Shown here: in pieces, positions 1 to 64,000 of the stretch
Numbering within the stretch: the first letter of the stretch is position 1
Layout: each line of letters opens with the position of its first letter
Source: Owenia fusiformis
Lineage: Eukaryota > Annelida > Polychaeta > Sabellida > Oweniidae
Reading direction: 5' to 3'
Assembly: GCA_903813345.2 (NCBI GenBank)
Contig: CAIIXF020000004.1
Coordinates: 1 to 64,000 of the forward strand
Length of the DNA: 64,000 bases
Made by a program: the position numbers and the translations under genes
Notes under the pieces: generated by a model
What the model saw: only the letters and a program-made list of their open reading frames with translations
Database searches by the model: none
Told to the model about the DNA's origin: nothing

Positions 1-405
1 TACGCGCGAAGAACGCCAGTGGAATCTCCACACCCGGTCGTTTCGTCGACCAGGGAGTTGGGTCGTGTAGTGGCTTTTATCAGCTTTCTTTAGAAACATC
101 ATTCGCGACTCTAGGGGCTATATCAATCGACTTATGAACTCGATCGCACGACTCATTCTAAAGCCACGAAATAAGGCAATTCAGCCATTGTGACCGGAAA
201 ATCATGCACATGACGGTAGAGTTCGACGGCCCGAGGCACCCGTCTAGGCGACTATATCGGCACGAACACATAAGCCTACGCGCGAAGACCACCCGTGAAA
301 TCTCCGAACCTAGTTGGTTCGTAGAACAGGGAGTTGGGTCGTAGCGTCTTGTATCAGCTTTCTTTAGAGACATCATTCGCGGCTGTACGGGCGATATCGA
401 ACGAC
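1..405. repeat. tandem duplication, about 276-bp unit
   Basis: The segment starting TACGCGCGAAGA at position 1 recurs at 277 with about 80% identity (shared blocks CAGGGAGTTGGGTCGT and TATCAGCTTTCTTTAGA). The first unit is complete and the second runs to about 405. The left edge is cut by the window, so more units may lie upstream. No coding potential is seen. Confidence 0.75.
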
Positions 406-800
406 TTGATCGTATTCAGGAATATCCTCAAATATACCAATACTTCAAACATCCAGAAATATATTTAGAAGGATATTTCTGGATACTACAAGTTTTCAAT
501 TTTCAACATATCCGAATTAAGGATATTTTTGGATACTTTACTACCTTAGTATCCAGAAATATTTTTGAGAATCCGGAACAGTGATTCCAGGAATTATACT
601 TATACATATTTAACGTTCAATTTACAACGTTAGTGTATTTAAATCTTTTGTTTGGCGTTTCACCAAATCTGAGACATCAAAAAGTCAGTACTGTACATAA
701 TTAAATTCCTCCCTTAGTGTTTAGTTTGTGCAAAGAGAGTTTTTTACATATAAATGCTTTAAATATATCAACGTATTCTCTAGCTGGAAATTACACAGAT
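406..800. other. AT-rich intergenic stretch with scattered ATATCC/GGATAT motifs
   Basis: There is no gene here. The stretch is rich in short direct and inverted ATATCC-type words (for example TATCCAGAAATAT) that are also common in the repeat that follows. It probably consists of degenerate copies of the same repeat family. Confidence 0.4.
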
Positions 801-1990
801 ATTTGGACATATTATATATATATAAATAGCTAATGAGTTTTTAAGGTAATGTGAACGAAAATATCCTTGTTGAATGTTTAAAATCCCGACCGTATTCATG
901 AACATTGCAAAAGTATCCGTAAATATCCTAAAATATAATTTAATATTTAAGCCATATTTGTGAGTATCCGAATGATATAACAGTTGAATTCATAAATATA
1001 CGTGAAAAACGAGACATATATCGGTATTTGGACATATTATATATATATAAATAGCTAATGAGTTTTTAAGGTAATGTGAACGAAAACATCCTTGTTGAAT
1101 GTTTAAAATCCCGACCGTATTCATGAACATTGCAAAAGTATCCGTAAATATCCTAAAATATAATTTAATATTTAAGCCATATTTGTGAGTATCCGAATGA
1201 TATAACAGTTGAATTCATAAATATACGTGAAAAACGAGACATATATCGGTATTTGGACATATTATATATATATAAATAGCTCATGAGTTTTTAAGGTAAT
1301 GTGAACGAAAATATCCTTGTTGTATGTTTAAAATCCCGACCGTATTCATGAATATTCCAAAAGTATCCGTAAATATCCTAAAATATATAGAGGATATCCT
1401 ATGATTTATGAGTGATATGATTTTTATCCACGAATGGATATGATATCTGCACGAGCGAGCATAGCGAGAGAGTGCAGATATCAATATCCATGAGTGGATT
1501 AAAATCATATCACGAGTAAATCATAGGATGTTCTTTTTATTCCATAGTTAAAGTCATCATCAGAATCGTCGGAAATTAAGTGATTTAATTCGAATTTTCC
1601 AAACGATCCGGCGATGTTGACACTTAGCCTCGAGTCTGAAGTAGCAAAAATCCATAAACCATCGCATACGGCGCCGTATGTCATGGCTAAAAAATCGTAT
1701 GCTATGGTAAAGTGAAAATTTGTCAAAAATATCATATTTTACCACTGATTACAAAAATACCGTTTTTATTTTCACATGTTATCCTATGAATATCATGCTA
1801 ACTATGGAATAAAATTTAATATTTAAGCCATATTTGTGAGTATCCGAATGATATAACAGTTGAATTCATAAATATACGTGAAAAAACGAGACATGTATCG
1901 GTAATATCCACAACTACGGATATTTCTCGATATTAGTGTTCCGTCTCTCAATAATATCCGAGAATCTCCGAAATCCTGATACCTAGAGTA
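801..1990. repeat. tandem repeat, about 225-bp unit, three copies, the last split by an insertion
   Basis: The block starting ATTTGGACATATTATATATA occurs at 801, 1025 and 1251, nearly identical over about 225 bp. The third copy stops after TAAATATCCTAAAATATA near 1387 and resumes with AATTTAATATTTAAGCC near 1814, so about 426 bp is inserted in it. The near identity of the copies points to a recent duplication. Confidence 0.85.
1388..1813. mobile_element. hairpin-forming MITE-like insertion within the 225-bp repeat
   Basis: This sequence interrupts one copy of an otherwise continuous tandem repeat. Its left part (about 1391-1532) is a near-perfect palindrome: GGATATCCTATGATTTATG pairs with AAATCATAGGAT, and TGATTTTTATCCAC pairs with GTGGATTAAAATCA. 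ATTCCATAGTT near 1539 pairs with AACTATGGAAT near 1799. A related hairpin segment, with CACTCGT and GGATATCC motifs, is found at about 22440-22545. No transposase is present, so it is non-autonomous. The superfamily is not determined. Confidence 0.55.
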
Positions 1991-2059
1991 TTTATCACGG
2001 ATTCTTAATGATGTGTTCCATATTCATATAATATCCCGCAAGTATCCAGGCAGGATACT

Positions 2060-2240
2060 TTCTCATTTTTCGCTGTGTTATTCATCAAAAGATATCAATA
2101 AACTCGAAACGGAGCATAGAAAAATTGGCAGGAAAATACAATCCTTTCCCGAATGGGCGGAATGCCCCGTAGCCTACGAGCAACTTGGGTGGGAAGGTAT
2201 AGAATACCAGATTGATACTGCAAAGCTAATGTTCATATGA
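2060..2240 (+). pseudogene. small LINE reverse-transcriptase C-terminal fragment
   Basis: The plus-strand frame encodes INKLETEHRKIGRKI followed by EQLGWEGIEYQI and AKLMFI. Many non-LTR retrotransposons have, after the RT domain, a stretch of the type 'q-r-k-i-g-r-q-i ... LGw-p-i-e-y-q-i ... a-k-L-m-F'. The match is by recognition only. No RT core or endonuclease is nearby, so this would be a short relic. It may be a chance frame. Confidence 0.4.
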
Positions 2241-2552
2241 ATGTTACTGAGTTTGCCTTGCAATAACATTATCCAAAAGACTGCTGATTCTGCGCATGAC
2301 AATAATGGAATTTGACCGTTTAAAGGAATTAAAATGACATCCCCCATCGCACACATGTAGTGCACGGCTAGGAAATACGATCTTTCGGAAATTGTAAAAC
2401 TAATGTCAGATGGACAAATGATCTCCAAAAGTAGTTGGAAACGTCTAGTAAAATGTCGAGCTCGAGACCTACAAGAATCTATGTTTCGAATAAGATGAAT
2501 GTTATATGAAGGTTTAACTTATTTTATCAATGGTCACTCGTGTCTAATTACT

Positions 2553-2977
2553 CAGATGCGAGTAGGCAGTTACCAGTTTCGCCACCAGGTGGCTGATTCG
2601 GGGAATTAACATGGAAGGGTATTACAAAATTTCCTTAAACTTGAATATGCATTAGTTTTAGTGGTTCACTTTTCATATTACCTTTATGTATCTGATAGTT
2701 ATACAAATAAAGATATGTCCAGCAAAAGAAAATATTATCTACCCAACACAAGAAAAGATATTTCACTTTTTGTGGTTTTACAACATGGGGTCTATGGGGA
2801 ATCTCCCCGACCTAGAAGTCACATTTTCAAAGAAAATTAAATTTTCAAAGTTGATAAACTTTTTTCAAAACCACATTTTTAGATGTAATTTTACATGTAG
2901 ATTCCAAATATGACATCAGTTTGACTGAATTGTGAATTTTTAATGACGTAAATCAAGATTATTTCTACTCGCATCTG
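2553..2977. mobile_element. possible 425-bp MITE with 13-bp terminal inverted repeats
   Basis: CAGATGCGAGTAG at 2553-2565 is matched exactly by its reverse complement at 2965-2977. The interior is AT-rich with no transposase. I see no target-site duplication, so the assignment rests on the inverted repeat alone. Confidence 0.4.
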
Positions 2978-3258
2978 GTGTATTCCGAATAGCTGGTATG
3001 TTCTGTGTCAAAGGATGCCGCGATTGAAGGAAAAACAAGTTACAACTGATAAGGCTGGTCATTTAGGTCTGAATGGTCACAAAAAGTGGGATATAGCAAA
3101 CGAAAATGGTCGATTGTGTCTGCAACTTAAATGAAATAGAATCAATCGAACATTTCAATCAATCTCGCCTATCAAATATCATGTCATGGTTCATTTTGTT
3201 CATGTTTCATTGCTAATCTAGTGATCCTTATAATCAAAGAATGTGCTCTTGCTATATA

Positions 3259-4034
3259 CACTCTCCTCTATAAGTTTGGCAACCTTAGCTCCCCCATTGG
3301 ACTACGTGTTAAAGCCTCTTTACATTTGAATTTTTATTAACTTAACCAGCGATGAAAATACTTAATGAATTTTTGAAGATCGACATTCCCATGTTAACCA
3401 ATGGGAAATGGTAGGTTTGCCGCAAGTCATATGACAGAATATCAATCCATCCGAGTCCTTGCAAAAAATACGAGTTAGGCATGGCAAATGAATTTGCTAA
3501 CTTTAATTGACAAAAAAATTGATATGTTTCTTCAGGTTCAACAAAGTTATAGGGCTGTAAAAACCAAATTGTTTTCAAAAAACCTCTCCCATTGAAATAA
3601 CACAGGAGGCGAAAAATTATTTTCAAAAATGACATTGAAGCGCCGTAATGTTAATATTCATCAAATAAACTAAACACTTAGTGTACAAAAAGTTAGACAA
3701 TTCAATTTTCTATATGAACATATTCTTTGCTGAATGGTTTACTAAAAAGATATCCTGATTTCTGATTTGCCCCGAACCCTCAATTTCCCATTGGATTACA
3801 TGGGAATGATGATTTTTAAAAAATCATCAAATTTATCATCAATTTTCGACCTATTGTAATTGAGGAAAAAATTGAGAAAATTTGGAGGTATTAGAAATAA
3901 AGTCAAGTTACGTTTATATCAATATTAGAAGTTATTTCATCGCCGGTTATAAGTAAATAAAAATTCAAAGGTAAAAAGGCTTTAACACGTAGTTCAATGG
4001 AGGAGCTAAGGTTGCCAAACTTATGGGGGGAGTG
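3259..4034. mobile_element. 776-bp MITE with TIRs of about 80 bp and TA target duplication
   Basis: The left end CACTCTCCTCTATAAG at 3259 pairs with GGGGGGAGTG at 4034. The inverted repeats extend inward for about 80 bp (AAGTTTGGCAACCTTAGCTC on the left, its complement on the right). TA flanks both ends, as in Tc1/mariner-type elements. The interior contains further inverted copies of its own sequence. No intact transposase is seen. A second, partly truncated copy in the opposite orientation starts near 4470. Confidence 0.75.
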
Positions 4035-4469
4035 TATATACTACAATGTAATATGAAGTGTGGTGTAAACTGCACAGTATACGCCCAGCGTCTTCTGCAT
4101 AGCTTGTTATTCAAATTTTGATATGAAAATAAATATAAAATAACATAACATTGCGAGATGTACAATCAAGAAAGGTTTGCACTAAACGAAATCTATACAT
4201 ATAAGAATACATCTAGTGTTAAAGATCGCATCATTTTGATCTTAAATTGTACAAATGACGATCTTGCATTGCAAGCTGTCGTAATAATTCATTCAATGTA
4301 TTTTAAAAGACAAGCAACACTCACAACTTCGCTCATAACATAAACATAAGCAAATAATTTATCTACTTTCTTATTTATGTATTAATTCACAATTAATGTA
4401 CAATTGTAACTCTCTTATATTAGAGGTAAATAAAGAATACAATACAGTACTAAAGTTACAGAGCTTCAA

Positions 4470-4941
4470 AGTCATTTTTGAAAATCATTCTTCGCCTCCC
4501 TGTGTTATTTCAATAGGAGAGGTTTTTTTAAAAACAATTTTGACTTTAAAGACTTTAACTTTGTTGAACCTGAAGAAACGTATTAATTTTTTGTTAAATA
4601 AAGTTAACAAATTCAATTGCCTAGTATCTAACTTGTATTTTTTGCAAGGACTCAGATGGATGGGTATTATGACATATGACTTGCGGCAAACCTACCATTT
4701 CCCATTGGTTAACATGGGAATGTCGATTTTCAAAAATTCATCAAATTTTTCATCAATTTTCGACCTATTGTAATTGAGGAAAAAATTGAGAAAATTTAGA
4801 GGTATTGGAAATAATGTCAAATTACGTTTCCATCAATAGTATTTTCATCGCAGGTTAAGTAAATAAAAATTCAAAGGTAAAGAGGCCTTAACACGTAGTT
4901 CATTGGGGGAGCTAAGGTTGCCAAACTTATGGAGGGGAGTG
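4470..4941. mobile_element. second copy of the 776-bp MITE, inverted and truncated
   Basis: This segment is largely the reverse complement of 3259-3655 (GCCTCCCTGTGTTATTTC, TTGCGGCAAACCTACC). It ends with the same GGTTGCCAAACTTATGGAGG terminus, closing at GGGAGTG/TA near 4941. The opposite end is missing. Together the two copies form an inverted pair separated by about 435 bp. Confidence 0.7.
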
Positions 4942-5179
4942 TAGATATAATGATTCACGTTGCCACCAATGTGGAATAGCAAATCTTCCGTTCTAAAAAC
5001 AGCTCTGAAGCTGATCGGGAATCTTAAGAAGACTAATGAGGGCTTGTATTGTATGCGCGCTATACACAATACTGTATAGATTCATGGACTTTGCATTTGC
5101 GGTTACGTTGTGAAAAACATTGCTAGCTTAAACTCTCCATCAATTGCACTACATGTGATCATCGACAAAATGCAACCAG

Positions 5180-5340
5180 AATGAACTGCGAATGAGATGG
5201 ACGTTTTGAAGACTGTTTATGAACGAAGTAGCTAATTGTGTAAGGCGTATTTACGGCCACAGTCAGATTTAGCCCATCTTACGACATTTTTGTAGGACTG
5301 GAAAGAACGGTTGAGAACTAGTTTGGTGTGATAGGGGGTA
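5180..5340. mobile_element. fragment of the CTATCACACC-ended repeat family
   Basis: GACTGTTTATGAACGAAGTA and AACTAGTTTGGTGTGATAG here are reverse-complement matches to the larger element at 40978-41769. This copy retains only about 160 bp, with the TIR end near 5332. Confidence 0.6.
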
Positions 5341-5399
5341 AGCAATGACACTGATAACCGGAAATATTTGTTTTGATTGGTCATTCTTCTGTTTGGATG

Positions 5400-6300
5400 A
5401 ATATTGCTTATAAAGTGTTCATATATGAAAAAATGATATATTTCACTTTTTTATTTGATAATGCCAAATAAAAAAATGCAATGGAAGATCGCAAATACAG
5501 GGTTTTCCATATCTGAAACTTAGGAATCTTATGTAACTTTCAATAAAACAAAATGAGATATAACATGATATGGTAGAAATACAACATGTATGAGTTTAGA
5601 GGGGGTGCTTGTATACGAAACACCTTGTATATTTAACTTTTATGTCTGCGGGGGGGGGTCAATCCGACCCCCCCCCCCCCACTCTCGATTTTTCAAGAGT
5701 ACTTTTTGCAATTTTAGCATCTTTTATATGATATAAACTATGTTTACTGAATGATAAACACTATTTACAATATATTCAAACAAAAAATATGATCGTAATA
5801 TACGTAAAAATATACATAATAGAGAACTTTCGATATAAGTTTTTTGGTCAACTTAATATAACGTGGATGTAATATAACGTTCAAATGCGAACCATTTTTA
5901 AATTTTAAACTGTATTTATTATCACATTTGTGAGATCTCTTGGTCTAAAATGAAATAAGGATTCCTATATGATATACACATTATAAGTTTATCAAATTGA
6001 CTTTGGTGATGAACATTATGAAACTCCCTGTACAAGTACTCGTGAGAGAGTCTATGCAACCAAATGGCTCGCTATAGGAATCGCTAGCACAGATTGGATT
6101 AATAAATTACAATGAAAATAGCAGTCGAAGTGTTTGATTGAATGTATACTTTACATATTCAATACATTAATTTTGAATAGGAGTCACGGTCCATTGGTCG
6201 ACACACATGATTATGTTAGGCTTTGCGTGTAGATCCAATTTATAAGTTTACAATCATCGTCTATATGCCCTTTTACGTTCTAAACTTATATCTCAACTTA
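5400..6300. other. intergenic; facing poly-G and poly-C runs and mariner-type ends
   Basis: No gene is seen. A run of 9 G at about 5650-5658 is followed 8 bases later by 13 C (about 5667-5680), which can pair as a hairpin or form a G-quadruplex. Sequences resembling mariner termini (ACAGGGTTTTCC near 5502, GAAACACCTTGTA near 5618, GAAACTCCCTGTA near 6020) suggest eroded short elements. Confidence 0.4.
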
Positions 6301-6301
6301 A

Positions 6302-6643
6302 GGCCAGGGTGCATGTTCGGAATTTTTCTGCATTCCTCAATTGAGTCACAAGTTATTTTTCAAACAGGAATCACTCCTTCCCCGCATTGTCTACATCTTC
6401 CTGTTTTGCACAAAGAGTGCACTTATGTGCCTAGAAAAGACTGGCGATAAGATTAGTTTCTTTCTTGTTTTTTATACATTTTATCAAAATATTCTTCTTT
6501 ACATTATTTTCTTGGTACATTAGTGCACTCGTTGTGCAAAAGTGAGAGATGTAGACACTGTGGGGAAGGAATGATTCAAAATTGAAAAATAACATGTGAC
6601 CCTATTGAGGGCTGCAGCAAAATTCCGAACGAGCACCCTGACC
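6302..6643. mobile_element. 342-bp MITE, TTAA target site (piggyBac-like)
   Basis: GGCCAGGGTGC at 6302 pairs with GCACCCTGACC ending at 6643. TTAA lies directly outside both ends (6298-6301 and 6644-6647). The arms match imperfectly over about 130 bp (TGTCTACATCTTCC against GAGATGTAGACA). There is no coding sequence. TTAA target duplication is typical of piggyBac-type elements. Confidence 0.75.
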
Positions 6644-6659
6644 TTAAACTTTTAAAAGA

Positions 6660-7406
6660 TCTGTGAAACAATTCACACTTTCGTGTGATGAACCACGAGG
6701 GTCTTATGTGTAGAACTCCATGCCACAAGAGCTAGGTATTGAGTTGACAATGTACATATTACAGCGATGCGACAAATACATTCGCAGTCACTGATTGATG
6801 AATGCGGTATAAACTATATATGTCAACTGGGTACAATTCATAAAAATCAATTTCAAATTAATTAAAGTGTGACAAGACCCTTTTAAGTCCAGGTTTACGT
6901 ATACATTTTCGAAGCAACCACTCGAAAGCTCTCGCAAAATAGGAAAGTCTTAAACGACAACGTTAACTGATACTTGACTCTCTTGGCCTCTCGGGGACCG
7001 GTGTAAAAGAAATTATAGTCCCCTGGGGATTATGGTCCCCTTTCTTAAAGGCCCTTACTGGCCCTGATTGTGGATACGATAATAAGGGAAAGAGTTTTAT
7101 TTAGGTCACCATATAAATCAATGGAAAGTAGGACCATGATTTAGGACCTCCTACCCTTTTACACCGGTCTGTTAGGTGAAGATAACGTCTAGACAAGACT
7201 TTATTGTGAAGCTGAGCATATGGTACATGTATGTATAGAGCAAGACTCAATGTGAAGCTGAGCATATGGTACATTATACTTTACATGTATGTATAAAGCA
7301 AGACATGCGTCTAGTTTCAATTCAGTTTCACATTTTTTGCAATCAAAGCCTGTCAATGTCTAAAACTTAATTTTGTTTCTTAAATTACAATATTTAGAAA
7401 AATTAC
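6660..7406. repeat. intergenic with a 174-bp inverted-repeat element and a short tandem duplication
   Basis: GACCGGTGTAAAAG at 6996-7009 is matched by its exact reverse complement at 7156-7169, giving a 174-bp MITE-like segment. At about 7200-7310 a block containing TGTGAAGCTGAGCATATGG is duplicated in tandem. I see nothing else. Confidence 0.5.
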
Positions 7407-8812
7407 AAAGGATAGGTGTCGATATGGTGAACTGAATTCAACAATATTTTCTCTTAAACCAATTAATGAAAACATTCTGTAAAAAACGGTCCTTTATGTA
7501 ATGTTGACTGATTGACTACAATTTCATGCAAAAATAATTATTTTTATCTGTTTTTGTTAACATTTTTTGTTTTTTAGTGTAATTGTTTTTTGTTCCTTTC
7601 TACCAATTCTTGAGAATGAAATAAAATGTCTTTCCCAACCTTGTTGGAACAAAATAGCATATACAACATTTTCATAGATCTCTCAATATTATAGTTTTAC
7701 AAAGGAAATTTTGGTTGATTTAACAAAAAGTATGCAAAAACTTAAAACAAAACCTCCCAAAATAGATAAAAATTAAGATAAACCTTTTATTTCATTAACA
7801 AGATACTTTTTCAAAATCAACCAAACTTTCCTTTGTACAATTTCAATATTGACCTAAACACGTTGTGTTTATGTCATTTTCTTCCAATGAGGTTCGGACA
7901 GATGTTTCATTTCATTCCGAACATATGATACCAAGAACGAAAAAATGTGTTTTCTAAAACAATATAGAGAAACGAATATAGGGTTGATCATAATGTTCTC
8001 ATAATATCTCTCTAATTTCTTTATTTTTCAATATATTCTAATGAAATTTTCAGAGAATGTGCAGCATAGACTGTCTTATAAATTCAGCAAAAATATGTAG
8101 TTTAACTGAAATATTTAATAAGAAATAGTTGCCATAGTTTGATCTTCATAACAATAAAATTCATACTAACAAAATGTTATGTTAAGCATGAAGATCCTTT
8201 GGTCAGACGAAACATGATCTAAAACAAATATATTGCCAAGATATCAACTAAATTATACCTAAAGGGGCAAAATCAATTTTCCTCGGAATATTTGACAAAG
8301 CAGTCACTTCTAATGAAGCATAACAATCATCCATTGTGAGATCATACAATTCACATGACCATTATAATAGTTCACAACAGTCAAAGGCACATATTATTTG
8401 ACAATTTAACATGTTCGATAGCTTATTTGACAACTTATTATGTATTTAAACATGGTTAATGAGGGCTATTTTAGCTAGTTTTTTTATTTGCCCCGGGTGC
8501 CTTGATTTCAGGTTACTATGGCAACGTTTTCTTGTCTAATGTTTCTGTTATTCTAAATATTTTTCTCTGGATTAATAAAAGATTCCATGCTGCACATTCT
8601 GTGAAGATTTCATAAGAAAATATTGAAAAATAAAGAGATTAGAGAGATATTATGAGAACTTTATGATCAACCATCGTATAATTCAAATTATAATACTACC
8701 ATCCAAAAGATGACCATTAAATTGACGATGTGTAAAATTTTCAGAATGTTTTGATGACCTGTCTAGGAGAAACGCGTGTTCAAAAATTTCAACATATCAA
8801 TACCACTCCTTT
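7407..8812. mobile_element. 1.4-kb TIR element, copy 1
   Basis: The left end AAAGGATAGGTGTCGATATG (7407) pairs with CATATCAATACCACTCCTTT at 8812, giving TIRs of about 27 bp. Subterminal sequences are also inverted: TTTGTAAAACTATAATATTG-type blocks occur in both orientations around 7680-7860. The second copy, 34738-36171, shares the TIRs and the subterminal blocks. No intact transposase reading frame is visible, so this is a non-autonomous element. The superfamily is unknown and no clear target duplication is seen. Confidence 0.7.
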
Positions 8813-8837
8813 GATGTTTTTCTTCAATCCCCAAATC

Positions 8838-10955
8838 CTAACGGGCTTTGATACGTGATCTAAAAGGGAACATCCGGTTGTCAGACTTATGGAGAGGATC
8901 ATGTCTTTTGATAAGTGAACTAAAGGGGAACACCCGGTTGTCAGACTTATGGAGAGGATCATGTCTCTTGATAAGTGAACTAAAAGGGAACATTCGGTTG
9001 TCAGGCTTATGGAGAGGATCATGTCTTTTGATAAGTGATCTAAAAGGGAACATTCGGTTGTCAGGCTTATGGAGAGGATCATGTCTCTTGATACGTGATC
9101 TAAAAGGGAACATCCGGTTGTCAGACTTATGGAGAGGATCATGTCTTTTGATAAGTGAACTAAAGGGGAACATCCGGTTGTCAGACTTATGGAGAGGATC
9201 ATGTCTTTTGATAAGTGAACTAAAGGGGAACACCCGGTTGTCAGACTTATGGAGAGGATCATGTCTCTTGATACGTGATCTAAAAGGGAACATCCGGTTG
9301 TCAGACTTATGGAGAGGATCATGTCTTTTGATAAGTGAACTAAAGGGGAACATCCGGTTGTCAGACTTATGGAGAGGATCATGTCTTTTGATAAGTGAAC
9401 TAAAAGGGAACATCCGGTTGTCAGACTTATGGAGAGGATCATGTCTTTTGATAAGTGAACTAAAGGGGAACATCCGGTTGTCAGATTTATGGAGAGGATC
9501 ATGTCTTTTGATAAGTGAACTAAAGGGGAACATCCGGTTGTCAGACTTATTGAGAGGACCATGTCTTTTGATAAGTGATCTAAAAGGGAACATCCGGTTG
9601 TCAGGCTTATGGAGAGGACCATGTCTTTTGATAAGTGATCTAAAAGGGAACATTCGGTTGTCAGACTTATGGAGAGGATCATGTCTCTTGATAAGTGATC
9701 TAAAGGGAACATCAGGTTGTCAGACTTATGGAGAGGACCATGTCTTTTGATACGTGATCTAAAAGGGAACATCCGGTTGTCAGACTTATGGAGGGGACCA
9801 TATCTTTTGATAAGTAATCTAAAAGGGAACATCCGGTTGTCAGACTTATGGAGAGGACCATGTCTTTTGATAAGTGAACTAAAAGGGAACATCCAGTTGT
9901 CAGGCTTATGGAGAGGACCATGTCTTTTGATAAGTGATCTAAAAGGGAACATTCGGTTGTCAGACTTATGGAGAGGACCATGTCTTTTGATAAGTGATCT
10001 AAAAGGGAACACCCGGTTGTCAGACTTATGGAGGGGACCATATCTTTTGATAAGTGATCTAAAAGGGAACATCCGGTTGTCAGACTTATGGAGAGGACCA
10101 TGTCTTTGATAGGTGATCTAAAAGGGAACATCCGGTTGTCAGACTTATGGAGAGGACCATGTCTTTTGATAAGTGAACTAAAAGGGAACATCCGGTTGTC
10201 AGGCTTATGGAGAGGATCATGTCTTTTGATAAGTGAACTAAAAGGGAACATCCGGTTGTCAGACTTATGGAGAGGACCATGTCTTTTGATAAGTGATCTA
10301 AAAGGGAACACCCGGTTGTCAGACTTATGGAGAGGATCATGTCTCTTGATAAGTGAACTAAAAGGGAACATTCGGTTGTCAGGCTTATGGAGAGGATCAT
10401 GTCTTTTGATAAGTGATCTAAAAGGGAACATCCGGTTGTCAGACTTATGGAGAGGATCATGTCTCTTGATAAGTGAACTAAAAGGGAACATTCGGTTGTC
10501 AGGCTTATGGAGAGGATCATGTCTCTTGATAAGTGATCTAAAGGGAACATCAGGTTGTCAGACTTATGGAGAGGACCATGTCTTTTGATAAGTGATCTAA
10601 AAGGGAACATCCAGTTGTCAGGCTTATGGAGAGGACCATGTCTTTTGATAAGTGATCTAAAAGGGAACACCCGGTTGTCAGACTTATGGAGAGGATCATG
10701 TCTCTTGATAAGTGAACTAAAAGGGAACATCCGGTTGTCAGACTTATGGAGAGGACCATGTCTTTTGATAAGTGATCTAAAAGGGAACACCCGGTTGTCA
10801 GACTTATGGAGAGGATCATGTCTCTTGATAAGTGAACTAAAAGGGAACATTCGGTTGTCAGGCTTATGGAGAGGATCATGTCTCTTGATAAGTGAACTAA
10901 AAGGGAACATCCGGTTGTCAGGCTTATGGAGAGGATCATGTCTTTTGACTTAGTA
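8838..10955. repeat. 60-bp minisatellite, about 35 copies
   Basis: The unit, built on CTTATGGAGAGGATCATGTC followed by TTTTGATAAGTG and AAGGGAACATCCGGTTGTC, repeats about 35 times. Copies differ at a few recurring sites (GATC or GACC; AAGTGAAC or AAGTGATC; CATCCGG, CATTCGG or CACCCGG) in a shuffled pattern, which indicates unequal exchange or gene conversion. The period is divisible by three, so several frames on both strands stay open (for example SDLWRG plus, FPFRSLIKRH minus). Units of 59 bp near 9700, 10105 and 10540 shift the frame, which argues against coding. The array ends about 140 bp beyond the stop codon of the minus-strand receptor gene. Confidence 0.95.
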
Positions 10956-11093
10956 GACGTTGCCGATTGCCCAAACGCAAGGGACGTAGTTCAGAAAGCA
11001 TCGTCGGCAAGTGACATAATCACAATGTAATTAAATTGTATTCATAGTATCTATAAATCTCCTTTTGGTGTGAGCATTTTGTTTTTCATTAGT

Positions 11094-11251
11094 TCAAGCC
11101 TTTATTACGTATTCGTGTTGAGTTTCACTCTTTCGTTTTTTCATAGTGCAATATATGGCGACAACGATGACTATGGAAACATTGAGTACAACAAATCCTC
11201 CAACTGCTCCGCCAACAATCACCAGGATGCCGCTATGGAGCAAATCCGAAT
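11094..11251 (-). CDS. receptor gene exon 7: transmembrane helix, cytoplasmic tail and stop
   Basis: The acceptor is TTTTTATTTTTAG. It encodes DSDLLHSG, then a long hydrophobic helix containing VGGAVGGFVVLN and IVIVVAIYC, then TMKKRKSETQHEYVIKA and TGA. The basic KKRK after the helix places the C-terminus in the cytosol (type I). The GGAVGG small-residue pattern may allow helix packing. No polyadenylation signal is obvious before the 60-bp minisatellite begins. Confidence 0.85.
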
Positions 11252-14200
11252 CTAAAAATAAAAAGTAACACAACTTCAAAATTACAATTAGCCAATATCA
11301 CTTCCTAGAAACAACCATTTGGGATTGGCTCTCAGCATTTTATGCCTATTACTTGAATTTATGATCATAGGTCATTTGATTCCCCAGGGTGAGCATGGTC
11401 TCAAAATGAACAATGTGGAAATATTATTAATTTAGTCGTTTCCCTTCCAACCTATGTGTATCACCACATTTCTATCAGGGAATCATTACTAGGCTAGCCT
11501 TGGCTATTTCTGCCCAGGCAACTAAAAAGTACCATTGATTAAACACTAAAATTAAATACATTTTGAGTGTGAAAACTACTATTTAAACCTAATGCGAGCA
11601 ATGTAATTTTCATAAAAACAACATTCATGGGGGTCAGACCCCCCCCCCCTATCCCTAGGCGTTTCCAGAGTAAATATACAGGTAAAGTAAAAACTAAGGT
11701 ACCATATTATATTTCACACAAAATCCTCAGGGGAGTTATTAAAATCTCAAACAGTAGGTCAAATGAGGTCAAAAATAATCAAAGTAATATAGCAGTGGGG
11801 ACAAGTTCCTACCATCTTAGTTATAGCAATATTACTTCATGGCAGAAAAGAAATGGAGGAAAATGCAAGGGACCCCCCTGCCCGATTGCTCCTCAATGTA
11901 ACGGCCAAGAAAATCTTGATTGGGGGAATGTCCCTTGTATTTAAACGTCTTGTTATATATATAATACATGAGATAGTATAACATCTTACCATTTTTCTGA
12001 TCGCTTCTAGGTCCATCGTTTTCTCTGGGTCGTGATTTCGGAATAGGAACTGGTTCTATTTCTTCTACTATGGTATTATCCAAGTCTGGTGGAAGAGGTG
12101 AAGCTGGTCCTGCGCCCTGTAGTTATAAAAAATCTTTTTATTAGTAACACACTTTGAATCTAAGCTTTCAAATTATGTAAGAAACATGCTTTAATTTAAT
12201 ATTACATTGTGACGAGCTCTCTATTCAAACCACGTTATATCGTTTTAAACTATTATTATACACTGCCAATCTCAAACTGCATCAAGCAGCGCTGTTTCAG
12301 TGCTGTACAGCGCTGTAAAAACAGTGCTGTATGACTACGCTGTTCAAAACAGATGATGTTAGAATAGCATTGTTCACCGCTGTGCAGCGCAGTGCTCTAA
12401 CTGTATTGTTTACAGCGCTGTACAGCCCTGCAACACAATGTTGCAGATTGGTGTGTATTCCCAAAGATGTAAAGTAAGTAAGTAGAAGTTAGTGTATTAA
12501 ACGTTGTTTTGACTGTAAACATTCTATTTTCCTACAAACTATTTGCTACTCACCATTGGAGCACGAGTTGTTGTTGGGGTTCGAGGTGTCGTTATATTAG
12601 AGATAGGTGGCGTGGTGAGAGCCGTTGGTGTTATAGGTGTCGGTGGTGGGTCGGGATATTTCCAGTAATCTGAAAAGTAATATGTATATTATAATATATT
12701 CCAATGTTGAAAGTTAAACGTTTGGAGCATGACATTCGACCGTATACGTCAATTGGAAGTATCTTCATCGCCGTAATTAGCGTCAACTCTCTAATGATGG
12801 CTTATTCCGATTCAAAAAGTATAATACGTCAATGGTGCTCTTTACATCAATGTCTTTACATACCCTCTTGAAAGAAAGTAATGCCCTGTCAATCTCAAAC
12901 GGCATCTAACAGCGCTGTTTATGAAACAGTGCTTGACAGTGCTAAACAGTGCTGGACAGTGCTGTAAAAACAGTACTGCACATCGCTGTTTTCTAATATT
13001 ATAAGTTATTGAATGATTTGAAGTGCAAAACAGGATATATTCTGCTCGGGAAATTCTGTATTGGCACGAGACGAAGTATCGAAATATCGAGATTTGCACT
13101 TCAAATCATTATTCTATAACGTTTTTATCGTGTGATCTTTGGTCAATACATTTCACTTAGGAGATAATCCCTAAGAACTATTTTGTATTCTCTGTATTCA
13201 AATTAATCAAATGTACTCAAATTAAAAATGAGTAAATTCCTTATCTATTGGTATATATAATGACATGTTTTCATCAAGAAAATCAATATTTATTTTTGAA
13301 ATTCGAGTGTCTCATTTTTTGGACCACCCTGTAGTTTCCGTGTTGTAAAGCATATTCTTCAATAAGCTATTGCAAATGTAATATCTGCTGCATCGTTGTA
13401 ATTTGTACATTATCAACTCAATATATAGCTCTAGCTTGTTGCGCGATGTTCTACAAACACGACCCTTAACATGGTTCATTATACGGACGAGTGATTAATT
13501 TCGCAGTTCGTATAAAAGTTAAAAATGAAATATAAGGTTTGAGCCATATCTAACGTTATAATAAGCAGAATATTTAAAGTATCGGATCAAACACTTTGGC
13601 TACAATTTTGATGAACTAATCAATCTAATCTATGTTAGCGATGCATGGGGCAAGACATTTGTAGTTGCACAGGGTGTTTCATAGTGTATATCTCCAAAGT
13701 CAATTTGAGATAAAACAGGCCCATAATGTATATATCATAAATGAACCTAGTAATTTATTGTAGACCAAGACATTTGGCACATGTGACAATAAATACAGTT
13801 TAAAAGTTAAAAATGGTATATACTATATTACATTTGGAGATTTTTAACTATTAGTCCACATAGTCCATTTGTCACCCCTATACATACTATAGTGAACCTA
13901 TGAATTGTTAAAAACACGATGTTTTATGGTTAATTTACAATAGCAAGGGTTTTCTGAAGTGATTTAACTGGGTTGGACAAAAAGTTAGTTTGGGGAAAAA
14001 AGTATATCGGCTAATAAGGGAGGGGTGCATTGGCTTAACATGGCGTTGACTATTGACTTAGCGTCGGGATACCACCATGTACCTGGTATGTTACCATGGT
14101 GATAGATACAAAAAATTTCCCCAACGTTAATTTTTGGGCAACCCAGCTAAATCACTCCAATAAACCCTAATGATAGTATTTGCACAGAAAAACATCATGT

Positions 14201-17200
14201 TTTTAAATATTCATACGTTAAGAAAATGACAAATGGACTAACAGTGTTAACGTAGTCCGTTGCATAGACTACACATCATCGTGCAATATGCCATTGATAG
14301 AAAATGCATGCTGGGGCTCCCAGAGGGTATACACATTTTTCACCAAGTGCTTTTTTCGTAGTTTATGCATGTAGACACATATACCCTATGGGAGTAGAAG
14401 TTCTGCTTGATAACCGATTTTCAAAATGGCCGCTCGTGTCAAAATGGCGGCCATTTTAGTGACGATTTTACAGTCATTTAGGTACAGTATATAAAACTGT
14501 AATAGCAATGAGTTTTAAAAGTAAAAAAGTTATATAGCACATTAATTAAGCTAGACATGTAGATATTTAAGAAACACATGGCAGCAATCTTAAAAAATGG
14601 CGGCTTTTACACACGATTTTACAATTTTTGCTATAACTTGAAAAGTAGTGGAGCGATTTTGTTCATATTTAATATGTGATTACTTATTAGCATGGCACAC
14701 TGTTTTATGATATTTTGGCAAGAAGGCGGCCATTTTGAAAATGGCCACCATTAATTACACGCTATTTTACAATTTTTGCTGTACTTAAAAAGTAGTGGAG
14801 CGATTTTGTTCATATTTGATATGTGACTACTTAGCTTTATGGCATTACAGTGACATGAAAATCTGATTCAAATGAATTTAGTCATCCTAGAAAGCCCAAC
14901 CATGAGTGAGATCGTTCAAGTTTTTTTCAAATATTTGATCATCAGATTAGATAGGTTAATTTTTCAAACATGACTGTTCACTGTCCAAATTGGGAGGTGT
15001 TCATATTTCAAGTTTTTTAACATTTGAGTCAATGGGAGGAAAAACGGGACCAAAAAATGTTCAAATTGGGAGGTGTTCGGATTAGCCAAGTGTTCAGATA
15101 TACAGGTTTTACTGTACTACAATTGTTTTTAATCTTTTGGAGGAAAGTGTACATCATTCCAGAGAAATGAGAGGTGACACACTGTCATGGGAACTGGTCA
15201 TATCAGATGATGTTCCCACGCTTTTCGTCCAGAAGAGGTCATTTCCCAGGATTATAGATGAACCCTTGGCCAATCAATGATATAGTTTACATAAGAGAAG
15301 TATGACTGTATGAATTCTGGGATATTCCTGTTTTGTTGAGAATAAAATTAACTCTTTGCAAATTTGATCAAAACTGCCTCCAATCATCCAATACTTGGCT
15401 CAGTTAAAATAGTTGATTTATATTTGAATTCGATAATAACATTTAAAAATTAAATGTGTAGTAGTAATACTTTAGTACCTCTTATTGATTAATGTATAAT
15501 ATTACAACATACATAATGATGTAGGCAATTTGTTTCATAAAAATCTAAAAGTGAAATTCATAATTTTAATTTACCCTCTGGGAGCCCCAAAATCTTAGAA
15601 AATGCATTTTCTTGGTGATGTATTTTCTAAACTATCTGTACAACGTCGTAATACGTCCCTATTAGGATTGAAGTACGACAGTTCAGTTTGCAGTGTGTCC
15701 CCAGTCCGTCTAGGTCGTTTTAAGTACGTTGTCACTCGTTCTGATTGCAGAACGTGACGTCACCAGAAATGTTACCAGAACTGAATTTTGAGCATGCTCT
15801 AAGTTCTGGATGACCTAATCGTTCGGGTAGTTAGATAAAGTTTATAAACAAACCCAAAACGGTTCTTGGGTACGTCAAATCCGTTCGTGTACAGTTTAGT
15901 AGGTAAGGGATACATTGGTAGGTCAATTATACACATTGCTTGAAATTTAGTCACCCCTATAGATTTGATTTCATAAATATTTCTAAAACCTCAATCACGA
16001 AAAATGAACGTGTATATTTATTGACAATCAATATACCTTCGATCCATTGCTTTCTACCAAACTCGTACATTAACTTGTGACAAGTGCAAATCTATAAACT
16101 GTCCATACCTTGTTCTGTATAACACAATGGATTCAATGCTTACTACGGTATTGTATGCTAACCTGTGTCAAGCGCAAACTCTATAGAGTGTTTAAATCTC
16201 CAGACACCCTTGTAGAACTTCAAGACGTCCAAAAACGGATTCGGAAAGTCGGTCCCTTGGAAATTGCCATACAAATAAGGAATGCTCCCTTCACGGTATC
16301 CAATCGTTGCCTCTTCTCTCTCATGCAATACTCCAATGATGTCTCCCTTTTTGACGTGTAGCATTTTGAATTGGTTCAAATGTATCTACAACATTAACTA
16401 ATCGTTAATAATTATTCTGAACTATGCATTCTCCATTAAATGTATGCAAGTTGGGTTTAAATTATGTTCTGTTTAGTGGTGTCATGGTTTCATTCATAGT
16501 ATCACATCAAGGGATCCTAGAAGACTGTGTCTTAGTTAGTTGAAAAATATGTCATCGGAAAAACAGAAAGGAGAACTAGCTGCAACGTTACAATGTATGT
16601 TATACTGGGAAGTTGACACTGGAGAGAATGGATAGAAAGCAGAGTCTTGGATTCAGAATGTAGTCATTTTATTCACTATTCACAAGATGAAATCGAACTA
16701 CTTTTCAATGTTTTTGGATTCCAAAAGAGTCAACTGTTTCAGCCTGGTGTGAAAATTGCATGGACAGCTAGATTGAAACTAAACATGATCTCGCAGTGTT
16801 TTCCAAGAATGGGTTGCTCAACAACAAATGCATTGAAACTAAACATGATCTCGCACTGTTTTCCAAGAATGGGTTGCTCAACAACAAATGCATTGAAACT
16901 AAACATGATCTCGCACTGTTTTCCAAGAATGGGTTGCTCAACAACAAATGCATTGAAACTAAACATGATCTCGCACTGTTTTCCAAGAATGGGTTGCTCA
17001 ACAACAAATGCATTGAAACTAAACATGATCTCGCAGTGTTTTCCAAGAATGGGTTGCTCAACAACAAATGCATTGAAAGCTGAGATACAAATTACTTTTC
17101 AGTGAATATGGACAAAATATGATTATTAAAATATTGTATCATATGCAGGGTTTAATGTGACGTGACAAGAACCATGTTACAAATTCAAAATTTTCCAAAT

Positions 17201-20200
17201 TCCTGTAAATCGAAACTGCATTTCAGTACAGTATTTTAGGTTACATCGATGTATTGTTGAAAGTATGTGTGGGGGCGAGACATGAATAGATGGAAGCTGC
17301 ATTTAGGTAGAACATTTACATCGAGGTATCATTGACAGTCTGCGTGTGGGCGAGACATGAATAGTTGACTTATCGTGGTTTGAAATATTTCATAAGCAGC
17401 CATTGTGTGATTGAGTTGTTATACATACAAAAGCCATATCTATTTCTTGACAGATAAGCTCGCAACGGGACTGCAAGATATATCACTTACCCCGAAGATA
17501 TTAGTAGTGCAAACTAGGGTGATATAAATGACGACCTCTGAACTAAGGTTCCAATACACCGTTGGAAAGCTGAGAGTGCCAGCTTTAAAAATCTGACCTC
17601 AATTTGAATTATTAGTAAATGAAAAATTAAATGTTAATTAATTAAATATGACCCCACGATGCTACAAAATGCTTCAGAATTTTTGTTTTTGGAAGATATG
17701 AGATTTGATCTTTGAAAATAGTGTGAACATTTGGGGGCATACTAGTTAGAAAAAAAGAAAAATATCCTTATAATACCCCCAAAAACATAATAACAAGAAA
17801 TCTTTAAAAAAATCCCCAAAAATATTTCCCAAAAATTTCTTTTCGAAAAAGCATTTTTTCAAAAATGATGAATAATCTATTTGAGAAAAATTAAAAAATG
17901 TTGAAAATTTGGTATAATAAGTGTCTTACATAACTAGCCCCCATGTGTTAATTTCCCATTTGATTTATGGAGTAGAGGCGCTATTTAACTAGTTATATAG
18001 TACACTTCTTCCTAGTGGATAATAAATGATTGTGAAAACGATTTGAATTCCTATATACAGGGTGGGCCAAGAAAACGCCACTTTTTTTAAAGACACTCTA
18101 ACTTTTTTTATTTTCCAACCTATATACCCCAAATTTTGCAGTTATATAGAATGTCCAGTTTTGGTCTGCCCTTTGAAGATAAAAAAAATCCCCTGTCTTC
18201 TTTATGCCGATGACATTGTATTCATGGGTCAATCTGAGAAAGAACTCCAGTCAATGTTAACAATCACTAATAATTTTGGACTTAAATGGAGATTTCAGTT
18301 CAGTGACAAAAAGTCTAAGATAATGATAATAGGGAAAATACTTGATTCGGAAAAGGTATGGTCATTAGGGAATTTGAGAATGTCAGAGGTAAATGAGTAC
18401 AAATATCATGGAGTAATGTTCAATAGAATCTAAAATATTTATATGAAAAGGCCAGGAAAATGAAAAATTTATAAGGTTTACTTTGACAAAACATTGTAAT
18501 GTCAAGCGCATTGAATTCGGAAGTACAATTTACAACTCTATGATGGCACCTGCTATCCTGCATGGATGCCCGACCTGGGTAATCCCAAAGTCAAGCCTTG
18601 CCAAAATTACCTCATTTCAATATGGTGCCGCCCAAGCCATTTTTCAAATTAAAAGTAAACCCGCCAGTGAATCTATATTGGGGGATTTAGGCTGGAAACC
18701 GATAGCAGAGGTGATTGAAAAAAGACAAATTGACTATTTGAACTACCTAAATTATACCAACTACATCCCTCCCTCATAAAATCCTACAGAATTTGCTAAA
18801 ATTATTAAAAGTCGGCAAAGAATCATATTGGAAATTTGCATCAAATGCACGGAATATTTTAAGAGATAAAGGTTTAGATGATGTCATTTTTCGGAATGAC
18901 AGCGAATGGTACCCATCATTTTTTTTACTATATCTCAATCCCAAAGCATATATAATTTTCACACTAGGGTAGCTGAACACCCCTCCCTTGAAATGTATAA
19001 GGAGGTTAAAACCCATAACCGCACCGAAAGGTACCTTAAGAATGACCTTGATTTTTATGGATCTAAAATGAAATTTCTAGCAAGATCGAATAATTTCTGC
19101 CTTGAGACAAATTATGAAAAGTGGGGCAAAAGTGATGGTATATGTATAATGTGTAATCTTAATTTGAGAGATACTCTATCACACAGATTAATGGTGTGTC
19201 CCTGTAAGGTATTATGATGTATAGTGTGAGATGTTTGGATTTACTTTCATAATTAGATTGTTTTAAAGTTAGTGAGTGAGTGAATGGATTATTCAGTAGT
19301 GCATGAATGGGTTGACTGAGTTGAGTTAAGTATGAAAGTATTAGTGAAGTGAAAGACATGTATGCATGTAGTAGAGCAGAGTGTTGTATTTTAGAAAACA
19401 TTTTACCAATTGAGTTTTAGACTTTTAAGATGAGACGAGGTGTGGTTATCAAAGTGCAATAAAGATGAGAACATTGACTATTACTACAAACTATTTATTT
19501 ATTATTCTATTATTATTTCACAGTCCCCAATTTGCCAAAGCCAGGTCCAACTTTTACAACGATGTAGAGAAATATGTTTCTCCCATTTTAAGTAGCAGTT
19601 TATTGTCTTCGAACATTCATGATTGGTTAATTACACTACTTGGTGATAAGGTTTTTATGGAATCAGGGCATGACATTTTTTATATGTTTGATAAATATGT
19701 GAAGATGTTTTTAGCAACACCTTTTAACCCTAGGAAACTGTAGTATTTTATGTAAACATTTTTAGTGCATAGTATATAAAATATATATGTATATTACAAA
19801 TACTGACGCACCTAATAATAGTGTCCCGCTGTTAAAAAAGACTATGTCAAAATAGATAAATAAAAAATAAAATAGTGCCAGGGGTTCTTAGTAATAATAT
19901 AATGTAACAAGCCCTTCAACTTGAATTATATTTGATCTAAAAGAGGAGTTCAATTGGTCCGCCACCCTCTTTGATGATAGCTTTTAGTCTTAGTTGCCTT
20001 GCTGATATAGCAGTATCGGTGAAATGTTGGCTAAGTTTCTTTCAACCTGTCTTAATTGCCAGCTTTAGTTGGGCCATTTTTTAGATTGGGTGCCTTCATA
20101 CCATCTCCTGGAGACCTTCACATACCCTATACTCACTGGGGATTGCATCAGGACTATTAGCTTGGTGGTTATCAGGCCATATCAGATCAGGAACATTTTT

Positions 20201-23200
20201 CAAATTATGTTTATTTCTCATGGCACACCACATGTTTAAGTGAGACGCTGGTGACATATTTTATCCAAGTAAAATTCATAATCCATGCCTAGAAAGCATT
20301 CTCAATTTTCGTTTGATATGCAAATTATGAGTTTGTATCAGAAATTAAAAAAGTTATAGCATTTTGAAAAAAGCTTTTTTGGCCCACCCTGTATAGCTAG
20401 TTAATAGCGCCCCCACGTGTTAATTTTCCATTGGATTTATGGAGGTCGGAGGGGCGCTATTGAACTAGTTATATAGTACATTTCTTCCTAGTGGATAATG
20501 AATGATTATGGAAAAGATTTGGTTTCCTATATATAACTAATTAAATAGCACCCCCGCGTGTTATTTGTCATTGGATTTATGGAGGAGGGACGCCTTTTAC
20601 CTAGTTATATAGTACACTTCTTCCTAGTGGATAATGAATGATTGTGGAAAGGATTTGCTTGGTTTCCAATATATAACTAATTAAATAGCACCCCGCGTGT
20701 TATTTGTCATTGGATTTATGGAGGAGGGACGCCATTTACCTAGTTATATAGTACACTTCTTCCTAGTGGATAATGAATGATTATGGAAAAGATTTGGTTT
20801 CCTATATATAACTAATTAAATAGCACCCCCGCGTGTTATTTGTCATTGGATTTATGGAGAAGGGACGCCATTTACCTAGTTATACAGGGCGTATAAAAAA
20901 CGCAACAAGAAGTTATCTCGTAAAATCACAAAACTAATGATGACTACATCAATTTCATTCAATGTACCATAAAGCCACGTCTCTCCCCTTTGCAATGATA
21001 TGTCAATCATTCACATGTGGTAATGGTTGGGTGAGAAATCCTTCCATTTGCACAGTAGGTCAAAATCGGCTCTGGACCAAGTTTTAGATATTGCAAAAAT
21101 CAGTGCAAGGGCTAAGTGCCAATGGAAGTTCCCTTGACTTGACTCTTTCTTTTGGAGCTATCTCAGGAGCATTTGTGCTCACAATTCCTCCACCAGATAT
21201 TGCAAAACCTCGACAAAGAATTGCCTATGGGCTGCTTTTCTCTGCTTTAACCCACAGATGAGTCAGGGCTGAACCATGCATGACATGGACAGATGAGCGC
21301 ATCTTTATGTGCAAGGAAGTGGTGGCAATTTGGAGGGGTATATTCTTGCAAGAATATGAGAATGAATACTTTACTGTCTATGCCACACCTGTCACACCTT
21401 CTTCCAATAGCCCCTATGCCCCTTGTACTGACTTTTGCAATGTTTAAAACTTGGGTCCGAGCTGAATTTTGCCCCACTTTGCAAAATTAATGATTATTCG
21501 GCCAGCCATGACTCTCTGTGAATGAATGATATTCCATTGCAAAAAGGAGTAATTTGGCTTTTTAGTACATTGAATGAGAATGATGCAGTCAGCATTGGTT
21601 TTATGTTTTCTGCCAATATTGCATCGGGCTCCGTACACTGACTTTTGCGATGTATTTAACTTAGTCCCAAGCTAATTTTGGCCCACTTTACAAATGGAAT
21701 GATTACTCGCCCAACCATGACCAAATATCAAAGAATGATATATCATTGTAAAGAGGAGACACGTGGCTTTATGTTGCATTGAATGAAATCAATGCTGTTA
21801 TCACTGGTTGTGTGCTTTTCTGAGATAACAATCTGTTGCGATTTTTTTATACGCACTGTATAGTTCACTTCTTCCTAGTGGATAATGAATGATTATGGAA
21901 AAGATTTGGATTCCTATATATAACTAATTAAATAGCACCCCGCGTGTTATTTGTCATTGGATTTATGGAGGAGGGACGCCTTTTACCTAGCTATATAGTT
22001 CACTTCTTCCTAGTGGATAATGAATGATTATGGAAAAGATTTGGTTTCCTATATATAACTAATTAAATAGCACCCCGCGTGTTATTTGTCATTGGATTTA
22101 TGGAGGATGGACGCCATTTACCTAGTTATATAGTACATTTCTCTTTAGTGAATATTAACGTATTTTCCTCTCTATCAAATTCTAATCGATTCTATTGTAT
22201 TATATTGGTGATTTTTACTAGATAATAAGGTTTATCCCATAGTTGAGGTCAAATCTGTAGAATAGCACGTATATACATGATATTTTGCAAATGCGTGGAA
22301 AAAAGCGATTTCTGTGGAATACGGAGAATATTCCACAGATATTACTTATTCCACGGATTTGAAAACTCCCGCCAATGTGACGTGCATTGTTACATGGTCA
22401 CATGTTATATGCTTACATGGTGGTTTCCCGACGTCACTCCTTAATATCAATAGCTGCACTCATTCGCTACGCTCACTCGTCCTGATATCGATATCAACTC
22501 GTGGATAAAAATGATATCCCTCAAAATCATAGGATATCCTATACGTATTTTATTATATTTGAAGTGTTTTTCCTTATTTCTAATTTTTTCTGAATAATGT
22601 AAAATGTATGAATGTATCCTGTAAAATGTATAAAATACCATATTTTGGAATTAATTTTGAATTTTTTACATACTTCACGAGCTCTTGGAATTTCACCCCA
22701 AAAATGTGGGATTCCGTCAGATTGTGATTTCGAGACACAGAGCCTCTTTAATTAAGTACATCTTTCCTTTTGTTAGACTAAGAGCATGTGACATTGTTAA
22801 CGAAATTTACTGTTCCATTTATATTAGGATGAGGTTCATCGACGCATGTACCAGACACATTCGCACCATACGATTTAAAATTGTTTTCAGAATTTTTTGT
22901 GAAAAGTTAACCAAAAGGGGCGAATCCTGAATTCAGGGCCATTAACAAATAGATTATAACAAAAATAACCTCAATTTATGTTGGGGGTATTACTTTAGGT
23001 GAGAGGTCATCTCAACCCCAAGTCATCTCAACCCAGTCCAACTCAACCCCAAGTTAAGTCAACCCCAGTAAAACTCAACCCCAAGTCAACTCAACCCTGT
23101 AAAACTCAATCCCAGTCAAGAGTTTTACTGGGTTGAGTTGACTTGGGGTTGACCAAAGATGACCAAAAAGCTTACTTTATAGTGCCCCTGGATGCTGACA

Positions 23201-26200
23201 TCATAATGTAAGGGGCATTATAAAATGGTGCCCCTCACATTATGATTTTTGCTTTTATGGGCACTATTAAATAAAAGCCCTTTATAACTACTATTTATGA
23301 TAATTAAAACACAATTTGAAGGGCATTTTTCATCATGCCCTTAATTTCTTGTGGGGGGTATTACTTTATAGTGCCCCTGGATGCTGACATCATAATGTAA
23401 GCGGCATTATAAAATAGAGCCCCTGGGGGCATAAAAGGAATTTTTATTTTTCTAAGGGGTCTCCAGGGGCGCTATTTAACTAGTATGCCATTGACGTAAC
23501 ATGAGAATATGCACACCTTTGACTTAACATTGGGTATCCTATCCCTTATCATATACCTTATCCTATATGACTTTATTATCTTTTTAATACCCCTTATACA
23601 TACAATTATACCAATGCTGTAATTCTTTTTAAGGAAATACAATCATTGAGGCTATAAACAAATGGTATAATAGGTGTTTCCTAATTTAAGTAAAGTAGCA
23701 TCCGCCAAGCAAAATATTTGACCTTTGACCTTTATTACCACGCCTATTTTCCTACACGGCATTTTACTTCACTCTATAAGTATAAGTATATAATGCATAA
23801 TGTCGAATATTGACGGCTCCAAGGAATCGTTTCTTAGGCATATCGGTTCATAAAGGTATTCTGTGACCAATATATTTTTCTACAATCTGCCTCCCACCAT
23901 AATTTGAACTAAGGGGAGATGTATAGTCACACGATTTATCATAGAGATTGACATTGGGTATCCTATCCCTTATCATATACCTTATCCTATATGACTTTAT
24001 TATCTTTTTAATACCCCTTATACATACAATTGAAGTACATCCTTCTGTTTTATATGAAAAATCGATGAAAATTATGTTGTAAAAATCTTTGCATTGTTTT
24101 GATGGACATTTGAGTAGTAATTCTAAAGAGAAAATGTAAAAATAACAACGAAGTTGAAACATCATAATTATATACTGTCATGTTGATTAGATCAAAAACT
24201 TTGTCGTTATGGACTTTAAGATTGAAAATGGAAACCGATTGTCAAAACATTTTTGATTGAAAAAGCATGGTTGATATTTCAATTTTACCCCTTGGTGATG
24301 AAAGGGTCAATACGTAACATTTCATTCAGTGTAAATTCAAATGGATGTTATATTAGATCAAAGCTGACTCTCAGCTTTCAAATGTTGTATTGAAACCTTA
24401 GTGCAGAAGATGTAATTTACTAAGGAGTGCACTTAGTCAGAGACTCTATTTTGATCAAGTACATTGGGATTTGTAGAGATGAAGTTCAAATAAAACACAC
24501 ACTTTTTCAACAAGACATATCGATGTGACCCCTGTGATAAGCATTGCCTTTTCAAAAAGGCATGTCAAAGTGACCCCTGTGAATAGCATAACCTTTTCAA
24601 AAAGGCATATCAAAGTGACCCCTGTGAATAGCATAACCTTTCCAAAAAGGCATATCAAAGTGACCCCTGTGAATAGCAGAACCTTTTCAACAAATCATAT
24701 CAATGTGTCCCCTGTGAATAGCATTACCTTTTCAACAAGGTTTATCAAAGTGACCCCTGTGAATAGCATTACCTTTTCAACAAATCATATAAATGTGTCC
24801 CCTGTGAATAGCATTGCCTTTTCAACAAATCATATAAATGTGTCCCCTGTGAATAGCATTACCTTTTCAACAAATCATATAAATGTGTCCCCTGTGAATA
24901 GCATTACCTTGTCAACAAATCATATCAATGTGTCCCCTGTGAATAGCATTTACCTTTTCAACAAATCATACCAATGAGTCCCCTGTGAATAGCATTACCT
25001 TTTCAACAAGGCATATCAATGTGTCCCCTGTGAATAGCATTACCTTTTCAACAAGGCATATCGATGTGTCACGCCCGGTGATCGGATAGAAGAAACGGAG
25101 GGGGATGCCGCGATTTCTGCACGAAAACTTAACAAATTTGGAAGATTATTTTTTCAAAAGAAAATTATGATAGAATTACTAAATGAATAGTTGCATGGTA
25201 TGGTAAATTATGTTAGGTTTTCCAGGATTTTTTGAAGCGGTGGGCTTATTAGAGAAACTCGACGTTACACCTCTGAAGAGTGAAAACTGGGAAAAATTCG
25301 AGTTACGAAACGATACGAAATAAAGTCAAGTTAGCACTTAAGGCTCGTGTCCGTTAGGTCTAGGTTCAAATCTAGTCGCTTGAATACAGCTAAAACCTCT
25401 CTAATATACACAAGAACCCTCAACCTACCAAGCATTCTTGATATACCTGGTGCATTCCTTGGGAATGGGCCTGTACTCGTATTTGGTTTACCAGTTATAT
25501 CTAAAGACTTAATAATTCACAAGAACCCTTAACCTACCAAGCATTCTTGATATACCTATTGCATTCCTTGGGAATGGGCCTGAACTCGTATTTGGTTTAC
25601 CAGGTATATCTAAAGACTAAATAATTCACAAGAACCCTTAACCTACCAAGCATTCTTGATATACCTATTGCATTCCTTGGGAATGGGCCTGTACTCGTAT
25701 TTGGTTTACCAGGTATATCTAAAGACTTAATAATTCACAAGAACCCTTACCAAGCATTATTGATCTACCTGTTTCATTCCAGGGGAATGGGCCTGTACTC
25801 GTATTTGGTTTACCAGGTATATCTAAAGACTTAATAATTCACAAGAACCCTTAACCTACCAAGCATTATTGATCTACCTGTTTCAATCCAGGGGAATGGG
25901 CCTGTACTCGTATTTGGTTCACCAGGTATAACTGACCAGGCAGGTTAACTGGGTCTAGTTCTCGCCATGTTTGAAACCTCACGGGATTCCTGGAACAAAA
26001 ACGTAATTAACTCATTCGATACTGGGGCAAAAAGCACTATAATACTGACGAATTTTTAAAAATTGCCATATATGGTACCTCTGAGATAATATATGTCGTA
26101 GTGTTATATATCGTTGTAAAGCATTTGATTTTCTCTTTCAGAATCAATAGGTTTTTAAGTCCTATTTTATAAGTTGTCATGGTTACAAGATTCCAAAAAT

Positions 26201-28663
26201 ACATTGGTTTTGTGCTTTGACGTGATATCACGTCCTTCGTAGTCAGCGTATATGCTTTATAACGTCATATAGTCTTTTAAAATAAACGATGACAGTGGGA
26301 TGTTTATATTTATTTCAGATTCTACATTTCATCGAAAATATGAATCAATTAATTTTAGTCTAATGGCTGAAAAATAGTACCCTATAAACAAAACGATTGT
26401 TTTTATCGGGGTTTTATTTCCCTCAAATTTAGTAATGCACAGTACAACTTCTACTAAACGACTCCATGCATTCCAGTTATTCTAAGTCATTTTAAAAGAA
26501 ACACTATAGATGAGAAACATTACTGATAGCTCTTTATGGTTGTCTGGAAGAGAATTGATGGGGAATGACGGGGTTTCATTTTGAAGACGCACAATATTAC
26601 GTAGCTTGATTGATTTCAAGTATTTTAACAAGGCATTAACGTGACAAAATGTCAGCACCTAGTTGCTCACAATATTATCAGTTCAATCTTTAGTCAGATT
26701 TGAATTTGATTTGAACTCTGTAGATGATTTCGAAAAAATGGTCAATTTAAAACAAGTAGTTTGACCCTGAGAAGATCATTGAAGGTGGAATCTCAAAAAT
26801 AAAGTCAGATTTGAAATTTGAACTTCTGAGAACTTGTAGATGATTTTGAAAAAAAAAGATTTGGTCAATTTGAAACAAGTTGAACAAAATACCTTTTTGA
26901 CCTTAAGAAGGTCATTTAAGATCAAATATTAAATCTAAAGTCAGATTTGAACTTCTGATAAATTGTAGATGATTTTGAAAAAAAATATTTGGTCAATTTG
27001 AAGCAAGTTGAAAAATACCTTTTTGACCTTTTTTAACCTTTCTGACCTTGAAAATGTCATTAAATGTCAAAGTTTAAATGTAAAGTCAGATTTGAACTTC
27101 TGAAAACTTGAAGATGATTAAGAAAAAATTTAAGTCAGTCTAAACAGTATTTGTTAAGTTATTGGAAGTTGTAAGAATTTGTTACAGTTACAGACGCCAA
27201 CCACCTCCCGCCGACCGCCGATCACCAACCGTCGCCAAAAACAATATGTCACCACTTCTTGGTGGTGACGTAAAATTGGGATCAGTGTATTAAACAGGAC
27301 AAAACAAATTGCATCTCTATTTCAATCAGATTTTTGCAGCTAAATAGTGAGATCATTTTCAAAACTTTCTTTGACTTTGATGTGCTTGAAACAAACTTAG
27401 CATCAAACAATACATTTTGTTCACGCAGTCCAGTCATCATTTGATCAAATGAAAATGTATGGCGAGAGCAGATAATAAGTAAACATTTATTGTTAGTTAT
27501 CCCAGGTATGGTATGAGTAAAAATGGTATTTAAAGGGAAATCTACTCTAAGCATGACGAATGATTCGAGCGAAGCTTTCTAAAAAATTACTCTGAAATTT
27601 ATGACACCGGACTGCAGACTATACTTACTCATTATGGAAATATGCTTTGAATTGTGTGATGACCCCTGTCTCTAGTTTGAGGTGTAGCAACAGCCAGACA
27701 CGCCTTGCCCCAGATATTAGAACACGACTAGAACTATCAAGGGGATCTCCGAAAATCCTGACGTCACCTTGGAAAGTATAAAATGTTTTACAAAAGAGAT
27801 AGGAACTCACCAGAGCTTAGAGATTACAGTCATAATAACATATTTTGCTTAATTTCCAACTTCTTTTGTCAGGATAGTTTCAAATACAACATGTCGTTGT
27901 GGAGCACTAGCATATTACACCCGTTTTATCCTAAAATGAGATAACGAGCTGTGATAAGCATGCAAGTAATTAACATATTATTGCTCGAAGCGTGTTTAGA
28001 ATATTTTGAAACCGCTTGTTAAAGGGGCGACAAGGCCCGTAAAGAGAAAATTTGATTTTCTGAGCTATCAGGTCAACATTTGGCTTAACATCTTCTTTGA
28101 CATACCTATTTTCTTAAAATGTATGGATAACTATCAATTTCAACATTAAGAAGTGTAAATTCAGTGGGGTCCCACTTATAGATTTTTAAGATCCACCACG
28201 TTTCAAGAGGAATATCAGCTGAAATAATGTACATCTACAATCTGGCGTGTTTCTTTGTAGACAACAAAAATATATGTTAGTCTTGACTGGTTGAAGAGAT
28301 ATCTAAACTTAAATATATTTTGACACTGGTCGATGATCATTGAATGGCCCCTCTGCACTAATTGTTGCACCTTTAATGGCGTCACGTGTCTGTCGATTTG
28401 ACGAATTAGCAACTGTCTTCTCAATACAAATTTGCATTATAGGCAAATGTCTTCTCTAAACCCTGAGGCAATTCCCTCTCTTGTTTTACAAATCTCCCCT
28501 ATATCACGTGACTTCTGGGATTTAGATGATGGCGTATCGCGAAATGTAATATCTCAGAGACATAATCCTCCATTGTAATTGGAAAGACTGATAACTAAGA
28601 CAACTTACCTAAAACAGTCTGGAGGGCTGCGATAAAACCGATCAGTCCAACAAAAAGCTTCAT
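11094..28663 (-). CDS. type I single-pass membrane receptor-like protein, seven exons
   Basis: The coding exons, in gene order, are 28609-28663, 27629-27767, 22679-22745 (tentative), 16163-16385, 12554-12669, 11990-12116 and 11094-11251. Phases join as 1, 2, 0, 1, 0, 1 and all boundaries are GT-AG. The predicted protein of about 294 aa has a signal peptide, a beta-rich ectodomain of about 150 aa with VKKGDIIG, a Pro/Thr-rich stalk (TTPRTPTTTRAPM), a linker, a transmembrane helix with GGAVGG, and a basic tail ending HEYVIKA. Ectodomains with a 'G-D-x-I-G' strand plus a Pro/Thr stalk are common in invertebrate cell-surface proteins. I infer a ligand-binding or adhesion role but cannot name the family. 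Introns carry many MITEs, a LINE and mariner relics. Without exon 3 the phases do not join, so another exon must exist if 22679-22745 is wrong. Confidence 0.8.
11990..12116 (-). CDS. receptor gene exon 6: juxtamembrane linker
   Basis: The acceptor is TTTATAACTACAG and the donor AATG/GTAAGA. It encodes GAGPASPLPPDLDN, then VEEIEPVPIPKSRPRE and a polar end. It is Pro-rich and acidic, then basic, and connects the stalk to the membrane. It leaves in phase 1. Confidence 0.75.
12261..12454. mobile_element. palindromic MITE in a receptor-gene intron (AGCGCTGT-rich)
   Basis: CACTGCCAATCTCAAACTGC at the left pairs with TGCAGATTGGTGTG at the right, flanked by TA. The interior repeats CAGCGCTGT/ACAGCGCTG in both orientations, so the whole is a long imperfect palindrome. 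A related fragment lies at about 12883-12980 in the next intron (GTCAATCTCAAACGGCATC, then CAGTGCTGGACAGTGCTG). Confidence 0.65.
12554..12669 (-). CDS. receptor gene exon 5: Pro/Thr-rich stalk
   Basis: The acceptor is TATTACTTTTCAG and the donor ATG/GTGAGT. It encodes DYWKYPDPPPTPITP followed by more Thr/Pro, including NITTP and TPTTTRAP. The composition is mucin-like and likely O-glycosylated, forming an extended stalk. It enters phase 1 and leaves phase 0. Confidence 0.8.
12985..13140. mobile_element. fold-back MITE fragment (GATTTGAAGTGCAA family)
   Basis: TTATTGAATGATTTGAAGTG near 13003 pairs with CACTTCAAATCATTATTC near 13097, and the right end is ATCGTGTGATC. The same family occurs at about 40670-40900 and 59210-59525. 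This is a short palindromic copy with no coding sequence. Confidence 0.6.
13150..14312. repeat. intron stretch with a long imperfect palindrome (about 13840-14245)
   Basis: ATAGTCCATTTGTCACCC (about 13860) pairs with GACAAATGGACTA (about 14230). GTGATTTAACTGGGTTG (about 13958) pairs with CAACCCAGCTAAATCAC (about 14140). These arms of about 200 bp suggest an inverted-repeat transposon. Nothing coding is seen from 13150 to 14312. Confidence 0.5.
14313..15588. mobile_element. 1.28-kb TIR element with GGGGCTCCCAGAGGGTA ends
   Basis: A perfect 17-bp inverted repeat, GGGGCTCCCAGAGGGTA, lies at 14313 and, as its reverse complement, at 15572-15588. The interior holds a duplication of about 150 bp (AAAAGTAGTGGAGCGATTTT occurs twice, with 'atggcggcc' motifs) and no intact transposase. 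No target duplication is recognised. It sits in the intron between receptor exons 4 and 5. Confidence 0.65.
15640..15905. mobile_element. fragment of the CTATCACACC-ended repeat family
   Basis: Blocks such as TAGGATTGAAGTACGAC, TACGTTGTCACTCGTTCT and CTAAGTTCT match the right half of 40978-41769 in the same orientation at about 80% identity. The family termini are not present here. Confidence 0.6.
16163..16385 (-). CDS. receptor gene exon 4: core of the ectodomain
   Basis: The acceptor is AATGTTGTAG, immediately followed by an open frame, with an in-frame TAG just upstream that fixes the boundary. It encodes HVKKGDIIGVLHE, EEATIGYREG and later KFYKGVWRFKHSIEFAL. The donor is CACAG/GTTAGC, phase 1. 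K-G-D-I-I-G resembles the exposed strand of beta-sandwich or jelly-roll surface proteins. There are no cysteines in this exon. Confidence 0.75.
16765..17085. repeat. 60-bp minisatellite, five nearly identical copies
   Basis: The unit ATTGAAACTAAACATGATCT followed by CGCACTGTTTTCCAAGAATG and GGTTGCTCAACAACAAATGC occurs five times with only CGCA(C/G)TG variation. The period is a multiple of three, so all its apparent reading frames are repeat artefacts. It lies in the intron upstream of receptor exon 4. It is unrelated in sequence to the other 60-bp array at 8838. Confidence 0.9.
17935..18057. repeat. satellite block, unit about 145 bp, part 1
   Basis: The unit contains CTTCTTCCTAGTGGATAATG and CACGTGTTAATTT-type sequence. 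It is continued at 20392-20884 and 21859-22140 after two transposons that split the block. Parts of the unit (ATTGGATTTATGGAGG) also occur in isolation. Confidence 0.8.
18058..20391 (-). mobile_element. mariner-type element (2.3 kb) with a LINE nested inside
   Basis: TIRs CAGGGTGGGCCAAGAAAA (18058) and TTTTTTGGCCCACCCTG (20391) are flanked by TA duplications within the satellite unit. The minus strand at about 19940-20230 still reads like the C-terminus of a mariner transposase: VPDLIWPDN, then SPDAIP, EGLQEMV, and RLKAIIKEGGG near the end, with stops. The remainder is occupied by a LINE fragment on the plus strand (about 18165-19790). The order of events reads as satellite, then mariner, then LINE. 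Confidence 0.75.
18165..19790 (+). pseudogene. truncated LINE (non-LTR retrotransposon): RT core to C-terminus
   Basis: The plus strand encodes CLLYADDIVFMG, the RT catalytic YxDD box, followed by ELQSMLTITNNFG and DKKSKIMIIG. Then come PAILHGCPTW and SILGDLGWKPIAEVI, and a Cys/His motif CIMCNLNLRDTLSHRLMVC. The C-terminal end resumes in another segment as PQFAKARSNFYNDVEKYVS at about 19530-19743. The 5' part (endonuclease, N-terminal RT) is missing. Stops near 18433 and 18779 and a frame change show it is dead. An insertion of about 320 bp separates the Cys/His motif from the C-terminus. The clade is not determined. Confidence 0.75.
20392..20884. repeat. satellite block, unit about 145 bp, part 2
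   Basis: Three and a half units of the same satellite lie here (AACTAATTAAATAGCACCCC, GTGTTATTTGTCATTGG, CTTCTTCCTAGTGGATAATG). Short deletions such as CCCC against CCCCC distinguish the copies. Confidence 0.85.
20885..21858. mobile_element. Tc1/mariner-type element, long-TIR deletion derivative (974 bp)
   Basis: CAGGGCGTATAAAAAACGCA (20885) pairs with TTTTTTATACGCACTG (21858), and TA flanks both sides inside the satellite. The inverted arms extend about 200 bp (GAAGTTATCTCG with GAGATAACAATC; AAGCCACGTCTC with GAGACACGTGGCTT). Another partial copy of the arm lies at about 21425-21610. The centre has no intact transposase. Confidence 0.75.
21859..22140. repeat. satellite block, unit about 145 bp, part 3
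   Basis: Two further units of the satellite follow the second transposon, ending near 22140, after which the sequence becomes unique. Confidence 0.8.
22290..22550. repeat. hairpin repeat related to 1388-1532
   Basis: GTGGAATACGGAGAATATTCCAC is partly palindromic, and CACTCATTCGCTACGCTCAC plus AAATCATAGGATATCCTAT match the palindromic MITE at 1388. It is probably a diverged fragment of the same family. No gene is seen. Confidence 0.4.
22679..22745 (-). CDS. receptor gene exon 3 (tentative, 67 bp)
   Basis: It was chosen because a phase-2 to phase-0 exon is needed between exons 2 and 4, and this one fits exactly (67 bp). It reads GSVSRNHNLTESHIFG then VKFQEL, with an N-glycosylation motif (NLT). 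The donor CTC/GTGAAGT is fair. The acceptor TTAATTAAAG is poor in pyrimidines, although a possible branch site TCTAAC lies upstream. The spacing to the following VKKGDIIG strand is reasonable. A transcript is needed to confirm it. Confidence 0.35.
22980..23500. repeat. short CAACCCC(A)AGTCA repeats and a duplicated 'gtgcccctggatgctgac' block
   Basis: About seven copies of an AACTCAACCCCAAGTC-like word are followed by its inverted form (GGGTTGAGTTGACTTGGGG), making a hairpin at 23010-23160. TATAGTGCCCCTGGATGCTG occurs at about 23178 and 23361. No coding sequence is seen. Confidence 0.6.
23527..24033. repeat. 84-bp perfect direct repeat, copies 423 bp apart
   Basis: A block beginning CATTGGGTATCCTATCCCTT is found at about 23527 and again at about 23950 with no visible difference over about 84 bp. 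The intervening DNA has no gene that I can recognise. Confidence 0.75.
24500..25072. repeat. 45-bp minisatellite, about 12 copies
   Basis: The unit TGACCCCTGTGAATAGCATT followed by ACCTTTTCAACAAATCATAT repeats from about 24525 to 25065. The period of 45 bp is a multiple of three, which creates apparent frames. Two flavours alternate (AAAAAGGCATATCAAAGTG and CAAATCATATAAATGTG). It lies in receptor intron 2. Confidence 0.9.
25073..25340. mobile_element. end fragment of the CACGCCCGGTG element family
   Basis: CACGCCCGGTGATCGGATAG and GCGATTTCTGCACGAAAA match both ends of the larger element at 29455-30815. Only about 270 bp of one end is present, directly abutting the 45-bp array. Confidence 0.6.
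25395..25935. repeat. tandem repeat, about 116-bp unit, five copies
   Basis: CAAGAACCCTTAACCTACCA, then GGAATGGGCCTGTACTCG and TTTGGTTTACCAGGTATATC recur about every 116 bp. Copies differ by a few substitutions and one short deletion. No coding function is seen. Confidence 0.85.
26690..27150. repeat. tandem repeat, about 125-bp unit, about four diverged copies
   Basis: AAAGTCAGATTTGAACTTCT, GTAGATGATTTTGAAAAAAA and CCTTTTTGACCTTAAGAAGG recur with substitutions and length changes. It is intronic and AT-rich. Confidence 0.7.
27629..27767 (-). CDS. receptor gene exon 2: N-terminal ectodomain strand region
   Basis: The acceptor is TACTTTCCAAG and the donor GA/GTAAGTATAG. It encodes GDVRIFGDPLDSSS and further on RRVWLLLHLKL and ITQFKAYFHN, hydrophobic and charged residues alternating as in beta strands. 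It enters in phase 1 and leaves in phase 2. The exon is 139 bp. Confidence 0.75.
28023..28372. mobile_element. TTAA-flanked MITE (AGGGGCRACAAGG family), copy 1
   Basis: AGGGGCGACAAGGCC at 28023 and TAATTGTTGCACCT at 28372 form the inverted ends, with TTAA immediately outside each (28019-28022, 28373-28376). The length is 350 bp. It matches 53964-54327 at roughly 85-90% by eye. It lies in intron 1 of the minus-strand receptor gene. No coding sequence is present. The target is piggyBac-like. Confidence 0.85.
28609..28663 (-). CDS. receptor gene exon 1: start codon and signal peptide
   Basis: It encodes MKLFVGLIGFIAALQTVL plus the first base of a glycine codon, a typical short signal peptide (basic n-region, hydrophobic core). 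The donor is G/GTAAGT. The exon ends in phase 1, which matches exon 2. No clear TATA box is seen upstream on the minus strand. Confidence 0.8.
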
Positions 28664-29454
28664 AATGCACCGTCACTTTGTATAATAACAAGACCACTCT
28701 TGGACGATAAAACATCAATTTAACAATTTTGTATGGATGTGATCATATGCACGTTCGTTGGTTGTTAGTATCCAGTAATTCCACTTAGATGTGTCCCCAG
28801 TCCATACATCAATGTTACACACTCTTGAACTTCTTGTTTCCAGAACTCCTATGCGAAGATACGTCGCAATAGGCTTAATGCTTAACAATATATTAAAATG
28901 CACTCCGTGTTGGAATCATTCCTGGAAACAAAAAGGTTGGATTGTTTCACATTATTTACGTTATGTATTCCCGTATTCAGTGTATCTTCAAACAGTATTG
29001 TAAAAATAAAAACTATTGATTGCAATACGGAAAATATCAAAGAAAACAAGTATAATTTTTCCCTGTAAGTGACATCAACAACAAGATGTAGGAAAATTAA
29101 TTCTAAAATGCAATCACTGTATTGTTTTTATTGATCTTATATTTAAAAAATGCTCAAAATAAATGACCATATATGGTAATATACATGTGAATAGGACTCT
29201 CTCTCTCTCTCTGATCGAGCTTTACTTTATGGGCCTTTTCGTAACAAATATTATATTACCAATAATAATATTTATTAGAAAGGCGTTCTAATGGTTTCTT
29301 TGATGAATTTATTCCGGCTTTCAAAACGGTTGCCCGTATTGGAGTTAATCATTCAGATACGCGTGTGCAAGTTCGTAAATCATGGAACGAGTAACGTCTA
29401 ACTGCATAACATTTTCTGTCTAAATTGTTCATTACCTTTTTCTACAAGCGATTT
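28664..29454. other. region upstream of the receptor gene; no feature seen
   Basis: This is the presumed promoter side of the minus-strand gene. No TATA box or other clear element is visible. A (CT)n run lies at about 29195-29212. No coding sequence is seen. Confidence 0.4.
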
Positions 29455-30815
29455 CACGCCCGGTGGTCGGACACAATGAATGTTTGCGTGGTATTTGTGA
29501 TACGGGTAAATATGCCATACTCACCTGCGGTATATGGCATATTCCGCAAGTGAGTATGGCATATTCAACAGTGAATATGCGATACATTGATTTCAGTGAT
29601 AATCTGACACTCACCTTTGGAATATGTCTTACTCATTTGCGGAATATGCCATAAACCGCAGGTGATTATGACATATACCGCAAGTGAAAACGGGATACAG
29701 AAGGCTTTGATTTGATTGGTCGCAAGAATCGACTCTAAATGTAAAACTACGCTGGATTGCCAATATAGTTAGTGCTTCGAGTAATAATATATTTAATACT
29801 TCTGCATTAGTTGATATATTCAATACACTCTACTGTTGATTAAGTAATCATTATAATAATTTATGAACTTTTACCCGTTCGTTAGATCGATGCAACTGAC
29901 AATTGCGTACTTCCGTATCACGTTCTCATTGGTTAGTGAGTATGCCATATACCGTAGGTGAATCTGTCATACACCGCAAGTGAATATGCCATATTCGTTG
30001 CGGAATATGATATATTTGTATCGTGTTTACAGCGTAACAATTTCTGCAAGAATATTCAACAAATCTACAGGTACATTTTTCTCAAGAGAAAGTTTACTAC
30101 TGAATTGCCAAATGAATAGGCGCAAGACATGGTAGAGTACGTTTAGTTTCTTCGGACTTATTTCAACCTATACGCTTCTAAGATATGAGATCTAATTTTT
30201 AAAAAGTGCATCATCACCAAAATGCAAAAGTCAATGTTTTGCTATAAATCAGGCAACAATGGTCTATACTACTTATAATAAACACTTATAAGGGACGTTA
30301 TTAGCACAAACCTAATGCCATAGCTCGCTTTTTAAAGTTAGTTTCAATACATTATATAAAAAATATAATCGAAAAAATGAACGGAGGGCTAGTTATAGGT
30401 CTTTAAGATGGAACAAATTTACACGAACTCATGTATTTGAAAATTGAACTCAGTAACTCAGGCAGAAACTGGATATAACATCTCTGAGGAGTTAAAATTG
30501 GGGAAATTTGGAGTTATACGAAATATAGTCAAAGAACATCTCTTATCATGTCTTATAGAAACATAACTCCCCCCCTGCCTCCATTCACTTCAACCTCCGT
30601 TTAGTGACGATGCGCTGTTTTTAATAGATCTCATATCTTAGAAGCGTATGGGTTCAAAAAAATCATAGAAGACTTAATATATTTTACCATGTTGTGCCCC
30701 TATTCATTTAGCAATTCAATAGTAAGCTTTCTCTTGAAAAAATAAATCTTCCAGATTTGTTGGATTTTCTTGCAGAAATCGCCTCCCCCTCCGTTCATTT
30801 TGTCCGATCACCGTG
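29455..30815. mobile_element. TIR element (CACGCCCGGTG family) with a nested palindromic insertion
   Basis: The left end CACGCCCGGTGGTCGGACAC (29455) pairs with GTCCGATCACCGTG (30815). Inner arms also pair: ATTTCTGCAAGAATATTCAA (about 30040) with the complement near 30760, and ACGCTTCTAAGATATGAGAT (about 30171) with ATCTCATATCTTAGAAGCGT (about 30630). A segment at about 29484-30020, with many TGCCATA/CCGCAAGTGA words, separates the extreme left end from the rest and looks like a secondary insertion. No transposase is seen. Confidence 0.6.
29484..30020. repeat. inverted-repeat insertion with about ten GCATATxCCGCAxGTGA motifs
   Basis: Words such as CACCTGCGGTATATGGCATA and its complement TATGCCATATACCG occur at both ends of this block (29500-29700 and 29935-30010), in both orientations and in close succession. 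The block lies inside the larger TIR element. The clustered hairpins could be ends of a nested MITE. Confidence 0.5.
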
Positions 30816-32482
30816 TTTATGACTGACAATGAATATATGGAAGTCACCTATACGGGGATTGTTGACTGAAATATAGTACATTGTCGTAATTAAAGAAAAT
30901 AACGTTTTTCTCACATTGAATCAAAACCATATAGAAAAGTAATAATCGATTGAACTCAACTGAAGTAATTGAAAGTTCAATATCTTTAAAGTAATGTTTT
31001 ACAAAGTTCTATTCAAAGTGAAGAAGTAGCACTGTAATATTAACATATTCTTTGATATACATATTATCATGATTTTGTAACCAAATTCCTATGCAAACTT
31101 AATAGGTTTCTATTGAAGTATGTTTAGAGTGTATGTAAAACTCATTTTGAATCAATAGAGGTGAATGCGAGGTGTGGTAAAATAAGCCCTACCAATATTC
31201 AATGTCGTTTTTTACGAAGGATTTAAATAAACTGTATTTTGAAATTGTAAACAAATCCCACGTGACTAGCAATAAAAAACAGCTGAAAGTCAAGGTGACT
31301 CGTAAGAGAATAAAAACCTTTAAAATTACTTTCAATGTCGTATCATAGTTTCTAATAATATTTATATGAAATTCAAAGGTCAATGCGTTCTACATTACCT
31401 TTACAGTGATATTCCACATGCACAATTTGTCATGTGTTTTGATGTATTGTACTGAAATGTGTTTTGATGTATTGTACTGAAATGAAAATAATGCTATTCG
31501 TCTTTATCTCAAGTAAAGTTGTTTGCTACTTTTGCAATTATTTTATTAAACCTCTGCATTCAACTTTCCGTGAACACATACGTACCTGGATCCATTGCTT
31601 AACCGTACATTGTTTCATAATTATATAAATAAAAGGAATGTACATAAAAGACATGTATAAAGGAATTGTTAAAAGAATACAAGAAATAGTTATGATATAT
31701 ATAAATTGACTGCATGTAAAACTTTTGAGGGGATGTATAGGACCTGGATTCGAAGTGAAGGTTCATTGGGAATGTATGTTACTATCATATCAAGTGCGGT
31801 TTGAGAAAATAGTCAGATCATTTTAAAAATGATTCAAAATAGTGAAGGTGTACTAGAAAAAGTAATGAACTAAACTATTTAATATATTAATATCTATTTA
31901 ATAATACTAGTCGAGAAATGCTAGGACCGTATCATTATAAAATCCACGGGTCTGATATAAGCACACGCTGACATTTTATTTAAATGCGCAATTTTTGGTT
32001 TTGCGTAGTGTAACATTTGGAGCGTTCTTGTGTCAAAATCTAGAGCTGCCTACGAATTTAATGTTCGATATATTTAAGAAAAACTGAAAATAATGATTTC
32101 AATGTGTAAAATGATTTATTTACCTTACGAATGATCAACTGTCTTTTGACTTGTGTCCATAGAGTTCCACGTTTAATCCACCAACTCCGTTTTTGTAATG
32201 TCTCTGATGCCAATAAAATCGAAATAACCATTGGAAGAAATACGCATGCGCACAGTAAAAATGACTTAAAGAACAAAACAAAAAAACAAAGTACCTCCAC
32301 CACACTCACGGTCGTAAATAAAACCATAATTTTAATTCAAAATACGCAGAGTGGGAATCAGAACTGTAATGTACGCTCCTCACAATAGTAAAATTTTAAA
32401 AACATGGTTTGCTACATGTCTCTACGTTAGACAATAGGTCGTTAAGTAAATCTTCGACGTCATTCCCTACACACACCATATG
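30816..32482. other. AT-rich intergenic stretch; one weak minus-strand exon candidate
   Basis: No repeat family or firm gene is recognised. On the minus strand, about 32327 down to 32119, an open frame starting MVLFTTVSVVEVLCFF is hydrophobic, then basic (KRSWWIKRGTLW), and ends at AAG/GTAAATA, a weak donor. No partner exon was found and the protein matches nothing I know, so it is probably chance. Confidence 0.3.
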
Positions 32483-32881
32483 CACTCTTAAAAAATATTA
32501 CTTGGATTTCCTTATATTATATTATATTTCTTTATATTATATTGAGAACTTGTACTACTCATTTTAAGTAAAAGATTACTTAATTAATCTTGAACTACTG
32601 AATAATTTTTTAGTAATTCAAAGTAATTACAAGTAATTATAAGTAATTTAAAACAATAATATATATATTAATTAAAAAAAATTAAAATGACTTCACAGGC
32701 ACTCTGAATTTATGGTGAATTTACTAATGCAAGGAGAGAAATTGAAATACTTACTGTAGTAATTGTAATACTCAAAATGACAACATAAGTAAAACCTAAG
32801 TAAAATGAAGTAAAACTAAGTATATAACTTTAAGTAATTTTTATACTTGGGAAATACTCAAGTAATTCATTTTTAAGAGTG
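32483..32881. mobile_element. 399-bp MITE rich in AAGTAATT words
   Basis: CACTCTTAAAAAATATTACT at 32483 pairs with AGTAATTCATTTTTAAGAGTG ends at 32881. The interior repeats AAGTAATT/ACTTAATT in both orientations. No clear target duplication is seen. Confidence 0.6.
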
Positions 32882-34737
32882 TACTCATACAGTGACATGT
32901 GCATGTTATTATGAAAGATGTCTGTTGAAATATATATGTGCGGTGGGGTATTCTATTTTACCTTCCCCGTTAGTTATTTCGAATGCAAACTTGGCAGCGA
33001 TCTCAATTTAAGCTCATCTCTAAAATATTTGTTCAAATAATGTTTTTATGTTAAAACCGCAAGATCCAGGTGTTTAGGATTACCTTGCGCTGGTTCTATT
33101 CTCTAAGGTCTCGCTTCATAAAGCTGTATGTTTGTAATTCGTCCTCTTACTCTAAATGAAGTTACGATTTCTAACTGTATATCTACCTTCTTTAAAACTC
33201 AATGTTATAACTTACAAGAGTGCTTTTGATGATTCAAAATAGAATGAAACATTTTCTTGAATATTTGAGTTTCCCGCCATTTTAGCGGTTTCAATGTTTA
33301 TACAAGGGTGGTTCAAAAAGTTTTGCACTATGTGGTAATGTATGTATGTTTATATGTAATGAACCAACCTTGTTCATAGTTGGTAGGTATGTACTCCCAT
33401 CTTATTCCGTTACACTGTCAAGGTTTCATGTATATACGTATACTACTTAACATTCTACTGCTGCTATAGCAACCAAGGCTATGACGCAATGGTCCATATC
33501 ATTTTGTAAAAAGAAAACTAGTTATATTCAAAGAACAATATTACTAATCATGCTAAATCTACTTACATAAACTGTCAACTTAGATTTAAACAATATCTAG
33601 TTTTGTTCCCATGGGAAAAGTGAATCTAATATCATAGACTATCAATATTTCCTGTTTTCTTTGATCATGCCAAAGAATGACCGTAAACATACTCTTCAAA
33701 CATCTTGAAAAAATCACCTGATTTTATGACATTATCAAATTTCTCATATTGGAAAATATTGCTTAAAATAATAAAGTTGAAGCAGAAAACATTGAAAGAG
33801 TACTTGATAAAGAATGGGGAAACAGCATTGAATATAATGTCTCCAATATAGGCATTGCGAAGTATCTAAGATGGAATTAGAAGGGAAGGGAAAATGTACT
33901 GAGGGTAGCTGTAGTCATGAAAAGGCTCAACATGTTATATCTATGTTGGTTTAGACATTTACTTATGGACTGGGCATAATGCTACAAGTAATGCATTACC
34001 AAATAGAAAGACTACATATTTAGTATTATTACCACCTTGCAGGGCCTGTTCTAGGGGTTTTAGTAGTAGTTGAGAAGGCATTTAAATTGCTATATTGACG
34101 TGAGCAATATTGTGTCGGGCGTTGATGACTTTAGTCGGGCAATAATGACATTATCCGCCTGGCTATGTTTCCCGGGAAAAGTGATATCGTTCAGTGCGTA
34201 AGATTTTCTATTTCAAATTTGCTATTTCAGCCCTGGGCATTAACGGTGGTAATAATAGTAATAACGTCATTTCTGTGGGCAAAAAAAGTGAAATATTGGT
34301 CCAATATTTCACTATATTGCCCTTTGAAATGACGTTATTGCACTATTAAATATAGATTAGTTATAACATAACCTGACTAACAGCTGAAAGAACAAAGATT
34401 GACCGAACCATTTCAGCCTATCAAGGCATTCACAAAATTAATTCAATTGAATGACGTCATATGGACTATGGGCCCATTGGTTCAAAAGTCAATGTATCTC
34501 AGGAAGTATACTCCTTATGGTCCTGAAATTGTATATATGATTGTCAGAAGGGTGATGCTATATCTGTATCAGATTTAATGTAAAAATGATAAAATCTCTT
34601 CTCTGGAGAATAGAATAGAACTCTACATGGTGGGCCAAATACATCCACATATTTTTTTTCTACATTATAATAACTTAGTTTTAAATATATGGATTTCAAC
34701 TAAATTTTCCCGGATAGGCAGAAATCAAAGGTCGATC
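32882..34737. other. intergenic; an 80-bp palindrome and a stray mariner-like end
   Basis: ATAACGTCATTTC (about 34261) and GAAATGACGTTAT (about 34325) bound a strong palindrome centred on ATATTGGTCCAATAT. ACAAGGGTGGTTCAAAAAGT near 33301 resembles a mariner end without a partner nearby. No coding sequence is recognised. Confidence 0.4.
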
Positions 34738-36171
34738 AAAGGATAGGTATCGATATGGTGAACTGAATTCAACAATGTTTTTCTCTTAAACCTATTATTA
34801 AAAACATTCTGTAAAAAACACGGTATTTTATGTCATGTTGACTGATTGAAATATTTTATATAACTGTTTTTGCTAACATTTTTTGTTTTTTAGTGCAAAT
34901 TTTTTTGCTCCTTTCTACCAATTCTTGAGGATGAAATAAAATGTCTTTCTGAACCTTGTTGGAACAAAATAGCATAGACAACATATTTTAGACCTCTCAA
35001 TATTCTAGTTATACAAAGGAATTTTCGGTGGAACCTTTTATTTCATTAACAAGATACTTTTTTTAAATCAACCAAAATTTCCTTTGTACAATTACAATAT
35101 TGAGAGACCTAAACATGGTGTGTTTATGTCGTTTTGTTCCAATGAGGTTCGGAAAGATGTTTCATTCACTCTGGAAACATGAAACCAAGAACAAAACAAG
35201 TGTTTGATGTGTTTTCTAAAACAATATAGATGAAAGTATATATTTTTTTTGTTTATTTTATTAGTTGCTTTGTTGTAAAGGTGTTGCTATAAAACTCAGA
35301 TTCAAGTATAATTTCATTTTAATAATATTTATTCAATTTCCTGGAATATCACTGTGAATTACACTCTGAACAATTAATTCATGGTTGAGTTTTTGGAAAG
35401 ACCCAATTTGAAGCCGTCATCCACCTTGATAATGCGCCTGCCCGCGGGTCACCATTAAAAACCATGCAGCTATAGAGGGGCCAGATCTTGAGTTCTAAAA
35501 CCATGCACCATACTCTTCTGATCATGCAATATCTAATTTTTACTAACATGGAGAATGGAATGCTAATCAGTGCTGTAAGATCTTCAAAGATGAGAATGAC
35601 CTTCTCCAAGTTGTTCATTCGACCATGCGTGACATATCCTCAAATGGGTTCACTTATGTGTTTGGGTCATGGATACAGAGTACTACCCTTGTACTGACCA
35701 AGAGGAACCTAGTTTCAAAGTAGTGGATACATAGGAATATCAAATTATGTGAAACAAATGTAATTCCCACCAGTTGTTGCATTTTAACTTTGATATGGGA
35801 TGTGCAAAATGCTTAATGTCTCTTTCTGTCTTAATGTCACTTTCTGCGTGGAATGTTGCCCCGGATATTGTGATGTCATGTTACCATAGCAACCATAACT
35901 CTACCCGAGCTACATATTTTTTGTCGAAACTTTGCGGTTTTAGTAATGATATATGAAAGTACATTATGTAAAATTCTGAAGACGATTGGTGCATATTTAA
36001 CAAAATGCCAGCACCAGTCCTGTTACTTTTGGAACACCCTGTATATATATATTTCAAATTATATTGTTACCATTCAAAAGATTGACGATGTGTTAGATGT
36101 TTAGATTTTTTCATGACTGGTTTAAGAGAAACGTGTGTTCAAAAAGTTCACCATATCGATACCACTCCTTT
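34738..36171. mobile_element. 1.4-kb TIR element, copy 2, with a mariner relic inserted
   Basis: AAAGGATAGGTATCGATATG (34738) pairs with CATATCGATACCACTCCTTT (36171). These are the same termini and subterminal blocks as 7407-8812. Similarity to copy 1 is lost from about 35240 to about 36045, where a mariner-type sequence is present, and resumes at TTCAAATTATATTGTTACCA. Confidence 0.7.
35240..36045 (+). pseudogene. mariner transposase relic nested in the TIR element
   Basis: The plus strand reads QFEAVIHLDNAPARGSP, the catalytic 'DNAPAH' region of mariner-like transposases. After a stop and frame change it reads NHAPYSSDHA ('HPPYSPDLAP' in intact relatives) and then EWNANQCCKIFKDENDLL. At least three stops interrupt it. 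The right end is TACTTTTGGAACACCCTGTA, a typical mariner terminus. The left terminus was not recognised. Confidence 0.65.
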
Positions 36172-37010
36172 AGGTGAAAATGATGTTCTCTCTCTAATCT
36201 TCAGTAAGATGAAACCTCTGGCTCGATCAGGAACCATAATGATCTTCCTTGCCCCAAATAAGATCGCAGAAAAAATTCTCCCGTGCAGACAGATTCTATG
36301 TTTTCATTAAATAGTATAAGCTCGTTCTATTTCCGCCTTGTTTTGGATATAGACCATATAGTTCATAACTTATATAGTGAATACACTTTCAAATCAAAAA
36401 AGCCATATTGCAAGGTGATCTGACATTTATTGACTGAGATACAATGTTCTCAATATTATTTTGTGGCGTAGAACTCTCCACGACTCGCGTTTTGGTCCAA
36501 ATAATTTGAGTAAAAAGACGATTTTTAAAAACTGGTGGTCATATATCCATGAACATTTTTGGGATGTCCTGAACATGTCTGTCAGATGTCTGCAAAAGAA
36601 TATATATCCATTTTTAGTTTTTGTAAGAATAATGTTTTTTGTCTCTCCTTCCCCAAGATTTTCCAATTCCGCAACTGTTCTTAGTAATTTTCCAATCTAA
36701 ATATGCATGTAATTTACAAAATAGTAAATACAAGTATATATGCATCAAAATATGATGGTGTAAACATTTAACCCCAACTTAAACCTAACAAAATCAATTT
36801 TAATCTCTGTATAAGTATGGCAGATTAGACTACCATATATATTTATAAGAAACAATTATGTTTAAAGATGTCGTTAAAATATACCACGTGCTATTATGTA
36901 TAAAGACTATATGAGCGGCATCTTTATTGGTTTTAGCAAACACTAGATTATAAATCCGAAAGTATTGCTATGTGTCAAGAAAAAAGATGTCGCTAAAATG
37001 TATATATTGC
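36172..37010. other. intergenic; nothing recognised
   Basis: This is AT-rich unique-looking sequence. Short open frames on both strands at 36430-36700 have no recognisable family or splice structure. Confidence 0.4.
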
Positions 37011-37640
37011 ACACTACGTTTGTCATAATGCCTTCGTGGCTTGTATGGCATTCTACAGTTGTCACAATGCATTCGTTGTTTATATGGCACCATCATTTGG
37101 TTAGGATGCCTTCATGGCTTGTATGGCATCCTACTTGTGTCACAATTCGTTCATGATTAATATGGCACCCTACGTGTGTCACAATTCGTTCATGATTAGT
37201 ATGGCACCCCACGTGTGTCACAATGTGTTCACGGCTTGTATGGCATCCTACGTGTGTCACATTTCGTTCATGATTTGTATGGCACCCCACGTGTGTCACA
37301 ATGTGTTCATGGCCTGTATGGCATCCTACGTGTGTTACACTGCATTCACGGTTTGTATGATGTCCTACGTATGTCATAATACCTTTGTGGCTTGTATGTC
37401 ATCCTACGTGTGTAACAATGCATGTAATCCTGGTTTGTATTGCATTCAACATGTGCCACAATACGTTCAAGACTTGTAGGGCTTCCTACCTGTGTCACAA
37501 TGCGTTCACAGACCGATGGTATCATACGCGTGCCACGATGCGTTCGAGACTTCTATGGCATCCTGCGTGTGCCACAATGCGTTTATGGTTTGCTTGGCAT
37601 CCTACCTGTGTCACAATCCATTCATGGTTTTCATCGGTAA
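37011..37640. repeat. 39-bp minisatellite, about 16 copies
   Basis: The unit TGTATGGCATCCTACGTGTG followed by TCACAATGCGTTCATGGCT repeats every 39 bp with much divergence. Because 39 is a multiple of three, it gives a 13-aa repeat in one frame (MACMASYVCHNSF) and another on the opposite strand. Frame changes near 37430 and the lack of gene structure argue that it is not coding. Confidence 0.85.
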
Positions 37641-37844
37641 ATGATATAATTACCAATACTCCCCTTCGATATATTCAAATTAAAAAGATTTCAAAAGAAC
37701 ACTAGAAACAAAGGCACCCCCCCCCTTCCTTCTACAGCGAAAGGTATTTAATGTTACATGGCGTGTCATATCTCATTTTAACGAAAACAAAATTCTGAAG
37801 TTACATGAGAAATTTTAGCTTTGTATCATATAATTTTACAGATT

Positions 37845-38599
37845 TACAGTATACCTAACCCTGACATCAATTTAGCACTGCTTATATACATAATGTAGGT
37901 ACAGGAAGAACATGTTTTGTATATCATATAAGACACCCTATCCCTGACATCAATTAAGCATTGCTTATATACATAATGTAGGTACAGGAAGAACATGTTT
38001 TGTATATCATATAAGACACCCTAACCCTGACATCAATTAAGCATTGCTTAAATACATAATGTAGGTACAGGAAGAACATGTTTTGTATATCATATAAGAC
38101 ACCCTATCCCTGACATCAATTAAGCATTGCTTATATACATAATGTAGGTACAGGAAGAACATGTTTTGTATATCATATAAGACACCCTAACCCTGACATC
38201 AATTAAGCATTGCTTAAATACATAATGTAGGTACAGGAAGAACATGTTTTGTATATCATATAAGACACCCTATCCCTGACATCAATTAAGCATTGCTTAT
38301 ATACATAATGTAGGTACAGGAAGAACATGTTTTGTGTATCATATAAGACACCCTATCCCTGACATCAATTAAGCATTGCTTATATACATAATGTAGGTAC
38401 AGGAAGAACATGTTTTGTATATCATATAAGACACCCTAACCCTGACATCAATTAAGCATTGCTTATATACATAATGTAGGTACAGGAAGAACATGTTTTG
38501 TATATCATATAAGACACCCTAACACTGGCATCAATTTCGCATGGCTTATATAAATGATGTATGTAAAGGAGGATCATATAATATGCATATCATATAAGG
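37845..38599. repeat. 83-bp minisatellite, about nine copies
   Basis: CTGACATCAATTAAGCATTG followed by CTTATATACATAATGTAGGT and ACAGGAAGAACATG recurs every 83 bp with almost no divergence from 37861 to 38530, so it has been recently homogenised. It continues, more diverged, beyond the tRNA-like element at 38602. Confidence 0.9.
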
Positions 38600-38601
38600 T
38601 A

Positions 38602-38831
38602 CTGTAACGACCCTTGATAGTAAGTTGCTACTACAGTCCGGCTGTAGTGGCCATTCTTTATAGCTCAGTCGGTAGAGCATCAGACTTCGGATCCAAGGGT
38701 CCTAGGTTCGATTTCCATGCGGGGCATTGAATTTAGTACACTTTCTTTCAATTTCTTTATCTGGCTTGTTACACTATGCTCGTTGTGGTCATTAGATAGT
38801 ATTCCCCTGGGGCGCCCTCGGGTCATTACAG
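38602..38831. mobile_element. 230-bp element with a tRNA-like core and short TIRs
   Basis: The ends CTGTAACGACC and GGTCATTACAG are inverted, and TA lies outside both, within the 83-bp array. Inside, TAGCTCAGTCGG (38661-38672, A box) and GGTTCGATTTCC (38705-38716, B box) lie in the arrangement of a tRNA, with D-arm and T-arm-like sequence. The acceptor and anticodon stems do not pair, so this is not a working tRNA gene. A related copy, itself interrupted, is at 62092-62480. Confidence 0.65.
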
Positions 38832-39660
38832 TACCCTTACCCTGGCACTAATTTCACATTGCTGATTTACATAATGTAGGTAAAGGAAGACCATATAAGG
38901 TATATTATTATGTATATCATATAAGGTACCCTGACATCAATGTCGCATAATGTAGGTAATGGAGGACCATATGAGTTATATCATATAAGGTACCCGGGAA
39001 GGTACCCTAACACTGGCATCAATTTCGTATCGCTTATATACATAATGTAGGTAAAGGAGGAACAATGAATGCACATTGTGTATATCATATAAGATACCCT
39101 ATCCCTGACATCAATTTCGCATCGCTTATATACATAATGTAGGTAAAGGACGAACATATTATGTATATCAAATAAGATACCCTATCCCTGACATCAATTT
39201 CGCATCGCTTATATACATAATGTAGGTAAAGGGGGAACATATTTTGTATATCATATAAGGCACCCTTACCCTGACATCAATTTTGCATCGCTCATACACA
39301 TAATGTAGGTAAAGGAGGAACAATGAATGCACATTGTGTATATCATATAAGATACCCTATCCCTGACATCAATTTCGCATCGCTTATATACATAATGTAG
39401 GTAAAGGACGAACATATTATGTATATCAAATAAGATACCCTATCCCTGACATCAATTTCGCATCGCTTATATACATAATGTAAAGGGGGAACATATTTTG
39501 TATATCATATAAGGCACCCTTACCCTGACATCAATTTTGCATCGCTCATACACATAATGTAGGTAAAGGAGGAACATTGAATGTATATTATGTATCATAT
39601 AAGATACCCTAGGCCTAACCCTGACATCAATTTCGCATCGCTTATATACATAATATAGTT
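38832..39660. repeat. 83-bp minisatellite, diverged part with higher-order units
   Basis: The same unit occurs with more changes (TTTCGCATCGCTTATATACA, AGGTAAAGGAGGAACA). A block of about 230 bp (from about 39060) is repeated, giving a higher-order pattern. Confidence 0.85.
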
Positions 39661-40155
39661 GCAGTTATATATTATGTTCTGTCAGATAAAATAGAGTGAC
39701 AAATATGTTTAAAACTACGTGAGTTTGATGACGTTGGTATGGGTCTTCTTATGACATTAATCACGATTTATATATTTGACAAAGAGTTGAGAAATTGCGA
39801 CGTTGATTAATTCATTTTGTTTATTTTTTATTGTGAATTTTAATAGTTAAATCCGTTTTTAGATGTAATATAGTTCTACTTTTTACTATTTTTTGTCAAC
39901 GCTAAACATATTTTGTTCAGTTGTGTTTTTGATGTTATTATTATTTGTAAACCATCTTCATCAAATGTTTAGATGTTTCAAATATAATATATCAATGCCA
40001 CTTTGATGACTTCAATGATAAATGTGTCCTCGTTGCCTTCTTGATGATTGGTTGGCTTGAATCTTGTTCTGCCCCGAATATTTTAATGGGTTTAATTTAA
40101 TGGTTTGATAACAACAGTATTGAATAATTGACATACATACTTGTTCATGAACTGA

Positions 40156-40161
40156 TATAAA
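40156..40161 (+). promoter_or_regulatory. TATA box of the BRICHOS gene
   Basis: TATAAA lies about 100 bp before the start codon. An initiator-like CATCATTCAG lies about 30 bp downstream (near 40183-40192), giving a predicted 5' UTR of about 70-80 nt. Confidence 0.55.
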
Positions 40162-40261
40162 GGCTGACGTTGGTGGCACTTAGCATCATTCAGATGATCT
40201 ATCTGGCATCAAACATAACACAAGAGACTCGACTGAAGCTGAGCAATTCAACATTGCAGTG

Positions 40262-40303
40262 ATGAACTCGGAAAAGAAAAATCTGCCACCGATTGTGTTT
40301 CAG
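40262..40303 (+). CDS. BRICHOS gene exon 1: start and cytosolic N-terminus
   Basis: It encodes MNSEKKNLPPIVFQ, then donor CAG/GTAACT in phase 0. It was chosen as the start because of the TATA box upstream and the phase match to exon 2. An in-frame ATG directly before exon 2 (43912) is an alternative, but it overlaps the acceptor TTTAAG. Confidence 0.7.
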
Positions 40304-43300
40304 GTAACTGCAAATTTTCTATTATAATATATAGAATTACTAAAATAAGGTGGGACTTAAAATGGCAAGTTGCAAAATGGTAATTTATTCAAATAGCTGG
40401 TTTTCTGATATTATTTTAAACACAAGCTCATTTTTAAGAAAGTCACGTCGGGGCTGAACGATGCTTGACAAACATCATTTTCTTCAGAAAGACTTATACT
40501 GTGCATCGAAATCAAAATTACCAGAATGGTATTCAATAGACATGAGTATAATAATTTCCGTTGACACCAACTTGAAATTTCAAAATATTCCGTTCGGAAT
40601 ACGGAACTCTGAAACTGAACGGACTAAAGCGCTTAAAGGGCATACAAAAGTATGCGCGCTCGACACATTCCTTTATCGTATGATCTGTAAAATGAAGCCC
40701 TCTGATTGGTCAGTTCTTGTGCTGTACCAATCTGTATTGCTACTGAGATTGTCCGCGTTGATCATCTCCGTCGCAATACAGAAAATATTGGTACGGAGGA
40801 GACAATCTCAGTAGCAATACAGAGGATATCACGATAAAAACGTTATTGAATGATTTGAAGTGCAATACAGGATATATTCTGTCTCGATATTCTTATAATA
40901 TCGATTCATGTACTTTCCGTTCACCGTTACGTTGTGAAATACGGTGCAAGCGTATACTCTCTATTACCCCCCCCCCCCTATCACACCAAACTAGTTCTTA
41001 CCCGTTCTTGCCAGTCCTACGAAAAAGTCGTAAAACGGGCTCAATCTGGCTGTGGTCGGGAAATATGTCTAAAATAATTAGCTACTTCGTTCATAAACAG
41101 TCTTCAATACGTCTATCTCATACGCAGTTCGTTCAGGTCGCACCAGGTCGGTATGCAACGTCGTATAACGCGTCCCTTAGTCTAGAAGGTCATCATCACC
41201 TGATCACAGAACGGTATGGTCGCCATCGAATTTTGAATCGATTCAAAATTCTAAAATCACCTTCCCGTCTGAGAACGTTCATGAAGTTCGTAAATAGACC
41301 TTAGAAAGTTGCAGCTACGTTCATTCCGTTCGCACACAGTTTAAAACCAGTTTTGAAGAACGCAGTGGCAACTTGTTTGGTGTGATAGCTATATTTTTGC
41401 TAACCTGTTCATAAGCAGTCTTAAATACGTTCTTAAACAGTTTAAACCCGTTTGCAATTAGTTCTACCTCGTTCTCAAAACGTCCTCAGACCGTTCAACT
41501 CGTTGTTAAAACGTCCCGAGTAGGATTGAAGTACGACGTTCGTAGTACGTCCAGCTCGTCGTTAGTACGTTGTCACTCGTTCTAATTGTAGAGCGTATCG
41601 ACCACGAGAACATTTTGAGTATGTTCTAAGTTCTAGGGGACCTACCCGTTCGAGTACGTTCGATGAAGTTTGTAAATAGACCTCAAACGGTTCTAAGTTC
41701 GTCCAGTCCGTTCGTACACAGTTGAAGCCCGTTTTCGAGGACGTAGTGAAAACTAGTTTGGTGTGATAGTCATCTATTGATGAGTCATGTTATGCTAAAA
41801 GTATTTAATCCACGTCAGCAGTATTGAGTAGCATACCTATGATTATGTATGGTATAAATTCTTCACAAGACAGCGGACCAATATAAGTTTTGAAAAGCCC
41901 CCCCCCCCCCCCCGCTAACTTTGTGATTTGTCAAGGCACGGAGACTACAACGCGCGTACGAACCGGATCGAATACACAGAGACATATAAACTGAACTACA
42001 TGAGCATCTGAAAATCAGGAAAACATTTCAGAAAAAACATGCCGGTGGGTTGTTTGCATCTTCCCTCTCAAAGTCGAAATTATGTTATCATCTTTAGGAG
42101 TGCTTTTCCTGGAGGTAATACATTGGTCTAACAGATGCACCTGTTTCAGTCCTCCGAAAATAGCCAAAATCCGACATATGACTGTCCGAAATCTGTTGCG
42201 ATACTTTGCCTTCTCCTTAACATCTTTAACAGCTACCAGAGCAACTCAGATTATACATACCCTCTGTATCAAAAGTATTTTCCTATTGAGAAAACCCTTA
42301 AAAAGTAAATAGCAAGTAAATTGTGATGAAACTTTATACACATAATTTCACGTTCTGTGAAAATCTGAAAACAATTGATTAACAAGTTTGTGACGTCAAA
42401 CTTACCTTATTAGATTATCAAACTGAACAAAATCAGGCTGCTCTGCAAAATTATGCACACAAAAGTCTTTCTGTATAAAATGCTAATTATGAGCAGAATA
42501 TGCTATTGCATATACTCTCAATATCCTCATAATATGTTATTACATATACTCTGGATGTCCCAATACATTTTCCTAACAGCCGTAGACCATGTAATACTAC
42601 ACTTTACACTTTCCTGCCCGAAATTACATCAAGAATATCTTGAAGATAAACCCCCGAGACAATCATATTAACACATTAGTCACAAAAATCATACTTGTCT
42701 AATAATGTGATTGGGCAGGAAAGTTGTAAGTATTAAAGAAATATAGTATAACACTAAACAGTAATGCAACATTGTTATAAGACCCAGGTGTAAGGACTTT
42801 AATTTTGCATCTTATTACACAGCTTTCAGTGACATATCTATTTTATAAAGTATAAAACTGTCATGAACTTGATCATTTGTAAAGTCTATAACATATTCTG
42901 ATTGCTCATGATAAGCATTTTATATATAAAGACGTTGTCCGCTTAGTTTTACAGAGCAGCCTGGTTTTGGTCAGTTTAAATTTGGTAATCAAAGGTAAAT
43001 CTGACGTCACAAACTTGTAAAAAATCACATCGGTGTTTTGGTATATGCTATGTTATATTCTTTATGTAAGATTTTGAGTAAAAATTAATCAATTTTCGGA
43101 TAATGTGTATGATATGCCTTAAATTATGTGTGGCAAGTGTCATTAAGTCTAGTGGTGATTTGCTGAAGTTATTTGAGATTTTCCTTTATAGGAAAATACT
43201 TTTGATATAGAGGGTATAATCTTTTATATTTACCAGAAACGTTTAATATGTATGACAATACATCCTAAAACAATCTGCGTTCTTGATCATTTATATGAAA

Positions 43301-46300
43301 AGATATTAACCGTTTTCAATGTAGCCCTCAGTTTTGTCTCAAAGGGGGTATAAATAGTATTTCCCCCAAACGCTGACATATTTTACTTAATTAAGGTCAA
43401 AGAGGTACATGTATGAGTAATGTGTATGAGGGATATGACTAATGTGGCCTTCGAAATTCCCCTTCATACAGCAAATTGATTGCTAGCCAATGCTTATATT
43501 CTTTTCATATATTTAAACACAGCCATAGTGTTTAGACTCAGACTAAGCATAGAGAATTCTGTCACTTCTGCAGTTACCATGTGATCTTATCAATGAAAAC
43601 TCTACTAATAATTCAGTCTAGGTGCAATTTTAGCCAACATGATGTGAAAGTTGATGCTGTATTTTCTCTGTTAAATCATTTTTCAACATTATAGTGTTTA
43701 AAATTCAATTCTGACCAATATATTCAAGTAACCTCATCTTTCTAATACATGTCATGTTAGTGTAGTTTCGTTGTCTGTTTTTGCATAATTAGTACTCTGT
43801 GATCGATCAATACTAGAAACATAAGAAGGTGGCAGTTCTGTTTGTCACATCGGGGGCTGCTTTTGAAATATATACAACCAATACCTGAATATATATTCAA
43901 TTAATATCTAAATGACGTTTAAGGACCCCGAGAACCCTGCAGCTAAGTCCAACAAGAAGTACGTCATAGCAGCAGCAACTGTTGTGTTGATTCTGGTCAT
44001 CACACTGGGTGGAGTTCTGTTGACGCTGAAACTCACCAATGAGTTTGCTAGTGACACTATCAAGGTAAACAGAAGATGCAAAAATTAAAAGATGTAAATA
44101 AAGACAAGGCAGTAACAAATAAATATAATATATATTATACAGTAGTTATAATTTATATATGTATGCACGGGTGCCAGTGGGAAGGTGCCCGCGGTGCAAT
44201 TTGCTCACGCAGCACTTAATGAGCCTTACCCGCAGATATCACGAAAAAGTTAAACAGACCTCTCATATTTTCAATAAAACCGCTCGTCCAAGCACACTTA
44301 CTCACACAATTATTTTGAAAGACACCACAGTTTATTGCAATGGAACTCGCCACCGCGAGTCTTCTCGACAAGGTTGGCACAGCGGTAATCAGCGGTGTAC
44401 GTACTGTAACATTCAGCCTAATTATGGTAGTGTGGATGTTGTTTAATAGACTGTGTCACTGTGGGTCTCAGGGTATACGTTAAATATACACGTGGGAAAT
44501 CTGTACATAACAACTTATATACAATTAAATACAATAACACGTATATTGTGGCGTTTTAGCCCGTCAAAATAATACATGGAAATCGATGTTTTCAGTTACT
44601 GAGGCACTATATAAAAGTTCTTGATATGCAATGATAGTTTTTGAAGCACTAATATTAGAGTCCTCTATACGAAAATACTTGTACTCTCAATTGTCTCTTG
44701 TGCTCTGGACTTGTTCAATTCAGCTAGGTATAAATCTGGGAATAACAGTCTCTCATTACAGCTTCAGTGATTATGCCTTGGAATAACAGTCTCTCAATGA
44801 AGGCAAATCTCAAGCTGGCCTGAAATAAAATAACTAAGTCTGGAATCAACTTAGTTCCTCAATCAAGCTGGAGTTATATAAACTAAGTCTGGAAATGACA
44901 AAGTTTCTCAATATAGCAGTAATTCCTCAATCAGGCTAGAGTTATCTAAACTAAGTCTGGAAATGGCAAAGTTCCTCAATATGTGGAATCTGCCCAAGAT
45001 TCCCAGTAGTTCCCAAATAAACTAAGTGTCTCGTACTTAGTTTCCATCAAAGTCATCCAGGTTGGGGTGACACTATTCAACGTCCCCAACAGGCAACATC
45101 GATGAAGATCTTCTAAGTTCCTCAATATGTGGAATCTGCCTAAGATTCCCAGTAGCTCCCAAATCGATGAAGATCCTCTAGGTTCCTCAATATGTGGAAT
45201 CTGCCTAAGATTCCCAGTAGCTCCTAAATCGATGAAGATCCTTTAAGTTCCTCAATATGTGGAATCTGCCTAAGATTCCCAGTAGCTCCTAAATCGATGA
45301 AGATCCTCTATGTTCCTCAATATGTGGAATCTGCCTAAGATTCCCAGTAGCTCCTAAATCGATGAAGATCCTCTAAGTTCTTCAATATGTGGAATCTGCC
45401 TAAGATTCCCAGTAGCTCCTAAATCGATGAAGATCCTCTAAGTTCCTCAATATGTGGAATCTGCCTAAGATTCCCAGTAGCTCCTAAATCGATGAAGATC
45501 CTTTAAGTTCCTCAATATGTGGAATCTGCCTAAGATTCCCAGTAGCTCCTAAATCGATGAAGATCCTTTAAGTTCCTCAATATGTGGAATCTGCCTAAGA
45601 TTCCCTGTAGTTCCTAAATCGATGAAGATCCTTTAAGTTCCTCAATATGTGGAATCTGCCTAAGATTCCCAGTAGCTCCTAAATCGATGAAGATCCTTTA
45701 AGTTCTTCAATATGTGGAATCTGCCTAAGATTCCCAGTAGCTCCTAAATCGATGAAGATCCTTTAAGTTCTTCAATATGTGGAATCTGCCTAAGATTCCC
45801 AGTAGCTCCTTAATCGATGAAGATCCTCTAAGTTCCTCAATATGTGGAATCTGCCTAAGATTCCCAGTAGCTCCTAAATCGATGAAGATCCTTTAAGTTC
45901 CTCAATATGTGGAATCTGCCTAAGATTCCCAGTGGCTCCTAAATCGATGAAGATCCTCTAAGTTCCTCAATATGTGGAATCTGCCTAAGATTCCCAGTAG
46001 CTCCTAAATCGATGAAGATCCTTTAAGTTCTTCAATATGTGGAATCTGCCTAAGATTCCCAGTAGCTCCTAAATCGATGAAGATCCTTTAAGTTCTTCAA
46101 TATGTGGAATCTGCCTAAGATTCCCAGTAGCTCCTTAATCGATGAAGATCCTCTAAGTTCCTCAATATGTGGAATCTGCCTAAGATTCCCAGTAGCTCCT
46201 TAATCGATGAAGATCCTTTAAGTTCCTCTATATGTGGAATCTGCCTAAGATTCCCAGTAGCTCCTAAATCGATGAAGATCCTTTAAGTTCCTCAATATGT

Positions 46301-49300
46301 GGAATCTGCCTAAGATTCCCAGTGGCTCCTAAATCGATGAAGATCCTCTAAGTTCCTCAATATGTGGAATCTGCCTAAGATTCCCAGTAGCTCCTAAATC
46401 GATGAAGATCCTTTAAGTTCCTCAATATGTGGAATCTGCCTAAGATTCCCAGTAGCTCCTAAATCGATGAAGATCCTTTAAGTTCCTCAATATGTGGAAT
46501 CTGCCTAAGATTCCCAGTAGCTCCTAAATCGATGAAGATCCTTTAAGTTCCTCAATATGTGGAATCTGCCTAAGATTCCCTGTAGTTCCTAAATCGATGA
46601 AGATCCTTTAAGTTCCTCAATATGTGGAATCTGCCTAAGATTCCCAGTAGCTCCTAAATCGATGAAGATCCTTTAAGTTCTTCAATATGTGGAATCTGCC
46701 TAAGATTCCCAGTAGCTCCTAAATCGATGAAGATCCTTTAAGTTCTTCAATATGTGGAATCTGCCTAAGATTCCCAGTAGCTCCTTAATCGATGAAGATC
46801 CTTTAAGTTTCTCAATATGTGGAATCTGCCTAAGTTTCCCAGTAGCTCCTAAATCGATGAAGATCCTCTAAGTTCCTCAATATGTGGAATCTGCCTAAGA
46901 TTCCCTGTAGTTCCTAAATAAACTAAGTGTCTCGTCGGGGGTGACACTATTCAACTTCCCCAACAGGCAACAGCGATGAAGATCCTCTAGGTTCCTCAAT
47001 ATGTGGAATCTGCCTAAGATTCCCCGTAGCTCCTAAATCGATGAAGATCCTCTAAGTTCCTCAATATGTGGAATCTGCCTAAGATTCCCTGTAGTTCCTA
47101 AATAAACTAAGTGTCTCGTCGGGGGTGACACTATTCAACTTCCCCAACAGGCAACAGCGATGAAGATCCTCTAGGTTCCTCAATATGTGGAATCTGCCTA
47201 AGATTCCCCGTAGTTCCTAAATAAACTAAGTGTCTCGTACTTAGTTTCCATTAAGTCATCCAGGTTGAGTGCAAATATTCCAAGTTCCTCAACAGCTCCT
47301 CCAAATGAGCTGAGTTTCTGGTACTTATTCTCAATCAGGTTTGAGTTATATAGACAATGTCGGGAAATGACAGAGTTTCTCAGTCCAGCTGTATTTCCAT
47401 AATCAGGCTGGAATATTCCTCAATCCAGCAGAGTCCTTCAAACAGGCTTGAGTTGTCTCAACTATGTCGGGAAATGACAGAGTTTCTCAGTCCAGCTGTA
47501 TTTCTTCAGTCAGGCTGGGATATTATATAAACAATGTCGGGAAATGACAGAGTTTCTCAATCCATCAAAGTTCCTCAATCAGGCTGGAATATTATGAACT
47601 TTGTCTGGGAATGGCAAAGTTCCTCAATCCAATAGTATTTCTTCAGTCAGGCTGGAATATTGTATAAACTATGTCGGTAAATGACAAAGTTTCTCAATCC
47701 AGAAAAGTTCCTCAATCAGGCTGGAATATTATGAACTTTGTCTGGAAATGGCAAAGTTCCTCAGTCCAGTAGTATTTCTTCAGTCAGGCTGGAATATTGT
47801 ATAAACTATGTCGGGAAATGACAAAGTTTCTCAATCCAGAAAAGTTCCTCAATCAGGCTGGAATATTATGAACTTTGTCTGGAAATGGCAAAGTTCCTCA
47901 GTCCAGTAGTATTTCTTCAGTCAGGCTGGAATATTGTATAAACTATGTCGGGAAATGACAAAGTTTCTCAGTCCAGCAAAGTTCCTCAATCAGGCTGGAA
48001 TATTATGAACTTGGAAATATAATTCAGATCTCATTTGGTGAGCTTGCTTAGGTAGCAGATGGACGTTTCATTGTAATCGAACTTCAACACTGAGAATCCT
48101 GGAAATGGCAAAGTTCCTCAATCCAGCAGTATTTCTTCAGTCAACAAATTGATGACAAATAATTGATCTAAAAATGGCTAAGTTTCTCAAGTTAACTAAA
48201 TTATGAAAAGAATAATGTAAGTTTCTCAACCTCAAAAATGGCAAAGTTTCTCAAGTTAACAATTGATTTCGAAAAATGGCAAAGTTTCTCAAGTTAACAA
48301 TAGAAAAAAAAACAAGTTACTTAATAACACCTGAAAATACAAGTTGATGGCACTCCTTCTCAATCAGGCTGGAATAATGTAAACTAAGTCTGGTAATGAC
48401 AAAGTTTCTCGTTCCAGCAGTAATTCTTTAATCGGCTGAAATATTATAAAAACTTTGCCTGGAAATGACAAAGTTTCTCGGTTCAGCAGTATTTCATCAA
48501 ACGGCTTGAATACTCTAAACTATGCCTGGAATTGACAAAGTTCATCGATCTAGCAGTAATTCTTCAATCGGGCTGAAATATTCTAAAACTTTGCCTGGAA
48601 ATGACAAAGTTTCTCGGCTCAGCAGTATTTCATCAAACGGGCTGGAATATTCTAAACTATGCCTGGAAATGACAAAGTTTCTCGGTCCAGCAGTATCTCT
48701 TCAATCAGGCTGGAGTTATCTAAACTATGTCTGGACATGACAAAGTTCCTCGATCCAGCAGTATTTCTTCAAACAGGCTGAAATATTCTAAAACTTTGCC
48801 TGGAAATGACAAAGTTTCTCGGTTCAGCAGTATTTCATCAAACGGGCTGGAATATTCTAAACTATGCCTGGAAATGACGACGTTTCTCGATCCAGCAGTA
48901 ATTCTTCAGTCGGGCTGAAATATTCTAAAACTTTGCCTGGAAATGACAAAGTTTCTCGGTCCAGCAGTATCCCTTCAATCAGGCTGGAGTTATCTAAACT
49001 ATGTCTGGAAATGACAAAGTTCCTCGATCCAGCAAATCTTCTAAGTTTCTCATCAATCCTCAAATGAAACACTGGCACGGGAGATGTGTTCCCATCAAAT
49101 GTTGCCTACGTGTCTGGCTTGTTGTATGCTCACTCCGTATTTATACCCCTGACATGTATGGAACATGTAGTATGATCACGTGAATGGCTGATGCAATACC
49201 TCGTCACCGGATGTAATCACTGAATCAGGATATTAGTTTCGTAAAAATAACTGGCTTCACTTACAAATCACGATCTCGGCTTTTACACCCAATATCAATA

Positions 49301-52300
49301 CATGTTTGGTACATAATCAACAAGATTATAGTATAAACTCAATAAATATAACCATAAATGATCGCTATCTAGTCTAATTACGCTTCGATTTGATCGAATT
49401 GAAAGCAGGAAGTGATAATTTCTGTAAAATGATAGTCAAGAGTTCTCGATCAACCGTAACCATAGTCACTGGTAAAACTACCCGATCAACATTAACTAAA
49501 TCTGAACTCGATAAAATAAAAAGTTGCTAACACCTCTGTAAGTACAAATAAAGTGCTTTAATCGATACTACAATCAAAGATCTTAATAATCTCAACTGTG
49601 AAGCACTTAAATCAAAAAAATTTAAAATCAAAATTTTGTTACAGTACGCTTGGGTGAGCTGTTTTTGTTGAAAACGTGCGATTATGTAATTTGCATGGAG
49701 GAGCTTATTGCTTTTCGTGATACCTGTGGGGAAGGCTCACTAGGTGCTGCGAGAGCAAATTGCGAACGTGGCATGGGCAGTACAAAAATGAAGCCTCGAT
49801 CAATTAGGGGCGGAGAATTCTGATTTTGTAACTGATACTCGGAGGATGTTTTCGAATGAATTAATTGAATGTATTAAGAGATGTAAATACCAATATGTAA
49901 ATCAGGTGGTATTATGTAATGGGATGACAAGGCCGTTAATACCTTATACAAGATGAATGTGATATATTTGTTAGGAGTACAAACTTTCAAGGGAAACCAT
50001 TGTGAAAGTCGACATTGAGAATGGTATGGCAGAAGTCGACAATACCAAAAAAGGCTATAACGTGTACAATGACTTTAACATGGTAAGATACCTTGTTTAC
50101 CGATGTTTGACATGCATATCTAAGATCAGTTGATTAAAGGCGAATACCATTTAGCATATTTTAGTGTATTTCACGTTGGTAATCATTGATGATTGTCTTA
50201 ATGATGTAACAAACTCGAAAAATAATGAAAAACAACATTTTTGTGTGATGGCACCTTCCGTTTTGTTCTTAATATATCATATATATTAATGATATATCAA
50301 TATTTCAGGATTCTCAGTGTTGAAGTTCGATTACAATGAAACGTCCATCTGCTACCTAAGCAAGCTCACCAAATGAGATCTGAATTATATTAATGTTTAT
50401 ATTTCAGGATTCTCAGTGCTGAAGATCGATTACAATGAAACGTCCATCTGCTACCTAAGCAAGCTCACCAAATGAGATCTAAATTATATTAATGTTTATA
50501 TTTCAGGATTCTCAGTGTTGAAGCTCGATTACAATGAAACGTTCATCTGCTACCTAAGCAAGCTCACCAAATGAGATCTGAATTATATTAATGTTTATAT
50601 TTCAGGATTCTCAGTGTTGAAGCTCGATTACAATGAAACGTTCATCTGCTACCTAAGCAAGCTCACCAAATGAGATTTGAATTATATTAATGTTTATATT
50701 TCAGGATTCTCAGTGTTGAAGCTCGATTACAATGAAACGTCCAACTGCTACCTTAGCAAGCTCACCAAATGAGATCTGACTCATGTAAATGTTCGTATTT
50801 CAGGGTTTCTCAGTGTTGAAGCTCGGCTACAATAATACCTACATCTGCTACCTAAGCAAGCTCACCAAATGAGATCTGAATTATATTAATGTTTATATTT
50901 CAGGGTTTCTCAGTGTTGAAGCTCGATTACAATGAAACGTTCATCTGCTACCTAAGCAAGCTCACCAAATGAGATCTGAATTATATTAATGTTTATATTT
51001 CAGGGTTTCTCAGTGTTGAAGCTCGGCTACAATAATACCTTCATCTGCTATCTAAGCAAGCTCACCAAATGAGATCTGAATTATATTAATGTTTATATTT
51101 CAGGGTTTCTCAGTGTTGAAGCTCGGCTACAATAATACCTTCATCTGCTATCTAAGCAAGCTTACCAAATGAGATCTGAATTATATTAATGTTTATATTT
51201 CAGGGTTTCTCAGTGTTGAAGCTCGGCTACAATAATACCTTCATCTGCTATCTAAGCAAGCTCACCAAATGAGATCTGAATTATATTAATGTTTATATTT
51301 CAGGGTTTCTCAGTGTTGAAGCTCGGCTACAATAATACCTTCATCTGCTATCTAAGCAAGCTCACCAAATGAGATCTGAATTATATTAATGTTTATATTT
51401 CAGGGTTTCTCAGTGTTGAAGCTCGGCTACAATAATACCTTCATCTGCTATCTAAGCAAGCTCACCAAATGAGATCTGAATTATATTAATGTTTATATTT
51501 CAGGATTCTCAGTGTTGAAGCTCGATTACAATGAAACGTCCATCTGCTACCTAAGCAAGCTCACCAAATGAGATCTGAATTATATTAATGTTTATATTTC
51601 AGGGTTTCTCAGTGTTGAAGCTCGGCTACAATAATACCTTCATCTGCTATCTAAGCAAGCTCACCAAATGAGATCTGAATTATATTAATGTTTATATTTC
51701 AGGGTTTCTCAGTGTTGAAGCTCGGCTACAATAATACCTTCATCTGCTATCTAAGCAAGCTTACCAAATGAGATCTGAATTATATTAATGTTTATATTTC
51801 AGGGTTTCTCAGTGTTGAAGCTCGGCTACAATAATACCTTCATCTGCTATCTAAGCAAGCTTACCAAATGAGATCTGAATTATATTAATGTTTATATTTC
51901 AGGGTTTCTCAGTGTTGAAGCTCGGCTACAATAATACCTTCATCTGCTATCTAAGCAAGCTCATCAAATGAGATCTGAATTATATTAATGTTTATATTTC
52001 AGGGTTTCTCAGTGTTGAAGCTCGGCTACAATAATACCTTCATCTGCTACCTAAGCAAGCTCACCAAATGAGATCTGAATTATATTAATGTTTATATTTC
52101 AGGGTTTCTCTGTGTTGAAGCTTAGTTATAATAATACCTTCATCTGCTATCTAAGCAAGCTCATCAAATGAGATCTGAATTATATTAATGTTCGTATTTC
52201 AGGGTTTCTCAGTGTTGAAGCTCGGCTACAATGAAACGTCCATCTGCTTCCTAAGCAAACTCACCAAATAAGATCTGACTCGTGTAAATGTTCGTATTTC

Positions 52301-55300
52301 AGGGTTTCTCAGTGTTGAAGCTCGGCTACAATAATACCTACATCTGCTATCTTAGCAAGCTCACCAAATAAGATCTGACTCATGTAAATGTTCGTATTTC
52401 AGGGTTTCTCAGTGTTGAAGCTCGGCTACAATAATACCTACATCTGCTACCTTAGCAAGCTCACCAAATAAGATCTGACTCATGTAAATGTTCGTATTTC
52501 AGGGTTTCTCAGTGTTGAAGCTCGGCTACAATAATACCTACATCTGCTACCTTAGCAAGCTCACCAAATAAGATCTGACTCATGTAAATGTTCGTATTTC
52601 AGGGTTTCTCAGTGTTGAAGCTCGGCTACAATAATACCTTCATCTGCTACCTAAGCAAGCTCACCAAATGAGATCTGACTCATGTAAATGTTCGTATTTC
52701 AGGGTTTCTCAGTGTTGAAGCTCGGCTACAATAATACCTACATCTGCTACCTTAGCAAGCTCACCAAATGAGATCTGACTCATGTAAATGTTCGTATTTC
52801 AGGGTTTCTCAGTGTTGAAGCTCGGCTACAATAATACCTACATCTGCTACCTTAGCAAGCTCACCAAATGAGATCTGACTCATGTAAATGTTCGTATTTC
52901 AGGGTTTCTCAGTGTTGAAGCTCGGCTACAATAATACCTACATCTGCTACCTTAGCAAGCTCACCAAATAAGATCTGACTCATGTAAATGTTCGTATTTC
53001 AGGGTTTCTCAGTGTTGAAGCTCGGCTACAATAATACTTTCATCTGCTATCTAAGCAAGCTCACCAAATGAGATCTGAATTATATTAATGTTTGTATTTC
53101 AGGGTTTCTCAGTGTTGAAGCTCGGCTACAATAATACTTTCATCTGCTATCTAAGCAAGCTCACCAAATAAGATCTGAATTATATTAATGTTTATATTTC
53201 AGGGTTTCTCAGTGTTGAAGCTCGGCTACAATAATACCTTCATCTGCTACCTAAGCAAGCTCACCAAATAAGATCTGAATTATATTAATGTTCGTATTTC
53301 AGGGTTTCTCAGTGTTGAAGCTCAGCTACAATAATACTTTCATCTGCTATCTAAGCAAGCTCACCAAATAAGATCTGAATTATATTAATGTTTATATTTC
53401 AGGGTTTCTCAGTGTTGAAGCTCGGCTACAGTAATACCTTCATCTGCTACCTAAGCAAGCTCACCAAATAAGATCTGAATTATATTAATGTTTATATTTC
53501 AGGGTTTCTCAGTGTTGAAGCTCGGCTACAATAATACTTTCATCTGCTACCTAAGCAAGCTCATCAAATGAGATCTGAATTATATTAATGTTTATATTTC
53601 AGGGTTTCTCAGTGTTGAAGCTCGGCTACAATAGCTCACCAAATAAGATCTGAATTATATTAATGTTTATATTTCAGGGTTTCTCAGTGTTGAAGCTCGG
53701 CTACAATAATACCTTCATCTGCTACCTAAGCAAGCTCACCAAATGAGATCTGAATTATATTAATGTTTATATTTCAGGGTTTCTCAGTGTTGAAGCTCGG
53801 CTACAATAGTACCTTCATCTGCTACCTAAGCAAGCTCATCAAATGAGATCTGAATTATATTAATGTTTATATTTCAGGGTTTCTCAGTGTTGAAGCTCGG
53901 CTACAATAATACTTTCATCTGCTACCTAAGCAAGCTCATCAAATGAGATCTGAATTATATTAAAGGGGCAACAAGGCCTGTAGGGAGAAAATAGGAAAAT
54001 CAAAAAAAATTCTGAGCTATCAAGGCAACATTTGGCTTAACATCTTCTTTGACATACCTATTTTCTTAAAATGTATGGATAAACTATCAATTTCAGCCTT
54101 AAGAAGTGTAAATTCAGTTCAAAGCTTGAAAAAGGGGAAATCCACTTTTATATTTTTAAGATCCACCATGTTTCAAGAGGAATATCAGCTAAAATAATTT
54201 TTATCTAGGGGGTTTCTTTGTAGATAATAAAAATAGATGTTAGTCTTGATGAAATATCCAAACTTAAATATATTTTGGCACTGGTCCATGATCGTTGAAT
54301 GGCCCCTCTGCACTAATTGTTGCACCTTTAATGTTTATATTTCAGGGTTTCTCAGTGTTGAAGCTCGGCTACAATAATACCTTCATCTGCTATCTAAGCA
54401 AGCTCATCAAATGAGATCTGAATTATATTAATGTTTATATTTCAGGGTTTCTCAGTGTTGAAGCTCGGCTACAATAATACCTACATCTGCTATCTTAGCA
54501 AGCTCACCAAATAAGATCTGAATTATATTAATGTTTATATTTCAGGGTTTCTCAGTGTTGAAGCTCGGCTACAATAATACCTACATCTGCTATCTTAGCA
54601 AGCTCACCAAGGGTGTCCTTTCTCCAGCAGCAATGCAGAGTTATTTGGAGTACCATCCTGTAAGTTCATCTAGTTGCGCTCTCCAAGAGGTCATCTACAG
54701 AATCTTAGTTTCTAATTTTCTAATTGATTTCTTAATTCTGCAAGACCCATCCTTCAGAATGGTTGATCATGTCTTCTCCGCTAACACCAAAATTACAGTA
54801 TGGCCTGAACTGGATGCGAAATGAGAGAATATGTATTTCATCACGTTTATGGTTTTAAATGAGAGGCGTAATTGATTGATATGTCACACAACAATGAAAG
54901 ATGTTTTACAAAATGTACAGAGACTAAAAAATTGCATTTCATAGTTAATTTGTGTATGAATGGAAAACAATAATGACAAATCGTAAATAATTCTTGTGTA
55001 TTATTTTAAGGATGGGGAAGAGATAACATCACACGACAAGGACGCTGATTTGCCACATTTAATGCAAGCCAAAGAGGAAATACGTGACCGTGGATTTCTG
55101 GGACATCAAGAACGAGATTCGTGCGCAGGGTCCCCCATACATTGGCTCGTCCCTGCCACTGAAGAAGTACCAGATGGTGATGCTGATGATGATACAATTG
55201 TTAGTGAGGCTAATGGAAATGATGTCACGACTGGTATGTTGCTATTGTAAATAATGTATTTCTCTTAATTACTATATGGATATAATAAAGCGAATAAATC

Positions 55301-56042
55301 TCATTGAGATTAGTATTCACGGTCCGTAAAAGTGAGCAGCCTAACCTTAAAACCCAAATGATCTATACGTCATAGGTACATCCAAAACATCCATAAATGT
55401 GTGTTGAAGGTGACTTCTGTTAGCGCACCTCAAATTAACGGTTGATTTGACAGTGTTGCGAACTCACATTAAATCATCGTTAGTCAATTAAAGTTTGATA
55501 TTTGTAAACATGTGCGATATGGAAACAGAAAATAAATAAGATTAATTATGTTTACTACAGGAACTCCTCACAATGCATCATTAGTGAGAGAGAAAAGGGA
55601 CAAAAGCCACAGTAAGCACCACAGCAAACACAAGTCCCACAGCAAACACAAGTCCCACAGCAAATACCACAGTCACAGTAGTAGTAGTAGTAGCAGCAGT
55701 AGCAGTAGCAGCAGCAGCAGTGGAAGCAGTGATAGCGATCATGGAAGCTGCTACAGTCGTAAACAAAGATATCTTTGCTACTCGGGTGCGGATTACTGCT
55801 GCGTTGGGTGCTGCATTCCCGGATGTGGGCCATCTCCTTGTTGCTACTCTGCCGGTTGTTGTCGCCGTGGTGATAGCTCTGATGATAGCTCCAGTAGTTC
55901 GAGCGACTCCAGTCACTCTAGCCACAGTCACCATAGCAAACACAGTAAACATAAACATCACAGCCATAAGCATAGCAGCAAACACAGCAGCAAACATCAT
56001 AGCCACAGCAGCCACAGCAGTCATAGCAGTCATAGCAAATAA
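40262..56042 (+). CDS. BRICHOS-domain type II membrane precursor with a furin-released His/Ser/Cys-rich peptide
   Basis: The six coding exons are 40262-40303, 43924-44064, 49975-50082, 54546-54659, 55011-55233 and 55561-56042 (phases 0,0,0,0,1; about 369 aa). The N-terminus is cytosolic and lysine-rich, with a transmembrane helix at about 27-49, then a linker. The BRICHOS domain spans about 75-185: Asp94 in VYNDF, Cys112 in TYICYL, and Cys173 in CAGSPIHWLVPA, the typical closing motif. REKR at 219-222 is a furin-type site. The released part (223-369) is His/Ser/Lys-rich at both ends with an 11-Cys centre. BRICHOS precursors chaperone aggregation-prone segments (surfactant protein C, chondromodulin/tenomodulin) or deliver antimicrobial peptides (arenicins). 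The released peptide could be antimicrobial, metal-binding or structural; I cannot tell which. Intron 3 carries an array of exon-4 acceptor copies. Confidence 0.85.
40670..40900. mobile_element. fold-back MITE in BRICHOS intron 1
   Basis: TGTATTGCTACTGAGATTGT and ACAATCTCAGTAGCAATACA are inverted about 70 bp apart, followed by GTTATTGAATGATTTGAAGT. The whole corresponds, in reverse complement, to 59210-59525. No coding sequence is present. Confidence 0.7.
40978..41769. mobile_element. 792-bp element with CTATCACACCAAACTAGTT ends
   Basis: CTATCACACCAAACTAGTT at 40978 is matched by its reverse complement ending at 41769. The interior contains repeated ACGT/GTTCGT-rich words. Partial relatives are at 5180-5340 and 15640-15905. 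It lies in intron 1 of the BRICHOS gene. A poly-C run abuts its left end. Confidence 0.7.
41770..43923. repeat. rest of BRICHOS intron 1, including a palindromic segment of about 1 kb
   Basis: Arms at 42245-42425 and about 42960-43215 pair: AAGTATTTTCCTATTGAG with the complement near 43190, AAGTTTGTGACGTCA with TGACGTCACAAACTT, and GCAGAGCAGCC-type centres. This is probably an inverted-repeat transposon. A poly-C run occurs at about 41899-41914. Nothing coding was recognised. Confidence 0.5.
43924..44064 (+). CDS. BRICHOS gene exon 2: transmembrane helix
   Basis: It encodes DPENPAAKSNKKYVIAAA, then a run of hydrophobic residues (VVLILVITLGGVLL) and KLTNEFASDTIK. Lysines before the helix predict the N-terminus inside, so type II. 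The acceptor is ACGTTTAAG, with a CTAAATGAC branch-like site. The donor is AAG/GTAAAC. Confidence 0.85.
44160..44300. repeat. left arm of an inverted pair bounding most of BRICHOS intron 2
   Basis: CAATTTGCTCACGCAGCACT and GATATCACGAAAA here match, in reverse complement, 49695-49760 (GTGCTGCGAGAGCAAATTG, TTTTCGTGATACC) at about 80% over 65 bp or more. The enclosed 5.4 kb is mostly minisatellite, which is the layout of a fold-back element. Confidence 0.55.
44975..47230. repeat. 65-bp minisatellite, about 34 copies, in BRICHOS intron 2
   Basis: TTCCTCAATATGTGGAATCT, GCCTAAGATTCCCAGTAGCT and CCTAAATCGATGAAGATCCT make a 65-bp unit. Two longer units near 46910 and 47100 carry an extra block, AACTAAGTGTCTCGTCGGGG. 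Copies are nearly identical, so the array is recently homogenised. Confidence 0.95.
47280..49065. repeat. second minisatellite of BRICHOS intron 2 (GGAAATGACAAAGTTTCTC units)
   Basis: Units of about 60-125 bp share TCTGGAAATGACAAAGTTTC, CTCAATCCAGCAGTATTTCT and TCAATCAGGCTGGAATATT. Related wording links it to the 65-bp array before it. The apparent short frames (for example from 48522) are repeat artefacts. The array contains one inverted copy of the exon-4 unit at 48017-48100. Confidence 0.9.
48017..48100 (-). repeat. inverted single copy of the BRICHOS exon-4 acceptor unit
   Basis: The reverse complement reads AGGATTCTCAGTGTTGAAGT, then TCGATTACAATGAAACG and the CACCAAATGAGATCTGAATT end. 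It equals the first unit of the intron 3 array (from 50306) over about 84 bp, including the GAAGTTCG variant found only in that unit. It sits within the GGAAATGGCAAAG minisatellite. Confidence 0.9.
49066..49974. other. rest of BRICHOS intron 2, including the right arm of the inverted pair
   Basis: The right arm (about 49690-49790) complements 44160-44300. The remainder (49080-49680) is unique-looking AT-rich sequence without a gene. Confidence 0.45.
49975..50082 (+). CDS. BRICHOS gene exon 3: linker and first BRICHOS strand
   Basis: The acceptor is ATTTGTTAG and the donor ATG/GTAAGA. It encodes EYKLSRETIVKVDIENGMA and then KKGYNVYNDFNM. The VYNDF aspartate lies 18 residues before the first BRICHOS cysteine, as in the family. 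It is in phase 0 on both sides. Confidence 0.85.
50300..54545 (+). repeat. tandem array of about 39 decoy 3' splice sites with partial BRICHOS exon 4
   Basis: Each unit of about 100 bp (99 in one subtype) holds ATGTTTATATTTCAG, then GGTTTCTCAGTGTTGAAGCT, and codes SVLKLGYNNTFICYLSKLTK before a TGA or TAA. Counting the CAG acceptors gives 39 before the true one at 54543-54545. Three subtypes occur. Type A (GGATTCTC, GATTACAATGAAACG; 99 bp; first five units and one near 51501) is out of frame with exon 3. Type B is most common. Type C (CATGTAAATGTTCGTATTTCAG) appears near 50801 and about 52200-53000. One unit near 53600 is shortened. A MITE splits the array at 53964-54327. Confidence 0.95.
53964..54327. 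mobile_element. TTAA-flanked MITE, copy 2, inserted in the decoy-exon array
   Basis: AGGGGCAACAAGGCC (53964) and TAATTGTTGCACCT (54327) are flanked by TTAA on both sides. The target was the TTAA in TATATTAATGTTT of one array unit, and the unit continues on the other side. It is 364 bp long and homologous to 28023-28372. Confidence 0.9.
54546..54659 (+). CDS. BRICHOS gene exon 4: first conserved cysteine
   Basis: The acceptor is TTTATATTTCAG and the donor CCT/GTAAGT. It encodes GFSVLKLGYNNTYICYL, then SKLTKGVLSPAAMQ and SYLEYHP. Its acceptor and first 66 bp are the last copy of the array in intron 3. It differs from the decoys by reading AAGGGT where they read AAATGA or AAATAA. Confidence 0.9.
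55011..55233 (+). CDS. BRICHOS gene exon 5: end of the BRICHOS domain and acidic linker
   Basis: The acceptor is TTATTTTAAG and the donor ACTG/GTATGT, phase 1. It encodes DGEEITSHDKDADLP, then GFLGHQERDSCAGSPIHW and an acidic stretch EEVPDGDADDDTIVSE. The Cys followed by a P-x-x-W-L motif is the characteristic BRICHOS ending. A second frame over the middle of the exon is also open but does not join exon 6. Confidence 0.85.
55561..56042 (+). CDS. BRICHOS gene exon 6: furin site and His/Ser/Lys/Cys-rich C-terminal peptide
   Basis: The acceptor is TTTACTACAG. After NAS (a possible glycosylation site) comes LVREKRDK, a furin-type cleavage site. Then follow SHSKHHSKHKSHSKH-type repeats, a serine run and GSSDSDHG. 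The cysteine-rich core reads CYSRKQRYLCYSG, DYCCVGCCIPGCG, PSPCCYSAGCCRRG. A second Ser/His/Lys repeat tract closes before TAA. The AGC CAC AGC AAA-type microsatellite codons suggest growth by slippage. Confidence 0.9.
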
Positions 56043-56674
56043 AGGACTGATAAACTACATTTAGCTCGATTATGCTCATTATGCACATTGCTTCGTACTA
56101 TTTTATATTCCTAACCCATAACATGACTCGTGAAAGTGGAATGATTTGAAGAAAACTAGCAGCTTTCGGTCCGTAATTTGGTATAATGCCACGTTATATG
56201 CATTTCTCAGCCTATTAGTGGCTTGTGATATAACGGTTTTGGTGTGAACCCTAAATAACTTATAATGGTATTGATCTTAATTGATAATAATAATTTTTGT
56301 TATGAGCATAAACTTTGCAAAATTGGAGTCGTATAGTTCAACTTGGCTCTGTGGAATTAATGTGCATGTTTTTGTTTGTATTCGCGAATGTAACTTTCTG
56401 TGTCGGCTACCGGATTAACTTATTAATTACTTATTAGTGTGAAGAGTCAATGTTATAGTAACCTGCCTATGCATTTTGCAGTACATAAAGTGATTTAACA
56501 TTAAGAGTGAATGTTATGGTAACATGCCCATGCATTTTGCTGAATATAAAGTGATTTAACATTAAGAGTGAATGTTATGGTAACATGCCCATGCATTTTG
56601 CAGTGCATAAAGTGATTTAACATTAAGATCGAGTGTCACATCAAAATAGGAAAGAAAATAGGTTTTTAAGCATT

Positions 56675-56680
56675 AATAAA
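56675..56680 (+). terminator. candidate polyadenylation signal of the BRICHOS gene
   Basis: AATAAA lies about 630 bp after the stop codon. Three tandem copies of about 60 bp (AAGTGATTTAACATTAAGAG) fill 56445-56640 of the presumed 3' UTR. Weaker variants such as AATATA lie nearer the stop. Confidence 0.4.
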
Positions 56681-56699
56681 AAGAAAATTGATAACATGT

Positions 56700-57416
56700 A
56701 CTGAGTAACTTAATGTGTACTTAGAGAGCAGTTTTAATTCATAAGAGGCAAATATGAAGGTACGACAGGCTAAAAAGCAAGTAAAGTAGGTCATTGTGGA
56801 TTGTATGTATGTATTGTATTAGTTCCCTTAAAATGCGGATATTCAGAGGAATATATAACATTAAACAATGCACAGCTTTCATCTGCTTTCATATTACATT
56901 GTTATTCCTAAAAGAATCCTAGAGATGGAAAGAGCAATAGCTTTCCAACGATACCAAAATATCCCATAGGGTCAGCCGACTATTAAACTCCTTTATTTAT
57001 GGACTTCTGAGGCTTGGCCTACTCGCCTATAGAGGGAGTGACTGGTGGGGCCAATGAGAATATAACTTTTTGAAAATGTATGGATTTTGATAACAATTTT
57101 CGCAGTGGATGTAGGAATCACTTTTTGCAATTGTTCCTACAGGTATGAAGAATAATATGAAATAATTCGTCTTTACTTTTCATTCACAACTAATTCAAAG
57201 TATGATAGTCGATATGGTGAATGGTATACCCTTGCCAGCTTGTAGAATGTAGATGCGTCTGACGATTGTATTGATGATGTTTAAAGATATATTGAAACAG
57301 AAATACAATTCAACGAAATTAAACCAACTGAGTTTGTTGTCGGTTTAAGCTTGAAAGAAGGACATTGACTAGCAAACCCAATCTTAAAGATTAGTAGCAA
57401 AGGTAAACTGAGGAAA
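56700..57416. other. intergenic downstream of the BRICHOS gene; nothing firm
   Basis: AT-rich, with no gene. A word like the 1.4-kb element end (TAGTCGATATGGTGAATGG, near 57206) suggests a small fragment of that family. Confidence 0.4.
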
Positions 57417-57730
57417 GGGGGAAATGTCATAATACAGGCTAACTGAAACGCCCAACTGGGGAGTTGCCATAATACACACTAACTGGAGTAGACTGGGGAA
57501 ATGTCATAAAACAGGCTAAATGAAACTCCCAACTTGGGAGTTGCCATAATACACACTAACTGGAGTAGACTGGCGAAATGTCATCATACAGACTAACGGG
57601 AGTAGACTGGGGAAATGTCATAATACACACTAACTGGAGTAGACTGGGGAAATGTCATAATACAGACTAACGGGAGTAAACTGAGGAAATTATATTATAC
57701 AGATAAACGGGGGTAAACTGCGGAAATGTC
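57417..57730. repeat. minisatellite GGGGAAATGTCATAATACA, first block
   Basis: About eight units of roughly 37-45 bp (ACTGGGGAAATGTCATAATA, CAGACTAACGGGAGTA) lie here. The same family forms the larger block at 60860-62040. It is cut off by the element at 57731. Confidence 0.85.
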
Positions 57731-58472
57731 ACAACAGGGAGGTTAAGATTAGCGTAAAAATATACGTTTACCTATCCCTATCCGTATGTTTGTTATGGAT
57801 ACGTATAGGTACGTATTGCAAAATAAGTTTTTAGATTAACTTAAAATGCTACGAAACCGTATGCTACAATTTATGATAGAATTAATATCCTAATTATAGA
57901 ATGAAAACCATGCGATTGCTTATATGGCATATACCAGTACATGTCACCTCCAAGAACTGTTATATACTTCAGAGAGAGTGTGGTGTAGCTACTGTAGTTG
58001 GGAGGGGGTGTTACTTGTGTGCCCGCAAATGGGGCAGTGACTTAAGGCGAAATGTTAAATTTCTAGCATGATCCAGCAATGAGAGAGAACAAATAGTAAA
58101 GTTAATCAAATAAAACCACGAGAAAATGGCTGATTTCATACATTTACAATAAGCAAAACTGAGGGAGAATTTGTAAATTCAACAATTCCATGCATGAACA
58201 CATGGCATCGTTTATCGCATCAATGAATGTGTTCGACCACTTAATTTCTATGCAGATCGATTGAGAAATGTTTGTTGTTACTATTTTAAAGTTTAATGGA
58301 TGATATTTGATCTAGAAATGACATAACTTGTTGAATAAAAACATACATTTTCGAATTACCTATCTTCGGCCATTTATAATTACATATCGTAAACCCGTAA
58401 CTTAGGTAAAATACCGCTACGTATAGGTATAGGTAAATGGGTCATTTACACTAATCTTAAACTCCCTATTGT
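57731..58472. mobile_element. 742-bp TIR element with ACAAYAGGGAG ends
   Basis: ACAACAGGGAGGTTAAGATT (57731) pairs with AATCTTAAACTCCCTATTGT (58472). Inner arms carry GTTTACCTATCCCTATCCGT and ACGTATAGGTATAGGTAAAT. No transposase is seen. Confidence 0.65.
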
Positions 58473-59209
58473 AGACAAATTGGAGTGAACCAAGGGCTTA
58501 TCTAATACTCGGGGCTTAGTTGTGTACCAAACGAAACGAGAAACGGCACGACATCCGGGGCTTTGTTTGGTCTTCATTAGACAATGGTGTATAGAGGGGT
58601 AGGTTTTCTCAGACAAAGGTACCTTTTTCTGTACCGTTTTACGGTTATTTTACAATATTCACCTTTCCATAAAGTCAGCTCATGAATATTATAATGAGCC
58701 GCTTAAAAATCTGTGACGTCAATGGGAGAAACTTTTTCCCGCGAAAAACAAATGCAATTGAGTTTACATGTAAATCCTCGGTTGATTGCTGTAAGTTTTA
58801 CCTCTTCAAATGTGCAAATTATCAGTAAATTATTGACGGATTTTTTATTGAACGTCAGATTGACATTTATTTACGCCTTCTAAGCGATTTAAATATTAAA
58901 TTTCTGTTCATAATGAGTAAATAAATTGAAGAGAATTACTCCCGGTCATTTTTCAATCATAATGGGAACTGCATGTGAACAGGTGAAATTATCATAATCA
59001 TTGGTTCACCAACATTATAACATGTCTCTCATGCATAAAAATATATAGATAGACAATCTATTTTAAGTTAATCTTCAGTGTCATTTGATGAATGACCTGT
59101 TCAAATTAAAAACATTTGCTCTTATTCATTTAATCATTGACTTCACTACTCCCATAATTCAATTAACTAATCACGATTACTTCCTATCTATTTCTGCAAG
59201 TCATATATT
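58473..59209. other. intergenic; nothing recognised
   Basis: This is AT-rich unique-looking sequence with no repeat family, RNA gene or coding exon that I can support. Confidence 0.4.
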
Positions 59210-59525
59210 ATAAGTTATTGAATGATTTGAAGTGCAATACAGAATATATTCTGCTCGAGAAATTCCGTATTTGGAACGAGACGAAGTCGAGTGCCAATAC
59301 AGAATATCGAGACAGAATATATCCTGTATTGCACTTCAAATCATTCAATAACGTTTTTATTGTGTGATCCTCTGTATTGCTATTGAATTTGTCCCCTCCG
59401 TACCAATATTTTCTGTATTGCGACGGAGATGATAAACGGGGACAATCTCAGTAGCAATACAGATTGGTACAGCACAAGAACTGACCAATCAGAGGGCTTC
59501 ATTTTACAGATCATACGATAAAAGA
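59210..59525. mobile_element. fold-back MITE, full copy
   Basis: TTATTGAATGATTTGAAGTG and CACTTCAAATCATTCAATAA are inverted. The right half (TCCGTACCAATATTTTCTGT, GACAATCTCAGTAGCAATAC) matches 40670-40900 in reverse complement. It ends with GATCATACGATAAAAGATCG. Confidence 0.7.
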
Positions 59526-60859
59526 TCGTATCTTGAAAATATTATAGTGAAAACATCGGAATATAGAATTGATATATTCCAATGTATATTTCCCGCTGCG
59601 TATCTCCCGATCCAAATATTCCCGGGAAAATGTTTTTTATTCAGTGTAGAAACAGTCAATTTGTTAGAATATCTTGCTAAAGCAAAACTGTCAAAATAGA
59701 TCCAGCAGACCGTAGAATTTTTCTTAGCCAAAATGATGATGGATTTCTCGAAAATAATGAGAACGCTTAGAAAACAAACCTGAATATGCAGGGTGTCCTG
59801 AAAACTTCACTTGTGAAACCTCACTTGTCATAGGATAAATTAGTTATGTGATGATCGGTTTTGAATAATGATCACCGGAAAGATTTCAAAGAAAGAGCGT
59901 ATATCTATAATATTCATTGATGATATGTTGACATTGCTGATCGTTATTGACATCGCTGATGGCGAATTAATACCAAAAGGTAACGATATCGTATATGTAC
60001 TATGAACAGATTTCATTTGGTAAATAATAAAGTAATGGTTTAAGTCTAGCTTCTTGGATAGGAAATTTGGCTTCGAAGTTATCTTTTTAATAGCCAATGG
60101 GCGTTCTCCAAGTTTGGAGGATGAAATGAAGGTTTTTTAATAAAGCCCAGTTGCGTTTAGCGAGAAACCCGTTCTACGTTTTACTTAAATTGCAACTGGA
60201 AAAAGTTCCAATGAAAAGAAAGTTAGTTTAGTCATGGGCTTTCATGATCTTGAAAGCCCATGGTTTTAGTTCCCGTAACATATTCATGCATGCTTTTGAA
60301 AATATTTTGTTAATGTGTATTTATCGAGATGGGATCGATCCTCAATAACAAAGTCAAACAAATCGTGTTTCAATTCGATTGGTTTCGTTTGCGCGAATGT
60401 CACTCATGGTGAATTTCTGATAGAACTTTTTACTACGACATATAACCACACTACTATACCTAACACCTAGAAATGCATAAGATACTTTGTTTGTCTAATT
60501 GAATTGTTTAATATATTTTTGAAAGTGCCTTACTAGCATCTAATTTTCAACCGATAAACCATTCATAAGGAACAGACAAATAAAAACAAATACATAATCA
60601 TTACTAATAAGCCAAATGGGTTGCTCATGAACACCAAATGCAAGGTATAGTAGTGTGTAACCATTTAACAGAATATTGTATGACCACTATCAGATAATTA
60701 AACCGAGTTGTTTGTAACTTCACAATTTACATTTTTTTTGTTTACAATCGCACGAGGTATGTGAGCCCGGTATGTGAAGCTGATCTCAGAAGTCTTAATA
60801 AACAATAGTTATGTCAAAAAATGATTAATTTAAATTACATAGGGTTCGGAATCATAATA
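59526..60859. other. intergenic; nothing recognised
   Basis: No gene or repeat family is seen. AGCCCATGACTAAACTAACT-like and GGCTTTCATGATCTTGAAAG words near 60235-60265 form a small palindrome. Confidence 0.4.
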
Positions 60860-62045
60860 CAGACTAAAGGGGGTAAACTGGGGAAATGTCATTATATAGA
60901 CTCACTGGAGTAAATTTGGGAAATGTCACAATACAGACTAATGGTTGTAATCTGGGGAAATGTCATAATACAGACTAAAGGGGGTAAACTGGGGAAATGT
61001 CATTATATAGACTAACTGGAGTAAAGTGGGGAAATATCATAATACAGGCTTACGGAGCTAAACTTGGGAAATGTTATGATACAGACTAATGGTTGTAATC
61101 TGGGGAAATGACATAATACAGACTTAAGGGGGTAAACTAGGGAAATGTCATTATATAGACTCACTGGAGAAAACTTGGGAAATGTTATGATACAGACTTA
61201 TGGTTGTAATCTGGGGAAATGTCATAATACAGACTTAAGGGGGTAAACTAGGGAAATGTCATTATATAGACTCACTGGAGAAAACTTGGGAAATGTCACA
61301 ATACAGACTAATGGTTGTAATCTGGGGAAATGTCATAATACAGAATAAAGGGGGTAAACTGGGGAAATGTCATTATATAGACTCATTGGAGTAAACTTGG
61401 GAAATGTCACAATACAGACTAATGGTTGTAATTAAGGGGAAATGTCATAATTCAGACTAAAGGGGGTAAACTGGGGAAATGTCATTATATAGACTCACTG
61501 GAGTAAACTTGGGAAATGTCACAATACAGACTAATGGTTGTCATCTGGGGAAATGTCATAATACAGAATAAAGGGGGTAAACTGAGGAAATGTCATAATA
61601 CAGAATAAAGGGGGTAAACTGGGGAAATGTCATTATATAGACTCATTGGAGTAAACTTGGGAAATGTCACAATACAGACTAATGGTTGTAATTAAGGGGA
61701 AATGTCATAATACAGACTAAAGGGGGTAAACTGGGGAAATGTCATTATATAGACTCACTGGAGTAAACTTGGGAAATGTCACAATACAGACTAATGGTTG
61801 TCATCTGGGGAAATGTCATAATACAGAATAAAGGGGGTAAACTGAGGAAATGTCATAATACAGACTAAAGGGGGTAAACTGGGGAAATGTCATTATATAG
61901 ACTCACTGGAGTAAATTTGGGAAATGTCACAATACAGACTAATGGTTGTAATCTGGGGAAATGTCATAATACAGAATAACTGGAGTAAACTGGGAAAATG
62001 TCATAATACAGACTAACTGGAGCAAGTTGGGATAGTGTCATAATT
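60860..62045. repeat. minisatellite GGGGAAATGTCATAATACA, second block with a higher-order period of about 120 bp
   Basis: Three sub-units alternate: AAAGGGGGTAAACTGGGGAA, CTCACTGGAGTAAACTTGGG and TAATGGTTGTAATCTGGGGA, each followed by an AATGTC(A)-ATA core. The triplet repeats as a higher-order unit about nine times. A segment of about 300 bp near 61330-61560 is duplicated at 61580-61860. Confidence 0.9.
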
Positions 62046-62091
62046 TAGGACAAAATGTGTGGTTAGCATTTAATTTCTCATTTCTATGAAT

Positions 62092-62480
62092 TTGTAATGA
62101 CCTTCGATAGCAAGTGGCTACTACTGAGGCCTGAGGCCCAGGAATACGTTAAAAATGTTTAAAATGTCCAGTGTACTGAGATGTTATTGCGTGGTGTATA
62201 CATGTATTATACCTCTTTTACTAGATTACTAATATGTATAAGAATAAGACTGATTTCTATAAGCTTAATGGATAAGAATTCTTTTTATTAATGACAGTAT
62301 ACCCGGGCCTCAGGTCTGAGCTGTATTGGCTAGCCCTTATGGCTCAGGAGTAGAACGTCTGCCTTATACAGGTAAAATATCCATGTACAAACCAAAAAGA
62401 TCAGGTTTAGTACGGCAAGTGATTTTGGACAATCATTTTTTTTAATTTTATACCTTGAGAAAGTGGGTTCGAAACCCGAC
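62092..62480. mobile_element. second tRNA-like element, interrupted by a small TIR insertion
   Basis: TTGTAATGACCTTCGATAGC matches the start of the element at 38602. TGGCTCAGGAG (A box, about 62340) and GGGTTCGAAACCC (B box, 62465-62477) keep the tRNA-like order but are about 115 bp apart. An inserted segment of about 190 bp bounded by CCTGAGGCCC and GGGCCTCAGG separates the left end from the A box. It is not a working tRNA. Confidence 0.5.
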
Positions 62481-63640
62481 AGAATTTAATTTTTTCATTT
62501 TTAACCGTCCACAATACATTTTCTTGATCTCTTTTTATATGACACACTCATGTTGATCTATCAAGACATTTTTGGGCAATTTGAGTCAGTATATACAATG
62601 GAATAATAATATTTCCCAATTGATACATAATATTCAGTTATTTTTTCTCAAGATCCGGACGGTGAATTTTCATAAATATTTTTCTAAATAATTTTGGTTT
62701 CCCATAGAATGATCACAATTTTCCAAAGAGAATCTGAATTGTGGAAAGTTTTATTTGAAAAAATGCATTTCTCATTGAAAGTATGTTAAATTAAAAATAC
62801 TTTTCTAGAAATAACGAGACGGCCAATCTTTTTGATTTTCACATATTTTGTTGTACATCAGTATATCTTTCACTTATATTTTTTCAAGAAAATCTGAATT
62901 GTAGAAAAATTGGTTGACCTTGAAGTTCTACCTTAAACAATATATTTTCTTTTAAGTTAAATCCAACTCTCTGAAAAACGATGGATAAGGATCCCACTTT
63001 GTCATTTTTTAATGTTAGGCTTATTTTCTAAGACCAGGATCTTGTTTTTCTAAATATAGATATGTTAAAAGTTTCTTCTACACTGTATGAACAACTTCTG
63101 AATAGAGGATGGGTATTGAAATGCGATAAAGTTAAAAACCATATTTCCCGTGTTATTTACACTTTGGGAAAATTCATTGATATTTTCAAAACTAGACGTT
63201 CAATACCATTCTACTTATGAATAAATTTTAGATCCCTTGTTAAGTAATCTTTTCATGCAATAGATATTCAGAAAAATAAGATCCTCTTGTTTAAATATAG
63301 GTAGGTTCAATATGTTGAAAAAATGTTGACATCGGGTTTCTACTCAAAAATTTTCGAATTGTTCGATTAATATTTTTTATTAACCATGATACTTTACTTG
63401 AAACATAACATATTGTGTAAATGAAAAATGTCATATTTAAATTGAGAAAGTACTCATATGGTAAAAGATATGACTGTTCAAAATCACTTGCCATCCTTTA
63501 CCTTGCCCTTTCATACCTAAACATAAAAAGTATACTCCGTTGATTTGCGGAGCTCGTCATGACGCAAATCGGCATTCAGATAACCCATCAAGTGCATCTT
63601 CAAAATGTATCATTGTCGCCTAAATAATATATCAGCGTCA
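62481..63640. other. AT-rich intergenic stretch; diffuse AATCTGAATTGTGGAAA words
   Basis: Loosely repeated words (AGAATCTGAATTGTGGAAAG, GAAAATCTGAATTGTAGAAA) hint at an old diverged repeat. No gene is seen. Confidence 0.4.
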
Positions 63641-63648
63641 AATTTATA

Positions 63649-63708
63649 ATGGCGATAACAATTTGCATCTGTTTGCTTTTCTTGCATCCGAACCAACATT
63701 TCGACCAA
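63649..63708 (+). CDS. possible first exon of a secreted-protein gene
   Basis: ATG opens MAITICICLLFLHPNQHFDQ followed by CAA/GTGAGT, a good donor. The hydrophobic start would suit a signal peptide. No second exon falls within the remaining 290 bp, and no TATA box was identified, so support is weak. Confidence 0.25.
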
Positions 63709-64000
63709 GTGAGTTCGTTTGATGTGATTGATGTGTCGCCCTTCTTTCTGTCTTCAAGGGCAAAGTAGGAGAATGGGATAACTTTCTACCAAAACATGTA
63801 CATAGTCCTTTCTTTAACATATATTTAAACTATACGTACGTGTGGTGACACTTGCACCGAAATTGTTGTATTCTGTGTGATGGAGTTAATTTGTTTATTT
63901 GAAAGCAACTACTATTTTGAAATGTATCTATTCATAAAGATGTTTAATCAAAAAGCATGTGTGAGGTGCTCATATACAACAGTCACGTCCATAACATGTC

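Follow-up and report, generated by a model that had tools for sequence, protein, structure and literature searches.

The host gene and its BRICHOS-like domain

The window analysed here, a 64,000-nucleotide stretch of Owenia fusiformis DNA, holds a gene on its forward strand for which a five-exon model gives an intact reading frame of 1080 nt (359 residues) with GT-AG borders. Coding exon 1 (43912–44064; 51 codons) is open from its ATG to the donor AAG/GTAAAC (the slash marks the splice border), joins in phase 0 and encodes a short N-terminus with a hydrophobic stretch that is probably a membrane anchor. Coding exon 2 (49975–50082; 36 codons) ends at the donor ATG/GTAAGA at 50083 and is placed between a single inverted copy of a repeat unit and the tandem array of that unit. 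Coding exon 3 (54546–54659; 114 nt, 38 codons) begins in the last copy of the array, copy 40, and ends at the donor CCT/GTAAGT; it is followed by coding exon 4 (55011–55233), which carries the remainder of the BRICHOS-like domain, and coding exon 5 (55561–56042), which encodes a REKR sequence that by eye is a furin-type motif and a His/Ser-rich tail with a Cys-rich core, and closes with TAA. The intron downstream of exon 3 measures 351 nt, the full intron upstream of it 4463 nt. An earlier note on this DNA had numbered the exon at the array as the fourth; in our model it is the third coding exon, although that numbering would be right if a small or upstream exon has escaped detection.

The same note had named the domain BRICHOS. 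The translation matches Pfam PF04089 over nearly the full model (positions 6–91 of 91, E 1.6e-4), but with 22.3 bits against a gathering score of 25, and we therefore speak of a BRICHOS-like domain and do not file the protein as a family member. BRICHOS identity is nevertheless likely. Inspected by eye, the 359-residue translation has the BRICHOS-type layout of N-terminal hydrophobic segment, linker, domain and C-terminal region. Two cysteines (in ICYL and DSCA) lie, again by eye, in plausible places for the conserved pair of the family. A sequence search of the PDB, made with a query that had misread leading residues, gave four matches (E 0.19–0.33), none of them a BRICHOS protein. No relatives were found in a scan of viral contigs, and the one locus from a scan of genome contigs, in a Cyclobacteriaceae MAG, was rejected as a relative, being a bacterial open frame that matches at 23 of 44 residues and, by eye, resembles an oxidoreductase.

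Forty acceptors and one inverted unit

Within 50309–54546 lie 40 acceptors of the form TATTTCAG/G, counted as matches to TATTTCAGG and positioned by their first exon base. The repeat unit straddles the intron–exon boundary, as had been proposed, and consists of 66 exon bases and the intron sequence with the acceptor. TRF reports a 100-bp unit in 33.4 copies at 50300–53633 (95% matches, score 5429), with further rows up to 53963 and at 54328–54610. The 39 spacings between acceptors are 100 bp in 31 cases, 99 bp in six, and 75 bp and 468 bp in one each, so no regular copy was missed by the pattern search. Chance is excluded as a source of the array. The main array (50303–53963, forward strand) carries decoy acceptors 1–37 at 50309–53878 in units of 99 or 100 bp, apart from copy 34 (53603), a 75-bp unit that stops after GFSVLKLGYNSSPNKI. 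The 99-bp type comprises copies 1–5 (50309–50803, forward strand) and copy 13 (51504). Decoy copies 38 and 39 follow at 54328–54545, again on the forward strand, with acceptors at 54346 and 54446. The previous count of about 39 decoys thus stands, with one productive copy beside them; what does not belong to the array is the interval 53964–54327. Copy 40 alone reads through into the real exon and its donor, as the note had stated, with 114 nt from 54546 to 54659 and then GTAAGT.

That interval, the site of the 468-bp spacing, is a MITE-like insert of 364 bp. It has the features of a TTAA-type MITE, namely TTAA on both sides, terminal inverted repeats (10 of 11 positions) and a dispersed second copy, which lies at 28023–28372 and is 80% identical. 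An AATAAA is found within the insert at 54226.

Copies 39 and 40 differ at two of 100 compared positions, one of them in the stop codon that closes the unit before (TGA/TAA), the other the final base of the 66 exon bases (A/G); their 32 acceptor-proximal intron bases are identical and 65 of the 66 exon bases are the same, which leaves nothing in the neighbouring sequence to single out the last acceptor as the true site. An 8-nt acceptor core is unchanged in all 40 copies (post hoc p=0.04 against other intron positions), an invariance that is partly a product of how the copies were sought. Adjacent copies are 95.6% identical, a value reached in none of 5000 shuffles of the order (37 of the 40 copies used), and such similarity of neighbours is as would be expected from local unequal exchange. 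Across 39 copies, 60 bases of the exon part show 25 variants, which together with the insert suggests that the array is not brand-new. Copy 7 mixes features of both unit types, and exchange among copies or gene conversion, from which the earlier note had proposed a supply of exon variants, is plausible.

New in this analysis is a lone copy of the array unit, in inverted orientation, within intron 1 (48016–48104, reverse strand). It is complementary to unit 1 (50303–50391) at 88 of 89 nt and matches other array copies at 87–98% (25 of 41 pairs, among the matches listed). A 68/137-bp minisatellite lies on either side of it (47419–48012 and 48360–49034); the inverted copy is 2.2 kb from the array and flanks exon 2. 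Given this complementarity, pairing with the decoys could occur in the pre-mRNA, and inverted copy and array might form one RNA device in which the inverted copy pairs most stably with unit 1, whose acceptor is the one at intron-definition distance, and less so with copy 40, hides decoys and loops out exon 2. If so, some 40 units would compete for one partner and thereby set acceptor choice, exon 2 could be skipped or circularised, and copy number would tune output; we regard this as a long shot. The pairing of the first 216 nt of intron 2 with the unit (−50.6 kcal/mol) was not stronger than that of 60 control stretches (mean −55.5).

Predicted products of the decoys

A premature stop is predicted from each of the 39 decoys, so the truncated, nonsense-containing product expected in the earlier note is borne out at the level of prediction. 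The 22 exon codons attributed to each decoy hold for 32 of the 39, which would be read as 22 in-frame codons and a stop, for a product of 109 residues. The other seven cannot encode this segment: copy 34 is truncated, and the six of the 99-bp type start with GATTC, not GGTTTC, are one base short and reach a gene-frame stop after DSQC. The closing TGA or TAA is present as sequence in the 38 full-length decoys (28 and 10, respectively), although in the six frameshifted ones translation would end at the earlier stop. After a decoy junction the stop would come within 5 to 23 codons; all decoy stops fall upstream of two further junctions, the nearest decoy's stop 145 nt ahead of the next one.

Eight of the 196 GTs in 50300–54540 agree with 7 of the 9 positions of the donor consensus, all of them CATGTAAAT (CAT/GTAAAT), a single unit variant. 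The gene's four real donors also score 7 of 9 each; the eight have G at neither −1 nor +5, whereas every real donor has at least one of these. We do not claim the decoys as complete poison exons. As they have no clearly good donor, the most likely result of using a decoy would be an exon that runs on across all later copies as far as the donor at 54660. Recursive splicing was considered and rejected, the junction of exon 2 with a decoy forming no good donor by inspection.

Whether the decoys are translated exons was judged from their variation. Raw pN/pS, at 0.20 (33 copies) or 0.27 (39 copies), looked convincing, but a test for synonymous excess matched to the mutation spectrum gave p=0.07 for 39 copies, 0.023 for 33 and 0.11 for 32 (without the productive copy), and one of seven runs on control frames was similar (reverse frame 1, p=0.04). 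Support for selection acting on these exons is therefore weak, and we do not claim that the decoys are translated. The invariant acceptor core and the synonymous excess do give a hint of constraint.

Origin of the array and comparison with known systems

The explanation we favour, with moderate confidence, is that a minisatellite expansion captured the splice acceptor, that cross-exon pairing favours the last acceptor, that decoy transcripts are lost and that the array is tolerated. A tandem duplication would have joined the 66th exon base to the intron 34 bases upstream of the acceptor, by slippage or unequal exchange, and further rounds would have produced about 40 copies. Each decoy has its own branch-point/pyrimidine region, AG and exon start. 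A productive mRNA would need the last acceptor, the only one that gives a 114-nt exon with the donor at 54660; pairing across the exon would favour it, and transcripts from decoy use would carry nonsense and presumably decay. Minisatellites are abundant in the window: 17 other arrays, chosen by hand from the TRF output, cover 12,218 bases or 20% of the rest, and that one of them should cover a splice site is therefore not improbable. The array at the acceptor is probably tolerated, not selected, and any regulatory role is hypothetical.

Distance rules bear on this reading from both sides. Intron definition has a limit of 200–250 nt, and the first decoy acceptor, 226 nt from the donor at 50083, is close to it, so that proximal decoys could win. 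The figure of 200–250 nt is given in a literature passage. Carranza et al. (2022, PMC9225289) report that exon definition favours the sites nearest across the exon; for 3′ splice sites of like strength, section 9 of the paper describes a strong upstream preference as reduced in long-intron contexts, without stating there that it is reversed. We count this last result against our preferred explanation, together with the position of the first decoy, the hints of constraint and the equality of eight array GTs with the real donors by consensus count.

Regulated unproductive splicing would make the decoy ladder a rheostat: protein output would be set by the proportion of transcripts spliced to the last acceptor, nonsense-mediated decay would remove the others, and the gene would be tuned through its number of copies of the unit. 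The early stops from every decoy ahead of two more junctions and the constancy of the acceptor core suit this idea, yet the same anatomy is expected from neutral expansion and the scans of viral and genome contigs yielded no relatives for a conservation test; we consider it unlikely. That the decoys end translation on purpose, yielding a protein of about 109 residues that keeps the membrane anchor but lacks most of the BRICHOS-like domain, fits the 32 decoys with 22 codons and a stop, the raw pN/pS of 0.20 and the AATAAA in the insert, which could end such messages early. This seems very unlikely in view of the spectrum-matched test and its control frame, and of the six frameshifted decoys and the truncated one.

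Were the array destroying expression, with the remainder of the gene undrifted so far, we would be looking at a decaying allele or gene. On most splicing models 39 nonproductive acceptors among 40 near-equal ones would indeed lower output, but the model has an unbroken reading frame and no damaged splice border, and the array is apparently not brand-new, which makes decay quite unlikely. Assemblies often misjudge how many copies a near-identical array contains, and copies may have been collapsed, expanded or falsely joined. Graded differences between copies, two length types, the 75-bp unit, the matching inverted copy and a unit interrupted by an element that also occurs at 28023–28372 all speak against an artefact, which we hold to be highly improbable.

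Under the minisatellite explanation, the array is probably an accident of repeat expansion. It illustrates how a growing minisatellite can take in a splice site and yet leave the coding frame of the gene unbroken; the length of the repeat could then come to influence gene output. A ladder of acceptors between one donor and one exon end is also a natural test of intron against exon distance in splicing, effects that are usually tested with pairs of sites. An exact-word search of openly licensed papers found, among the matches listed, neither a tandem acceptor array nor such a BRICHOS gene.

The closest precedent is the human gene IFI6, in which a minisatellite with a 12-bp unit reportedly supplies multiple splice donors. 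There, too, a tandem unit holds a splice site of the host gene in many copies within one transcript; the difference is that the sites repeated here are acceptors and the unit is much longer. Among marine annelid genes, preproalvinellacin is described as encoding a hydrophobic N-terminal stretch, a linker, BRICHOS and a C-terminal peptide, with several introns (PMC5431198), and nicomicins have similar precursors (PMC6265681). The gene studied here shares this layout and a multi-intron structure, but its C-terminus is long and His/Ser-rich with a Cys core, and where whole preproalvinellacin genes are described as duplicated in tandem (PMC5431198), here it is half an exon. Tandem alternative 3′ splice sites, among which the choice reportedly depends in part on intronic or exonic distance (PMC9225289), likewise offer several acceptors to one donor; forty near-identical sites in a 100-bp ladder are unlike the usual pair. 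Finally, in Dscam-type clusters with docking and selector sequences, copies are described as competing for one complementary element (PMC6071210), which resembles one inverted copy complementary to 40 competing units. Unlike in Dscam, however, the units are half exons with a stop in 39 of 40, not complete alternative coding exons, and the inverted copy is found not in the array's own intron but in the one before it.

Forty acceptors and their predicted products

Positions 50300-54659 hold a tandem array with a 100-bp unit (TRF, in the window), in which a full unit runs from 34 bases of intron, closing with TATTTCAG, into 65 or 66 bases of exon. A pattern count gives 40 acceptors, separated by 39 spacings of 100 bp (31), 99 bp (six), 75 bp (one) and 468 bp (one). 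The 468-bp gap contains a 364-bp MITE-like element (53964-54327) that is flanked by TTAA at either end and has 11-nt inverted ends matching at 10/11 positions; within the window, a second copy (28023-28372) is 80% identical. The array copy of this element carries an AATAAA at 54226.

The surrounding gene model has five coding exons on the forward strand: exon 1 (43912-44064), encoding a hydrophobic stretch, exon 2 (49975-50082, 108 nt), exon 3 (54546-54659, 114 nt), which is array copy 40, exon 4 (55011-55233) and the last exon, 5 (55561-56042). Joined, they form 1080 nt and 359 residues with no internal stop, and all four introns are GT-AG; start codon, donors and acceptors were picked by eye and frame, and an additional small exon is possible. 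Residues 80-170 of a 200-residue query matched positions 6-91 of the 91-position BRICHOS model (E 1.6e-4, 22.3 bits, below the cut-off of 25), and we term the protein BRICHOS-like, the match being sub-cut-off. Read by eye, the C terminus downstream of an REKR motif is rich in His and Ser around a core of many Cys; this last-exon region may be cleaved off as a peptide that binds metal or is antimicrobial.

To predict the products, exons 1 and 2 were joined to each acceptor, read up to the real exon 3 donor, and continued into exons 4 and 5. Only copy 40, the last, gives the full protein, which bears out the earlier note's proposal of about 39 decoy acceptors across an intron-exon boundary; the truncated products it listed as one possible outcome are likewise predicted, as 39/40 acceptors end in an early stop. 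In the gene's frame, the 22 codons plus a stop that it describes for complete decoys are read from 32 acceptors (109 residues) and not from seven: copies 1-5 and 13 lack one base and end in DSQC and a stop, and copy 34 ends in GFSVLKLGYNSSPNKI and a stop. The exon 1-2 plus decoy product gave no match to the BRICHOS model at E up to 1. A stop more than 50 nt before a junction marks a transcript for decay; in the nearest decoy, the stop lies 145 nt upstream of the next junction, so by this rule its transcript would be marked. Scored against the donor consensus, the 196 GTs in 50300-54540 reach at most 7/9, a value attained by eight, all CAT|GTAAAT. The gene's real donors (4/4) also score 7/9, so the consensus count alone cannot tell the two apart; the array sites have G neither at -1 nor at +5, while every real donor has G at one or both of these positions.

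Apparent turnover and the minisatellite setting

Adjacent copies share a mean identity of 95.6%, matched in none of 5000 order shuffles (37 of 40 copies, with copies 1, 34 and 38 omitted); this high likeness of neighbours is the pattern of local exchange. The productive copy is most closely related to copy 39 (97.9%), and turnover thus appears to include the productive exon. Across 39 copies (copy 34 omitted), an alignment of 60 exon bases has 25 variants, of which 12 are synonymous vs 8.95 expected (p=0.07). Restricting the set to the 33 copies whose exon start is in frame gives 11/21 vs 7.2 (p=0.023), and removal of the productive copy from this set gives 10/20 vs 7.5 (p=0.11); seven control-frame runs returned p = 0.04, 0.10, 0.26, 0.86, 0.97, 0.99 and 1.00. 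The acceptor core is identical in 40/40 copies, which were sought by that very pattern, although the spacing shows none missing; among the 34 intron positions, variation occurs at 10 (comparison of 38 copies; p=0.04, post hoc). The synonymous excess and the invariant core are hints that fall short of establishing function. A further seventeen minisatellite arrays, hand-picked from TRF rows, cover 12,218 bases, or 20% of the window outside the acceptor array, so that it is not improbable for one splice site to be captured by chance alone. The array is real and its scale unusual, and it most likely arose passively as a minisatellite expanded.

Intron 1 contains minisatellites of 65-bp, 68-bp and 137-bp units (45098-49034), the 65-bp unit having an acceptor-like CTAAGATTCCCAG motif (by eye). 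Elsewhere, a 60-bp unit repeated 35 times (8847-10948) results in long open frames on both strands, and a frame with YADDIV at 18047-18433 resembles a LINE-type reverse transcriptase fragment (motif by eye).

An inverted copy in intron 1

A single array unit lies on the reverse strand in intron 1, at about 48016-48104 (or to 48106), between two 68/137-bp minisatellite stretches (47419-48012 and 48360-49034), and its immediate flanks resemble their unit by eye. It is complementary to the first array unit (50303-50391) at 88/89 nt, and less so to the others. Its abrupt junctions suggest, as the likeliest origin, a short insertion for which the array served as template. The energy computed for an RNA duplex of the inverted copy is -161.9 kcal/mol when the partner is unit 1 and -157.6 when it is copy 13; for the productive copy, where the last bases of the array unit are missing, it is -94.9, and for the 75-bp copy -81.4. 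Control stretches of the window (60) gave a mean of -27.7 and a minimum of -39.7. This ranking would follow from descent of the inverted copy from a unit-1-type copy. The inverted copy and the array bracket exon 2, whose 108 nt could be skipped in frame. Masking of decoys, exon 2 skipping or circle formation are possible consequences; a pairing role would require intron 1 to be still present when the acceptor is chosen.

Acceptor choice and known systems

Copies 39 and 40 differ at two of 100 positions: one falls within the preceding stop (TGA/TAA) and lies 33 nt upstream of the exon, and the other is the final base of the 66 exon bases. No local mark thus sets the productive site apart, and the main distinction is position relative to the donor and exon end. 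Across the 40 acceptors, the intron would measure 226 to 4463 nt, and the exon to the real donor 114 nt from copy 40, 214 from copy 39, 314 from copy 38 and 782 from copy 37. Carranza et al. 2022 (PMC9225289) conclude that the winning site is the nearest across the intron when introns are short and the nearest across the exon when they are long; between 3' sites similar in strength, the upstream preference is strong with short introns and significantly reduced with long ones. The last acceptor would be favoured, since no other keeps the exon up to the real donor short. Its exclusive use is not predictable from the 3' data of that paper, and it is quite possible that a considerable share of splicing is lost to decoys.

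The array is valuable as a natural experiment in splicing, and no comparable acceptor array was found among the openly licensed papers listed. The nearest precedent is the IFI6 minisatellite, which reportedly provides multiple splice donors; there donors are repeated, whereas here it is the acceptors. Docking/selector systems (PMC6071210) share the one-to-many complementarity seen here, but their units are complete exons, unlike those of this array.
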